Source: Coffea arabica (taxonomy: Eukaryota; Streptophyta; Magnoliopsida; Gentianales; Rubiaceae). From it: a DNA stretch of 64,000 nt. The stretch is taken from the NCBI RefSeq assembly GCF_036785885.1, contig NC_092312.1:19176001-19240000 (forward strand), in the 5' to 3' direction. The stretch's first letter is position 1. Each line of letters starts with the position of its first letter. Below are positions 1 through 64,000 of this stretch, one piece after another. The notes below the pieces were generated by a model, which was not told where the DNA came from, ran no database searches, and was given only the letters and a program-made list of their open reading frames with translations. Made by a program: the position numbers and the translations under genes.

Positions 1-49
1 ATCAGCCGATATTGCCAACCATGGTATCAGCCGATATTGCCAACCATGC
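1..49. repeat. 25-bp tandem duplication at window edge
   Basis: A 25-base unit beginning ATCAGCCGATATTGCC occurs twice in succession from base 1. The array may continue beyond the left edge of the window. Bases 50-597 hold no gene or element that I can support. Confidence 0.7.
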
Positions 50-625
50 TCAGCACCAACTGCCAGTTATGAAATAAAGGGATAATTAACCAAAAATATC
101 AGATAGAGGACAAAAAATTTTGCATTTGTCATCCTTGATTGTTTATGCCAGCTAGGAATGGCTAGTAAAGTTCGATAATAAAGTCTAAATAGAAAAACAA
201 ATTGGTAACCAGTACTGCATTGCATTAAATTTGTTTAATGAAACAAACCATATATTATTTTGACGATTGCTCATGCTTTGTTGAAAAAAAATATCTGCAA
301 TCAACTCGTCTTTCATGTTTGTATCATTGTATGTGTTCTTTCAGGTTTGTATGTGTTCTTTGGCCCTGAATTGATTCCTGAAAACACATGATTCTCTTAC
401 CCCCAAAAAAAAAAAAAACACATGTTTCAGGAGTATCCCCTTTACATCCCACTGGCATCAATACAACAACCAACAAGACTTTTGTTTATAAATAAACTTG
501 GATTCATGTTAGTGACACCAGATACGATTTTGTTAAGCGTACTAGAGTTTTTGGTCCACTTGATTGTCTATGTCGGTTCCCCCAAAAGAGCAAAATGAAT
601 ACACTATAAAACCACCCTTCCCCGT

Positions 626-636
626 GTCCCACATCG
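626..636 (+). promoter_or_regulatory. snRNA-type upstream sequence element, copy 1
   Basis: GTCCCACATCG matches the plant snRNA upstream sequence element consensus RTCCCACATCG exactly. A TATA-like TTATAA follows 25 bases later (from 662), a spacing known for Pol III-type plant snRNA promoters. No snRNA is recognisable downstream, and a T4 run at 697-700 would stop Pol III early. Confidence 0.5.
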
Positions 637-819
637 TTTGAGTTGGGTGTGTGAGTGTAGTTTATAATCTCCTCAGTGGTACCAGAAGTTACTGGCTTTT
701 GGGATTACTGTGGGTTTAAAGTTAGAAATTTCTTGTCACTTCTGATAAAAAAGAACCAAGATCAGTGATAGAGTTAAAAAACAGAGTGAGTGGGTTAGTC
801 CCCTTATTCCCTTCCCCGT

Positions 820-830
820 ATCCCACATCG
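820..830 (+). promoter_or_regulatory. snRNA-type upstream sequence element, copy 2
   Basis: ATCCCACATCG again matches the USE consensus. TTATAG starts at 856, giving the same 25-base spacing as copy 1. Both motifs belong to the tandem retroposon units, so they may be element-borne promoter remnants. Confidence 0.5.
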
Positions 831-1576
831 TTTGAGTTGAGTGTGTGAGTGTAGTTTATAGTCTCCTCAGTGGTACCAGAAGTTACCGGCTTTTGGTATT
901 ACTGTGGGTTTAAGGTTAGAAATTATTCTTGTCACTTCTGACAAAAAAAAATACACTATAAAACCAAATAGGGAACTGTGGGGATATATAGCTGGCTGGC
1001 ATACAACATTTGCAATCCACAGATTTATTGTGCACAGTAATCAATCTGTTAGACATGTCCGCGATGAAGATGTTTCTGATTATGCAGGCTTCTGGATAAA
1101 ACTTTCCAATGAGTATGGGCGAGCGATCGTGTTTCTGGGAAACAAACAAACGGCCCGATGTCTTCTATGATCAAAGCAGACAAATTTTTTGAGACCCTAA
1201 ATGGTAGATGCAGTAGGTAAACAATTTTCCCACGGATCAAAAACACACCAAAAAAAAAAAAGATAATTAAGCTCACCGACGCAATTCAGACCGCATCAAT
1301 CAGGACATGAAATGCTATCCCTGTTCCTACCAGCCGCGCACGCCAAGGCATCAAAACAGATGCACAGCAGAGACATGCACACACCTGTATATACGCTAGT
1401 TTTTGGGATATGGTAGATTCAAAACTAACATAATAAGTCAAAACATACTTTTGTTATTGCTATTGAATGCCAGGATAATTAGGATGAGATAAGCTGGTAT
1501 CATGAGATGAAGCATAATATATTACAGAAGACAGATGAGATTCAGGTTTTAGGATATTAGAGTTTTGCAGTTGTAG

Positions 1577-2203
1577 TAGAGGTGGCAATATAGATATAAT
1601 TGATTTTGACTTAATAGATGGTGAATGAAATTTATCCGATCCATTTAATAAATGGATCTAGATGGATGGATCTAAATGGATTAAATAAAAATCAATTATC
1701 CATTTATAATTCATTTAAATATTTTGGTAATTTTTTTTTTATTAGATCCCTCGGTATGCAATAGCCACTTTGGGCCCTGACTAATCTAGAGTTGAGCCAA
1801 GTTGCACCCCATAAGAGGCGTAAGCTCTCCCAGCACCTGTTTCTCCATTCACAAGACTTGAACCCGAGACCCTGCTTAAGGGGAGTCCAGCGCCTTGCCA
1901 GTCAGATCAGGTACAGCACTTGGCCTAACAGCAAGGGTGATCCCTCTCGGATCTCAACATCAGATGAAACTTTCATCATGAAAGCATTTCCTTAAATGCA
2001 TGCCACAATAGCACAAGACTGAAACATGATTATTAAATAAATGGATATATGTTTTTGTGGATAATTCATATAAATCCATTTAATTTAATGATTTTATTTT
2101 GATCAACCATTTAAAACCAATACTATAAATGGATAATCCAAATCCATTTAATTATGGATTATATGAATGGATAAATGGATCTCAATCCAAATTGCCACCT
2201 CTA
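1577..2203. mobile_element. hAT-like MITE carrying a nested SINE
   Basis: The ends form a 13-bp terminal inverted repeat: TAGAGGTGGCAAT at 1577 and its reverse complement ending at 2203. The flanks are AGTTGTAG (1569-1576) and ATTTGTAG (2204-2211), a 7/8 match to an 8-bp duplication, as expected for hAT elements. The interior is AT-rich with many ATGGAT-type words and has no coding capacity. A SINE-like segment interrupts it, so the MITE landed first. Confidence 0.75.
1731..1930 (-). mobile_element. tRNA-derived SINE (minus strand), nested in MITE
   Basis: Read on the minus strand, TGGCAAGGCGCTGGAC (1885-1900) resembles a tRNA A box. GGGTTCAAGTC (1855-1865) fits the Pol III B box GGTTCRANYC. 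The A-rich 3' end is the T10 run at 1731-1740 on the plus strand. The 5' boundary is approximate and I could not find a clear target duplication. Confidence 0.6.
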
Positions 2204-2877
2204 ATTTGTAGGTTTCTAGGACTTTGGTACAATGAGACAGGGTTCTACAGCATTGCATAGGTTTGGTATTCAGAATTTAATTTCCTTCCTGTTTTTTTTC
2301 AACAATAGCACTAACAATATTTAATAGCACTAATAGTACTTTTACCCTACTTATAAATAGGACCTAATTAGATTTTATTTTCGAACGAGAGCTAAAAGGA
2401 ATCAAACCCCACCTCTAGCTCAAATTAATGCAATGTTTCACATGCCCCAGATTAAACAAGCAGGATTCAGATTTGACCTAATTTGTCACCAGGGAGTCTA
2501 ACATTCTGTCCCCTAGCCAATTTTCCAGATTTTGTGCTTGACCTAATATGAACCGAGCACTCATCTAAATTTGACCTAATTTGAGGTTAATGCTTGTAGA
2601 TTTATAGGATGCATATAAACCAATGCACACTACAGATCTCACCATTTGATAATTGAGATATCCATGTATTTACACATATATACAGCTCAAAACAATGGCT
2701 CATATCCCAAAAAGCTAAAGCAAGAAGTTTGTCAAAAACTATAGCGACGATAAACCTCTTATGATATGATATGACCATTCTTCTGAATTCAGGACGAGAC
2801 CGCAGGTAAGCCTACTTAGCCTTTCAAAACCGGGTAAACCAAGAATACTCGGGCCACCAAAATACTTAGATTGCATT

Positions 2878-5800
2878 TCAACAATGTGAATATTTTGACA
2901 GAATTCTTCCGCGTCTTCTATAACTACTCGTAAGAACATTCACACTTTCTATGTCCCGCTCTTCTTCTGATGCAGCAACCGCCTTGCTGGGATTAGCTTT
3001 GATGTTTGTATTACTGGGAGATTCTACCTCCAGATCGTAAAAGGCCACAGTTGTGGCTTCACAGGAAAGAGGATTTTCGTTATCATTGGTATCAAACCTC
3101 CCATTTTCCTCCACAGAATCTTCAACAACACAGCAATCAAGTTCCTCTCTTGACATTGAAGAAGTATCATTCTTTTTGTCCCTAGCTTCAGAATCTAGAA
3201 CATGTAGCACCCTCGGGACAACAGCTTCTTCGTCCTGCATCTCTAATGAATTTAGGGACTTGACATCCAAAATTTCCACATCCTCGTAATCAAGATGCAT
3301 AGAAATTTGCTTGACACTGGCAACTGCTTGCCTGTCCACTGATGCTGTTTGCTCCCAAGGTGCTTCCTCTTCCTGCTTCCAAAATAAGAATGCTAAGAGA
3401 CTGAAAGTTGGCACTGCAGTATTTCTTAGTTGCGACATGGTGTCAAGGTTATATGCATAAGATTATGACCAGGTCCTCAACCAGTCAACTTGAACAAACT
3501 ACTTGCTTGCCCTCTGGCTATGGCAGCAGCACATTAATGAACTTGTGATTGACCCGGTTAATCTTAATCATTCAAGGCACATAATCCATTTCTCTCCATC
3601 TCACCACCACCACCCCAGCAGGCGGGACAAATGAAAATGACAGAGCCCGTCAGTGGCCTCTTGCCTATCCTCTAAATTACAAAAGGGGAATAAAACAACG
3701 AAAGAACATGATAGAAAAGGATACAATATCAACCAAGCCTTAGCATATGCTTTTAAGGGACTAATTTACAGCCAAAAAAGATGTGTTTGGTTCACATAAT
3801 AGAAAAATCAGTTATAAAAAACCAACCGCAAACTAGGCGCTTTTCGGTTGTTAATCCAATTTTCAACTACGATACTAAAACCTACCCTATATACAAGACC
3901 ATTCTTCAGTCTAGTATGCATTGAATCAAGCCAAAATCATTTACACCATTCTTTTCTTAAATCACGCACAACAGCCCAGCTGTATTGTCTTTTAATGAGT
4001 TTATCAAGCATCAATTTGTGTAACCGCCTCGCAGTTTTAAAGCTTCATTTTGCAGCATGCAGAGCTCGTCCTTTTTTAAGTAGAAGAAATGCACGTTATC
4101 ATAACTAAAATCATTTACCTCTATCGGTGACATGTTATTGCAGATCTGATCATGTGGTTCTGATTTCCCATGAAATTGATGAGTTTGCTTTGCAACAGAC
4201 CCTGCTGTATGTCCTTCACCCAAAATATCCCCACGAATAAAATTTGGTCGACCTAAAGGCTGCAGATATTCCATAGGATTTGCTGCCTGTGATGTTTCAG
4301 GAGTCTCTTCATCAGCATGTGGAGCAGAGTAACCACCCCTGCATGCTTCTTTCCCATCACACGTTTCCAGAAGAGATTCATCACTAACTTCTCCCTCAAC
4401 CATATAATGTGAAGAATATTGAGGTTCATTGGCAACTGCAGAATTTTTATGAGCATTGTCATTGGAAACTTTGTAGATTAGTTTTTTGATGTAATCACGT
4501 CTGCTAGAAGCTTCTGCAGGATGGAACCATTCCTTGTTGAGCTGAAAAAATGAACAGATAAAATAACTCTCCAGATCAAAGAAACAGATTAAGAATTTTT
4601 GGAAATAGATTTAACTGCTAAAACAGAAAAATTAAGGATAAGGCAGCAAGGGAATTAAGGGATCTTGAAAACATTAACCACTTCTTTAAATTTGCAAGGG
4701 TGTAACTGAACCCAAAATCTGAAGTGTTGCACTCATATATCTGTTGACTTCAAATTCTATATAGCCAAGAGGACTAACAACGCCACTCTAGTTAATATGA
4801 ATATAAACAATAAAGAAACAGGCTCATGTACATGCAGCAGCGCTGGACCTGTAACCGAATTTAAAACGGCGAACAATCTCAACTGTGCAGGTAATGTTAA
4901 AACAAGGTAATTTAGAAACAAGAAATCTGAGACCACAGCTTATGACATCACATTTTGAAAGAATCGGTTGAACCAGAAGACAGAATTAGAGGAAACTGAT
5001 GATATGTCCGCAGGTATGTACCTGACGATACTTGGAAGTTAAAAATAGCAGTAATCAGATTTTGTCAGGCCAACAAAACTGATTAACTATTAAACAGTGG
5101 CTCCATATCAAATAGACTTGCTGCTAGAAGAATAGTTACCTGATGCCTTGAATTATACTCATAATTTTTAAAAGTTACTCAATGTAACAGACAGAATTCC
5201 TCAGGTACCGCACCAAAGACTTGAAGAGATTAGAATTAGCTTGATGTTATCCACCATTACTGATTATCAGGAAAGAGTTTTTGTAGAAAGAGAAAGTAAT
5301 TTTTGAAGTAGAATGAGTACAGAAACAACTAAAGGTACTGATACAGTTTCTTCCCTTCCAACTGGAAAGTACAAATTGATTTCTTACGTCATTAATGGCT
5401 ATGGAGGCCATTTGAGCAACTTCTGCAATATCCACCGTTCAAAGAATAAACTTAAGTATTACAACAACCAAAATGACAAAATTCAAAAAATAAACTGAGG
5501 GTCCCATTTCAATTTGATTTTAGACAAGGGAGGCATAAATTCAGCATCAAATATTTAAAAAGGGACAACTCACAAAGTTAGAAGCTTCAGTGTTAGGATT
5601 GAAGTTTACTGGAGCTTGCTGCAGAAAGCGTTCCACATAATAAAGGAGGAAAAGACCACAATCAAATGAGTTTTCCTGCTGTGGCAGCTGAACCAAAACA
5701 CCATGAGAATTTTGTCTAGGATACATGCTCTACAAAATATGTGGAAGGAACAAGGAAAAACAAAAAGAAAAACAAAAATAAATTCCAAAAGAGAAACCTC

Positions 5801-8800
5801 AAGGCAAGCCAGACATGTCTACTCTAGCAAACAATGTTAAAAAGTTGACCAAAAATCTACACAAAATTGACCCAATTGAATTATGTGCACTTTCTTTCCC
5901 CATTGCACTCCAATTTCACAAATCCTAAACTCCCTGCCTCACACATCAGATGACTTATTTCAATTCAACACAAGTTCTATGGATAAGTTCAGATCAAGAG
6001 ATGTTTTTATACAAAATTTCTAAAAGCAAGCAGTATATTATAGATTAAAGACTCCCAGAAAGGAAAGTAATCACTATCTAATTGGAGTAAGAAAGAAAGC
6101 AAGACAGTCATCATGGAGGGCAGAGTAATAAATTTTCTTAGCCATATTCTTTGAATTTTCAGCATTGGATAAGTTTATAGCATAAAGTAAGAAATGACAT
6201 GCGACTTTGACTTTATCTTTGATCATTGCCAAAGACTAGGACCTTCTGTCCACAAAGAGCAGGCATAAGAAAGATCACAAACCATTGAGTCATCCCATTA
6301 CATGATAAAAGTTATTCCATAATCAGGAAATTTATCCATCCAACGCCTTACCTGAATTGAAGAGCTAAAGATGCATGAGCAGTCAAACTAGAAAGGAAAA
6401 CTTAGGAAAAAATCCAGTTGTTTTTGGCTACTGGAGGTAATAAAAATTGGTGGGGTGCAAGGAGATAATAAATATTGGTGAGGGTGGAAGGACATAATAA
6501 ATATTGGTGTGGGAGCAAGGAAACAAACAAGATCAACAGCAAACACATGCTTATAAGAATAATCAAAAATAGGCACACACATTTGCACGTGCAAGCACAG
6601 ACATATTCACTATTATGTTTAGCTATATGCATGTAGCATAAAAACAGTCTTCACTTGCCGTTTCTGTTACAAAATTCTAATTAAAGACAATATGCAAGAA
6701 AGATACTTCAGAAGAAAAATAATTCAGTTTCATCTAAAAGATACTTTCAAGAAAGACTTTCAAATTTCTTATGTAATCAGGAAGAAGAAATATAAGAATC
6801 AGGCTGTACACCCAATCATCCTGATTCTCATTCCTCTTTGTGGATTTAATGATATAATCTAAAGGAAGGTATCTGCACATGAGAGAATGTGCGAGAGAGA
6901 GAGAGAGAGAGAGAACCTTCAGACTGATAAATGGTAAGTTCAAAAAATTGGTTGGAACTTCTTCAGATAGCTCAACGTGCCTCTCTCTCCACTCTTCCAA
7001 CAAGTAACTGTAATTTCATTGAAGAGAACAAAAATTAAAATTGCGAATCTTTAGTCTCAGACATACACATGCAACCACAAAAGCGATCTAAAACAAACAA
7101 ATAGGGGCAGAACGTAAACCAAATAGTTTACACAAACATGACAGAAGAACTTTAACCATACAAAGATTTCATTGATCTCTAAAATATTCGACATATTTTC
7201 TTGTTGGAAGTTTAAAATATGAAAACTGTGGGCTAATTCCTTTTTCTCTTCTCCTGTCAAAAAGATACCCATTGCCAATTTAGTGACCAAATTCCTAATA
7301 AAGCAACAAACCAGATACTCATTGCATTGTCATTTAGTTATTACAATGACTTTTGCAATTTAAACAATACACACAGATACTTATTGCATTGTCATTTAGT
7401 TATTACCAGATACTTATTGCCAATTTAGTGACCAAATTCCTAATAAAGCAACATACCAGATACTTATTGCATTGTCATTTAGTTAATACAATGACTTTTG
7501 CAATTTAAACAATACACACAGGTGGTTTGTACATGATCCTGTTACACATCAAAATTTGATAATTAAAGCAGGCTGTTGGTAGTCTGGCGAAAAAAGCAAT
7601 AAGAAGAAAAATAGGCATTTGGCTACTGGAGGGTATTCAGTGCCAGCTAATTAACCAATTATTTTTTCATCACAATTTTAGCTGAAAATATTTTACATAT
7701 GGAACTTCCTTCTTGTGAAAATGAGTAATTCATTGCTCAGATAGAGAAAAGGAGATCACGATGGGAACAATGAAAATGAACCCAACCATGAAGCCTAAAT
7801 GGAAAACAGTGTCCACAATCTGCAAGATGGAGTCTTGAGTTAGAGACCTAGAGCATTGCATAAAAATGGACATCTGGAATGCGCAATAATGCATTACACA
7901 CTCAGAGGGACCGTCCATTTACATCAACAACACCATGTCATTGCTCCCCAATAACTATAACCAACTTACGTTTGGAAAAGATTCTTGAGGCCTCTATGGA
8001 TTCCTCTGATAGAGTCCATGTGTAAAATACATGGAACTTTGGATGACTTATCCACCACTTCACCTATAAAAGTTTTCAACGATCGACTTAGAGATAACTG
8101 CATTAACACAAACCAAAAGAAGGGGGGAAAAGGAAATGTACCTTTATAGTAAGCCGCTTCGCCAGGGTGACAGACAACAATCAAACTCCAATGTAGACTG
8201 CTATGAAGGTAAGTTATGTGTTTTAGAAACCATTAACATAATAAACATTGAAATTGTTTGATAACTACTTTCTGACCTGAAGTTTACAGGAATAAATAAG
8301 TAATCTTTTTCAAATAGATTCACTTTTCTTGTCCACTTATGAACACGTTGAAACGCTGCTCTTCCTTCACAAGCTGTAGATCGGTCTTTGTCTAGATCAG
8401 CCAGCTTTCTAAAGAAAAAACTGTTGAAAAAATGGAATCTATGCTTCTCTTCTGGTTCAATCTTCTGCTCAAGGTATCTGCCAATAAGTCATATTTTACA
8501 GGTTCTGCTTCTCCAAAAACATCGAAACAGGAAGTAAAGTCCAATTGTTTATCATATTGTCAATCACTGTATGCAACCAACTAGTAGAATGGTCGATGTC
8601 ATCAGTGTCAAAATTAAGAAACATAATCATTAGCGTCAAAATTAAGAAACATAAGTTCTCGGCACATACTGGTAATTCTACGAGGTAATCGACATCTAAC
8701 ATTCCAATAAAGTTTATAGGCAACACAGTCATGTTGAAAAATGAAAGCCTCGTACAAGTAAATCAGCTCAGGGAGAAAAAGGAAATAGTCATACAAGTCG

Positions 8801-11800
8801 TAGTTTTGCAGCAACATCCTAGCAGTCTGCCTGACGCTCACTTATAATACGAGAGTACATTCTCTACGCATGCCCAGGGTCGCACTTTTGCCGTTAGAGG
8901 TGCTCAATTTAAGATTCTGCTGCACTATTGCATGACTATCAGTTTTTGTCAAATTGAGAGATTGATTGTTTCAGACTTTGTCCAAAAGAACTCTTTTAAG
9001 GCCTTGGTTTTCCTGACATGCATCTTAGCCTCAAGACAGTTCAGCAAACATATACTTGCTACCAAATCCCTCATATCAATCACATTACCAACAAAAACTT
9101 TTCAAAAAGCTTAATTTCCCAAAGCAATTCAACTTTTGACTTAAATCAGTAAGCAAAACGCAACTGATTTTACTTTAAAAGAAACTTCTAACGCGACTAA
9201 ATAGATTCAGAAATATGCTAGTCGGCAAACCAAAAATATTATGAAAATCCTGACAAGCAACAGCTTATAGAAATTAAAGTTAAGCAGTGAAAATGTCCAT
9301 AATACATATCCAAACGTTACTACCTTATTACTGGAAATTATTGTTTTATATTGATATAAACAACTAGTTTTTCCAAAAAGCTTTAATCTGTAAATTCATT
9401 TCCAATTATTTTACCAACTGTTTGATATTTTTCCCAATAATAAGCACTAAAAAATGTTGTGTGACATTGTCAAGTAACAAGCCACGTTATTCATGAATTC
9501 CTAGATATCAATCTCAGTGCTAAAAATGAGTAAAGAAAACCAAATACATATAGATAAGGGGAGATTGAACAACCAAATTGAAGTTTTCACTCAAAACTTA
9601 CTTGACATAAAAGTCGATAATAGTGTCATTGATGAAAGTAGCTGGCTGCAATAGGTCAATATCTTTTTTGCTAATTAAAACGGCATCTGGATCCCCTTGT
9701 GGATAGATAATATCTTCAAAGAAGTCACTAGAGTTGCAGCCACAAAAATTCAAGCAACACATAATAAGCAGAGTGAAACCTTTAATTTCAGTGCCAAAGA
9801 AAATACAGCAAATTGATATATAGCTGACATGCATATGAAAGATATTAACTGGTATCAGATGCATCTTAATGGAAAACTTTCGCCAACATATCTAATGCTA
9901 AAGGTCATGTAGCAAATTGATGAACAACAACCAAAATTAATCAAAGACCAGGTAAGACCATTTTAAGTTTCATCCCAAATTTTCCACAAGAATAAGGAAG
10001 TCACACTACTGACTACCATAAGAAAACCATGTTAGTTGAATGCATAGGGTTCTCGCACATTCCAACGCAAAAATGCACACAGCTGAGCAACTTAAGTTGC
10101 AAAGGGAAATAGACATTAAACACAAATTTGAGAAAAAGATGGCTTCTAATTGATTATCATCCACTTGATAAGTTTCCACTAGTATCATACAACTCAAGAG
10201 AGAAAAACAGATGCTAAATATATTCCAATACGTAGGAGTACAGTTCACACGAAGGGGAAAAAAACATGGATGGTATATCAAGCCATGCTTTTGATTGTGC
10301 GCAACAAAATAAAAAATATAGTTCTTATGTGACTTTAGTTCTACTTTCATAATCTAAAGTACCAATCAATTCAAAACAGATGCCACAAAATGTCTGATCA
10401 CTCATTTGTAAAGCTCTGACTATGCACACTCTACTAAAATCTTTGATGCTAAGCACTCAACAGGACAAGTTTAAGAGCACGCTTCCGATGTTTACTAAAC
10501 TAACCTAAGAGAAACTATCCAGAAAAGTCAATAAAGGGAAGCGCAGTCTATTTCCCCAAGTTATGCTGACATCTTAAAGCAGTTCACAACTACTGAAAGA
10601 CCAAACGGAGGACCAGGGAATTTTATTCCTCTAAAATGATCTAAAACTAGGATAGCATAGTGATCAACTACCAATTCAATCAGATGGAACAAACTAAAAG
10701 CATCACAACTATATGAGAATAGTCGAGAATACTAAAATCTAAATTAATAGAACAGAAAACAGGTAGAAGTTTTTGTTCATCAATAAGAGATGTAAGATAT
10801 ATTAACAATTTAAAGATGAAAATAGGCTCTTACTTAGGAAAACAATCCCTTGAAAAAGACATCGACTTCTGCTCAAGACAAGGAAATTCATTCTGCAGAG
10901 GATCAATACTGGGGGTTTGAAAGGAGGGGGGGGGGGAGGGGGGAAGAAACATGTGTCAGATTTAAAATTAAAAATAATGAATCCTGTAAACATAGTAACA
11001 ATATCCTAGAGAATCCATGAACTCCAGAATGACAAGAATAAAATGAATGACAATACAGTACAACTGAACTACATTCCTTGAATATGACCTGAAGATGAAC
11101 AGACGTGAAATTAATGGAAAAACGAAGCCAGGTGTCGAACAGTGACTATGTTGGCACTAAAGAAAGAGGCATAATGTTTTTGTAAGAAAGTTTCTTAAAG
11201 GAAGTCATGTTTCAACTAATTCGTGGAAGCACTTCTTGTCTCATATTCAATATAAAGGCCAAGACCACATGACAGAAGATGTGCTTTGAGAACCATTACA
11301 ATCCTACATCAAACTCCTAGTGCAATTCTCAGGGTTGGGAGAAGATGATTTAAAGCTGAATTCAATAATAAGATGCAACTAGCTAGCTATATGCTCAGAA
11401 ATGCCAATGCAAACCATTATAGTTTAGCCAGTTTGCCCAGGAAGACGGGTGCTTAAAAGGTAAGTAGAATTTGACCTTTTCTTAAAGCAAAGAGACCAAA
11501 AGCTCCCAGCAACCAACAAAAATCTGGAAATGACTGTAGGAATAAACTGGCAAACATAGCATACTTACTCTACAACAGTACACCAAGAAGCCTTGTATAT
11601 CACATCCAGAGATTCAATTGTTTGTTGTTTCTCAGACCACTGAGGGTCATTGACAGCAAATTTTAACTTCACAATGCCTGTTTAATTGCAGACGTGGAAA
11701 ATACAGATTATCATGAACAAGTGAAATACCATCCAAAAAATTTGCAGATATCAAATATGATTATTGAATAGAACATGAGGGACAAATAGAAATCAAAATG

Positions 11801-14800
11801 CTCAGACAAGCATTTTGCTATGCAACATGCCAATCATTCTCCAAAGTACCAGCTATAAACTTTCAAAATGGACATCCTCATTATTTCTGCTTAAAAGGAA
11901 AAACTTTAGCAGCAAAAAGCAAGCAGCAGGATGAAGCAGGGCTCTCTAGACCACCACAAGAGGGGAAAAGACACAGAACCAAAATTCTTGATGTTTGAAG
12001 GATGCAAATTGAGTAGTACAATCTTAATTTCAAATTAACAAATACTGTTAAAACCCACTCCACCTCAATATACACGGTAAGCTCACTCATTAAGCGCATA
12101 ATACAAAAAGAAACAGGTACAGCAAGCAGGCATAGAGATGATTGAAATTTTCAGAGTGCTTGCAAAAGGCTCATTTTTCATCTTTTGAAATAAGGACTTA
12201 CTTCTAAATGTATGGAGAATATCTGACCCAGAGGATGCACTAACCCGTGGAAAAATGAGTCAAAAAGCAGTGGTAAGGGGGTGGAAAACATCTTAGTCCC
12301 CCTTTTCTTAGTTCTGACAAAGAAGGAACAAAGCCCTTTTACAACTAGATATACTGTGCTTAATTGATCCAATTTAACCTCGTATTTTATCAAACAGACA
12401 GACAAGGAGCAGAATAAGCAGAAGTTCTTAAAGCGAAGCAAGAATGACTTTGTATCAAATAATCATAAACTTGTAATCTGAAGGCCAACCATCTAAACAG
12501 AATAAAGATGATCAATAGGCAAGCAATTCATAAAAAGGCAAAAACCTGGAAATCTGCTGTCAATTTCAGCTGCATTTTCATCCTCACATTTTACATAGAG
12601 GTCCAATATAGCAGTTTCAACCTAAATTTGAAAAAGAAAAACAGCTGAGATAAACAGGATAGGACCTTCTGATTCTTAATTCCAGATTTACAGAAAGCAA
12701 AACTGCATTTAATGGAAGGCCATTTACAACTCACTTCTCTACACCAGAGCGAACTGATTTTTACAAGATGATTAATCGACCAGTTAAAATGAAAAGATCT
12801 CTTTGTTCCAAAAAGAGTTGACCCTTCTAGCTTAATGGATCTGCTAGAAAATGTCAACTGAGAAGTAGTAGAGTGCATATGCCCCCAGATAATGCAATCA
12901 GGTTTAACAATGACAGCTGCTTCCTGCAAATAAAGGAAAAAAAATTGAAAAGTAGATAATATCAGAAGAGAAAACGGGGTCACAGCAATAAACAATATAA
13001 AAAAAGAGGCAACAACATAAATCAAGTGAATTCCAATGTACCATAACTACAATTGCAAAGGGCACAAGAGCAAATGAATGTAATGCTAGAAAAGTAATTC
13101 CTATCAGCCTCAATCACCAATTTGCAAAGTTATGAAGGATTCACATTAAATAAAAACTATGTACTGTCAGTACTCTCTCAGAACTTTTACATAGTAAACC
13201 CCTCGTCTGTTACAAATTGCGTAAAACTCATATGATTAAACAATTTAGTTACCTTGGCAAAAAAGAAAAAAGGGAGAAAGTTTTTCTTAGCCCAGGAAAA
13301 AGCTCTTACATAGATGAATATTACAATTAACTTGCTAGATGATAGAGTTAAGTCAAAGATATCATAATTGATGCATTCCATACTCAACTCAATTTCAAGA
13401 GAACTATTCGGCAGGGGTGAAACACTAAGAAAGCTATTACGTACTCAAGAATTTGGCTTTGTAAAAGCTCATATGAGATTGCAGCGTAGGTAATCAAACT
13501 AAGTCTAGCTCAACCTGAAATTTACGTGTAATAGAATCAGGATAAACCATGGTTGACTCTCTGCCTTAGATCATAGAAGCCTCATCCCATCTGTACTCAG
13601 GCTCAAAAATAATCAAGTCAAAACAAAAATACAATTTTCACACTCATTAAAATTTAAAAACTTGAATATAGTAGTCTTTGGGTAATTAAGGCTGCTTTAT
13701 GAACCTAATATTAGGGGGTCCAATTGGACACGTCAAGCAACAGATTCAAAAGTCAATTCAAGCGTGATGATCATCTTAACTGACCTCGTTCAAACGCACC
13801 GTCTAACAATCATAATAATCGATTTAGCCACAAAGTAGTGTTGCAAGCTAGCCAATAAGAACCTATTCCACAAAGGAGAAAACACCGCTTTCGAAAAACA
13901 ACTGTTTCTCGACCCAAAGATTCTAAGTAGTGAATCTTTTTCAAATTTAGTTTCTTCTTGTAAAACTAAATGGAGCAGAATTTTACTTTCTCTTGTTGGA
14001 TCAAAGGAAACCTACACTGTCATGATTCAGTGGCTGCTCTTCACATGAACCTGCAATAGGATAAACACATGGAAAATCATGTAGCAGACAAGCAAAATTA
14101 GTTTCTGAGTTGAGAAAAGAGTTTGAAAGGCAGTAACATGAAGATGCCAAAGTTCAAGAAACAAAACCTTCATCTCCTGCAGAATCTGAGGAAGAAATTG
14201 ATGACACACATTTATTTCCGAGATCATCATCTGAATCTAGACAGATAGGCTCATTACGCAGAACCTCATCACTACCTTGCTCATCCTCTGAATCTACAAA
14301 AAGTGGTATATTCTGCAGGAGTCATAAACTGAGCGTTATGTACATCTAGTCGAAATATTGCTCCGGTGCAAATAACCAAATAACTTAGACAGATACAATG
14401 AGCTAGAATTTGACGGGGAGAAAATTTTTTAAGTTTGTTATCATTGACTCTTACTCCAGGTTTTCTGTCTTTCCAAGTGCAGTATCTTTCACCAGGAAAA
14501 GCACACTTGGAATGAACCAATAGTTGATAATCTGAACGACCAGATACAGATGTATCCACCTTACAAATTCTCTCTCCCATGGCATCAAAGCAACTGTCAA
14601 TATCCACCGGCTTAATTTCAAAATTCTCTTCAATAGTCTTAGTTCCTTGGGTAACTACAGCAAAATTGTAAGGAAATGAGTTCAATTCATTGATACATAT
14701 AAGTTCAAAGATTAAAGAGAAAAAAAAAAACAATCAGAGATTTTAGAGCTAAAACTAGAGGAAAGACAGAGACAAAATGACAAAGCAATTGAATAAAAAG

Positions 14801-16218
14801 TTGATGTTTGCAAAAGATAAAAAAATCAAGAACAGTCTCACATTCAGTATTTTGCGTTTACAAAAATAAAAGATAAATGCTGAGTTTTGTATACAACCAA
14901 CATTTATGTACCACAAGCCCTAAAATCTTCTCTACATCACCTAGATCCTTAGTTATTAGCTAATTAAATTCTCAGTGGCATATAGCTTCAAAATTTACCA
15001 AAAAGTAATCTCACATCACAGAATTGTGAATGACAACATTTCATTCCGAACCTTGTCTAAGTTGATCAAGCAGCCAATTAATAACTCTTGTCCAAGTTAA
15101 CCACGGATCCGGTAAGCACTATTTTATGTACTTAGAACAGCTTAAATCCACATTAACCCTTTTCTAGATTCATAATGAACCCTTATGACACGTAAAGCAT
15201 GCTGGTGGGTTCAGTACTTAAGGTGAAAATGCGCGGATGCTGTTCTAAGATGATATTGGTCAGTCAATGTCATAACATGGAAATACAACAAAATACACCA
15301 TTCACAGCTACACTAATAAGCAACAGTCTAAAATAGCATTCTAGTCTCTCCCATAGAGAGCTTCAATACTTTGAAGAGCTCATTGTTGTATTTCCTAGAT
15401 GGTCCATCTTCACTCCATTTCATCACGATTGAATACAAACAAAGCACGTTTAGTTGTGATAGAGTTGCATCAAAATTTGGTTAGAGATGAGTAACGGAAA
15501 TGCTCTTACGTGATTCGGGATTTGATTGGAACCTCCAAGGGAATACACTCCTAATTTGTAGAAAAAGGGCATTAACATGAATTCCACCAATAGTTTCTGC
15601 ATAATAACATCATCCTTGATGGCATTTAATTGCTTAAATAGACTCATCGTGCTGTCCTCAAAATTGCCAGTAATAATCCCCTCCCCGAAGTTCAGAGAAA
15701 TGCAAATGAATTAAAAAACTTATTTGCACTGAAAAAACCCCCCGTGTGAGTTTGGGCTTTACTGAGCCCAGCCTTTTACGAGCTTTCCAGTAACTACATT
15801 AGACACAAGCAAAATTGTATACCAAAATATTACCACACAAGTCAACACCAAAAAAAAAAAAGAAAGAAAGAAAAGAAAATCAGATAAGAATCAAAACAAT
15901 AATGTCTCCACATCCGAATTCCAAAAGAAAAAATTCTTCAGAAAACATTGATATATATCATAAAATATATGACCCAAAAAAGGCAATGGTCTAGGCCGGG
16001 AACGTACAGGATCGGAGGAAGCAGTGTTTATCGACAGGAGAATAGGAGAATTTATTTTGGTTGGAGTTAGGGATTTTTGTTTTGAATTTTGACAGAATTT
16101 TTTGGGAATCCTTCTCGACCTGATGGTCTTCGCAGTCGAAATCATAGACCGATAATTTATTCTTGTTGATTGAATTGTTGTTGCTTTTGTTGCTGCTGCT
16201 CTTGCTCGGCTTCACCAT
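2878..16218 (-). CDS. ULP2: ULP2-type SUMO-specific cysteine protease, 16 exons
   Basis: This is a peptidase C48 enzyme that removes SUMO or SUMO chains from proteins, probably in the nucleus. Exons: 16218-16008, 14654-14455, 14312-14168, 14050-14016, 12923-12735, 12621-12546, 11677-11569, 10908-10834, 9727-9602, 8477-8277, 8197-8142, 8063-7970, 7007-6917, 5687-5574, 4541-4119 and 3372-2878. All junctions keep phase, giving 879 aa, between the usual ULP2A and ULP2B lengths. Visible landmarks are DPDAVLISKKDIDLLQP and FINDTIIDFYVK (exon 9), catalytic His458 in LHWSL, Asp491 in MDS, Gln540 and Cys546 in QQENSFDCGLF. The N-terminus is the family-type LSVYDFDCEDHQVEK. The start is the ATG before VKPSKSS. 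Residues 137-185 are acidic with SUMO-interaction-like patches. The C-terminal 300 residues are low-complexity and the least certain part. Plant relatives (SPF1/ASP1 class) act in flowering and embryo development. Confidence 0.93.
6893..6914. repeat. (GA)11 microsatellite at a splice donor
   Basis: The GA run ends at 6914. On the minus strand it continues directly from the 5' splice site of the ULP2 intron after exon 13 (exon ends at 6917, donor GTTCTC). Confidence 0.85.
7274..7521. repeat. 145-bp-period direct repeat inside ULP2 intron
   Basis: The sequence starting GCCAATTTAGTGACCAAATT occurs at 7274 and 7419 with near identity over about 100 bases. A partial third copy of its TGCATTGTCATTTAGTTA core lies near 7385. 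The array lies in the intron between exons 12 and 13 of the SUMO protease gene. Confidence 0.8.
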
Positions 16219-17127
16219 TGGAGAAGTGATCACTGCCGAGGAGAGTAGATTTTTTCTTTTTTCCGCTTCCTTTTGGGACGTTAGAAAATAGCAAGGTGAA
16301 CGAGGGCTTTAAGTTTGGGTCGTTAGAAATTGAACGAGGGTTTTAATGTTCGGATAGTAAATTATTTGAAATATTTTATTTTTAAAAAAAATATTATGTA
16401 GAAGATTGATTATATTTATGAAAGAAACAATTCAAATGGATATACGGATGTCGTCCATTTGCTTCCATTAGAAGATTGATACACATAGTATGTATTTTTC
16501 CTTGTTTCATCCTCGAAATACTAAATCCATAAATGAGCACTAAAGTTAGTTCATATATCCCCGCAAAACCACTACTAATCAATCTTTTTTTTGGCCCGCA
16601 TTATCCAAGAAATTAAGATTGTGTTTGGATTGCATTTTTCATGATTTTTCATGGAAAAATTACTGTAACGATTTGATATATGTGAGAAAAAATATTATAG
16701 GAAAATGTGATTATGAAAATTATGTAATTTTTCGACGAAAAACAGCAATCCAAACAAGGCCTAAAAAAGCTTAAAAAAAAGGAGGGATCGACATATACAA
16801 CTCAAGAGGCATTATCACGGAATTGGAGATGAAGTAGAAACAAATTCATAGCAAAAGCTAAATTCATAGCTAAAAGTTTTTTTTTGTTTCCCCTACTCTT
16901 TAAAGACAGATCAGTAAAAAGTTGAAACTCTCAAAAAAAAAAAAGAAGCCCCAAAAAGGCTGTTACTCGTCTTAGCAAAATCCTTCACGTGGGAGCCTAA
17001 TTAAGCGGTATTTCTATGGTGGCAGAAACCATGACATGACGTTAATGAAGGGCAGGAGCCAAATGAAATTCCAAGGTATTGCTTAAATGAGGGATAAGAG
17101 TTCTCTGCTGATTTGGACAATAAATGC
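16219..17127. other. Intergenic: ULP2 promoter side and GDI 3' flank
   Basis: About 900 bases separate the SUMO protease start from the GDI stop; both genes run leftwards. I see no gene. A Tourist-like MITE sits at 16617-16761. A piece near 16345 (GGATAGTAAATTATTTGAAAT) matches the start of the MITE at 38854. Confidence 0.6.
16617..16761. mobile_element. Tourist/PIF-Harbinger-like MITE, 145 bp
   Basis: The ends GATTGTGTTTGGATTGC and GCAATCCAAACAAGGCC are imperfect inverted repeats. TAA flanks both sides (16614-16616 and 16762-16764), matching the 3-bp TWA target duplication of PIF/Harbinger elements. There is no coding content. Confidence 0.75.
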
Positions 17128-20100
17128 TCATTCTTCAGCAGCAGCAGCAGCAGCACTTGCAGCACTGAGGTCCACAGACAGGTCGAGAGCCTACAGCAAC
17201 GATCAGATAAGGATATCAATAATGAAGTTTAACTTGTATGCCTACCTCTTCATAGAGAATACTACGTTACATTTCTGTGCAATGAACAAGATGTTTCAAA
17301 GCAGAAGATTTCTGTGCAATCTTCTCTGAAAAATGATCATTTGCTTCATCGAATGTTGAACTACTACATTCGAATCATGAGTACCTTAACTTGCTATTGT
17401 CAGCAATAATAATAATATGCATCCTAACTGTGCTCTAGTGACTCTGGCAAAACTCTTGATTCGTGAAAAAAGATGAAAGGGTTCAGTTGTGTGCCAAGAA
17501 CTCACCTTTCCAGTTATTTTGCTGTACATGGATATTACATCCACAACCGTAGATTCAAAATGCGTTGTTCCGTCGTAGCTCTGCAAGAATTAAGCGTAGC
17601 TTCTCTGATCAGTGACAGTAAGCCTCAAGGAAGCACAAAAGTCGTAGGCCAGATAGTGGATGCAAAATCCGCCCTATCGACTAAACGAATTCAAGTTATT
17701 TTCAGCGCCAATGTAACCAATATTTTCTCAATTCACAACTAAACGAAAAGGAAAAAATAATGAGAGTTTGCTTTCTGAGCAATGCAGAAGCACAAAAGAT
17801 ATACATCCCCCGTGAAAGCTTACATCCCGAAACATGGACACAGGTTGCAGCTTAGCATCAGATGTCTAAGCTTCTTGCAAGAAGAGTGGTAATAAAATAT
17901 GTATATCAATCATATGTCTGTCTAATGACGAAAGGCAAATGACTTTTCACTTACGCTGGATATGAAACAACCATCAGCATCAGGGCAGTTTGTAGGTTCA
18001 AATCTATCATAAGTTTCATAAAATATCTCGTCTACAGGTCCAAGCAGGTCAACGCCAGGCTTCAATTCAGCTTGTGGATCATCTGTCTCAGCTTCAGTTG
18101 CAACAAATGCAATGTATTTCCCATTTGGAGCAACATTGTGAGCATATGAGCAACAAAACAGATACCTGGAGAAGTAATTGTTCAGAATATCTAAGGAAAT
18201 GAATATCTCATGTTGTTCTTATATTCTACCTTCTTGGTTGTTTCTGCTATTTTTGTTACATTTTTTCTGTGGAAGATATCCAATTCTTCGTATTTTATGA
18301 AAAGCATCATAAACTGATGCTCAATAACTTATTAGTGAGGAGAATGCCGCGATGGCTAGAAGTTTGAGGCTCTCTCTCCTATAGTCACTCGAAGAAGTTG
18401 TTGAAACCTTGACAAGCTCTGATTCAAAGCTAAGATTGAATGAGAAGAAAATATACTTGAGAAACTGGAAATGCCTTTTGGTCACAAAATATTTGCTAAA
18501 TCGTGAAACTAATAAAAGTTCCTGTCTCAGTGCGTCTTCCAAAGAAGAATAGGCTGTTATTTCTGAAAGACTAGAAATGTGGCAAGGAACAGGATTGGAA
18601 GTACATACTCCTAGGGTATGATAACAAGTGAAGTAGAATAGGAGGTGCTTGTCATCTACGTGTGTGATTTGCATTTGAATAACAGAAAGAGAAAAGAAGG
18701 AAAAAACATACATATCTGATTTACGACCAAGTTGCTTCTGTGGCAGAATGACCTGACATGAGTGAGAATCATTTGTGTCCGGAATGGGGTGGCTCATTAT
18801 GCATATAGCACGCGCAACTTTTCCAACCTTCTTTACCTGTTATTTGCATTCGCTTCCAAAGCAGCTCAGTGCCACAAAATAATGATGCAGAAATATGAAA
18901 GGTATTTATCATTGGAGTCAGACATTTGCACACTTGGATTCTGAGACACAAACCAAAAATACACGGGCAGAAAAATAAGTTGCTGTTTGAGGTTACCTTT
19001 TCACTTAGATAAGATGGATCACAAACAACTTTCTTGCACTTAGCAGTTTCTCCTTCTGAGGTCACACCATAAGCTTTTCCATTTGCATCAAACTCTACCT
19101 GCAATCCAGAGACCACACTAAGTATACAAGATGCAGGTGTAAAAGGTCTCAAATTTGAGCAAGTTGATTTCCAAGATAGAGACCTACCTTCTTGTCGGAG
19201 GAAAGAAGTACTGCACTGAAAAGTACCAAGACGAGATGACATCTACTCTAATTTCTCTTTGAAGAGGCATTCATATACTCAATAGCATATATAAAAATCT
19301 TGACCCCAAAATATTACAGTACAAAATTTGATAGATAGGAAGGGTTTCAGGATACACAAAAGATCTGGATAAATACCTTACACTGTGGCTTGTTAAGCAT
19401 GTACGTCCCACCATAAACTGCACTCAGACGTGCAAATGCCTGCAAATTTTGATGCATGTATCAGAAAGGCTAACAGAATGGAGAAGGTTCTCAACTTATG
19501 AGTTAGGACAAACCTGAGGCAACTCTCCCAGTCCATACATAGGATAGATGTAAGGAGATCCTGCTTGAAAACGGGCCAGAGACTCTGCATATAGCTTTTG
19601 AAAGGAAAAAAGGTTGTTATTAAAAGAATCACACCAAGCATCTGTCTATTCTTGTAACTCTGCAATTAGATTTCATTCAAAAGAAATGTAACTACGTCAC
19701 CAGATTCAAAAGGCCAACTGCAAAAAACTACTAGTGTTCTAAGGAGGTTGAAAACCTGAAACTTATAGATCCTATGAGATTGAAGGCCAGAGTTAGGCTT
19801 CCTATCTTGCACTTTTCAACAAGAGAAAAATATCTACAATTATCTGTGTTATACTAGGCGAAACTGTGATACTGATATAAGCTACTTTCCTATACTTTCC
19901 TCATCGTGTTAGGGAAACATAATATCACTGTGTTGTGCATCGTTCTTGACAAAAGTTTCACATGCACTTAGTTTGTTGGTTAAATAACATAAAACTACTT
20001 CTCAACTTCAACAGTGTACAAGTTACAAGACCAAAAACAGTTCAATTGGCATTTTTCATTGTTCTTGTATATTACTCCCTTATTTCTGTGGGTGAATGCA

Positions 20101-23100
20101 ACTCTCTTATGTGGTTACAAAGCAAATAATAAGCGTAAAAGCAATGTATCTTTTACAAAGGATTATGATTCACCAGGTTACACTCAAGCATGTCAAAGAG
20201 CATGGAGAGAAAGGCTAAAGATTGAATGCAGATTCATACCTTCACTCTCTTGACAAAAGCCATGGCTGGCTGGTCCAAATAAGCATCATCAATTTGAAGT
20301 GCCAAGGCATGACCAATAAAATCAATTGTATCATCTTCAAGTTCATATTTCCTGCATCAACAGTGTGAGCAAAAATACATATCTGAAGTTGCAATATGTT
20401 TTATGCTCAGAAGTTTGTTGGTAAAGCATTTAGTGAGATGAAACTCAAAAGCATTCTGCTTTGCTATACATCACTAAAATGTGTAAGAAGGGAAGACACA
20501 GCCTTATCCCTTAAAGTCAATCAACATGGGGAGGCTAGAAATCATTTTCCATTACTTCAACACCAAATTCGTTACAATATACATGCCTTCCTTTTCAGTT
20601 GGAAATCCCCTACCCCAAGTGTTCATCAAATGTTCAATTCGCACATCAATGTGAAAAGCACAGCCACTGGGTGTATGTAGGACCAGTTGATAAAAAAAGG
20701 TATCCTAATGGCAAAAGCAGTTATGAACCTTTTTCATTATGTTTGAAGACACAGAATGGTCAAAAACAACTCCTTTGATCTTATAGAATAAAAAATCAAT
20801 GAGGTAGTACAATAAGAATGTTTTGCTTCCACATTGTTCCGTGACAATTACTTTGTAGCAATATATGATGTGGAAGTTAGTTGCATTTGATAGTTTAAAA
20901 AAAAGATGGTACTTTTTTTTTTTTTTTTGCTGCGGTAACTAAATTACCAAAGCAAAGCTTTGCAACGGGCAACTAAACCTACAGAGTCTTAAATTCCTAT
21001 ACTTCATCAAATGACCTGAAAATTTGTCACAGATAATGCAAAGAAAGTTGAAGATCAATGTACATTAAAATGTAGAGATGGTGCAATTCTTGCTAATGAG
21101 CTTAAGCCAGTAGCTAAAATCAAGAAAATAGCAAATAAGGATTGAAATTTACGAGATAAGTTCCCTTGCTGTGATTTTGTTCAAATCCATCCCTTCATGA
21201 GTTTTTGGATTACTCTCCTCAAAGTCTTGGACAAAAATAAAGAACTTCCGAAGTCTACGTTTCTCAAAGAGTCCCATCAGCGAAGACTTCAATGCTTCCA
21301 CATCAGTTGCTGGCACTTTATAAATCTAAAGATCAAAAATGTTTTGACATCCAAGTTTAATTACTAGAATAAGACCTTTGTAAACAATCAGATAAGTGCT
21401 ATGGCTAAACAAGCTGTTATGAGTTGCATACCTTTCCCTTGTTGTACACAAAGCTACCATCTACAGCTTTAAAGTTTAGATATTTGGTAACATTAGTATG
21501 GATGAGTACGCGAACAAGAGCTCCATTAGCCATCATGAACTACCAAAGGACACAGGAAGAACTTTCATCAGTTGCATGTCAAACAAGCAAAACATGGAAA
21601 ACAACGCGGAAAATTGCCAGTAGCCAGTAGGACTGGGAAATCTACAATTGATGACATATTATTTCTGCTTCAACATGTCTTTCTCAAATCATGTAGGCCC
21701 TGTCTGCCTGATATTAAAAACTGAAATGCTTACAAAAATATTCAATATATGGACCCATCCTCAAATCTCAAGTTGTAGAATATTTCTCGTTGCTTTTGGC
21801 TTCAGTTGGGGGAAGGAAAAAGCTTTTGGAGGTCAAGATGTGTTTTGTTTTTCAGATTCTTCTCTTTGATCAATCAAAACCCTTTGCAGAATGAAGACAA
21901 ACAGGGACAGCATATTGTTCGAAGCCTGAAGCTGTATTCATATATAAGAGAGTCGGTGGGACAATTGAACAGTGTATACCTTAGGAATCATATCAACATT
22001 GTACTCCTTGCTTGTGCCTAATTTTTCTGGAGGCTGTTCATCACCCCTAAAACGCTTCCAAAGCTATTAAACAGAAGAAGTTAGGGTACATCAGATGGAT
22101 ATTATATGTGCAGCAAGATCACAATTCAACTTGACATTGAAATATGGGAGCTAATATGAGAGACACTAGAGGCAGGCATACGAATTTCAACACAACTTCC
22201 ATTTTACCTGATTCAAATTAAGGGAGCTGGACTCTCCTCCATAATAGTCATTTTTGTCCATGTGTAACACCTGTTTGGAATGTGCATAGCTAAAAATCAG
22301 AGATTACCATTTTCAGTGAAATGTAATGCTAAGGGGGTCAAAGCGTAATACTGAATTGAGAGTTATACCTTGAAGACCTCCTAAAACTACTGGCTAGCGC
22401 ACTATTCTTAGCTTCTGGCTTGAGAATAGACATTCCATTTGCAGTTTTTGAAGCAACTTAATACAGAAAAGACCCTTTTTTTATTTTCTCCCATGCTAAA
22501 GTATGGGAAAAGAACATTCTCCAGAACATGTATCCTTGAACTACATAAAATGAGATGTTTATGGAAATAAAAAGTTTCATTCTTGATTAACCGCCTTTAT
22601 TCCCACCCCAGAAGGAAGAAGAGGAGGAAATTTGCGTTTCCCTTTAATATATCATTGGCACAATTAAGGCCTTACTCAAACATGCATAAACAAATAATAC
22701 TTCTAAACTTACTGGAAAATCACCTCATCTTTTCTTACAGAAGAGTAGAAGACCAAAATGGGACAACAAATAATGTAAGCAATGGTGTAAATCATCCGAA
22801 AATATTAAGATCTGACAGATTTATAGATTAAAAAGATCACGAAATAGAGATTCAATCCTAGAACCATCTAAAAATGCGTCCAACATATATTTTTGTCCTG
22901 ACAGTTCTATTTTGGCTGTATAACGCATTAATTAGTGAGCAACCAGAACTAGAACTGGCATGCATTGTCTTGGGTAAATTATAGACGATGTTTGTCCTAA
23001 GAGGGAGTAGTAATGCACGTACTTTGAGCCCATCAACAGAGAGAAGTCCACTAAGAATGCATTCTTTGAGGCCGGTGCCCAGAACAATCACATCATACTC

Positions 23101-23109
23101 TTCGTCCAT
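17128..23109 (-). CDS. GDI: Rab GDP-dissociation inhibitor, 13 exons, 448 aa
   Basis: RabGDI extracts prenylated GDP-bound Rab GTPases from membranes and returns them to donor membranes, a cytosolic step in vesicle traffic. Exons: 23109-23023, 22270-22208, 22063-21980, 21539-21432, 21325-21153, 20351-20240, 19594-19514, 19439-19377, 19098-18997, 18836-18712, 18165-17955, 17580-17506 and 17190-17128. All phases agree. The N-terminus [20 protein letters not shown] is the conserved FAD-fold-like GDI/CHM region. Further landmarks are YYGGES (exon 2), DFIGHALAL (exon 6), [15 protein letters not shown] (exon 7), [10 protein letters not shown] (exon 9), and [13 protein letters not shown] (exon 10). 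The C-terminus [10 protein letters not shown] is followed by a run of six alanines encoded by GCT repeats. Length matches plant GDIs (about 445 aa). Which paralogue (GDI1 or GDI2) is not resolved. Confidence 0.96.
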
Positions 23110-24882
23110 CTTGATTGATCAGAGGAAAGTTGATTTCGGATCAATTACTAATGGCAAGATTAAAAGACTAATGCAGGAGGGAGATGGATCAAGAGAGACA
23201 GGAATGAGGGGATTGTTAGTGTGAGAAAGCTGAAAAGATGGGGTGAAATGTCGTAGAGAAGAATAATGGTAGTAATAAGTAACGAAGAGCGCGGGAGTAC
23301 TGATCGAGAGGGAGAGATGGAACGGGTCTTTAGCTGGAGCCTAACTAGAATGCAGAGTATTCATCTGCTGGTCTGCCACTGATTTCCCGTACTTGCACCT
23401 TCATGCAGACATGGCCACGTTTCAAGTTTGAACCGGTACTTAACCGGAGATTTTGCCCAAACCGAAACTAAACCGAGCAACCGGAATCGGGTTCAGAAGG
23501 CAAAAAAAGACTTCGATTCAGATGCATTAAAAATCAAATCCAAAATTGAATCCGATGGTTCTGAATCGATTTAAGCCGTGCACCAAAAAAATATAAAAAA
23601 GAAAGGATTGGTTTGATGAGAAAAGTCAAAACATTTTTCATTTTTTATAGAAATTTTATTAGCTTTTCCTTTCCTTGTCAGCTTATAATGCAATAAAGCT
23701 CTTATTTTGCTTTTATATTCATTTTCTTTAGTTTTTTCTGGCTGTAAAATTATTATCATATTTTCTTCTAATCATCTTTATAGCCATAGAGCCATTAAAT
23801 ATAATTATCAGAAGAATCCACAACACCAATCACAAGGAGTCAGAATAAGAGATCTTAAAACTGTAACTAATAATCCTAGAAGCCAGGCCGGTCAAAGGAA
23901 TTGGCACTGTGACCATTCCTGCCTTTTCGCTACAAGTCACCACTTCATTTGATAGATGTTCGGACAACCAAGTATACATATTGACACTTTTCAATTGTTT
24001 CTGTTGTTAGAAGTTGATATCATATTGAATTTTGATTAGAAAATTGGAAGTGTGTTCTTATTTAAACAATTCTGAAAGCCAATATAGTAAGAAATCTTTT
24101 TTTTTTTTTAAAGAAATAGTATATAATTATTTGAACCAAAATTATCTCACAAAATAGGAAACCACTGTTACACACGTAAGTCAATCGAAGGATCGAGTTA
24201 AGTGATAAGACGAAAGAAATTGTAAATAAGAGACCCTGAATCCGAGAAATTTTTCATTAAGCTGCGTACTCTCTCGAAAAAAAAAATCATTGAATTAAGC
24301 ATTTCTCTACACTATTGACTCTCGTTAAAAAAAAAAAAAAAAAAAAAATCTGCTAAGTTACACGATGAAGTGCTTAGCGAGCTTTCAAACGATGCATTAC
24401 AACAGGAGGAGCATTCGTGTTTTACGATTATTGTGATGGACGAACCAGTAACTTTCCTTTTATCTATAAATAAACAAACTTTTCTTTTTAATACTCATCC
24501 TCCTTTATTTCTTCGTGGTAATTAAGTGCAAATGTAAAAACATGTACTTTTCTTTCATTAATCACGCTGTCAGAAAACTATTTAAGCTGCAAAGCAATTC
24601 AACATAAATTACATCCCTCATCTGTATCTATATAAATATATACACACACACACACACACATAATCTGGAAATGTTTAATAGAGCCATTTTTATTCGTCAA
24701 AGAAAATTTCAGAGCATGGAGGCCTCTACGTACTCAGAGAACCGCATGCCTGACATACATGCATGTTATTTTTTTTAAAAAAATAATGCAACATAAACTA
24801 CAATTTCTGGGCATCATAGAGCCAGCTATGCTCAAATTATATATTCGATCTTCTGCGACCGCAATCTCATCCTCCCTGCAAT
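23110..24882. other. Intergenic: GDI promoter side and MADS 3' flank
   Basis: No gene is visible. The stretch holds A/T runs (24104, 24328-24348) and an (AC)n microsatellite at 24642-24660. A segment rich in AACCGG/CCGGTT-type words at 23430-23580 may be repeat-derived. Confidence 0.5.
24642..24660. repeat. (AC)n microsatellite
   Basis: About nine AC units follow a TATA-rich stretch, just downstream (minus strand) of the MADS gene's last exon. Confidence 0.85.
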
Positions 24883-27800
24883 TCAGTTGGGACATGGTAA
24901 GCTGCAAAAATTCAACCCCAAGTTAAACAGGTTTCTCTGTGAAATGCTTGCCAAGGTACTTACATGCATGCTAGCGCTGTTTTATGCAACCGCAAACACC
25001 TATTCATACAACGTATCATTAACGCCCAACAAACAACAATTCTCCAAACCTCCCCTTTTTTCCACATACAATAATTTGTGCATTCCAATTTGTCTGACTC
25101 TAATCTCACAACATAGCTAGCAGTTGCCATGCTACTAAAGAAAAACTTCAATCCAGGAGCATTAAAAAGAGTGCCTTGTGAAAGCTTACTAGCTGTTTCA
25201 CTTTTCTTTTCACGTCATTGCTAGACGATCACATGGCCTTGAATCATGCATTCTGAAAATGAAATCTTACTTTAGTTTCGTTTTGTTCTTCTTGCTTAAA
25301 TACTAGCAATCTGTTGTGACAAAATCACACAGAATGAGATGCCCCCCATTTAGCTGATATGCAGCATGTCATCCAGATACAAGATCCAAATGTTGGATGG
25401 ATTTCACATATTATATTCCACATATGTGATTCGTTTTATTCTTGTAACAAATTATCCGATCCATATTTGACTTGAAACAAACATACCCCAGCTGGAGAAA
25501 TGTGTCCGAATTGTTGAGGTCCCGAGGACAACTTCCGGCTTGGTCGCTTAAGCGGGTCACTGATTCGGATGAAATCCCTTGTTCCAGCAGAGGTGTTTCG
25601 TCTTCCGATGTGCCTGCTACCTGCAATTATCAGTCAGAAAAGCAAAGATTGCAGCATGCTCATGCAGAGGGGCGAAACAAAGAAATAAAGGAAAAGGGAA
25701 ACTTTCACGTCACGCACTTTTTGTCTCAACTTTGCATTCTCTTCCTTTAATAATGCTTCCTACAATTCATTTTGCGAAGATAAGTGAGCAACCAAGAACA
25801 CACATTTCAATGCAGTCAACCAAATTATATTCCATTGGAATCTTAAGTAAATTGCTCCTACAGCATTATTGTCGGTTACAGATGATCTTCAAAACTATGA
25901 AAGCCCAATAACACTTTTTTATCTCCAGATTCTCAAATTGAAGATTTCCCATATTGTTATGCGATTAAATGCAGAATAACAGAAAATGATTGATAGATAA
26001 CCAAATAGAAACAGCTGGTGAGGGTAATTTGTCACCCGCCTTTTTCTTGAGAATACCAATTTCTTTCATGAATTTGTCACCCTGAAATCCAAAAAACATA
26101 GTACATCAACACTATGCAACAATTGAAAGACCTTGAAAGAAGACAAAACATGACAAGAACCTTGGTTTTGGCAATACGACTTAACCCTGCTTCAACCAAC
26201 TTTTCGAGTTTAACCAAGTCTTCCATGCTCAGTCCTACTAGCTCTTCACCTTTGAGATGTCTGTTACACGTGGGATCGCATCATAAGTATCACAAAACAA
26301 CGAACCATCCTCTACAAGGTATCTGATGGCAGAATATTGTACCTCAGTTCTGCGGTTTTCTCCTTGATTTCCTCAGCAAGCATGGCATGGGTATGATTCT
26401 CCCGCTAACAAAGGAAACATAGATGTCCTTTCCAATTAGAATTAAAGCAAAAATATATGCAGCTGAGAAGAGAATTATGATAATTATGCTATCATATCTC
26501 ATTTGTTTCTCTCCTTCGCTTGTATTTTCTCAACTCCTTTTTAGTTGGTTTTCATTTAATTTTCACATATTATTAGCAGTTAAAACTGAGTTATGTTCAA
26601 TTAGAGATGGCAGAATTCTTATATGTCTTTACTCGAAGCTATTTAACATTATTGGAAAAACCAAGAACTTCTGTTGTTGTTTGTAGATTTCCAGAGCGCT
26701 CTTGAAAATCTTACGAGAGGCTAATTTCTAGACAAAAATACTAGAGAACTTAATACCTGCGTGTGATGAGGTGGATGCTTGTCTTGCCTCCCAATGTCCT
26801 CGGAACATAGGCGGTGCCTTTCAATAACTTGCATCATACTTCAGAAGAGAAAAAATAAGCTTATAATGAGTTCTGGGCACTAAGCTTAAACTAACAATAA
26901 GAATGAAATAATTCCTTATGATAGGTTATAATATAATTAAACTACCAAATTTCAAAAAAACTAGACGCGTAGCTTTGCATCAGTTTAGCATGTTCAGTTT
27001 CATTTTTAAAATACTAAATCACCAACTTACAAGGAAATAAAAAGAGACATAACTGGAACTTAATTTCCTTGTCAACTTTATGCAATAGTTCATCCTCTTT
27101 TTTGTCAATAAATTGGAATACTAGCCATGTTAGGTATGCCAAAGTCTGTGAATTAACTGACACCGCTCCCCAAACATTGAGAAAGATCAACAAAAGTGTG
27201 CAAACTTAGACAAAGTTAAAGTAAATGCAAACATGTCATCAGGTTGTTGTATATGTCTCGTGATGCTTTACAAGAAGCCTACAAAAAGGGTCAAAGAGTC
27301 ATATCTAGGAGGTTGATGTTATACGAATCTTGATATTTATCACCAGCAATGATGTATCGCCTCTCTTTATAGAGTACAACCTTGCAATCTGCATCCAGCT
27401 GGTTTTCGTAAATATTTCCCATACAATGAAAGGCAGTAATACATCATCAAGGTGACATATGGGTTTTTCTCTTCTACCAATGTTGATTATATTCTAGTTT
27501 GGCTAACGGGTAACCAATAACCACCCATTAAGAGAGAGATCAAGTTTTAATTTTTTTAAAAAGATGTATTAATTTGAGAAAGTATCGAAATATAGGGTAT
27601 GCAATAATTATAATTGTGTGTATTCATATAGTAAGTTAAGTATAATTTAGATACTTTTCACAGCTTTTGTTAGTGATAAAGTTCCATCACTTTTGCCTGA
27701 AATTAAAAAAATTCCACAGCTTCACTCGTGAAGTTAAAAAACTTAATGAGAAGAATAAAAACATGAATGGAATTGTACAATTTGATACTTTGAGAATCCA

Positions 27801-30800
27801 GAAAAGGAGTTGTACAATTTGTTAGCTTTATGGTCGGTTTCTCATAGAAACATATTCATCTTCCCATATATTGGATTACACTTGAAGTCTAGACAATTGA
27901 CATATAAGAGTTAGACATTTCAGGATGAGTTAGATTTATTGAAATAACATCTCCTTTTGTCTTCCAGATGACACCAAAAAAAAAAAAAAATTTGCTTTTC
28001 TTTTGAGGGGTTTGTAAGTTCTTCCCTTTCCCTCCCTCCAAAAAAAAATGGAAAAAAATTAAGCTGGAGAATGAGGAAGGAAAGAATTGAACCTAAAACC
28101 TCTAATTTTTGCAATTTCAACCTTAGTCACTCCTTCTCAACCAGGTAAAAGGTGTGTTTTTAAATATCATGTTAATTATTAGTCCAAAGTTCATTGTAAG
28201 TTGAGCTTCATAGAGCCATATAAATATGCCCAAAAAATGTCTTTTGACAAAGCTAAGAAAATAGTTTTAAATAAATTAGAATTTAGTATCACATTTAAAG
28301 GTCGTCCATAATCTATTTCTCTGAGTCCCAATTTTGAATCATAAGTTGAAACTCGATAACTTTGCCTAGATCTTGAGATGAAACATGATACCCTAGTTAT
28401 GAATCATAAGTTTAAATTCAATACGTTATTCTACATAACCAAACTCTCTAATAAGATAAACTTTATGGTCAAATGCATATATGCTTGCATATACTTGCTA
28501 AGGAAAAACAAAGTTTAAAAGAAAAGAAGGGAAATAGAAGCTAAAAATGTTTGGTGCAACCAATAGTCTAACACTATAAATACTATAGTACAAAAACTAC
28601 ATATTTTCCGATTATTTGTCACCAAAACATAAATTTTGTCGAATAGGTTTCTAGGAGATGTGCTCACGATCAAGAATGAACCCCCTCCAAAAAAAAAAGA
28701 AAAAGAAAAAAGACAAAAGTAGCTAATCACTATAGTGCACATTTAAAAATTTCATTTCCTAATCCAGAAATGACTAGAACTAGCGTGCTTTAATGTGCAT
28801 ATTTACTGACTTCTTCAACAATACAAACTAGCACCAGAAACAATAGTTTACCTGATTTTTCACTATCCACTCTATTCATCGATTTTGTCACTGATTTCAT
28901 TTCTTGGTGCTTTATAACGCTTAGAATCTTTGTCCAGACGCCGGACATACAAAGTCATTGTATGCATGGGCCTGTGTTAACCCTATTCTTTTCACCCTTT
29001 CTTGAACTTCTTATATATTGAACTACCAATTAATTTCATTTTACACCATTCAATTATATTTAAATTCTCTCGTTGATCCCTAATATTAAAGTGAAATGTT
29101 TTAGATCTTAAAGTATAAAATGTGTTTCACTTTAGTACTTGAAATATTAAACTTGTCCCACTTTAGTTCCCAAAACATAAAATTTGTCTCATTCTAATCC
29201 CTAAAATATAAAATTTATCTCCCTTCCGTCAATGATTTCATTTAAGTGAGACAAATTTTATATTGTATAGATTTAAAGTGTCCCATTTTAAAATTGAATG
29301 ACCAAAGTGAAAATGCAAATATAGTTAAAGAGTATAAAGTAGAATTAACCCTTAAACTACACATACAGCATGAGACTTTGCTTCTAAATGCTGAACTACA
29401 TGTACAGAATCATATTTTTCTTATTCTCTTTCCTTTTCTTCTTCTTCTTGTTCTTCCTTTTTTTTTTTGTGAAGCAAAAACTTAAAATATACAAATTAGT
29501 GTCCAGTACACTATGCACGCTTGAAGATAATCAGACTATCATGTAAGTTCTCTATCTATATATCCTCTTCAGAAGCATTCTTATAGATTTCATTTTTGCA
29601 TCACGGAGTTTGTAATCCAGTACTCATGGTAATAAGTATTCTAGCAACCTAACGAAAAGGAAGGAGTTAGTTAAAAGCTTAGAAGAGCCATGGATCCTCA
29701 TTAATGACATAGGTTCAAGAACTCTTGATGATCTTTTTTACTAGGAAAAGATGGGAAAGAAGTTGCATGTTATTCTCCTCCATTTTGTTTGCCTTCGTTT
29801 TCCACAAGTCCGTTTAGTTATGACAGTGTGTAACATGTGACTTACATGCCAATCCATCAAGTTTTGGATATTTAAGCTTTATAACCTATGTATCCCGAGC
29901 ACGAATCATTCAATAGATTCGTGAAGGGCAACACTTCCGTAACTATCCTAATCGTTTTCCTTTAGTTTTGGATAGCATTTGCATTTGTTAGCAAAGGTAG
30001 AGATGGACCTTAAATTCCCATCGTCAAGATTAATAGAAATTGTTATTCTAAGATGAAATATGATAGTTGAGCTTGCTTTCTGTTTTTTATATGCTCGGTC
30101 CTATATTTCAAGACAAGAAAACAAGGGTTAGTAGGTGCCAAACAAGGTCCTTATAAGGACCATCGGAAATTACAATCACATCTAGATATGTCTAGAGTTT
30201 TTAACGAATCAAATCAAGACAAATGTTGTTTGCTACACTAACTTAAAGTATAGTTTGAATTCGATTCTTTAATTTATGCATATATGAATGAGTTTGACTT
30301 GTTATATTGAATTCAAGTTCAGCAATTTAAACTTAACGAGTCAAACGAAAATTTGAGTAATACATAGTTTAGAATGTAAACATGTTAGTTTTTTTGAGAA
30401 AATAAATAACACTAATTTTATATATACTTATTTTTTAGAGTAAAACACAAGGTATATATAAGTGTTCATATTTACATTTCCTTATTTTTCAAATTATGTT
30501 TGTGTTTGTTCCTAATTTTTATTTGAACTCAATTTGTTCTTTATACAATCAAACATTTCTCAAACTCGAATGAGCCAAAATGAGTCAGCCACGAACATGT
30601 TCGACATGTCAATGAGCAATCTAGGTCTCAGCCACTAAATTCAGAAACTGATCTATGAATTTTACATACGCTTAAATCGAAGCTAAAATGTGTCTAAGGT
30701 AAAGAACTATGTCCAAACCGAAATGAATTCAAATACTACTTAATAGCTATCTGCGTGTATTATTATACAGATGAGATACGGGTTTCTTACGCAAAGTTCA

Positions 30801-31090
30801 AAACAAATATTACTAAAAAAAAAGAAAAATCAATTTAGTACAACCGACATATTCGCTATCAAGAGTTCATTACTAGTTTTTATTTACCTATCGATGACTC
30901 AAAGAGTAGAGCTTCAATGGAACATTGATGATGGAACTAGGGAATCAAATGTGACAAGTTGAACTTCATGTCCAGTCGATAATTTTGTCTAATTTTATAG
31001 CCTCTGACATGCCGCATATATACATATATACATATATATATATGTAGATACATCTATGCAGGCACACATATATATATATATACATATATT

Positions 31091-31130
<40 letters not shown>

Positions 31131-31768
31131 TACACATGTATGCATGTCCCTAGTACTAGATGCGAATCTTCTCTTTCGCACAATTTGCACACGGAACCCC
31201 AATGTATCGGAAGATTCTGAGAACCGGCTAACTATGAAACCTACATGTATGTGTTATATATATTCTTCTGATCATTATCCAACCAGTTACCAGTCAATGA
31301 CAACACTTTTCGTTGACTGCTTCCCGTATTGTTTTCTACCCATCTCCCACATGCAGCAGACCAGACCATCCTAAAAAATAGTTCGAATGCTCGATCCCCT
31401 CTCCCAGTGAATTCTTGCTAGCAATTTGGTTCATATGATTCATATTGAAGTTGCTTAGAAGTGGAAAAGTAACCTCAAGAACTGAAAATTTTTGGGTTAT
31501 TTACAAACTATTTATAAAGTACTAGAAGGAAATGGTAACAAGTTGGAGAAAGGTGAGAAGTTATGAGGAGGAGAAAGGAAAAAGACCTTGAGCTACAATA
31601 CTCGAAGAGCTTGCCTGTTGCTGAGAAGACTATGAGGGCTATCTCAGCATCACAAAGTGTGGAGAGCTCCTGAGCTTTCTTGAAAAGCCCTCTTCTTCTC
31701 TTTGAAAAAGTCACTTGTCTAGCTGTCAAGTTATCAATCCTCTTGATCTGAATTCTTTGCCTGACCAT
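24883..31768 (-). CDS. SVP/AGL24-clade MIKC MADS-box transcription factor
   Basis: This is a nuclear MADS factor of the StMADS11 (SVP/AGL24/JOINTLESS) clade, whose members set flowering time, inflorescence identity or bud dormancy. Exons: 31768-31587 (182 nt, the MADS domain), 26838-26757, 26404-26343, 26260-26161, 26081-26040, 25759-25718, 25620-25487 and 24901-24883. Phases agree, giving 220 aa. The 100/42/42-nt K-domain exons match the clade's structure. The MADS domain (1-60) starts [18 protein letters not shown] and includes [16 protein letters not shown]. The K domain includes [18 protein letters not shown]. The C-terminus reads LQLG then LPCPN, giving the EAR-like LxLxL motif. Intron 1 is 4.7 kb. 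The intron after exon 5 appears to start with GC rather than GT. The subgroup (SVP, AGL24 or DAM type) is unresolved. Confidence 0.95.
29118..29240. repeat. Imperfect ~31-bp tandem repeat in MADS intron 1
   Basis: Three to four degenerate copies of a unit resembling AATTTGTCTCACTTTAGTCC plus AAAATATAA follow one another. The wider AT-rich block may be a transposon remnant. It lies within the 4.7 kb first intron. Confidence 0.5.
31017..31138. repeat. Compound TA/CATATA microsatellite in MADS intron 1
   Basis: About 120 bases are almost pure TA with scattered CA interruptions. The array lies some 450 bases downstream (minus strand) of the MADS exon 1 donor, so it is inside the first intron. 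Confidence 0.9.
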
Positions 31769-32390
31769 TTTTCTCGACTCAGATGAAAGATCGGACGTCA
31801 ACCCTGCACATAAAAAAGCCATCAGTGGTGAGTAGTAGCTAGTACAAACTGTTAAGAAGTACTCAACAAGAAGAGAGGAGGAAGACGGGAAAAAAGACAC
31901 GTACTAGTCCGATCACCTATGGGTTTCCGGCTGCATAAATGTCAGTCAAAATAGAGAAAGAGAAAATCTTGGAAGTACAAAACAGTATCTTCAACCAATC
32001 CCCCCTTCTCACTAAGATCAACAGAAATACACTCTATTTTTATCAAGTACAAGTTGTTGATGAAATCATGCGGATTCGAATCGAGGAAGATGCCAAATAG
32101 ACTAAAAACCAATTTTAATTAGATTAGGCAGGAAGGAAGGAAAAAAAACCAACCTGCAGAAAGAATGCCAATCAAGATCAACCCCAAAGCTTCCTCCTAG
32201 GAAGAGATAAGAGATTAGAGAGAAAAAGGAGGATGAGAGGAGGAGGAGCAGCAGGAATATGAGAAGACCAACTAGATTTGGAATAAAGGCCAAGAAAGCA
32301 TGAAAAAGACCCAAAATGTTCCAAATTACAGAAGTGGAAACATGAAAGCTATGGGGATAAAAAAATTCTCCTTGAAATTACCTTTCTAGG
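31769..32390 (-). other. Probable 5' leader of the MADS gene with an intron
   Basis: On the minus strand, a good acceptor (TTTTTATGTGCAG) ends at 31804 and leaves 35 leader bases before the ATG. A candidate donor, AAG then GTAATT, begins at 32381. That would put an intron of about 580 bases in the 5' untranslated region. This is inferred from splice signals only. Confidence 0.4.
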
Positions 32391-33482
32391 ATATTGGTTG
32401 TGGTGCTTTTGGAGGATCCACACCACCAGATACAGCTCCACTAATGGCGGACAGAGTGAGAGAAGACAAGAAGAGAGAACTAGTACAAGTAAAACTAAAT
32501 ATGATGAGGAATGGAGTACTGCCTTCTACTTTCTTTTTTTTCCTTGTCAATCTGATGTCTGAAGCTTAACTCAACTGGACAGACCCTTGAGAGGATTCCG
32601 GTATTCCACTTTTGGCCAAACAAACTGTCAATTTTATCTATTTTTTAATGTAATTTTTCCAGGATGTTGGAGTCAAAGTCGTCTGCTAAAAGAACCATTC
32701 TTTATTTGGAGGTCTACCATCAATACTAATTTTGTTGGAGTCAAGAAAAAATGTTTTATAGAGAAAAAAAAATGGAATAAAGCTATTGATGTATTTCTTG
32801 TTTGCAAGCGTACCTTTTATAAATAATTAAGATGTATGCTGTATCATTTTCAAGATACAAGATTATTTTTTGTGAAACTATATGCACAAGCAATAATGCA
32901 ATTCTAAGTCACCAACAGAATATAAAAAAAAAAAAAAAAAAAAACAGAAAGTATGAGAAGTGAGGTCAAGAACTTTAGCTAAGTTGTTACCCAAATCGAG
33001 AGCATATAGCAACCCTCACCGTACTTTTATACAATATAAAATAAAATAATAAAGAAATAATTCAGATCTTACAAATTATATTTCATTCTTTCAGAAAAAA
33101 TGCCCATTTTATTGACCTTTTGAAATCAAATCGTTGGTGAATGCTTTTCTTGACGTCTTACTATTCATTGTACAACAATTTAAAGTCACAGTTATGGCAT
33201 GTAATAGACTTTACAAAAACAATCTGAGAAGAGTTTATATTCCCGTGTTTCCTTTGGGCTCTCATTAAAAGTGTAGTTGTTTCAAAAAAAAATACGAGAA
33301 TGGAATGCAAGAGTGCAATAAATTGTATTTAAATGATAACTTTGATGCGAAAATTGAAATATGAATTGCGTGGAGAGAGTCGTGGCCAAGGGCATCGTTT
33401 GTCTCAAAGCTAAATGATACACATTTACCTCAAATATGCCTTAAATATGTTCAAAATTCAATCCTATGGTCTCCATACATGT
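32391..33482. other. Upstream flank of the MADS gene, no further gene seen
   Basis: The MADS promoter should lie at the left end of this stretch, but I see no clear TATA box. The rest is AT-rich with an A-run near 32923-32944 and no coding signal. Confidence 0.5.
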
Positions 33483-33830
33483 TTACCTATTCCTAAAAAA
33501 CCTTGGACCGCTATTTTTATGAACTTTATTCTGATCTAAGAGGAGAAATGATAGTAATTTTGTTGTGGTTGATAGATTTTTCATAATGACACATTTTATT
33601 CATTGCCATAAAATAGATCATGCATCTCATGTTGCTAATTTGTTCTTCAAAGAAATCATTGATTTGCATCGTATGCCAATGACAATTGTGTTTGAAAAAA
33701 AATAAATGATGAAGGCAAAGGTCAAGAGCACGTGGAACAAGTTAAAGTTCCAATTGGACCAGTCGCAAGAGCTCGAACGAAGAGGTTGCGTGATGAGCTT
33801 TCAAAGACTGGTTCGTGGTGGTGTTCAAAG
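33483..33830 (+). pseudogene. Decayed Ty3/gypsy retrotransposon pol fragment
   Basis: Conceptual translation gives three gypsy-like pieces in different frames. The first, from 33483, is LPIPKKPWT. The second, 33535-33693, is integrase core containing [11 protein letters not shown] and [12 protein letters not shown]. The third, from 33711, contains VPIGPVARARTKRLRDEL, like the end of gypsy polyproteins. A frameshift separates the first two, stops occur, and the middle of pol is missing. No LTRs were found. It is an inactive relic. Confidence 0.75.
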
Positions 33831-34940
33831 TTAAGAAATCATCCCAAAAGTCATTGAAGGTCTTGAGAATAAAATATTGGAAACTTGTTCATCCTGTTCA
33901 AGTAGGGGAAGAGTCAGATGAAGCAAACCCTAGTTATATGCATTAAGTTACTAAATTGTTAAACACTAAATCTGATATATTTAAATGCAAATCACATTAT
34001 GATAAATGAATAAATTATCACTTATTATTTGGAGTAAATTTGATTTATAAAATTTAATGTCACTTAATTAATTCATATATTCTATTTTTTTAGTTATGAA
34101 ACACTTTTAAATATGTTAAAATTTAAGTTCATTAAATTTAAAGGTGTGTTTCATAAAACTAAAATCTAAAATTTGAAACCGTTAAGTGACTAAATTGTTA
34201 CGTACTAAATACGATACATTTGAGTACATATCACTTTAAGTGATATGTGAATAACTTATTACTTTTTTTTGAGTAAATTTTGTCTAGAAAATTCAGTGTC
34301 ATTTAATTAATTCAAAATTTTTATTTTTTTTTGTTAATTAACATGTTAAGATCTTTAAATTTAAGTACTGAATTGGGTTATTAAATAAAGTCTAAGTACT
34401 AAATTCGGTTATCAAACACGACATTAGTGCATGTATTTATATGATAACTTAGATGCGATTCTAATGTATTAAAGATAGAATTTATAAAAAAAAATCCTTA
34501 CGAAAAAACTTCATATAAGTGATGGAAAGAATCCGTTGCTTAATTGAGGATTTTTTTTTCAATAGGCGCTCATTAGACACCTCTGAGTTTAAATTCAATT
34601 TAGCAGTTAGATGCACATGTTTCATTTATGATCCCTTTGACTTAGCCACTTTTTCAATTTATTTTCACCTACCCAAAAAGTTGATAGCCACTCGTAACCC
34701 TCACCTATTTAGCAACTAAATCCCTTAACTAATACTCCACTTAAGCACTTTGTGAGGGTGGTGAGATATTTAAAAAGGCAGTTCGAGATGTCCTTTTTAG
34801 AAAAATAAATAAATAGAGAAACATGAATGGTTAAGTGATGGTGGTGGTGCCATGCCATCCGTACACTGCAAAAGCTGGAGCATGTCGTGTCACAGGATTC
34901 ATGGCAGCACCCTGAAGGAGACATACTGCTGTGTTATTAT

Positions 34941-35136
34941 TATTTTTTTTTGTCGATACAGACGTGTCCAGATCAATTCTTACGGGGCCTAACTAATCCC
35001 TTGCGGCTTGGGGCCGGCGCCCTAACCCGATCCGAACATGTTAAGTACGTAGAGGAATCCAGCGGAGCGGAGACTCGAACTTGTGACCTCAAGATTCATT
35101 GATGAGAGGCGCTGCCGCTGGACCATTCATGCGGGC
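34941..35136 (-). mobile_element. tRNA-derived SINE with target-site duplication
   Basis: On the minus strand, TGGTCCAGCGGCAGCGCC resembles a tRNA A box. AAGTTCGAGTCTCC (plus-strand 35070-35083 region) resembles a B box. The A-rich tail is the T9 run near 34943-34951. Flanks GACATACTGCTGTGTTATTA (from 34920) and GACATATTGTTGTGTTATTA (from 35137) match at 18 of 20 bases, consistent with an aged duplication. Confidence 0.75.
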
Positions 35137-35251
35137 GACATATTGTTGTGTTATTAATATGGTTTTTTTTATAGAATTAAATTATAATACCCCTCAGGCA
35201 TTGCTTGCCACCATTTGTTGACACTTGTACGACCCAGTAAACTAATTACAG

Positions 35252-36402
35252 CGCAACGGATCCTTTATACCACACTCTGTCTCACATCCTATCCCATTCC
35301 TTCTAATCTTGTCAAGTGTCCCTTTATAAACCAAATTCTGAAGCAATCAACTCGGACCATATTTAATTAGTTAATCGATTAATCGGGCAAAAAAACTTAA
35401 TCTCTGTAACCGGTTATCAACTAAAATAAAAATTCAATCATAAAATTAGAGATTAAACAAGGGGAAAAAAACCACGAAACCTGAGTCGTCATCTCCACCA
35501 TACCCTTCGAAACAAAAAGAATCAGATATCACTCCTTCTCAAAAGCATCTTTTGGGTGAAACTCATCATCTCATCAGCGTGTTTCGGGAATGGCAATTGA
35601 ATGACACTCACCACCTGTTCATTGAGAAATTCAAATTCATGATGATTCTTTGCTTCTTCATTGAATAATAATTACCCATATTTTATCCAGCAAATCGTTG
35701 AGAAAATAAAAAGGATCCATGAAATTAAGAACTATCTTGGACGCAGCAGGCCAGAAATTAACACTTTCGGCATTTGGGAAATACCAATGCATAAGAAAAT
35801 TGCCACTCCAAAACCTTTTCTGCTAAACGAAAGCTAGTCTTCAACTGAACAGTGGGAGTATGTGAATTTTCCTTCAAATAATTACTCTTTTCCTCAATGG
35901 GCAACTCAAAGAATTTATGCAAAGGGATTGATGGGTTCGTCTTGTTTCAGTCTTTAAGTTTCGGGATTTCTTTTTTAAAATCTCTGTTGATTGAAGATCT
36001 ATTTGCTTAAGATGTTTTTTGTTCAAAAATTTTTGTGCTTTTGTGTTTGTATTATACCTGTTGAATTGTGAGTGATATCTGATGAGATGATGAGTTTCAC
36101 CCGAAAGATGCTTTTGAGAATGAGTGATATCTGATTCTTTTGTTTCGAAGGGTATGGTGGAGATGACGACTCAGGTTTCATGGTTTTTTCCCCTTGTTTA
36201 ATCTCTAATTTTGTGATTGGATTTTTATTTTAGTTGATAACTGGTTACAGAGATTAAGTTTTTCTGTTCTATTAATCGGTTAACTAATTAAATATGGTCC
36301 GAGTTGGTTGCTTCAGGATTTGGCTTATAAAGGGACACTTGGCAAGATTAGAATGAGTAGGATAGGATGTGAGACAGGGTGTGGCATAGAGGATCCGTTG
36401 CG
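35252..36402. mobile_element. Non-autonomous Mutator-like element with ~325-bp TIRs
   Basis: The ends CGCAACGGATCC (35252) and GGATCCGTTGCG (ending 36402) start two long inverted repeats, 35252-35578 and 36079-36402, similar along their whole length with scattered mismatches and small gaps. TAATTACAG flanks both sides exactly (35243-35251 and 36403-36411). A 9-bp duplication plus long TIRs is the signature of MULEs. The 500-base interior has no transposase or other convincing coding region. A transcript through it could fold into a long hairpin. Confidence 0.9.
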
Positions 36403-36803
36403 TAATTACAGCCAAGCATTTCTTGCTCTCAGCGAATTGTCCAATACGAATTTCAGACAAAATGACTCGAAAGAAGTTTTCTGTTTTCGGGCACTATTTG
36501 TTTTATTAGTGAAAAATGGTCGTTTGACTAAAAAAAAAAAAAAACATTTGGGCGACTCAACTATAGTAAGAAACATGCAATGTTTCATAGCTCGTATAAT
36601 TTATAAAAAAAAAAGTACACATTTTGGTAAAAAACATATGTATGCATTAGTTGAGCGGTCACTTTGACTAAACAAAGTGATGAATGATCAAAACATGTCT
36701 GAATAGTTTAATAACCATTTGCTCAATTCCTCAAACTTATATGGACAATGAACTAAAAACATCTTATACTACTTTTAGCCATTAAAATTCTTAGGAGAAT
36801 GAT

Positions 36804-37024
36804 GAGCCTGTTTGGTAAACAAATTTTGGGCTAAGTTTGTCCGTTGTAAGTTTATGACAACTTTAACTATATAAATTTTAAAGAACATCTCAAAAATTTT
36901 AAACTATATATTTCAAAATATATAAAAATTTATACATTTTTAAAAAAAAATTCTACAACTTCTACAGTAAGTTACAATAAAATTTTAGACAAACATCAAA
37001 AAAATTCATTTGCCGAATGAAGCC
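36804..37024. mobile_element. Tourist-like MITE, boundaries approximate
   Basis: GAGCCTGTTTGGTAAACAAAT at the left and TTCATTTGCCGAATGAAGCC at the right are partly complementary ends. They resemble those of the element at 62942-63075. No clear 3-bp duplication was found. Confidence 0.45.
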
Positions 37025-37570
37025 AATATCTAGTACAAACTCCTAACCGATAGAACCTTACCGCTGTTTATTTCATTAAATGACTGAATCATCCTTCATT
37101 TCATTCGCAGTATACCATTTGTTATTTTTAAACTCCAATTAATCCACTTAAACTTCTAAATCATGTGAATCTTTCCAGATTAGCTGGAAATACTCCATCG
37201 GCCCTATTCCCTTGTCACCATCTCTCCACTAAAGCACCTAACGACAACAATAGCCTTCCTAATCTGCACGTATTTTCGAGGCAAATTATTCACGGTGTAA
37301 GGCTCAATTATATACAACATGAATTTTGGACGTCTTCATCTAAAGCACTAGAAGGCATCAATTTGAGTGCTTGAGTATAGAAGGGAGGAGGTTTAAAGCT
37401 CTATTTGTTTTGTGCTTAAGTTAAAAGGGAAATCTAGCTAGAAGCAAACTACTCCACTAATTTGAGAGAAAAATACAATTTCTGTTAATTAACAAGTTGA
37501 TTTAATTGTCCCTCGGTACATTTAACCAAGAAAGAAAGAAAAAACAAACTGTCAAGACAACAAGATTTAA

Positions 37571-37585
37571 ACCCCCCCCCCCCCA
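37571..37585. repeat. Poly-C run
   Basis: A run of about 13 C residues is followed by CACCCC and then an A-rich run. No associated gene is seen. Confidence 0.8.
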
Positions 37586-38853
37586 CCCCTTTCCCCAAAA
37601 AAAAAAAAAAAGAGTAAGTAAGTAAACTGTCAATATTACATCAGTTTTAAAAGTAAAGAATCTAACAAAAATTTAGTGGTCAAAATATTAAACTTTAATG
37701 ATTTAATCGTGTGGTTAAGTGTCAAACTACATGTATTTGTGAGTCTTGTGACTGGTTACGTTAACATCCAAGTTGCCTAGGTGGTCCAATATGTAGGATG
37801 TTGATATTTTTAGGCCACGGAATGCAGTTGTCTTGCCCTTATCAATTCTAGGAAAATTACTATTGTTTCCCAAAGCCAAGGCCATTCCTAATTCAATCAC
37901 GAACCAAATACTACTGTAATTTAAGTTGGAACCAGACACTATAATAGTGCAAAAATTGGAGTAGTTTTTAGGCTCCATTTGATTGGATTTTAAATCTCTT
38001 ATGCGTCGTTAAAGACGATTTTTTTTTTATACTAACAGGTTTAAATATTTTTTATTCTTCTAAAATAGGTTTCGATGAAAATTGTAGACTATCTTTTGGT
38101 TATGCTCTCTCTATATAGTATATATTTGTATATTTACTCGTGTATGAATGAGAGGATTTGTTGTGATGTTAAAATCAGGGGCAGACCCAAGTGGTTCAAA
38201 AATCAGAAATTATACGTTAACAAGTTTCTATAATTATTTTCAATTACATTTATATTTATACACCTACATTTTATAAAATTTTATTTTACTGTCATATTGC
38301 GCCCTGGAAATACTGAAGTTTTTCACTGTCCCAGTTGAAAGGAAAAAAATACCTATTGAACAAAGAAGAAATTGAAATTTTTTTTTTTTAAAAAAAAACT
38401 AAGCACAACAAGATTAATATAACCTTTATCTCTTTTTTTTTTCCTTTTCTATAACAACAATTAAAACTTAAGTCAATTTTTATTGGCCCAAGTGATTGTC
38501 GCCCCCCACTAATCATAGGATCTTAGCTGTGCATTGTCTAAAATTTAAAAATTTTGAGTTGTCACAATCTACACGTACAGTACTTTTCACCAAAAGAATA
38601 AAAAAAGACGTAGTAAGGTAATCTAGGCAGGCAAATGTGTCGGTCGCTGAGGTGCTTTGTTACGGCACGGTGGAACGATAGTCCGCAGGATGTACATTTC
38701 GTTTGTGCTGCAAAACAAACTACTATTTTTCTACACGTTACGTATATATATAAAAGCATTTTATTTCTTGTTGAAGACATTAGCAATTTTTTTTATACTG
38801 ATATAAAATAAAAGAAAATTGATGAGTTCGAACCCAGTTACTGTCAAATCATG

Positions 38854-39023
38854 AGTGTGTTTGGATAGTAAATTATTTGAAATAATTTTATGAAAAAAAT
38901 ACTATAATATTTTTTTTATATAATATATATGAGATAAAAATGTGATTAAAAAATTTGTTGATGATCCAAGTAAGTCAATATATATAAATAAGATGTAAAT
39001 AATATATACATTCCAAACACACT
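38854..39023. mobile_element. MITE with AGTGTGTTTGGA termini
   Basis: AGTGTGTTTGGA at 38854 is mirrored by TTCCAAACACACT ending at 39023. The interior is AT-rich and non-coding. The target duplication is unclear, so the superfamily is not assigned. Confidence 0.55.
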
Positions 39024-39027
39024 GAAT

Positions 39028-39196
39028 GGTCTGTTTGGATTGTGAATTATTAGAGATATTTTTACTGTAGCACTTTTTGTGATGTGATGTATGTGAGATA
39101 AAAAGGTAATTGGGAAGGTAAAAATGTGCATTGGAAATTGTAATGATGATATAAGCAAATAAATTTTGAGAAATAAAGCCCAATCCAAACAAAGCG
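39028..39196. mobile_element. MITE with GTCTGTTTGGATTG termini
   Basis: GGTCTGTTTGGATTG at the left and CCCAATCCAAACAAAGC at the right are inverted copies. It directly follows the MITE at 38854 and resembles the Tourist-like element at 16617. Exact ends are uncertain. Confidence 0.55.
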
Positions 39197-39560
39197 TTCA
39201 TGTCCCCCATAACCAAAAATGGCTTGCAATTATCAAATGAACCAACTTACGTTGCTGCATAAACATTAGCAGTTTCCTTATAAAGGTTACTCCCCCAATA
39301 TCTGTTGGCCACTTACAGGTGAAAGGCTGCTGAACCAATGAAGCGGCAGAAGTGACTACTTCTGCCTTTCAGACTCAGTGACGTGAGTGAATGACTGGTG
39401 CCCACCGCACGGCCACTGCTGTGCGAACATTGGGAAGTATACTCATTGTTCGGTGGCTCAAGTCTTCGAATGGGATTAAAAATATCTAAAGCATCATTAT
39501 GTAGACATGATCGTCCAGATATCAACTCCCAAGTCTCCAATAATCATTGATTATTTATTT

Positions 39561-39826
39561 CTCCCTCCATCCTAATTTATTTAGTAATGTTTCATGAATT
39601 TAATTTTTTAAAAATAGTGATTTAATTGTGATGTTTATATTTTTTTTTCAATTTTATTTCTATAAATTCAAATTTTAAATTTGAATGATAATACGAAGAT
39701 TATTAGAAAGAATGGCTATATTGGAAAGAAAAACTAAAAAGTGTCTTGACTTTTTTTAACATGATAAATGTTTTGGAGCACCTCTAAAATGGGAAGCATG
39801 ACACTTTCAGTAGGACGGAGAGAGTA
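39561..39826. mobile_element. Stowaway/mariner-like MITE
   Basis: CTCCCTCCATCCTAAT at the left pairs with TAGGACGGAGAGAGTA at the right. CTCCCTCCGTCCC-type ends are typical of plant Stowaway MITEs, which duplicate TA. TA is present on the right; the left edge has diverged. Confidence 0.65.
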
Positions 39827-40691
39827 TTATTATTATTTTGTCTTGAGATTATAAATTTAGAATCCAGGTGAATCCATGGCTGGCCGCTTATTATAAGATC
39901 TGTGCATCTCTTTAACCGATGAATTACTATAGGATCATGTATCCATTTAAGACTTTCGTGCATAATTAAAATGGCCCTATTAGTTCGTAATCCGACTACA
40001 ATTATTATTATTATTAAAATTAATTTTACATATACTGAAAGTATATATATATATATACACGATATATGTATATACATATAAATTGAATTTTAAATTTAAA
40101 TTCAAATTAATTATTTTGTATCTAATGATGCTAATATATATACTATTGATACATAAAAATTTAATCTATTTTTAAATCATTATAATCACCTTTACGCTGT
40201 TGAGCATGCATTTTCTTTCTCTTATACAAAAGATTCATTAGTAAAAAGTTTCTCATAAGTACTACATTGTCATATTTTTAGTAAATCTTCTCAACTCTTT
40301 GGGTGGTGATAGACCAAATGTATTGGGCTAGTTTCTGCAAAGGTATGTGAGGCAGGGGACCTGCCCACTCAGTTAGTCCCCCAACTCCCCGCGAGGCTTC
40401 AATACCTAGGAGACTTTGAGAGCAGTAACCAACCGATTGCAGCAATCTCATTCGTGATCCAATATGAATACCGACAAGCCGTTTGGTTCATTGGTTATGA
40501 GGGTACCCAATGGGAATAACCATTAATGATACTTATTGATGGCATTTGGTACCCTACTATGGCGATGAATCAATGACAGTGAAAAACCTAGTAAAACTTT
40601 TCTATCACCCCATTTCTGAGTAAATGGGACACTTTTGGTACCAACAAAATAAAATAAAAAAAAACCATTCCCGATTACCGATTGTTCCACA

Positions 40692-40841
40692 TTTAAGTGG
40701 CTGGTTTCTAAAAAAAATCCGGGGCTGTGCACAGTGCACCCGTCTGGTGGTGCAGTGGTGATTCAGTTCCTTCCGGATTATTCCTGAACCTCTTCCCCTT
40801 AATGTAGAATAGATTAGATTTACCATCTCTGAAAAAAAAAG
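40692..40841 (+). mobile_element. SINE-like insertion with A tail and target duplication
   Basis: TACCGATTGTTCCACA (40676-40691) and TACCGATTATTCCACA (40842-40857) match at 15 of 16 bases and flank 150 bases. The insert contains CTGGTGGTGCAGTGGTGATTC, similar to a tRNA A-box region. It ends in AGATTAGATTTACCATCTCT followed by A9, like Au-type plant SINE tails. The B box is not clear. Confidence 0.6.
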
Positions 40842-40857
40842 TACCGATTATTCCACA

Positions 40858-42880
40858 AAAAAAGGATTTCTCTCTTTCTTCATCGTCATCTCATTTGACT
40901 CAATAATGTCTCTCTCTTTCTCATCTATTTCTCTCCCCATTCCCTCTGCGAACTTCATTCAATTTTGTCTACCAGATTCTCAACTCTTGTAGTTTTACAT
41001 TACGCGCTAACCCACCTTCTCTCTCATATGAAACAACAAGAGGTAGAAAGATGGTTGGGGTATATTTTTCTGCTGGTGTTGGGAGTGATTGATTTTAAAA
41101 CCTTCAATTGATGGTAGAAAAAAATTAACTATTCATGGAAAATCAAATTTGTTGGTAGAAGTTGATGTTGATCGCAGTAGTTTTTTAGATTATGAAAATT
41201 TTAAAAGATTTTATGCTTTCATTGAAAACTAATAGGTGGAGATGAATTGGAGATTGAAAATATTTCGAACTAGGCAAAGAATAAATTGATGATATGTTAG
41301 TAGCTGTTGGTGGCGGCTGACTGTTGTAGATCCATTAGGAAGTAAAAACAAGAATTATGGTGAAGTAAAAAAATTGATTTTACATATTAAAAATAATAAC
41401 AAAAAATTCATTAGATTTTCATTGCACCGACAAAAGGTTTGGCCAAAACCCATTGCGATTGAAGGCTCTCTTAATACTCATTGCCATTACCATTACGAAG
41501 TACCAACCAAACGGGTGGTGGCAAGCTTCATTTGGGAGTTTATCATTGGAGGATGAAAAAAATGGAAATGGAATTAGCAAAAGATAAACTTTTATACATT
41601 GACAATGTATACCCGATGAATCTAAAGTTATGTCATATGTGCAAAATTTAGAATTAAAATTCAAAATTTACACATGTGTTATATATCTAAATTTCCGAGT
41701 TTATAAACTTTCAATATAAAGAAGGATTCATCTAGTAACAAAATGTTGGTTTTTTTCCCCTCTTATAATGAAACAATTGGGTATAAGAGGAAAATATTAT
41801 CACCAAAAAGTTCTCTATTTGAACTCAAAGGAAACTAGAAAATATACCATCAACTTTACTCGTAACGAGACGGGCAAAGCAAAGTGCAAATACATTATTG
41901 CTAATTTCTCATGCCTCGAACTCACAAATATCCAAGAGCTCATCTTGAAAAAAGAATACTTATATTCTTTCTTGGGGTTTAAAAATGGTTATCCAGCAAA
42001 TTACGTAGTTAAACTACACTTAACAGACACCATATGTTGTGAACTTGCCTTCGACAACTACAAATGAGTCCAAAACAATTGGTGCAACATCAATTCTACC
42101 TTGGCAAAAAATAGATACTCAATTCGTAAGTTCTAACTTGTCATATCATCAAACATACAGCCAATTTGATCTCGTCGGCCAATTGACATGACATGATTAA
42201 TCCCTTTTCTCTTCGTCAATGGAAGTATGAAACTAGTTTTTAAGCGATCCATTACCAAAAGAAAAACGAAAAAAATTTCTCTGCATCCCTGTTGATAAAC
42301 AGCCAAACAAGGCTGAAGTGTGGGTGGCAAAATCAACCTGGAAACCTCCTTCGACTTTTGACTCGGAGCTTTAAGTTTGTTTAGATCGCAATTTTTCTTA
42401 AAATTTTTTTTTATGAACATATTTTTTGATTATTTTATATACATCAAATTATTATAATATATTTTTTGCTACAAAAATACTAGAAAAATTATTTATCTCG
42501 TATATATTAAAGTATTACAATATGTTTTGGTTACATGGAGGTTAGAGAAACGACAATTGAATCTATTTTCTACAAAAAAAAAACTTCAAAAAATAACTCT
42601 GAATGTCGGGTGTACCGGTTACCGTTGTCAGAATCTACACCCCAAGTGCAATTAAAGCACATTTTACACGCATTTGAACACCCTCATCAAATTACAAAAC
42701 TCCCCCTTTATCCCTACCCAAGAAAATTATTTTAAAATCCTTCCCTTACAAAACACGTGTACCTTCTTGTCCACCCGAAAAATCACACTACCCACTTTAT
42801 GCTCGGCAGAAGTCTATCAGTAGTGCTCTTCACTTCCCCAGAACAAAACAAAACAAAAATAAAAATAAAATACAATAAAA
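40858..42880. other. Intergenic, promoter side of the J-like gene
   Basis: No gene is supported. A 99-codon open frame at 41768-42067 has no recognisable domain. The bases just before the 42881 start read ACAATAAAAATGG, an A-rich start context. No clear TATA box was identified. Confidence 0.5.
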
Positions 42881-44782
42881 ATGGAGCTTCCATTTTTCAC
42901 CACCACGGCCGCCACCAGCAGCAGCAGCAGCGCCACCACCAGAGCGGAAGCTCTACGGTGGTTATCTATAGCCGAGAAGCTTTTAGCTGGACGTGACCTC
43001 GTGGGTAGCAAATCATTCGCGGCCCGGGCAAGAGAATCCGACCCGACCCTTTTGTACGCGGACCAAATAATCGCCGTTGCCGACACCCTCCTCTCCGGAG
43101 ATAAGCGGATCAACAACCTCCACGACTGGTATTCTGTGCTGCAGCTCACCCCTCAGCAGTCCCGCGACGCCGAGCTCATCGCCGGTCAGTACCGGAAGCT
43201 CGCACTTCTTTTAAACCCGCAGAAGAATAAGCTCCCCTTTGCCGATCAAGCCTTCACACTTGTGGTTAATGCCTGGCAAGTATTATCTAACCCCTCTAGA
43301 AAGAACATGTACGATAGCGAGCTGATGGCTCACCTCAGAGTCAACCCGATGAGTCCTGTCCCTCCTGGGTTTAATCCGGCTAGCCCTAGGGAACATGTTA
43401 ACTATCAGCCATTTGAGATAAATTTTCAGGTGATGCCTCAGCATGCAATGAGCAATCGAGAACAAGTGATGCAGCCCACCCAGCCCCAACATGGGACGGT
43501 TAGAGAACCAACCCGGAGTCAGATTTTACCCCCGCAAAATCTGACTCGTCAACCCATCAGTCAAAATTTGCCGCAGCAGAATCTGAGTAGAGAGCAAGGG
43601 AGGCAACCCCAGCCCCCGCCTCAACCCCAGGCCCAGCTTCCACCTCAGCCCCAGCCCCAGCCCCAGCCCCAGCCCCAACCCCAGCAGCAGCAGAGGAAAG
43701 ATAATTTGATGGGTAACAATGCAACCCATGATTTTTCTAGTAGTATTGGCAACGCTAGTAATACTAATGATAACAATAATGTTCATGATGATGATGTTGA
43801 CGTTGGTAATAATAGTGACGTTAATCGAAGAGACGAGGAGAGGGGAAAGGATGGATCATCAGATGGTGGGGCATTGAGTTTCTGGACAGCATGTCCTTAT
43901 TGTTATTATATGTACGAGTATCCTAGTGTTTATGCGGATTGTACCTTGAAATGTCAGAATTGTAGGAAGGCGTTTCAAGGGGTGGAGCTTCCATCACCAC
44001 CCCCCATTGTTGATGGCCAGGATGCATACTTTTGTTGTTGGGGATTAATGCCATTGGGGGTTTCCATGGAGATTTTGGAGAGGAACAGGGGGAAGGGTGG
44101 AAAATGGACTCCATTTTCGCCTATGTTTACTTGTCCAAAAGGGATGGGAAGCAATGGGAATGCTGGGAATTGGAATGTGAATAATGGGAAAAATAATGCT
44201 GCGGGACCGAGGAGTGGGAATGTGGGTAGTAAAAAGAAGAGTTCAGGTCCAAGAGTTTATGTAGATGATGAGGATGTGTTTTTGGAATATTCGGATCCAA
44301 GTGAGGAATCTGATGATGATTGGCGAACTGAAATGAGGAAGAAGAAAGCAAAAGGCGAGAAGAAAATGAAGGTTGTGAAAAATAAAGGAACAGGAACACC
44401 TGGTCGCAGAGGCAGACCACCAAAGGTTGACAAGGGGAAGAATCCTAAAGGGGAGAGTGAGAATGTGCGAGAAGGCTTGGTTGTTCAAGAGGGTGTTGAA
44501 GTGCCTAATGCACCCTCTGCAGAGTCAAGTAAGAAAGTGGCTGCTACTTGTGGAAGGAGGCATTCTGCGAGAGTTGCAAAGGACTTTGGGAAGTTAGACT
44601 TGAATGTGGAATTTAATAATGAGGTTGAAGAGCCTGCACCAAGGGTGGTCCAAGGAAATGGAACAGGCCGTGGGGAGGAGGATATCATTGAGGGGAGTGG
44701 TTTTTTTGAGGGTCTGGATGAGTTCCTAAGCACTCTTCCAATACTCAACGTTGTAGGTGATGATAAGGTCAAGGCTGCTTAG
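42881..44782 (+). CDS. J-domain-like nuclear protein lacking HPD, intronless
   Basis: This 633-aa protein belongs to the plant DnaJ-like group with a J-like segment and a Cys cluster. Residues 82-145 (DWYSVLQLTPQQ to SNPSRKNMYDSEL) follow a J domain's helices, but the HPD needed to stimulate Hsp70 ATPase is replaced by NPQ (112-114). A Pro/Gln-rich stretch (241-271) has tandem PQ. FWTACPYC plus KCQNCRKAF (335-365) forms a CxxC...CxxC zinc-ribbon-like unit. A basic region holds GRRGRPPK (508-515), an AT-hook. KLDLNVEF (571-578) is a weak EAR-like patch. DNA or chromatin binding and nuclear location are inferred from the AT-hook. The start is the first in-frame ATG after an A-rich leader. A true Hsp70 co-chaperone role is doubtful. 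Confidence 0.93.
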   Translation: MELPFFTTTAATSSSSSATTRAEALRWLSIAEKLLAGRDLVGSKSFAARARESDPTLLYADQIIAVADTLLSGDKRINNLHDWYSVLQLTPQQSRDAELIAGQYRKLALLLNPQKNKLPFADQAFTLVVNAWQVLSNPSRKNMYDSELMAHLRVNPMSPVPPGFNPASPREHVNYQPFEINFQVMPQHAMSNREQVMQPTQPQHGTVREPTRSQILPPQNLTRQPISQNLPQQNLSREQGRQPQPPPQPQAQLPPQPQPQPQPQPQPQQQQRKDNLMGNNATHDFSSSIGNASNTNDNNNVHDDDVDVGNNSDVNRRDEERGKDGSSDGGALSFWTACPYCYYMYEYPSVYADCTLKCQNCRKAFQGVELPSPPPIVDGQDAYFCCWGLMPLGVSMEILERNRGKGGKWTPFSPMFTCPKGMGSNGNAGNWNVNNGKNNAAGPRSGNVGSKKKSSGPRVYVDDEDVFLEYSDPSEESDDDWRTEMRKKKAKGEKKMKVVKNKGTGTPGRRGRPPKVDKGKNPKGESENVREGLVVQEGVEVPNAPSAESSKKVAATCGRRHSARVAKDFGKLDLNVEFNNEVEEPAPRVVQGNGTGRGEEDIIEGSGFFEGLDEFLSTLPILNVVGDDKVKAA

Positions 44783-46875
44783 TGAAATTTGGATCTATCC
44801 TGTTGTAGTTTTAGCTACTTTTTTGTTTTTTTAATGCCTGTAGAACTTAATGATGTAGAGCAACTTGGGCATTTTCCTTTATTTTTCTTGTGTAGTCTAA
44901 TTGAATGTACATTCAGCAGCAGGATGCTTTTTATGGTACGGTTTACAGCTTCAGAATCGAGCTGTTTAATGTTTAAGAACTATTTTCGTTTTTACTTAGT
45001 TTTAAAATTTTGCCTCGGCAAGTTGCCATTTTACGTGCTTGGTTTTCGATATGCAAAAATGCAATATTAATATGTTATGTTCTTCAAATGTTCTAATTGA
45101 TTTTCTTTTGCACCTTGAATTCTGATATTAAGATGTGAAAATGGAATGGAAGGATCTGCGAATCATTTCTCAAGCCCCTTAACTCATTTTTGTCATGGAT
45201 ATTGCACCTACTCTCTCTTTGTTTCAGATGACCCCATATTATCTCCTAAACCTTTGAGAGAATAAAATTCTCAACCTTGCAGTCAAAGGGCTTCCGGTCT
45301 CTGGTTGACGCATGTCACGTAGGACTACACAACAACGAGAGGATGTAATGATAAAAGATAAAGGTAGTTTGTTCTATTCTCGTCTACCTAGCTATGAAAT
45401 TCTCGTGTATGCATCACTGAAATTATTATAGACTTGACAATGTCTTCCCATCCTGCAAATTGGCCTTTTCAAATAATACTCTATCCGAACACACTCTTTT
45501 GCTGAAGATAAATGTCCTTGTCTGTAATGAAAACTCTTTTCTGCAGTTGATGTTGCAATAAGGTGAAGTTCCTCCACTACGTGCTTTCCTGAATCTTATT
45601 CTTTTCTATCTTTACATTTGGCTTGTGGTCAACAGATTGCTTTACGCATTCTTCAGAGCCCAAAGGGATTTATGGGGGGCTTTTTAACCTGTGGTTTGCT
45701 ATCTGCAAATGTCTAGATGTCTGCCTATTGCTGGTATGCACTTCTCTAGTCTTTTTTCTGTTTATTTGAATGATAAAGGCATGGCACTATATTATCATTG
45801 TTGTAGTTGTCTCTGAGTGTTTTCTTGCAGGGATCTGTTGGTCTTGTGTATGATGGAGATGGTATTTCACCTTCTTTGCGGTATAATATCAATTATTTTT
45901 GCATATACAAGATAGTTTCTTTCACTTGATCGTGCTGTTCATATGAATGCCAGTGATTGATTTACTCTTGCAACTGCACTTTCATTTTCTTCTTGCTTTC
46001 ATGAATCAACTTAGTAGAGGAAATTGTGAAACAGTAGCTATCAGCGAAGCAGCGAGAACCAAACCAATTTGAGAAGGGAAATGGAGTTCCTCTCCTCTTT
46101 TTCTTAGCCCACTCTCTTTTGCTTGATTTTCATCATGTTTTGCCCTGCTGCATTTGAGAACCATATTTTGGCAAACAAAGAGTGAAATTTGTCAGCCCCC
46201 CACTGCACCTAGCTATAGTCATGAAGGCATTGGATCGTAAACCTGACATAGGCCATCTGAAATCTGCTAACTCGATGGTTACTTTTGCTTCTCTCATGTA
46301 TTGAAATGAGTTCTTATTAGCTGTTGTTGAATCTGTCATTTTCGTACTGCTGAGCTGCAAACTACATAGCATGTCTTACGTGCCGCTATCTTTCGTTCTT
46401 ATGGAAACACTGCACATTTGGAATCTGGAGGTTGGAGCATACTTGTTGAACCATTTAGGATTAATACTGCATGGTGACAAGCTTGCTACTGCTGTTTGAC
46501 AACAATTTATGGAGTAAATTATTTGTCAGTGATCTTATTAGCAAGTACAACTTCTCAGACGGTCCTTGCCTTTTCCTTGTGCTTGAGTATTTTGATCCTA
46601 AATTTCTCTCTCGTTTATACTCTACCATCTGTAGAGGTTACAGCTATCTTCTCGTTGGCATTTTCCACGACTTAGGTTTTATCCGTTCTCAAGAATCGGG
46701 GACAAAGTTGAAACTTTTGATACGTCAATCAGTGTTTCATGCTGAAGGAGCATATTCCGAAGTCAGAAAGTGGTAAACATTTATTCCCAAACTGTTGCAG
46801 AAGGATGCAAAATCATGAACCATGTTGATTGCCGGAGACAAAAGCAGCCAAGGAGGGTTTTGTATTTCTAAGCAT
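44783..46875. other. 3' flank of the J-like gene, no second gene seen
   Basis: The early part looks like 3' UTR (T-rich, AATAAA near 45261). A 101-codon open frame at 46471-46776 lacks recognisable domains. I see no exon structure I can support. Confidence 0.45.
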
Positions 46876-47314
46876 GGTGATGTGCCTATGTTATTCATGG
46901 TTTAGTTGGAGATGAAGGGGAAACAATTAAGCAACTAGAGTGATGTTGGAGATGAAAGGGAACATTTAAGCTCATTTAAGAAAATGAGCTGATAATGAGG
47001 ACCTTCGGAACCTAGAAATTATAATTATCTTCAGAATAGTTTAGACTTCTCACTCATTCAAAACTTCATCTTTGCGCCATAAATGTGACTTTATTTATGG
47101 TGATGTGCCTACTTTGTTCATGGTTGAGTTGGAGGTGAAAGGGCACATTCAAGCAATTGGGGTGAGGTACTCCTAACAAGAGGTTGAACCAAGAAAATGA
47201 GATGAATTTTGGGACCTTCAGAGCCTGGAAAAAATAATTATCTCAGGGATATCGAGATGATTGCAGAGTACTGTTTTTCACTGCTTCATTCATTAAAAAA
47301 TTCGTCTTTGCGCC
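46876..47314. repeat. Diverged tandem duplication, ~223-bp period
   Basis: GGTGATGTGCCTATGTTATT at 46876 recurs as GGTGATGTGCCTACTTTGTT at 47099. Both copies run through GAGATGAA/GAGGTGAA and a GACCTTC(A/G)GA(A/G)CCT(A/G)GAA-like segment, and end with CTTTGCGCC (about 47071-47079 and 47306-47314). The function is unknown. Confidence 0.75.
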
Positions 47315-47717
47315 AGGTACTCGTCCAAACAAGACAAAATATTTTTTGCCTCCTGACTTGTGAGGCTGCACGGACGTAAGACTAGTTTTTTCTCCTTGCC
47401 TTTTGTTGAGATTATAAAACGTATTTCTTCTTTTCATTTAGCATAGGAAATTCATTTTCTACCGAGCAATTTGGTTAATTATATTATAAGTTGATTTTCA
47501 GAAACATGTATTTCCATTTCAATAAGAGGAGGTAAAGCCCAAGAGAAACATCGTTCGGAAGCAAGGGATATCCACATAAGATGGAATGGACTGTGCCCCA
47601 CAAATTTGTTCTCTCTGTCGTTCCTGGACTTATCCACGGAAGCTGGCAGCAATCAACGGAAAATCCATTCCCGCCTGTAAAGGTACTCCCCTATCATGAT
47701 TCTTATGATTAACATAA

Positions 47718-48524
47718 CGGATAATTGCGGAAACCTACCCTGAGGTTTTTAATAATTTCACTTGGCTTCCCTAAAGTTTTAAAAATTACACTTACCTCCT
47801 TTATACATTTAAAATGACAATACTAACCTTAGTATTTTTAATAAAACTCTCTTGCTACCATATTTATGCAAAGGACAGATTTCATAATTTTTTTTTACAT
47901 TTTTACTTCTTTTTCATTTCTTTTATATTTCATTAAAAGTATAGAAGAAATATCAATGCAATGTTGTCCATAATATCTATTCAAATTAAACATTAAACTA
48001 GTAATATGTTTTTGATCATTTTTAATATCATTCAATTTTTTTGTAACTCTTTTTTTTTTTGGTATCAAAATCAAGGAAAAGTCAACAATGATTAAAAACA
48101 AATAACCCAAAATCACTACTAAATTATGATAGTTCTATCAATAAACTAGTCCATAAACTTTTGTTAAAAAAATAGTCCATAAACTTTAAAAGAAACAAAT
48201 TAGCACTTTTTTTCTATCTCAAAAAGAATTTATATTCCCAATAAAGCACTATGAAAAATATCCTATTTTAGCAAAAGATTTATTGCAATAGTTGATTATT
48301 AAATAACAAATATTGCCATGAAAAATTGACACTCTTTTTGTTTTGAAGAACAAATTGGACTTTGTAAAATAAGTGCATTTTAGGATATTCATTAAATTTT
48401 TTACTCTATTCTAAAGTTTGGTTATCAAAGTATCAAATCAAGGGAGGTAAGTGTAATTTTTAAAACGTCAAGGGAACCAAGTGAAATAATAAGAAACCTC
48501 AAGGGAGGTTTCTGAAATTATCCC
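47718..48524. mobile_element. DNA transposon/MITE with ~85-bp TIRs and 8-bp duplication
   Basis: The left end CGGATAATTGCGGAAACCT and right end GAGGTTTCTGAAATTATCCC start an inverted repeat of about 85 bases, including AATTTCACTTGG and AAAATTACACTTACCTCC. TAACATAA flanks both sides (47710-47717 and 48525-48532). The 640-base interior is AT-rich without a transposase. The 8-bp duplication favours hAT; a MULE-type 9-bp duplication with one mismatch is possible. Confidence 0.8.
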
Positions 48525-49024
48525 TAACATAAAATACTAGCAATTTAAACAAATCAATCTGTTTAAAAAAAAAGAAAAGAAAAAGAAAAAGGGGTACCCT
48601 TTGACTAAGGAGAGGCTTCTATAATTAGTAAGAAAGATACAACGTGTACAGTACGCCTCTGAGCTTGTACCTTGTCTAGCAGAGTCCGGTTTGCCACAAA
48701 CATGTAAGATGAAGAGACAGATAAAAACCCAAGTTACGCAGGCCTGTAGCAGTCACTATGAAAAGAAACAACATAGATTTCTCCGTCTTTCTTGGAGAGA
48801 ACAAGTGTCCTTCGATCCGCCAGACAACTTTACACAAAGTACAAACTGACTCTCATGTCTGCACAACGTATGAGTGCCTCCATAAATACGCATCTAAACC
48901 CATTCTTCTGCCCATTTGCTAAAATTGTAGCGACCAAGAAAGAATTCCCTTGATCATTTCCTTCATTTCCCAATATAGAACTAGAGCCAGAAGACCCTTG
49001 AGCCCCCTGAAAGAGCTAGATCTA

Positions 49025-51970
49025 ATGGCTCTACCCGTCCCACAATCCACCTCTGTGACTACTGCTACTTCCTCCTCCAGCAACTTCCCCAGCACTTCTC
49101 CAAGAAAAATTAAAGTAGATCACTATCTCTCCTCTGTATATTGAGATTTAATGCATAAATGATTTAGTATTTGTAAATGAGTATCTTTTATTTGTTCAGT
49201 ATATGGTCCTCATTCGTTTCCTTTGATTGCTGTCTTGTTCTAATCTGTGAAGCAGATTTCTTGTTCCCAGTTGAGATTCTCGGAAACTAAGCAGGCCCAT
49301 CTGAGATTAATGGATGCTTTCAAGTAAGTCTCTTCAAAGTTCCAATTTTTATTCTCTTGAATTGCTTAAGACTAAATGAGTTTTTTCTTTTTCTTGTTTT
49401 TTTAGTTCTTTTTTATTGTAGTTGCTACTTGCTACTAACCGATCAAGATGCTAATTTTTGTGAGCTCTGCGTCTCAGATCCTATCCTAGTCCAAATTAGG
49501 TTGTAGCAAGTGTCATTTGACGAGTGGCTTGTTGGTGATTTCTAATTTTGACTGTTAGAGGTTCATGATCTAACTCGTAAATGGACATAAAATTTAGAAT
49601 ATTTAACAACTTCGTAAAGGTTAGGCCATTAGATTGTGGGCCATTTGCAATCGTGATCTTGTTCCGTTTTAGCGTTTAATTGGCTTTGTCAATATGTGGC
49701 AAAAGAAAGCAAAGAGAAGGACTTTCGTTTTTACCACCCTTGTTTTTTTCTTATTTGGAAACTGATCCTTAACTTGTTTTCCATTATTGACAAAATCTTA
49801 TTTCTAAGATTTTTCTTCCATGAAGATCAGTTTTGATTATTGATACGGTATTTATTGCTTGTATCCTTCTTTCCCTTTGCAAAGCTATCTGATTTTCAAC
49901 CTCAGGGCTTAAATTCATGAATCTATCATGTCCAAATCAGCCCAAGAAGTTTCTAATGTTTCTTGCTTGGTCTCTCATATATAGGAAATTCCTACACTTT
50001 AAGATTAAAGACATGCCACATTCGACAATTGGTCCCAAGAGATAAGCATGTCTTTTTTTTGCCTTGAATTATCTGCATTACCAGCTGTAAATTGGTTGGT
50101 AGTGATTGAGAAAGGCTTCTTTTTCGTCCTCCTTCTACATCTACAGGGGCAATTCAGCTTTGCAAGTGAAGGCCTTGAGGGAATCTCAGGGCCTGACTCA
50201 GGAGATCATTAATAACGAGCAGAAGTGTGTTCAAATAATGGACAATGAATCTGAACTTTTCAAAGAGATGAAGCATCGATTTCTAACTTTCAAAAAGGAT
50301 AAATACCTGTAAGCTTTATAATTACTGCCTACTCTGTTTAGCAGATTAAAGTTTTGCACTCTTGATAAGGATTTCTTTATATTTTTGTGGGACAGGGAGA
50401 ACTTGGAACATTTTCAGAATCTTGCCAAGGTTCAAAAACCTAAGGTACTTATTCATATGATATTTTGTCACAATTTGCTTAGTTACAGGAGCAGTGAGTA
50501 GGTTCTTATGAACTGACAAATTTGGAAATAGTTCATGGTGATTGCCTGTGCAGATTCACGAGTGTGTCCTTCAAGCATCCTTGGTTTTCAACCAGGAGAA
50601 GCATTTATCGTCCGAAATGTAGCCAATCTGGTTCCTCCGTATGAGGTCTTATAAATGATACATTTGCTTCTTTTTTGGGCCCCTTGCACTTTCTGCCTGA
50701 GAAGCATGACTAAATTGAAATGAGGATGAGCCTTGCATACCATGAGATTCTCAATGTGTTAACTGTTCTTCTGCAGAATGGACCTTCAGAAACCAATGCT
50801 GCCCTTGAATTTTCTGTTAATTCTCTTGAAGTAAGCTAAAGATTTCATCTCTCAGAAGGTAGTCGTGCAATTATACTATTTCCTCTGTCTACTAATCTAA
50901 AATCTCTATAAAATTCTGCAGGTTGAGAATATATTAGTTGTTGGTCACAGCTGCTGTGGAGGCATTCGAGCCTTGATGAGCATGGAGGATAACAAAAATT
51001 CTAGGTACTCTTTGTTGTGTCAATATGTCTAGTTTGCAGTAGATGACAGAAGCTCCTCATTCATTTCATATTTTTCTTTCAGTAGCTTCATAGAAAATTG
51101 GGTACGAATTGGAAAGCCTGCAAAATTAATAAGCACTAAGGCTACTGCTACTGCTTCCGACCTCAACTTCGATCAGCAGTGCAGACACTGTGAGAAGGTG
51201 CTACTTCTTATTCACATATATTTTCACTTTTCAGTGTGTCACCTTGTTCAAGCAAATCCATGTTTGCATTTCACATAACTGAAATATGCATTTCTATGGA
51301 GAATATGAATACCTACAAAGCTTTACTCCAAACTATAGAGAAAAGACAACCTTTCTGATTGGCTTTGTTCCTTTGCTTTTAACCATCAAGCTTTTTCATG
51401 GTTTTATCTTCTAGATTTTTGCTTCCACGTTTAGTTTAATGGTAATCAATACTTGTCTATTCATCAAACGTTACTGAAAGTTTGGCAAGTTACTTCTCGA
51501 AAGGATGAGAAAATACGTACTTTGGAATTACCTTCAAGTATGTTTCTACGTGCCAATTCAAGTTTTATTCTCATGAAATCTCAGTGTGGAGAAGTATTTA
51601 ACCTCATCAAGATGAATATGGCATATTCAACCTCTTGTTGCCAAGTTTTCTGGACAGCAAGTGTAGTTATCCTCCTTGAGCATAAATGGCTGCAACAACT
51701 ACTTGTTCTTAGGTTGTATGAATTTACTTTAGTCATTGAATATTAAAGAAATCAGTATTCCAATTTTAGGTATCTATCAACCAATCTTTGTTGAACCTGC
51801 TCACTTATCCGTGGATAGAAGAAAAGGTGGCAAACGGTAAGCTTTCAGTTCATGGGGGCTACTATGATTTCGTTGACTGTACATTTGAGAAATGGAGCCT
51901 TAATTACAAGGGTAGCGAGTCAAAAGAAGAGGGCGAGTATTCCATTAAGGATCGGGAATTTTGGTGCTAA
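49025..51970 (+). CDS. Beta carbonic anhydrase, organelle-type, 9 exons
   Basis: It interconverts CO2 and bicarbonate using one zinc per subunit. Exons: 49025-49114 (or to 49135), 49256-49323, 50147-50308, 50396-50444, 50532-50645, 50777-50830, 50922-51004, 51083-51197 and 51770-51970. Phases agree, giving 311 or 318 aa. On 311-aa numbering, [12 protein letters not shown] supplies zinc ligand Cys129 and the Asp131-Arg133 dyad. GHSCCGGI supplies His188 and Cys191. [42 protein letters not shown] and [14 protein letters not shown] are further family blocks. The Ser/Thr-rich start ([19 protein letters not shown]) resembles a plastid or mitochondrial transit peptide. It is closest by memory to Arabidopsis BCA5-type enzymes; the paralogue is not certain. 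Both candidate exon 1 donors are phase 0, so the exact end of exon 1 is open. Confidence 0.94.
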
Positions 51971-52063
51971 GCCCAATCTTGTAGTACGTGTCCAATTTTT
52001 GTATTTTCTTTTCCTCCTCGTATGTGGCAAGCTGTAGTTGTTGTTGTTGATGATGAATGATGT

Positions 52064-52069
52064 AATAAA
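52064..52069 (+). terminator. Polyadenylation signal AATAAA
   Basis: A canonical AATAAA lies about 94 bases after the carbonic anhydrase stop codon, in a T/G-rich context typical of plant 3' ends. Confidence 0.6.
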
Positions 52070-52377
52070 ATGTGATGACATCTCTTGAAGTTTTGAGCGT
52101 CATTTTCCTATCAAAGAAGATTTTCTTGAGCCAAACATTGTGAAAATGTCAACTGTAATCGTTGAGATTTCACATCATTAAGGTGACAATTTGTTTATCC
52201 CATTTATGAAGATTTTCGCATCGGTGACTGTCAACTTGAATCTAACTCACAAATGAACTCACAAACCGGCAACAATATGCATGGTAACTAGAATGTTAGG
52301 AGTGTATGTATTGCAAATCATTTAAACATGAATGATTGGCGCCGATTCGGTATCGTATCTAAGCAATGAAGCACCAT

Positions 52378-52470
52378 CTTTATTTTATTTTATTTTTAGA
52401 TGGGAGGTTTCGAATCCGAGACTTATGATTCCTCCCGCATACCATCCATCTTAGCACAAAAAATTATGCA
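52378..52470 (-). mobile_element. SINE relic (minus strand)
   Basis: On the minus strand, GGATTCGAAACCTCC resembles a Pol III B box. It is followed by an A-rich tail of AAATAAAATAAAATAAAG type. The target duplication and A box are not clear. Confidence 0.4.
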
Positions 52471-52871
52471 GCAGTGGAAGTAAAATTAAAGTCTCAACTT
52501 ATCAATGATACCCAAATGAAACTTTCCATAGTAATTAAACAAGGAATAGACAAAACGGCAAGGCTAGGCTCCCTTTGAACAAATATGAAGACGAGACCAA
52601 ACTGCCATTGATTTTCCTCAACTACAAATCTACAACTTCAGATGGAGAAACCAAATAATAAGACCTATTCTAATTCTAATTCCTAAACACAATTCAACTA
52701 GATTTCCTAAACAAACTATGACACCAATTCTACTCCAATTATCAAATTTAAAAAAATATATATTTTTAAAACTTCTGAATATTGCTTGATTTAATTATTC
52801 GAACAACTCAACCCATTCCTCCCTCAAAACCGCTCCTATTTTTGTATTCATAAAGATGTCGAAGAAGGATG

Positions 52872-52872
52872 G

Positions 52873-52919
<47 letters not shown>
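52872..52919. repeat. (TG)n(TA)n compound microsatellite
   Basis: About eight TG units run directly into about fifteen TA units, between the carbonic anhydrase and the proline-rich cluster. Confidence 0.9.
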
Positions 52920-52925
<6 letters not shown>

Positions 52926-53352
52926 CCATATTTTTTTTTAACAAAGGAATGGAGAAATCCTTCAATTAGAAAACCATATTCATGAGGGGAAATACGTTTG
53001 ACAAAAAATTATCTCCAGGTGCATGCTACACACCGATCGCGCTGCATTTCTGTGAGGTTCACCAACCTGCATGAACCATATCGATTATTAAATTTGAGGG
53101 GGAGCTGAGTCGTCATCAAACGATACGTCAAAGACATTTTGGTGTACTTGGAATACACGTACGTAGTTAATCAGCCATCCAGCCTATGAGCGAGCAATTA
53201 GACATTGTGGGTTGAACCACTATATCCGTTTTTTCTTTGGAGGCGTCAAGACACTTTTTTAGAGATGTATCTATGGTTGAGAAGTTGAGCTAACTGACAA
53301 CGAGACAACTTCCCCACCAACCAAAGCGAAATGATTAACCACTTCTCGCATC

Positions 53353-53360
53353 TATATAAA
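53353..53360 (+). promoter_or_regulatory. TATA box of the PELPK-type gene
   Basis: TATATAAA lies 128 bases before the ATG at 53488, leaving a leader of about 100 bases. Confidence 0.7.
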
Positions 53361-53487
53361 GCACAATACAGATAGATTCTTCCATGCACTCGCAAACAAA
53401 ACAAAAAAGCCTAAAGCACTTTCTTCAACCTGTGTGTTCGATCTACCTTCCAAATCATCAATAATATTTGCTTAATCCCTTCCAAGG

Positions 53488-53901
53488 ATGGCTGGTTTCC
53501 ACCGTGCATCTCTTGTGTTCGCCATGCTTGTTGCTGTATCATCCATGAGCAGCAACTGTTTCCAAGCTGAAGCGCGTCGCCTTCTCGATACAGGGTTGCC
53601 TGAGATTCCTACCTTGCCAATGCCTGAGATACCAACACTGCCTAAACCTGAGCTGCCAACCGTGCCAAAGCCAGAGATTCCCACGCTGCCGAAACCCGAG
53701 CTGCCAACCGTGCCAAAGCCTGAGGTTCCAGAATTGCCGAAACCTGAGCTGCCAACCGTTCCAAAGCATGAGATTCCAGAATTGCCAAAACCTGAGCTGC
53801 CAAATGTGCCGAAGCCAGAGATTCCAGCATTGCCTAAACCCGAGCTACCAACTTTGCCCAAGCCAGAGGTGCCTAAAAAGCCTGAGATCACCACTCCATG
53901 A
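53488..53901 (+). CDS. PELPK-type secreted proline-rich protein, 137 aa
   Basis: This is an intronless small cell-wall-type protein. Residues 1-28 form a signal peptide (hydrophobic LVFAMLVAVSS, ending near QAEA), followed at once by RRLL. From about residue 37 there are about twelve 8-residue units of pattern P-E-(I/L/V)-P-x-(L/V/x)-P-K, alternating as PEIPTLPK and PELPTVPK. At DNA level the unit is 24 bp with a partial 48-bp higher-order pattern. The pattern matches Arabidopsis PELPK1, a wall protein linked to growth and stress responses. One unit has His in place of the leading Pro (HEIPELPK). It heads a cluster of four secreted proline-rich genes. Confidence 0.9.
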   Translation: MAGFHRASLVFAMLVAVSSMSSNCFQAEARRLLDTGLPEIPTLPMPEIPTLPKPELPTVPKPEIPTLPKPELPTVPKPEVPELPKPELPTVPKHEIPELPKPELPNVPKPEIPALPKPELPTLPKPEVPKKPEITTP

Positions 53902-54255
53902 AGTCTGTTGTAGCCCAGCTGGATACACTAGTTATTATTATTATTCATTAGCACTTTTCTTCTGAATTGATATTTCCATTGCGTTTGATGTGTGTTGGAG
54001 TCCAGTCATGGTGTATACCGTGATGTCACGGTTCATTCATCTGTAGCTGTTGTTATTTCGGAGTGTCACTTCTTGTTTCCAGTGGAATTACATATTTGTA
54101 CTTTCTTACGTACTTCTCAGTTAAAAATAGTGTCTCATAACTCCATTGTGCCTAATTATTGACCATAGAATGAAGCAGTACTTCCAAGAACCAGAAGAAT
54201 AATAGCATTAAAACATAAATTGAAGATGACTCAAGATCGTCAAACAAACAAAGAA

Positions 54256-54257
<2 letters not shown>

Positions 54258-54291
<34 letters not shown>
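54258..54291. repeat. (AT)17 microsatellite
   Basis: A pure AT run lies downstream of the PELPK-type gene, with no visible coding role. Confidence 0.9.
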
Positions 54292-54294
<3 letters not shown>

Positions 54295-55158
54295 GAATGA
54301 AGATGCAGTCAATGTTAAAGAAGTCGAATAACTCCTCACCACACAAACCAAAACTCAGTTCTCACATCAACCTGTCATGGCTGTTGATCAATTCCAGGCA
54401 AAGAATGATAATCCTGTGGAATGCAAAGCCATACCATTCAACTTACCAAAATTCCGACCTTATTGCCGATAATATGGGGAAGTATCAGACTCCTTTGAAG
54501 TCATCATTGAAGTTTATAACGCTGCGTGCCCAGTAGGTCAAATGTCAGAAAAGTTTATGTGCATCATATCATATCATATCTGATACTAAAACAAAGTTAG
54601 TTTCTTTTGGGAAATACAGAACCAGTCTCAATTTATCAGCCGACAATGGACTTAAGTTTCGGGCCTGAGGTTCCTCTTTTATGCTGTGGCCAATCTCACT
54701 TTGATTTTTGGTTATGTTGTACGGGTATTATGATTTGGGTAGAGAATTCGAGAACAGTAAATTAGGCTCGTCGTTTATTAGCATTCAAAAACTGATCTAG
54801 AATTGACTCCACAAGCTGAGAGACAAACTGAAGGCTAGTCTGCGCTCTACTGCTACTAACTTTAATTAATTAGTCACAAACTAAGCATTAGAATCACAGA
54901 GATAAATGCATTAAGTGATGAATCAAGCAGGCTATAAACTTAAAAGAGTGAAAGAAAGAAGATATATATCAAGCACTTAGTCGATTTAAACGACATATGT
55001 TAAGAAGGGAAACGGAAATCCATTAAATGGTACTACTTTAATGCCCATCTTAGTAGTAAAGAGCGAGTAAAGACAGATGAGAAGAGGGGTTGAACAAACA
55101 AGAGACAATCTTCCTACCGACTCCGCCAATTACACCTCCAATTTCCCGCATTCCTATC

Positions 55159-55166
55159 TATAAAAA
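55159..55166 (+). promoter_or_regulatory. TATA box of second proline-rich gene
   Basis: TATAAAAA lies 75 bases before the likely transcript leader's ATG at 55241. Confidence 0.65.
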
Positions 55167-55240
55167 TCCACCTCTTAGCTTCTTGCTCCAACATTCAACT
55201 CTCAGACAAAAAAAACAGTAACCATAATTCGCCAGGAAAG

Positions 55241-55561
55241 ATGGAAGCCCAAGTGATCAGATCTCCATTGTTAGCATTTTCTTTCCTGCTGATCACCCTG
55301 GCATTAAGTAGTAACATGGCATCAATCCTAGCCGATGCACGCCATCTTTTGGAGGCAACAGCACCAGGTGTTCCAGTTGATGAAGCGCCTAGCGCCCCTG
55401 ATAGCGATGATACCGATCCTGAGACACCATCAACACCTATAGTTTTCTCAGTCCCCCAGATTCCAACAATTCCACTGCCTCAGTTCCCTACTAATCCGCT
55501 TCCAATTCCCACATTCCCCGCCACCCTCCCAACCTTGCCTTTTCTGCCTAACTCGCCTTAA
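55241..55561 (+). CDS. Secreted proline-rich protein, 106 aa
   Basis: It is intronless. A long N-terminal hydrophobic stretch (LLAFSFLLITLALSS) ends near SILADA and is followed by RHLLEA. An acidic linker comes next (APSAPDSDDTDPETP). The tail is rich in IP, LP and FP pairs: VPQIPTIPLPQFPTNPLPIP and then FPATLPTLPFLP. The layout (signal peptide, R(R/H)LL, proline-rich tail) matches its three neighbours, although the repeats are irregular. No cysteine is present in the mature part. A cell-wall or apoplastic role is inferred. The exact family is not recognised. Confidence 0.8.
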   Translation: MEAQVIRSPLLAFSFLLITLALSSNMASILADARHLLEATAPGVPVDEAPSAPDSDDTDPETPSTPIVFSVPQIPTIPLPQFPTNPLPIPTFPATLPTLPFLPNSP

Positions 55562-56099
55562 CTATCTATCTCAGCCACATCAACTACGACTCAACCTCAT
55601 GTCCGCCAAACTGAAACTACCTTTTCTTGGATTACATATATACTAGCTACCCTTGTCGTCATCGTCTCTACTGCTTCCAAGACATGCTGTATTTTTAATG
55701 TTGGTTGTAATGCTACCTTTTTTTTTACAAAAAAAATTCCCTTAGTTAAATGTTCCCTGATTATCTCTCTAGTGATCATCGCAATTGGACTGTTATGATC
55801 CTGGTTGTACTCTGTCTACGTGATTATTATCCATCTCGACTTGAATTCTTAACCTCCATATTTAGCCTTTTATGTGGCATTTTCCTTTCAGAATACTTTC
55901 TCAGTTACATGGTTCCATTCCGATATCAAGACGAAATTATTCCGAGATAATGGATTGTCCAGAACTCAGTCGAATCACAGAGAACTCGGTCGAGATGTTT
56001 CGAAGACAGATAGAAACGATCGAGCCGCCTCGAATCAATTTGAATTATTATTATTTTTGTTTATCATATTTTTTTTACAATTTTTAAAATATTAAATAT

Positions 56100-57814
56100 T
56101 TCAAAAATTACGTTTTGCCGAAATGATGACCAATATATTGAGACCGGTGTGGAACGATCCGAGGCATGATCGCGACAGCATCTTTGAACCATGGTCTCAA
56201 ACCTCTTCTTGGAACATTGCCCATTCTCCGCTCCTTTCTAAATCTACCCAAAAAAGGGGCAGAAAATCATGGCCTCCATGAATGTTGAGCTATGAACCTA
56301 GTATTTGAATCGACTGTATGGTAGTTAAAAAAAAAAAAAAAGAAAACCTATAATTAGCAATATCATTTTGAAATTGAGATTATGGAAATCTATGTATACA
56401 TGAATCAATTAAACATTTTCTATCTCCTATGCAGCATGCATAATTGACCTTTGGATACTTGGGTTTTATCTATTTTTGTATCCAACTCTTCTCTAATTAA
56501 TGATGTTTTCAGTTTTCCTCTCTTCTAACAACTTTTATATTCCTTAATAAATTTCAATTATTCTTTTTTTATTCATATGTAGTAACTTACTTAATGTAAT
56601 TTTAATTGTTACAATGGTAAATTTATTAAAGTTGTTGAAAACTAAATATTTGTTCATGTGAAAATAGATTGTTGCATCTATTATAATATAGTAACGGAAT
56701 ACAACCATGTACTTCTAGGCATATAATTTTTGTAAAATTATTTTTTATGATCATCCAAAAGAATATTTGTCAATTTTTTCGATCTCTGTCTTATTTGATG
56801 AATATTATGACAGAATATATGCAACTTCTTAAAAATTCATGCGATAATTGAACACTTAGAATATATTAATTTTTTAATTTATTGATATTTTTTCTTGAAT
56901 TATTCATTCTTGGACAAATTCGCTACTATTAAAAAAAAAAAATCTGTACAGATGGGGTAAAAATACTAGTTAATATATGTAAAATCTTGCTTCTTAATTA
57001 ATGATCAAATTTCAAGCCAAAACCTGTTTGCATTCGATTGCTTGCTTGCGTTCAATTACTTCCTGCAAAGATTCCAATCTGTTATGACTGCCTGCATACA
57101 TTCCATTTCGGTTGTTGAGACTTGAGACTGTGTGTGTCGTGTGCGACAAACGTTGTTAAATTGGGCCCGATTTAATTATTGTCGGTGACGGCCGAACGAT
57201 TTCAATGCACCAAGCTAATTCTACTTTGCAACTCTTAAATTTATATCACTTTTTTATTTTTTATAATATTTTAAACACCTTACAGTTCACACCCTCAACT
57301 CTTAAGTTTTTTATTTTATTTTATTTGAGTCAATCAATAATATTGTGAGCAAAATTAACGAAATATACAACCATACAAATCAATGATAATATACTAAAAA
57401 TGTTCAAAAGGAGTAAAGAGATTGCAATTAAAATAAAATGATGCATTACACCGTCTTTTATCTTGTTAATAGTAGCAGTAATTGAAATCAGTTGAGAGAA
57501 ATTTAAAATTTTAGGATGCAAAGTGTCTAAAATTAAAGTTTGTGATGCAAAGTGAAAAAATAGAATAAGTTGGGTGTTACAAAGTGAAATTAGTCCCTTA
57601 CATTTAATTGGGGTAGAGCAGCATTTAAATTGTACTTTAATGCATTAAATTCATTTTGTAGCTTTAAAATACTTCACAAGACGGAACCGCCCCTAACATC
57701 AATCTTTTCTTTTTCTTGATTTCAGTCAATATTTTCATGTAACTTTTAGTGCTATACCGACATCTAAACTAAACAGCTGCACTAATGCACATACTCAAAT
57801 AAGTTTAAATTCAT
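56100..57814. other. Intergenic between proline-rich genes 2 and 3
   Basis: This AT-rich stretch has no supported gene. Runs of A at 56325-56341 and 56930-56941 are the only clear features. Confidence 0.5.
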
Positions 57815-57940
57815 CTGGTTCGATGGTGGTTCAAATCCTATTGATTTCTCTAAGATCTGTTGGGCCTTTCCCAATTGTAGGTTAGAGTAGAGTAGAAATA
57901 GGTTAAACTAACTGTTGTCGTCTAATTAAAAAAAAAAAAG
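57815..57940 (+). mobile_element. Au-type SINE 3' part with A tail
   Basis: GGTTCAAATCC (from about 57829) is an exact B box. The segment ends GTTGTCGTCTAATT followed by A12, like the tail of Au-type plant SINEs. The A box and target duplication are not clear, so the element is probably truncated. Confidence 0.6.
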
Positions 57941-58198
57941 TTTGAACCTCCATCCAACTCCCAAAATTTTGAACAAAAGGGCTTTGTTTAGTGGCTGGCA
58001 ACTCATGTAAAATAAGTAAGTTACTCAATTGTTTTTGTACGTGATTCAAGATGTTATTGAGTTTACGGGCTTGGGAGGACATACTGTGCGGTTGAACCTT
58101 CAACTTTAGAGGCCAATTGAAGGCACAATCCGGTCTATCACATAAATTTTGACCAAAATCAAGCCGTGTTGTTTAGTTGCATGACAATATAGAATGAA

Positions 58199-58202
<4 letters not shown>

Positions 58203-58251
<49 letters not shown>
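58203..58251. repeat. (TA)24 microsatellite
   Basis: A pure TA run of about 49 bases lies some 360 bases upstream of the third proline-rich gene's TATA box. Confidence 0.95.
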
Positions 58252-58255
<4 letters not shown>

Positions 58256-58611
58256 GAATGTACACCTAGAATCAGTAGATAGTGTCATACCCTTCACTCC
58301 CAAGAACTTCATGTGATGGTTGTGCATGATGGATCTCAGGACAGAGATGAAATAAACGTTAACCCGTGAGGCAGCAGGACAACTAATTGCAGATGGAGTC
58401 GTCTTCATGAAGATCTCTTTCTTGGCTTCCCCGTTGCTATCTTTTTTGTATCTGAACACATTTTTATGCTTCCCTATATTAAATCGAATACCATGTTACT
58501 TCTTCATTCATAGTTCAGCAAACAACCACATTGACGGCATTTCATCAAAGCACGAGGAAGAATTCTATTTGTGAAGCATATCTGGTTCGATCATTTCCTG
58601 GCAACTATGCC

Positions 58612-58618
58612 TATATAA
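58612..58618 (+). promoter_or_regulatory. TATA box of third proline-rich gene
   Basis: TATATAA lies 104 bases before the ATG at 58722. Confidence 0.7.
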
Positions 58619-58721
58619 GGACATCACAGGGCAAAGGCAATGCCATCACCCAATCCAAGTTGCTAACATATTCACTACCACTTTAGATTAGCAAAAGAAT
58701 ACCACCATTTTTCAACCAGCA

Positions 58722-59015
58722 ATGGCATCTTGCAAGTTGTTCGTGTTCATGTTTCTCATTGTCGTCTGGTTCCCCGGCTACAATGAAGCATTTTCATCCC
58801 GTCGCCTTCTATTACTACCAGTTCCAAATGCACCAGGTTCTCCAAAAATTCCAACTTACCCGGTTTCGCCACTCCTCCCAACACCAACTGTCCCACCACC
58901 ACCAACTTTTCCGCTCCCTACCCCTCCCTTCCCCGGAATTCCAATTGCTCCATTCTTTCCAAGTCCATTGCTACCACCTGCAGCTACTACCACCAGCAGC
59001 AGTACCAGCCCTTGA
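58722..59015 (+). CDS. Secreted proline-rich protein, 97 aa
   Basis: It is intronless. The signal peptide MASCKLFVFMFLIVVWFPG ends near NEA and is followed by SSRRLLLLP. The mature part is rich in P(x)P pairs: SPKIPTYPVSP, PTVPPPPTFPLPTPPFPG, FFPSPLLPP. It ends with a Thr/Ser-rich tail (AATTTSSSTSP). The N-terminus MAS-KL-V-FLIVV closely resembles that of the gene at 60336, so the two are probably tandem duplicates whose repeats diverged. A cell-wall role is inferred. Confidence 0.82.
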   Translation: MASCKLFVFMFLIVVWFPGYNEAFSSRRLLLLPVPNAPGSPKIPTYPVSPLLPTPTVPPPPTFPLPTPPFPGIPIAPFFPSPLLPPAATTTSSSTSP

Positions 59016-59971
59016 AAGTCGCATTTTAATGTTATCTTGCGTGCCTGTTGCTTGCTCAGCTTGTAGCAGGAGAACTAAGCCAATTTGCCTGGCACACGTT
59101 TCAGAATGATGAAGCGAGTCCTGGACTGTATGTGCTTCAATAACAATAAGTAGACTGTTGTTTATTGGATGTTTCTAGTGTTTATTATGGTTTCAGTTGC
59201 TGAATGGATTACCTTTGCATAAGGGTGTAAGTTTTAGTAATAAAGGATTCTGAATCCTATATTATTCCCATTTTCTGGTTGTTTGGCTTGTGGAATTCAC
59301 GAATTCAAGATTTAACGACAGTGCATTGTCACTTAAAATGTGCTAATCGACAGCAACATGCCTGAGCGTATAGGCAATAAGAAATTTTCTGTGCCTTGCT
59401 ACATAGCAAACAAAAACTGGATGACCAGTGGAAGGAAACAACAACTTTAAGATGATTGGTATCAAATGATTTCGGCATTGAGCCCACTAGAACACGCAAT
59501 GTTCACATTCCATAAATATGAAGAAAGCAGAAGACTATTTAACGAAAAAATAAAAAAGAGAATTATTTCTAAAGGAGACAACAGGTTATAAATGTCCACA
59601 ACGGCAGCAGAGCCCACATTTCGCATCACTTAATTCGAAGTACGAAATTTCTTGAGTATATTACTCAGTCAATGAGAATTGAGGGGATTCTTAAACTACT
59701 GCAGAAGTTGGGATTGCTCATCGGAATTGAGACATTTTCACTGTCGATGAATTTTATTCGCAGTCTTGTGTGCTAATGCCTTTGCGATGTTTAGATCCTA
59801 TCCTTTTGGGAGTCATTTGCTGTCTTGAGCTCTCAACCTTCAAAGTAGCTAGCAGTTGAGACTACAACACATGACCCCTTTAGGCATTATAACTGCAACT
59901 ACTGATTCACTCTCTGTTTTTGACCTAGTTACGTAATTGACCCGATTAGCAGGCCAACCCATGCAGACCTC

Positions 59972-60205
59972 TTAAGGGTGGTACGCTTTACAAGTTGCTA
60001 CTGTGGCCATACAGTCGCCGTTCATGCCAAGAGGCATTTTCTTGCATAGTTCCCTCCCAACACCATAACCAATGCAAGGTAGATCCGTCCCGCAGTCCCC
60101 ACTGCAACTTTTAATAGCACAGCTTTGATTTTCAAACCCCGCTGCTCTGGCTTTTTGCCTCATATCATATGGTTCCACTTCCACATGCCTTGCTACCCTA
60201 CCCAT
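59972..60205 (-). CDS. Doubtful Cys-rich open frame antisense to a promoter
   Basis: A 77-codon minus-strand frame encodes seven cysteines, with SCAIKSCSGDCGTDLPCIG and later ELCKKM and GDCMATVATCKAYHP. I do not recognise the family. There is no signal peptide in frame, and a stop lies a short way upstream. It could be a final exon of a Cys-rich peptide gene, a pseudogene, or chance. Its ATG overlaps the TATA box of the plus-strand gene at 60336, which argues against both being active in the same way. Confidence 0.3.
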   Translation of the reverse strand: MGRVARHVEVEPYDMRQKARAAGFENQSCAIKSCSGDCGTDLPCIGYGVGRELCKKMPLGMNGDCMATVATCKAYHP

Positions 60206-60211
60206 ATAAAT
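60204..60211 (+). promoter_or_regulatory. TATA box of fourth proline-rich gene
   Basis: ATATAAAT lies about 130 bases before the ATG at 60336. Confidence 0.6.
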
Positions 60212-60335
60212 GCAGCATAGACTACCAGGTCTTCAAAATACCATCCAAGTTGTAGTGTTAGTCGCAACTGATACTACTTCCAATAGCACAAATTTGAATT
60301 TGAAAACTCGTTGATCATCAATTTCTTAACCAAGA

Positions 60336-60854
60336 ATGGCTTCTTACCACAAGTTGTTGGTGATCTTCCTTATCGTTGTTGGATCTGTTGCTGGCAGCGG
60401 CCAAGCTTTGACACACCGTCACCTTCTGTTATCACCATCTCCAGGTTCAGATTCACCCCGAAGATCAAAATTTCCCTTTCCAAAATTAATGGGAGGGGGT
60501 TTGACAGAACATGGTCCGTCCCATGCCAGAACCGTCACTTCCCAGCCCGGAAATCCAATACTTCCAGACTTTCCAAATCCAGTGACTTCACCGGGAAATC
60601 CAATTGTTCCATACTTTCCAAGTCCAGTGATCCCACCCGGAATTCCCCCTATTCCATACCTTCCAAGTCCAGTTATTCCTGCACCAGGAAATCCAATTAT
60701 TCCATACTTTCCAAGCCCAGTAATCCAACCTGGAAATCCAATCATTCCGTACTTCCCAAGCCCGGTGATCCAACCCGGAAATCCAACTGTTCCATACTTT
60801 CCAAGTCCAGTTTTCCCACCTCCTCCAGCTGCTACTTCCACCATTAGCCCTTGA
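60336..60854 (+). CDS. Secreted proline-rich repeat protein, 172 aa
   Basis: It is intronless. The signal peptide MASYHKLLVIFLIVVGSVAG ends near GQA and is followed by LTHRHLLLSPSP. A basic linker (SPRRSKFPFPKLMGGG) leads to six tandem units of 15-16 residues, GNPI(I/V)PYFPSPVIxP, from about residue 78. DNA period is 45 bp. The last units are nearly identical, which suggests recent unequal exchange. It ends in AATSTISP, similar to the neighbour's tail. The Tyr in each PYFPSP unit could serve in wall cross-linking, by analogy with other proline-rich wall proteins; this is inference. Confidence 0.85.
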   Translation: MASYHKLLVIFLIVVGSVAGSGQALTHRHLLLSPSPGSDSPRRSKFPFPKLMGGGLTEHGPSHARTVTSQPGNPILPDFPNPVTSPGNPIVPYFPSPVIPPGIPPIPYLPSPVIPAPGNPIIPYFPSPVIQPGNPIIPYFPSPVIQPGNPTVPYFPSPVFPPPPAATSTISP

Positions 60855-62088
60855 AATCAATTTGCAGAAGTACCATTGGACTTCTCACGTTTCCATGTTG
60901 TGTACGTAGCTCAATTTTAGCATGAAGGCTATATCAGTTTTCTTGCATATTTTGTCATGATGTAGGCAAGTCCCTGATGAAGGGTTGTCCCTATGCTTTG
61001 CAGAATTCTTAGGTGTTGCTTCGATATCATTCAGAAGCAGACTAAATTTGAAATCATATCTTTGGTTAGCTTCCATTCAAGTGCGAAGTTTATGCATCAA
61101 TATCCCTAAACTTGAACTACTTTCTCGCCATGGGGTTGTTTGTTTATAAATTGTGTGGATCAACTTTTTTCTCATATAATAGATCACTTGAATCATGTTA
61201 ATCAGTAATGTGGATTACTCTGCAGTCTGCACTAGATGACCAACAACTTTGTTTCGGAGGAGCTGTGTAGATGTTAAGGGCTGTATGAAAGAAATTCTCA
61301 TTGATATCTTTATTCCAGAAAAACTGAACGGCAGTCTCCAACCTGAGAAAAGTTCCTTCCAGTGGAAGGTAACATTTTCACTGAAATATTGAGTTACAGA
61401 CAGGTTTAACCTCTAGAGCTTTAATTGGAAACGACAACTATTTCATACCAACTGTCTTCCGCCGTAAAAGTTAAAATCATCAACTTTGACATCATTCCAG
61501 CTCCTTTATACACGAAAAGCTTTTGGAAGTGCACATTTGTTTAAAAAAAAAAAAAAAAAAGACACCAAATTGATCTTAACCGTGGAAACATTTTTATTCA
61601 AATTTATGAAATTTTGTATCGATTCCTTTCGTATATTTTATTCTTACGTATTCTCTACTTGCCCACCTTTGTCAGTTTCGGGTCTAGGTACGTACCTTTT
61701 TAGTTTACAGTCGTATGAGCTTTTCGGCGAGGGCATAAGAGCATATATTGTGTCTTCTGGTTTATGCTTCTCTCTTGGCAGCTATCTGCATCGATAATAT
61801 GGGTTATTTCTAGCAGACAAACTAGAATAAGAACGCAGTCACAGCCACAGGAGTTTCACAGAAGTTAACAAAATAGTTTAAAAGGGAAGCTGAAGCTGGA
61901 TGTGGCTCTTTCCACGCCCAAGCAGAGTTACAGGACCAAACGATAGCAATTTACAAGAAGGAAAGGAGGAGTTGCATACTTACATGTATCAAATGTATTA
62001 AACTTGCACCAACTTTCTTAATTGATTCATCTTGGACCAACCACGTAGGAGGCATTTAAAATAGGACCCGAGAGATGGAGCTACAGTT
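60855..62088. other. 3' flank of the proline-rich cluster
   Basis: No further gene is supported. A 103-codon frame at 61486-61797 contains a translated A-run (Lys stretch) and looks spurious. Confidence 0.5.
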
Positions 62089-62105
62089 GGGGGGGGGGGG
62101 GGGGG
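62089..62105. repeat. Poly-G run of about 17
   Basis: An uninterrupted G run is followed by AAGGGG. It may be an unstable homopolymer or a G-quadruplex-prone tract. No gene is nearby. Confidence 0.8.
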
Positions 62106-62941
62106 AAGGGGAACTAAAATCTATTAATTACATATGTAAATTTAAACTTTGCCCCCACTCTTTTAGAATATTCTGCATTATTTCCTAACAAAATATTTAT
62201 CCGATGTGCTTCTTTATTTGTTACTTTTTTTTCCCTACAAGTCAACCCACTTGAAAACAAATAAATAAATTATTTAATCTCTCACACTCGATCAAAATCA
62301 AGCAATAAAGATTCAACTTTATTTTTAAACCAATTTAGAAATTCTTGATAATATATTTTTCCTCCACTAAAATTTTAAAAAAATTCTAGATTAGTTATTT
62401 CAAAAGGTTTTTTTAGGCAATTATTTCAAAATTTTGAAAATTACAAAGTTATAAAATAGTATTAGAATATTTGAATATGAAGACACTTCAAGAACAATGG
62501 TACAGTGTTTGCATATTTATGGTTATGCTATATCGTTTTGATAGTTTTGTGATCTATATAATTTAACATGTTAAGTTCACCTTCACTAAAATTTATTTTT
62601 GGATAAAATATACTTTATTCCCCTGTGGTTAGCACTTTTTTGCATAATCCTTTTGTGATTTGAAAAACTATATATAACCTTTTCATAATTTGAACTAAAG
62701 CGTTAAAGTGACGGAATTTGCATTTCATAATGGAATCAACTAAAATGTCAAAAGTGCTCATCTTTAAAGTTGAAAATTATTAATTAATTATAAGGGGTTA
62801 TGTATATATTTTAAAAATCATAAGAAGTTATGTGGTAAAGCACTAAACGATAAAGGGATTATATAGTAAAATACAAAATCATAAGGCACTAAAATGTCAT
62901 ACATATTACGTTTATATATTTTGGTCACTTCAACTATTTTA

Positions 62942-63075
62942 GGCCTCGTGTGGCAAATGAGTTTTTTGAATGTAAATTTTTGGATATTTTGAAATATATA
63001 GTTTACTGTAATTAAAGTTGTTAAAAAACTTGTAGCAGACAAACTTTGCCAAAAATTTATTTGCGAGATAGGCCC
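62942..63075. mobile_element. Tourist-like MITE, 134 bp
   Basis: GGCCTCGTGTGGCAAATGAG at the left and ATTTATTTGCGAGATAGGCCC at the right are imperfect inverted repeats. TTA flanks both sides (62939-62941 and 63076-63078), as for PIF/Harbinger-type MITEs. Confidence 0.7.
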
Positions 63076-63078
63076 TTA

Positions 63079-64000
63079 GTTTTGAAACAAAGATATTCTC
63101 GATATTTCCTTGGATTCCGTTACGAAGAATTTTTTCCGTCACTTTCATACGTTAGTCCAAACTATGAGAAATTACGTATATATTTTAAAATTACGGGAAG
63201 TTATATAAAAAATTGCGAAACCGTATTTTTAACTCCGCCCTGCACGAGATGACTCAAGCATACAGAAGAAATCTCTCGAGTGTATTAGTATATTCAGTGG
63301 GCAAGGATGGACACGAAACGTCACAAGTCAAAGAATTGTACCTCTGAGCTTTGGGTGTTCAGTTGGCATGATTGATGATGCCTTCTTATTGTCAATAAAA
63401 TTTGGTAAAGGCCAAAAAATCTGACCAATCTTTCTGGATGGTCAGTGTCTTTATGTTTTCAAACATTCTGCGAGTGAATTAGTAAGACTCACAATGATGG
63501 ATTCAGTCGTATGGTGATCATTGTTTAACTGCGTTGTAACTCGGAACATGTTAATTAATAACAACACGTATAGTACCTTAAAAAAAAAACACACACACAC
63601 ACACACACATACTGGCCATTTTACTCAAAGCTGTATGCTAGTATATGAACCTAAAATTACAGTGGCATGCAAAATCTCATTGGGAAGACAATACATATAC
63701 AGGTCAGGAGGCCAAGAAGATTAAACATAATTTATTCTTCTCTAAACCACGTAACAAAGATCACAAGTGCTATTCAATAGGTTTGAAAACTTTTGATGAA
63801 TCTGATCTCAAGTTCATCAGAAATATTTCCAGCCTGAATATAAATAGGACCGACCGTTGATATTGCTAAAGTAAATTCCTATCCCATTATTTATAGCACT
63901 TCATTGGACGAGACAAAATATTATCTTGTTTGCTTTAATGAAATCCAACCCCAGTGCATGAAAAAGATAATTGGCATCAGGGAGAAATTTGGACGGACGA
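63079..64000. other. Right edge of window, no gene seen
   Basis: Only an (AC)n microsatellite at about 63590-63608 stands out. Short open frames here lack domains. Confidence 0.5.

Follow-up and report, generated by a model that had tools for sequence, protein, structure and literature searches.

Four genes for proline-rich proteins in tandem

The window, by which we mean the whole 64,000-nucleotide stretch of Coffea arabica DNA analysed here, contains four genes (g1 to g4) on its plus strand. Each is a single open reading frame (ORF), in agreement with an earlier note that described them as intronless, and each has, as that note also proposed, its own TATA box, with a TATA-type hexamer 82–135 bases 5′ of the ATG in 4/4 (Table 1). 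In a hydropathy screen all four proteins begin with a hydrophobic stretch, and the signal peptides described in the note are predictions. On the partner contig C4, presumably the other haplotype of the window's contig, C3, all four reading frames are likewise uninterrupted. None of the proteins has a Pfam match above the cut-off (the sole match of g1, to Cornifin, is sub-threshold at 19.1 against 34.8 bits), and each has at most one cysteine. Judged by their sequences, they are probably small secreted proline-rich proteins located in the cell wall, with low-complexity tails that are expected to be disordered. A candidate minus-strand gene at 59972–60205 was rejected, as it has no Pfam match and its C4 copy contains a stop.

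Table 1. Positions in the window of the four genes, their TATA boxes and motifs, and the synteny anchors
Feature	Position	Strand	Description
Rab GDP-dissociation inhibitor (GDI) gene, synteny anchor	17901..23109	-	Pfam PF00996 on one exon; exons located separately
DnaJ-domain gene, synteny anchor upstream of cluster	42881..44782	+	Pfam PF00226, PF23551
g1 TATA box	53353..53359	+	TATA-type hexamer at -135 from ATG
g1, PELPK-class secreted protein (predicted)	53488..53901	+	single ORF, 137 aa, units PE(L/I/V)PT(V/L)PK
A-R-R-L-L of g1	53572..53586	+	residues 29-33 (R-x-L-L = 30-33)
g2 TATA box	55159..55164	+	TATA-type hexamer at -82 from ATG
g2, secreted proline-rich protein (predicted)	55241..55561	+	single ORF, 106 aa, I/L-P triplets
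A-R-H-L-L of g2	55337..55351	+	residues 33-37 (R-x-L-L = 34-37)
g3 TATA box	58612..58618	+	TATA-type hexamer at -110 from ATG
g3, secreted proline-rich protein (predicted)	58722..59015	+	single ORF, 97 aa
S-R-R-L-L of g3	58797..58811	+	residues 26-30 (R-x-L-L = 27-30)
Single g4-type repeat unit in g3	58928..58978	+	blastn g3 region vs g4 region, 52 bases at 85% identity
g4 TATA box	60205..60210	+	TATA-type hexamer at -131 from ATG
g4, secreted proline-rich protein (predicted)	60336..60854	+	single ORF, 172 aa, ~six GNPIIPYFPSPV-type units
H-R-H-L-L of g4	60414..60428	+	residues 27-31 (R-x-L-L = 28-31); H-R-R-L-L on C4

Synteny with the Arabidopsis PELPK locus

According to excerpts of the respective papers, At5g09550 is a Rab GDI (PMC6086027), At5g09540 is a DnaJ protein (PMC7827474), and At5g09530/At5g09520 are PELPK1/PELPK2 (PMC3149072). 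The order of GDI, DnaJ and the PELPK-like g1 in the window matches At5g09550, At5g09540 and At5g09530/20, and because of this match the cluster is very probably equivalent to the PELPK1/PELPK2 locus of Arabidopsis. The position beside DnaJ and GDI genes is our own criterion for the class, not one set by the authors of those papers. A literature search on synteny found nothing. As excerpted, the PELPK class (PMC3149072) shares with the present genes a hydrophobic start, PELPK-type repeats (here in g1), linkage, and the GDI and DnaJ neighbours; the differences are that g1, at 137 aa, is a short protein containing 13 PE[LIV]P but only 2 exact PELPK, and that g2, g3 and g4 contain neither. On its sequence, g1 is a PELPK-class member, and its N-terminus is conserved with nine relatives aligned from the sequences of this genome. 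Searching the coffee genome for PELPK units at the DNA level, with an exact pattern that fixed some codons, gave 0 matches.

The PR-peptides of poplar, which occur in PPLP and PELPK forms and in tandem clusters on chromosomes 7 and 17, are likewise short secreted proline-rich proteins encoded by clustered genes (PMC5073881, as excerpted); the PELPK locus and clustered genes of this kind are already known. Among the motifs by which that source defines them (PPLP or PELPK, mostly with a C-terminal SPPP), g1 has PELPK but neither PPLP nor SPPP, and all three are absent from g2, g3 and g4; in the nine coffee relatives, on contigs C13 and C17, PPLP is found in 7/9 and SPPP in 8/9. The cucumber genes PELPK7.1 and PELPK7.2 are neighbouring, root-expressed PELPK1 homologues with a proposed effect on root growth, and in the excerpt they share a promoter and one of them bears an intron (PMC8813957), whereas the genes here are same-strand single ORFs, every one with a TATA box to itself. 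Neither extensins nor HyPRPs describe the four proteins, with 0 SPPP in g1 to g4 and no eight-cysteine domain.

On C13, the PR-peptide cluster is preceded at a distance of 7.2 kb by a DnaJ paralogue on the same strand, much as g1 is preceded at 8.7 kb by the window's DnaJ gene. A whole-segment duplication between C3 and C13 was nevertheless rejected, DnaJ being the only shared anchor of the two: compared in two parts, the window's DnaJ gene is closest to a paralogue on C19 (52% and 37%, with 44% and 32% for the one on C13), and no GDI-family match on C13 comes nearer to the PR-peptide cluster than ∼2.1 Mb. No g1 match on C19 was among the matches listed.

Proline tails and repeat turnover

The tails had been described as wholly different, with unrelated repeats, and this did not hold. 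A single copy of the 15-residue repeat of g4 is present in g3 (PGIPIAPFFPSPLLPP in g3, PGIPPIPYLPSPVIPP in g4), the C-termini of the two proteins are alike (PPAATTTSSSTSP and PPPPAATSTISP), and a triplet proline spacing is common to all four tails, P-x-x-P in each exceeding any of 2000 residue shuffles. None of the 13 HyPRP tails tested has such an excess, at least 104 of 2000 shuffles reaching the observed count in each (two of 15 HyPRPs, L053 and L054, were excluded for too few prolines). A longer kernel, P-x-x-P-x-x-P-x-P, was noticed post hoc from g1 and g4 and is reached by 0, 8, 10 and 0 of 2000 residue shuffles in g1, g2, g3 and g4, respectively. As a shared feature it was rejected, since gap-order shuffles reach it in 598/2000 cases for g2 and 919/2000 for g3; for the four tails jointly, the values are 100/1000 for the 3-3-2 order and 744/1000 for any pattern. 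Because the kernel fails these shuffles in g2 and g3, we limit the claim to the triplet spacing.

The proposal that a repeat cassette was repeatedly rebuilt is borne out in part. The g1 protein has 137 residues on C3 and 153 on C4, a difference of 16, and the sequence of g4 looks like an amplification of the unit that g3 holds once.

Kinship among the four genes

Over the N-terminal 45 residues, 0/1000 shuffles reach the score of g1 with g2, and likewise of g3 with g4. Both similarities persist when the motif is masked: in the two directions, 1 and 4 of 500 shuffles reach the score for g1–g2, and 0 and 1 for g3–g4. A search with g3 recovers g4 (E 5.9e-7 for the C4 copy and 5.1e-4 for the C3 copy), while g3 is absent among the matches listed for g4 at E ≤ 0.1; with g4, as with g2, the matches listed at that threshold fall on C3 and C4 only. 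The matches of g1 include clusters of PR-peptide-like genes on C13/C14 and C17/C18, along with a weak match to the C4 copy of g2 (E 8.5e-4); the g1 and g2 regions have no DNA match at E ≤ 1e-3. These comparisons support two related pairs, g1/g2 and g3/g4, and among the matches listed the second pair appears to be found at this locus only.

The earlier note went further and derived all four genes from one secreted ancestor by tandem duplication, the proline tail being rebuilt each time. A single ancestor is possible, and we consider the chances evenly balanced. The genes are adjacent, on the same strand and intronless, yet the g1/g2 and g3/g4 regions have no DNA match to each other at E ≤ 1e-3. 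Without masking, between 3 and 50 of 1000 shuffles reach the cross-pair scores (g1–g3 50, g1–g4 3, g2–g3 14, g2–g4 13); with the motif masked, g1–g4 (0 and 1 of 500) and g2–g3 (2 and 2 of 500) are still unusual, but g1–g3 is weak (12 and 23) and g2–g4 drops to chance (443 and 411). Profile comparison of one pair against the other places R-x-L-L in register and gives a P of 0.0013 but a probability of 18.7%. The P-x-x-P excess, common to the four tails and lacking in the 13 HyPRP tails tested, favours common descent, whereas in g2 and g3 the 3-3-2 proline order does not exceed what gap composition gives. Common descent thus has support within the pairs and mixed evidence between them.

Conservation of the R-x-L-L motif

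R-x-L-L lies downstream of the hydrophobic start in 4/4 proteins, as had been noticed. A single occurrence is not striking, because shuffling of residues 20–40 yields the motif in 2.7, 4.5, 5.4 and 2.7% of shuffles for g1, g2, g3 and g4. Nine proteins resembling PR-peptides, encoded on two further contigs, have A-R-x-L-L with R, H, Q or Y as x, and the second motif residue differs even between the copies of g4 (HRHLLL on C3, HRRLLL on C4). The form originally given, R(R/H)LL, is thus too narrow, and the motif is R-x-L-L. In the 11 aligned N-termini (g1, g2 and the nine relatives), A, R, L and L are invariant, with codons differing. The 9/9 count among the relatives is biased, because eight were recruited by similarity to g1, motif included; the ninth (L026 67–444) came from the same cluster through an ORF filter. 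Ten ORFs in L022–L027 passed this proline/hydropathy filter, and L022 2178–2411 (77 aa, low-complexity, motif-less) was excluded from the alignment, which covers C13 and C17 and omits their C14 and C18 partners and three stop-bearing g1 matches at C10:31.9 Mb.

In control families of the same genome, R-x-L-L within residues 18–50 was found in 0/15 readable HyPRP loci (16 sampled among 58 matches listed; L052 excluded) and in 1/18 RALF-family reads (L072), these being sampled among 65 matches listed and read from the first ATG, so that some starts (e.g. L065, L071, L072) are not signal peptides. Within this genome, the motif is thus conserved in relatives and rare in the two sampled families, and the outcome that the earlier note named as refuting its reading did not arise. 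A raw count among signal-peptide-like ORF starts (20/136) was discarded, because it lumped the family together with spurious ORFs and with alternative starts of the same ORF. In the 11 aligned N-termini, the motif borders directly on the predicted signal-peptide cut, while g3 and g4 are likely cut a few residues before it. Our literature search found nothing joining ARRLL or ARHLL with a signal peptide and proline-rich proteins.

Possible roles of the motif

The motif could reflect nothing more than the demands of signal-peptide cleavage and of the start of the mature chain, without a function of its own, a reading to which we give somewhat less than even weight. An alanine at −1 ahead of R is in keeping with the signal-peptidase rule (as is A at −3 in g1 and g2), and the motif adjoins the predicted cut in g1, g2 and their nine aligned relatives. 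To our knowledge, however, signal-peptide cleavage has no need for a leucine pair at fixed spacing. The motif with these leucines is missing near the N-terminus of the sampled HyPRPs (15/15) and RALF reads (17/18), and g3 and g4 keep R-x-L-L though they are likely cut a few residues earlier.

Alternatively, R-x-L-L may be a working subtilase (SBT6.1/S1P-type) site at which each mature protein is trimmed whatever its tail. A processing role is plausible from the sequence, and this specific form of it we regard as less likely than not. All four proteins fit the SBT6.1 site R-x-L-x or R-x-x-L; in the excerpted source, RXLX and RXXL are canonical subtilase sites and RGLL is also termed canonical (PMC4983112). 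The first, third and fourth positions are fixed and the second is variable. The motif resembles the sites of flax pectin methylesterases (PMEs; PMC4008260) and of eight processed PMEs with RRLL, RKLL, RVLL or RTLL, but one unprocessed PME carries RALL (PMC11494411, as excerpted), so R-x-L-L alone is insufficient for cleavage. Among our RALF-family reads, RRxL occurs beyond residue 50 in 9/18 and RTLL in one more. PME and RALF/GOLVEN precursors share the consensus (R-x-L-L or RRxL) with g1 to g4 (PMC4983112, PMC11494411, PMC4008260, in the portions cited), but they are unrelated proteins whose sites lie inside the precursor, with the RALF and GOLVEN sites seen lying deeper, whereas the motif here directly follows the predicted cut; with few residues to remove, trimming may be needless. 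The literature search joined neither site-1 protease nor SBT6.1 to RRLL. We find it improbable that A-R-x-L-L is a tail-independent maturation signal, fixed across a wall-protein family at several chromosomal sites while tails were swapped (PELPK octads, PPLP-type triplets, 15-residue GNPIIPYFPSPV units) because a subtilase would have to trim each protein there before its tail could be built into the wall.

A model for the cluster

Taken as a whole, the reading that we consider likely is that the cluster is the counterpart of the PELPK1/PELPK2 locus, a tandem array of secreted proline-rich, probably wall proteins in which g1 is PELPK-class, g2 a diverged relative and g3/g4 a second pair. Each protein would enter the secretory pathway by way of its signal peptide, whose removal would leave R-x-L-L at the new N-terminus or within a few residues of it. 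The mature form would be an extended chain rich in proline, presumably with some hydroxylation, and would come to rest in the wall, the lysine-rich g1 perhaps on pectin. A-R-x-L-L would most likely mark a mature N-terminus under constraint, one that a Golgi or apoplastic subtilase could trim, while the tail would be free to change length and repeat type, as with the 15-residue unit single in g3 and multiplied in g4. Work by Rashid and Deyholos from 2011, going by its title as cited in PMC8813957, is said to concern PELPK gene(s) affecting germination in Arabidopsis. A fixed motif beside shifting repeats offers a concrete, testable handle on the maturation of PELPK proteins, and g3 and g4 illustrate how a repeat unit that is single in one gene can be multiplied in its neighbour.

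Gene content and genomic setting

The four secreted proline-rich genes, g1–g4, are present where the earlier note had placed them, each with a TATA hexamer before its ATG (table), and all four recur in the same order on C4, the partner of the window's contig, C3. Window 50000–64000 and C4 share ten matching blocks of more than 200 bases, seven at 93–98% identity and three at 85–89%, from which we infer that C3 and C4 are two haplotypes; the larger contigs of the 1.2 Gb assembly appear to come in pairs. Comparison of C3 with C4 gives dN/dS values of 0.53 (g2), 0.36 (g3), and 0.55 (g4), and g1 compared with a copy on C10 gives 0.39; these values fit coding genes but rest on few changes (2–7 synonymous, 2–11 non-synonymous). 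We conclude that g1–g4 are real genes.

Features of the window; TATA hexamers were located by sequence scan and are given relative to the ATG
Feature	Position	Strand	Remarks	TATA hexamer
GDI gene	17.9–23.1 kb	-	upstream of g1	
MADS-box exon	31508–31822	-	Pfam PF00319; between GDI and DnaJ genes	
DnaJ gene	42.9–44.8 kb	+	upstream of g1	
g1	53488–53901	+	ORF; 137 aa on C3	-135
g2	55241–55561	+	ORF	-82
g3	58722–59015	+	ORF	-110
g4	60336–60854	+	ORF	-131

The C10 copy of g1 is an isolated 1.3-kb duplicate (L019 4502–5801; window 52930–54232, 89% DNA identity) with an intact 137-aa reading frame and immediate flanks unlike those of the window. Between g2 and g3, C4 is longer by ~7.2 kb (C4:19158785–19166033, against window ~55950). 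A 77-residue cysteine-containing ORF on the minus strand (59972–60205), whose start touches the g4 TATA box, has no Pfam match, and its C4 copy contains a stop. The MADS-box exon resembles what we take to be the SVP type.

Locus numbers in Arabidopsis run in chromosomal order. According to extracts of published accounts, At5g09550 is a Rab GDI (PMC6086027), At5g09540 a DnaJ protein (PMC7827474), and At5g09530 and At5g09520 are PELPK1 and PELPK2 (PMC3149072). The same order of GDI, DnaJ, and g1 is found here; g1, which is of the PELPK class, therefore very probably lies at the orthologous PELPK locus. Another DnaJ-like gene (C13:10519983–10521176) stands 7.2 kb upstream of the C13 cluster of PR-peptide genes, in the same orientation. 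Compared in two parts with the window's DnaJ, it is 44% and 32% identical, less than a DnaJ-like gene on C19 (52% and 37%). On C13, ~2.1 Mb separate the PR-peptide cluster from the nearest GDI-family match. By a post hoc estimate (~9 other DnaJ-like loci, four other sites of relatives, haploid ~600 Mb), such proximity would arise by chance with a probability of ~0.002, so that an old neighbourhood common to DnaJ and PR-peptide genes is likely.

Proline tails

The tails had been described as unrelated, which proved incorrect: g3 carries PGIPIAPFFPSPLLPP, a single unit of the repeat present about six times in g4, with an 85% match over 52 bases of DNA. A search with g3 retrieves g4 (E 5.9e-7 on C4, 5.1e-4 on C3), and g3 is not among the matches listed at E ≤ 0.1 for g4. 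In g1, the C3 and C4 forms (137 vs 153 aa) differ by 16 residues, i.e. two octads. P-x-x-P is enriched in all four tails, with 0/2000 residue shuffles reaching the observed count in each; the corresponding figures are 0 to 12 of 2000 for nine relatives elsewhere in the genome and at least 104/2000 for 13 HyPRP tails. A longer common kernel, P-x-x-P-x-x-P-x-P, was examined and set aside.

N-terminal relationships

Descent of all four from one ancestral secreted gene, as formerly proposed, is borne out within two clear pairs, g1/g2 and g3/g4, and the evidence across pairs is mixed. When the N-terminal 45 residues were aligned locally, 0/1000 shuffles matched either g1–g2 or g3–g4, compared with 50 for g1–g3, 3 for g1–g4, 14 for g2–g3, and 13 for g2–g4. 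With R-x-L-L, the short motif just after the predicted signal peptide, masked (500 shuffles), the g3–g4 likeness persists (0 and 1), g1–g4 (0 and 1) and g2–g3 (2 and 2) are unusual, g1–g3 is weak (12 and 23), and g2–g4 is at chance level (443 and 411). Under the same masking, the nine relatives still resemble g1 (0 to 6 of 500) and mostly do not resemble g2 (3 to 220 of 500). A profile–profile comparison across the pairs gives a probability of 18.7% (P 0.0013), the motif being in register. Because many tests were made without correction, and signal peptides are alike by nature, common descent of the two pairs is only possible.

Conservation of the R-x-L-L motif

The g1 search listed 27 matches. 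Besides the C3 and C4 loci, C10 contributes one copy and three matches that contain stops, C13/C14 and C17/C18 hold clusters, and C1/C2 give further matches, of which those read are relics with stops. These PR-peptide-like relics lie at L028 ~5400, L029 ~3309, and L030 ~4791; the three g1 matches listed on C2 are ~11.5 kb apart. On C13 and C17, nine intact relatives were read. When these are aligned together with g1 and g2, all 11 sequences share A, R, L, L, and two prolines, a motif count biased by the retrieval of eight of the nine through g1 similarity, motif included. Of the R(R/H)LL first described, R and LL are fixed, and the middle residue may be R, H, Q, or Y; the codons for R and L vary from gene to gene. 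In g3 and g4, R-x-L-L is retained with A replaced by S or H. The motif is thus common to relatives elsewhere in the genome and not peculiar to the cluster.

In controls sampled from this genome, R-x-L-L occurs within residues 18–50 in 0/15 readable HyPRP N-termini and in 1/18 RALF-family reads, that one having no signal peptide by our reading; shuffling residues 20–40 of g1–g4 produces it in 2.7 to 5.4% of cases. A HyPRP-type array has 19 copies among the matches listed at C11:59318175–59463319 and 3 at C12:59095319–59112552, on the presumed partner contig, a difference reflecting either copy-number change or assembly artefact. Short RALF-like reading frames form large tandem arrays at ~0.47–0.90 Mb on C17 and ~0.49–0.73 Mb on C18.

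R-x-L-L matches the subtilase consensus, given in extracts of the literature as RXLX/RXXL (PMC4983112), and also the sites of processed PMEs (PMC11494411), including flax PMEs (PMC4008260). An unprocessed PME carries RALL (PMC11494411), so R-x-L-L alone would not suffice. The RALF-family reads have RRxL after residue 50 in 9/18 and RTLL in one more, as expected of known subtilase substrates. The literature extracts consulted held no statement of A-R-x-L-L, and no paper was retrieved for ARRLL/ARHLL in a proline-rich, signal-peptide context; the motif may already show in the supplementary N-terminal alignments of PMC3149072.

Relation to known loci

Extracts on poplar report 30 PR-peptides, the text assigning the 23 PPLP forms to chromosome 17 and the PELPK-only forms to chromosome 7, and Table 4, as read here, giving both kinds at adjacent locus numbers on chromosomes 7 and 17 (PMC5073881); in cucumber, PELPK7.1/7.2 expression is tied to root growth (PMC8813957, extract). 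From these accounts, it is already known that genes of this sort occur in tandem clusters and differ in their repeats, and the g1–g4 locus is of a known kind. The most useful additions here are the g3/g4 repeat relationship, the definition of A-R-x-L-L and its scarcity in the two control families sampled from the same genome, and the fit of the motif to a subtilase site.
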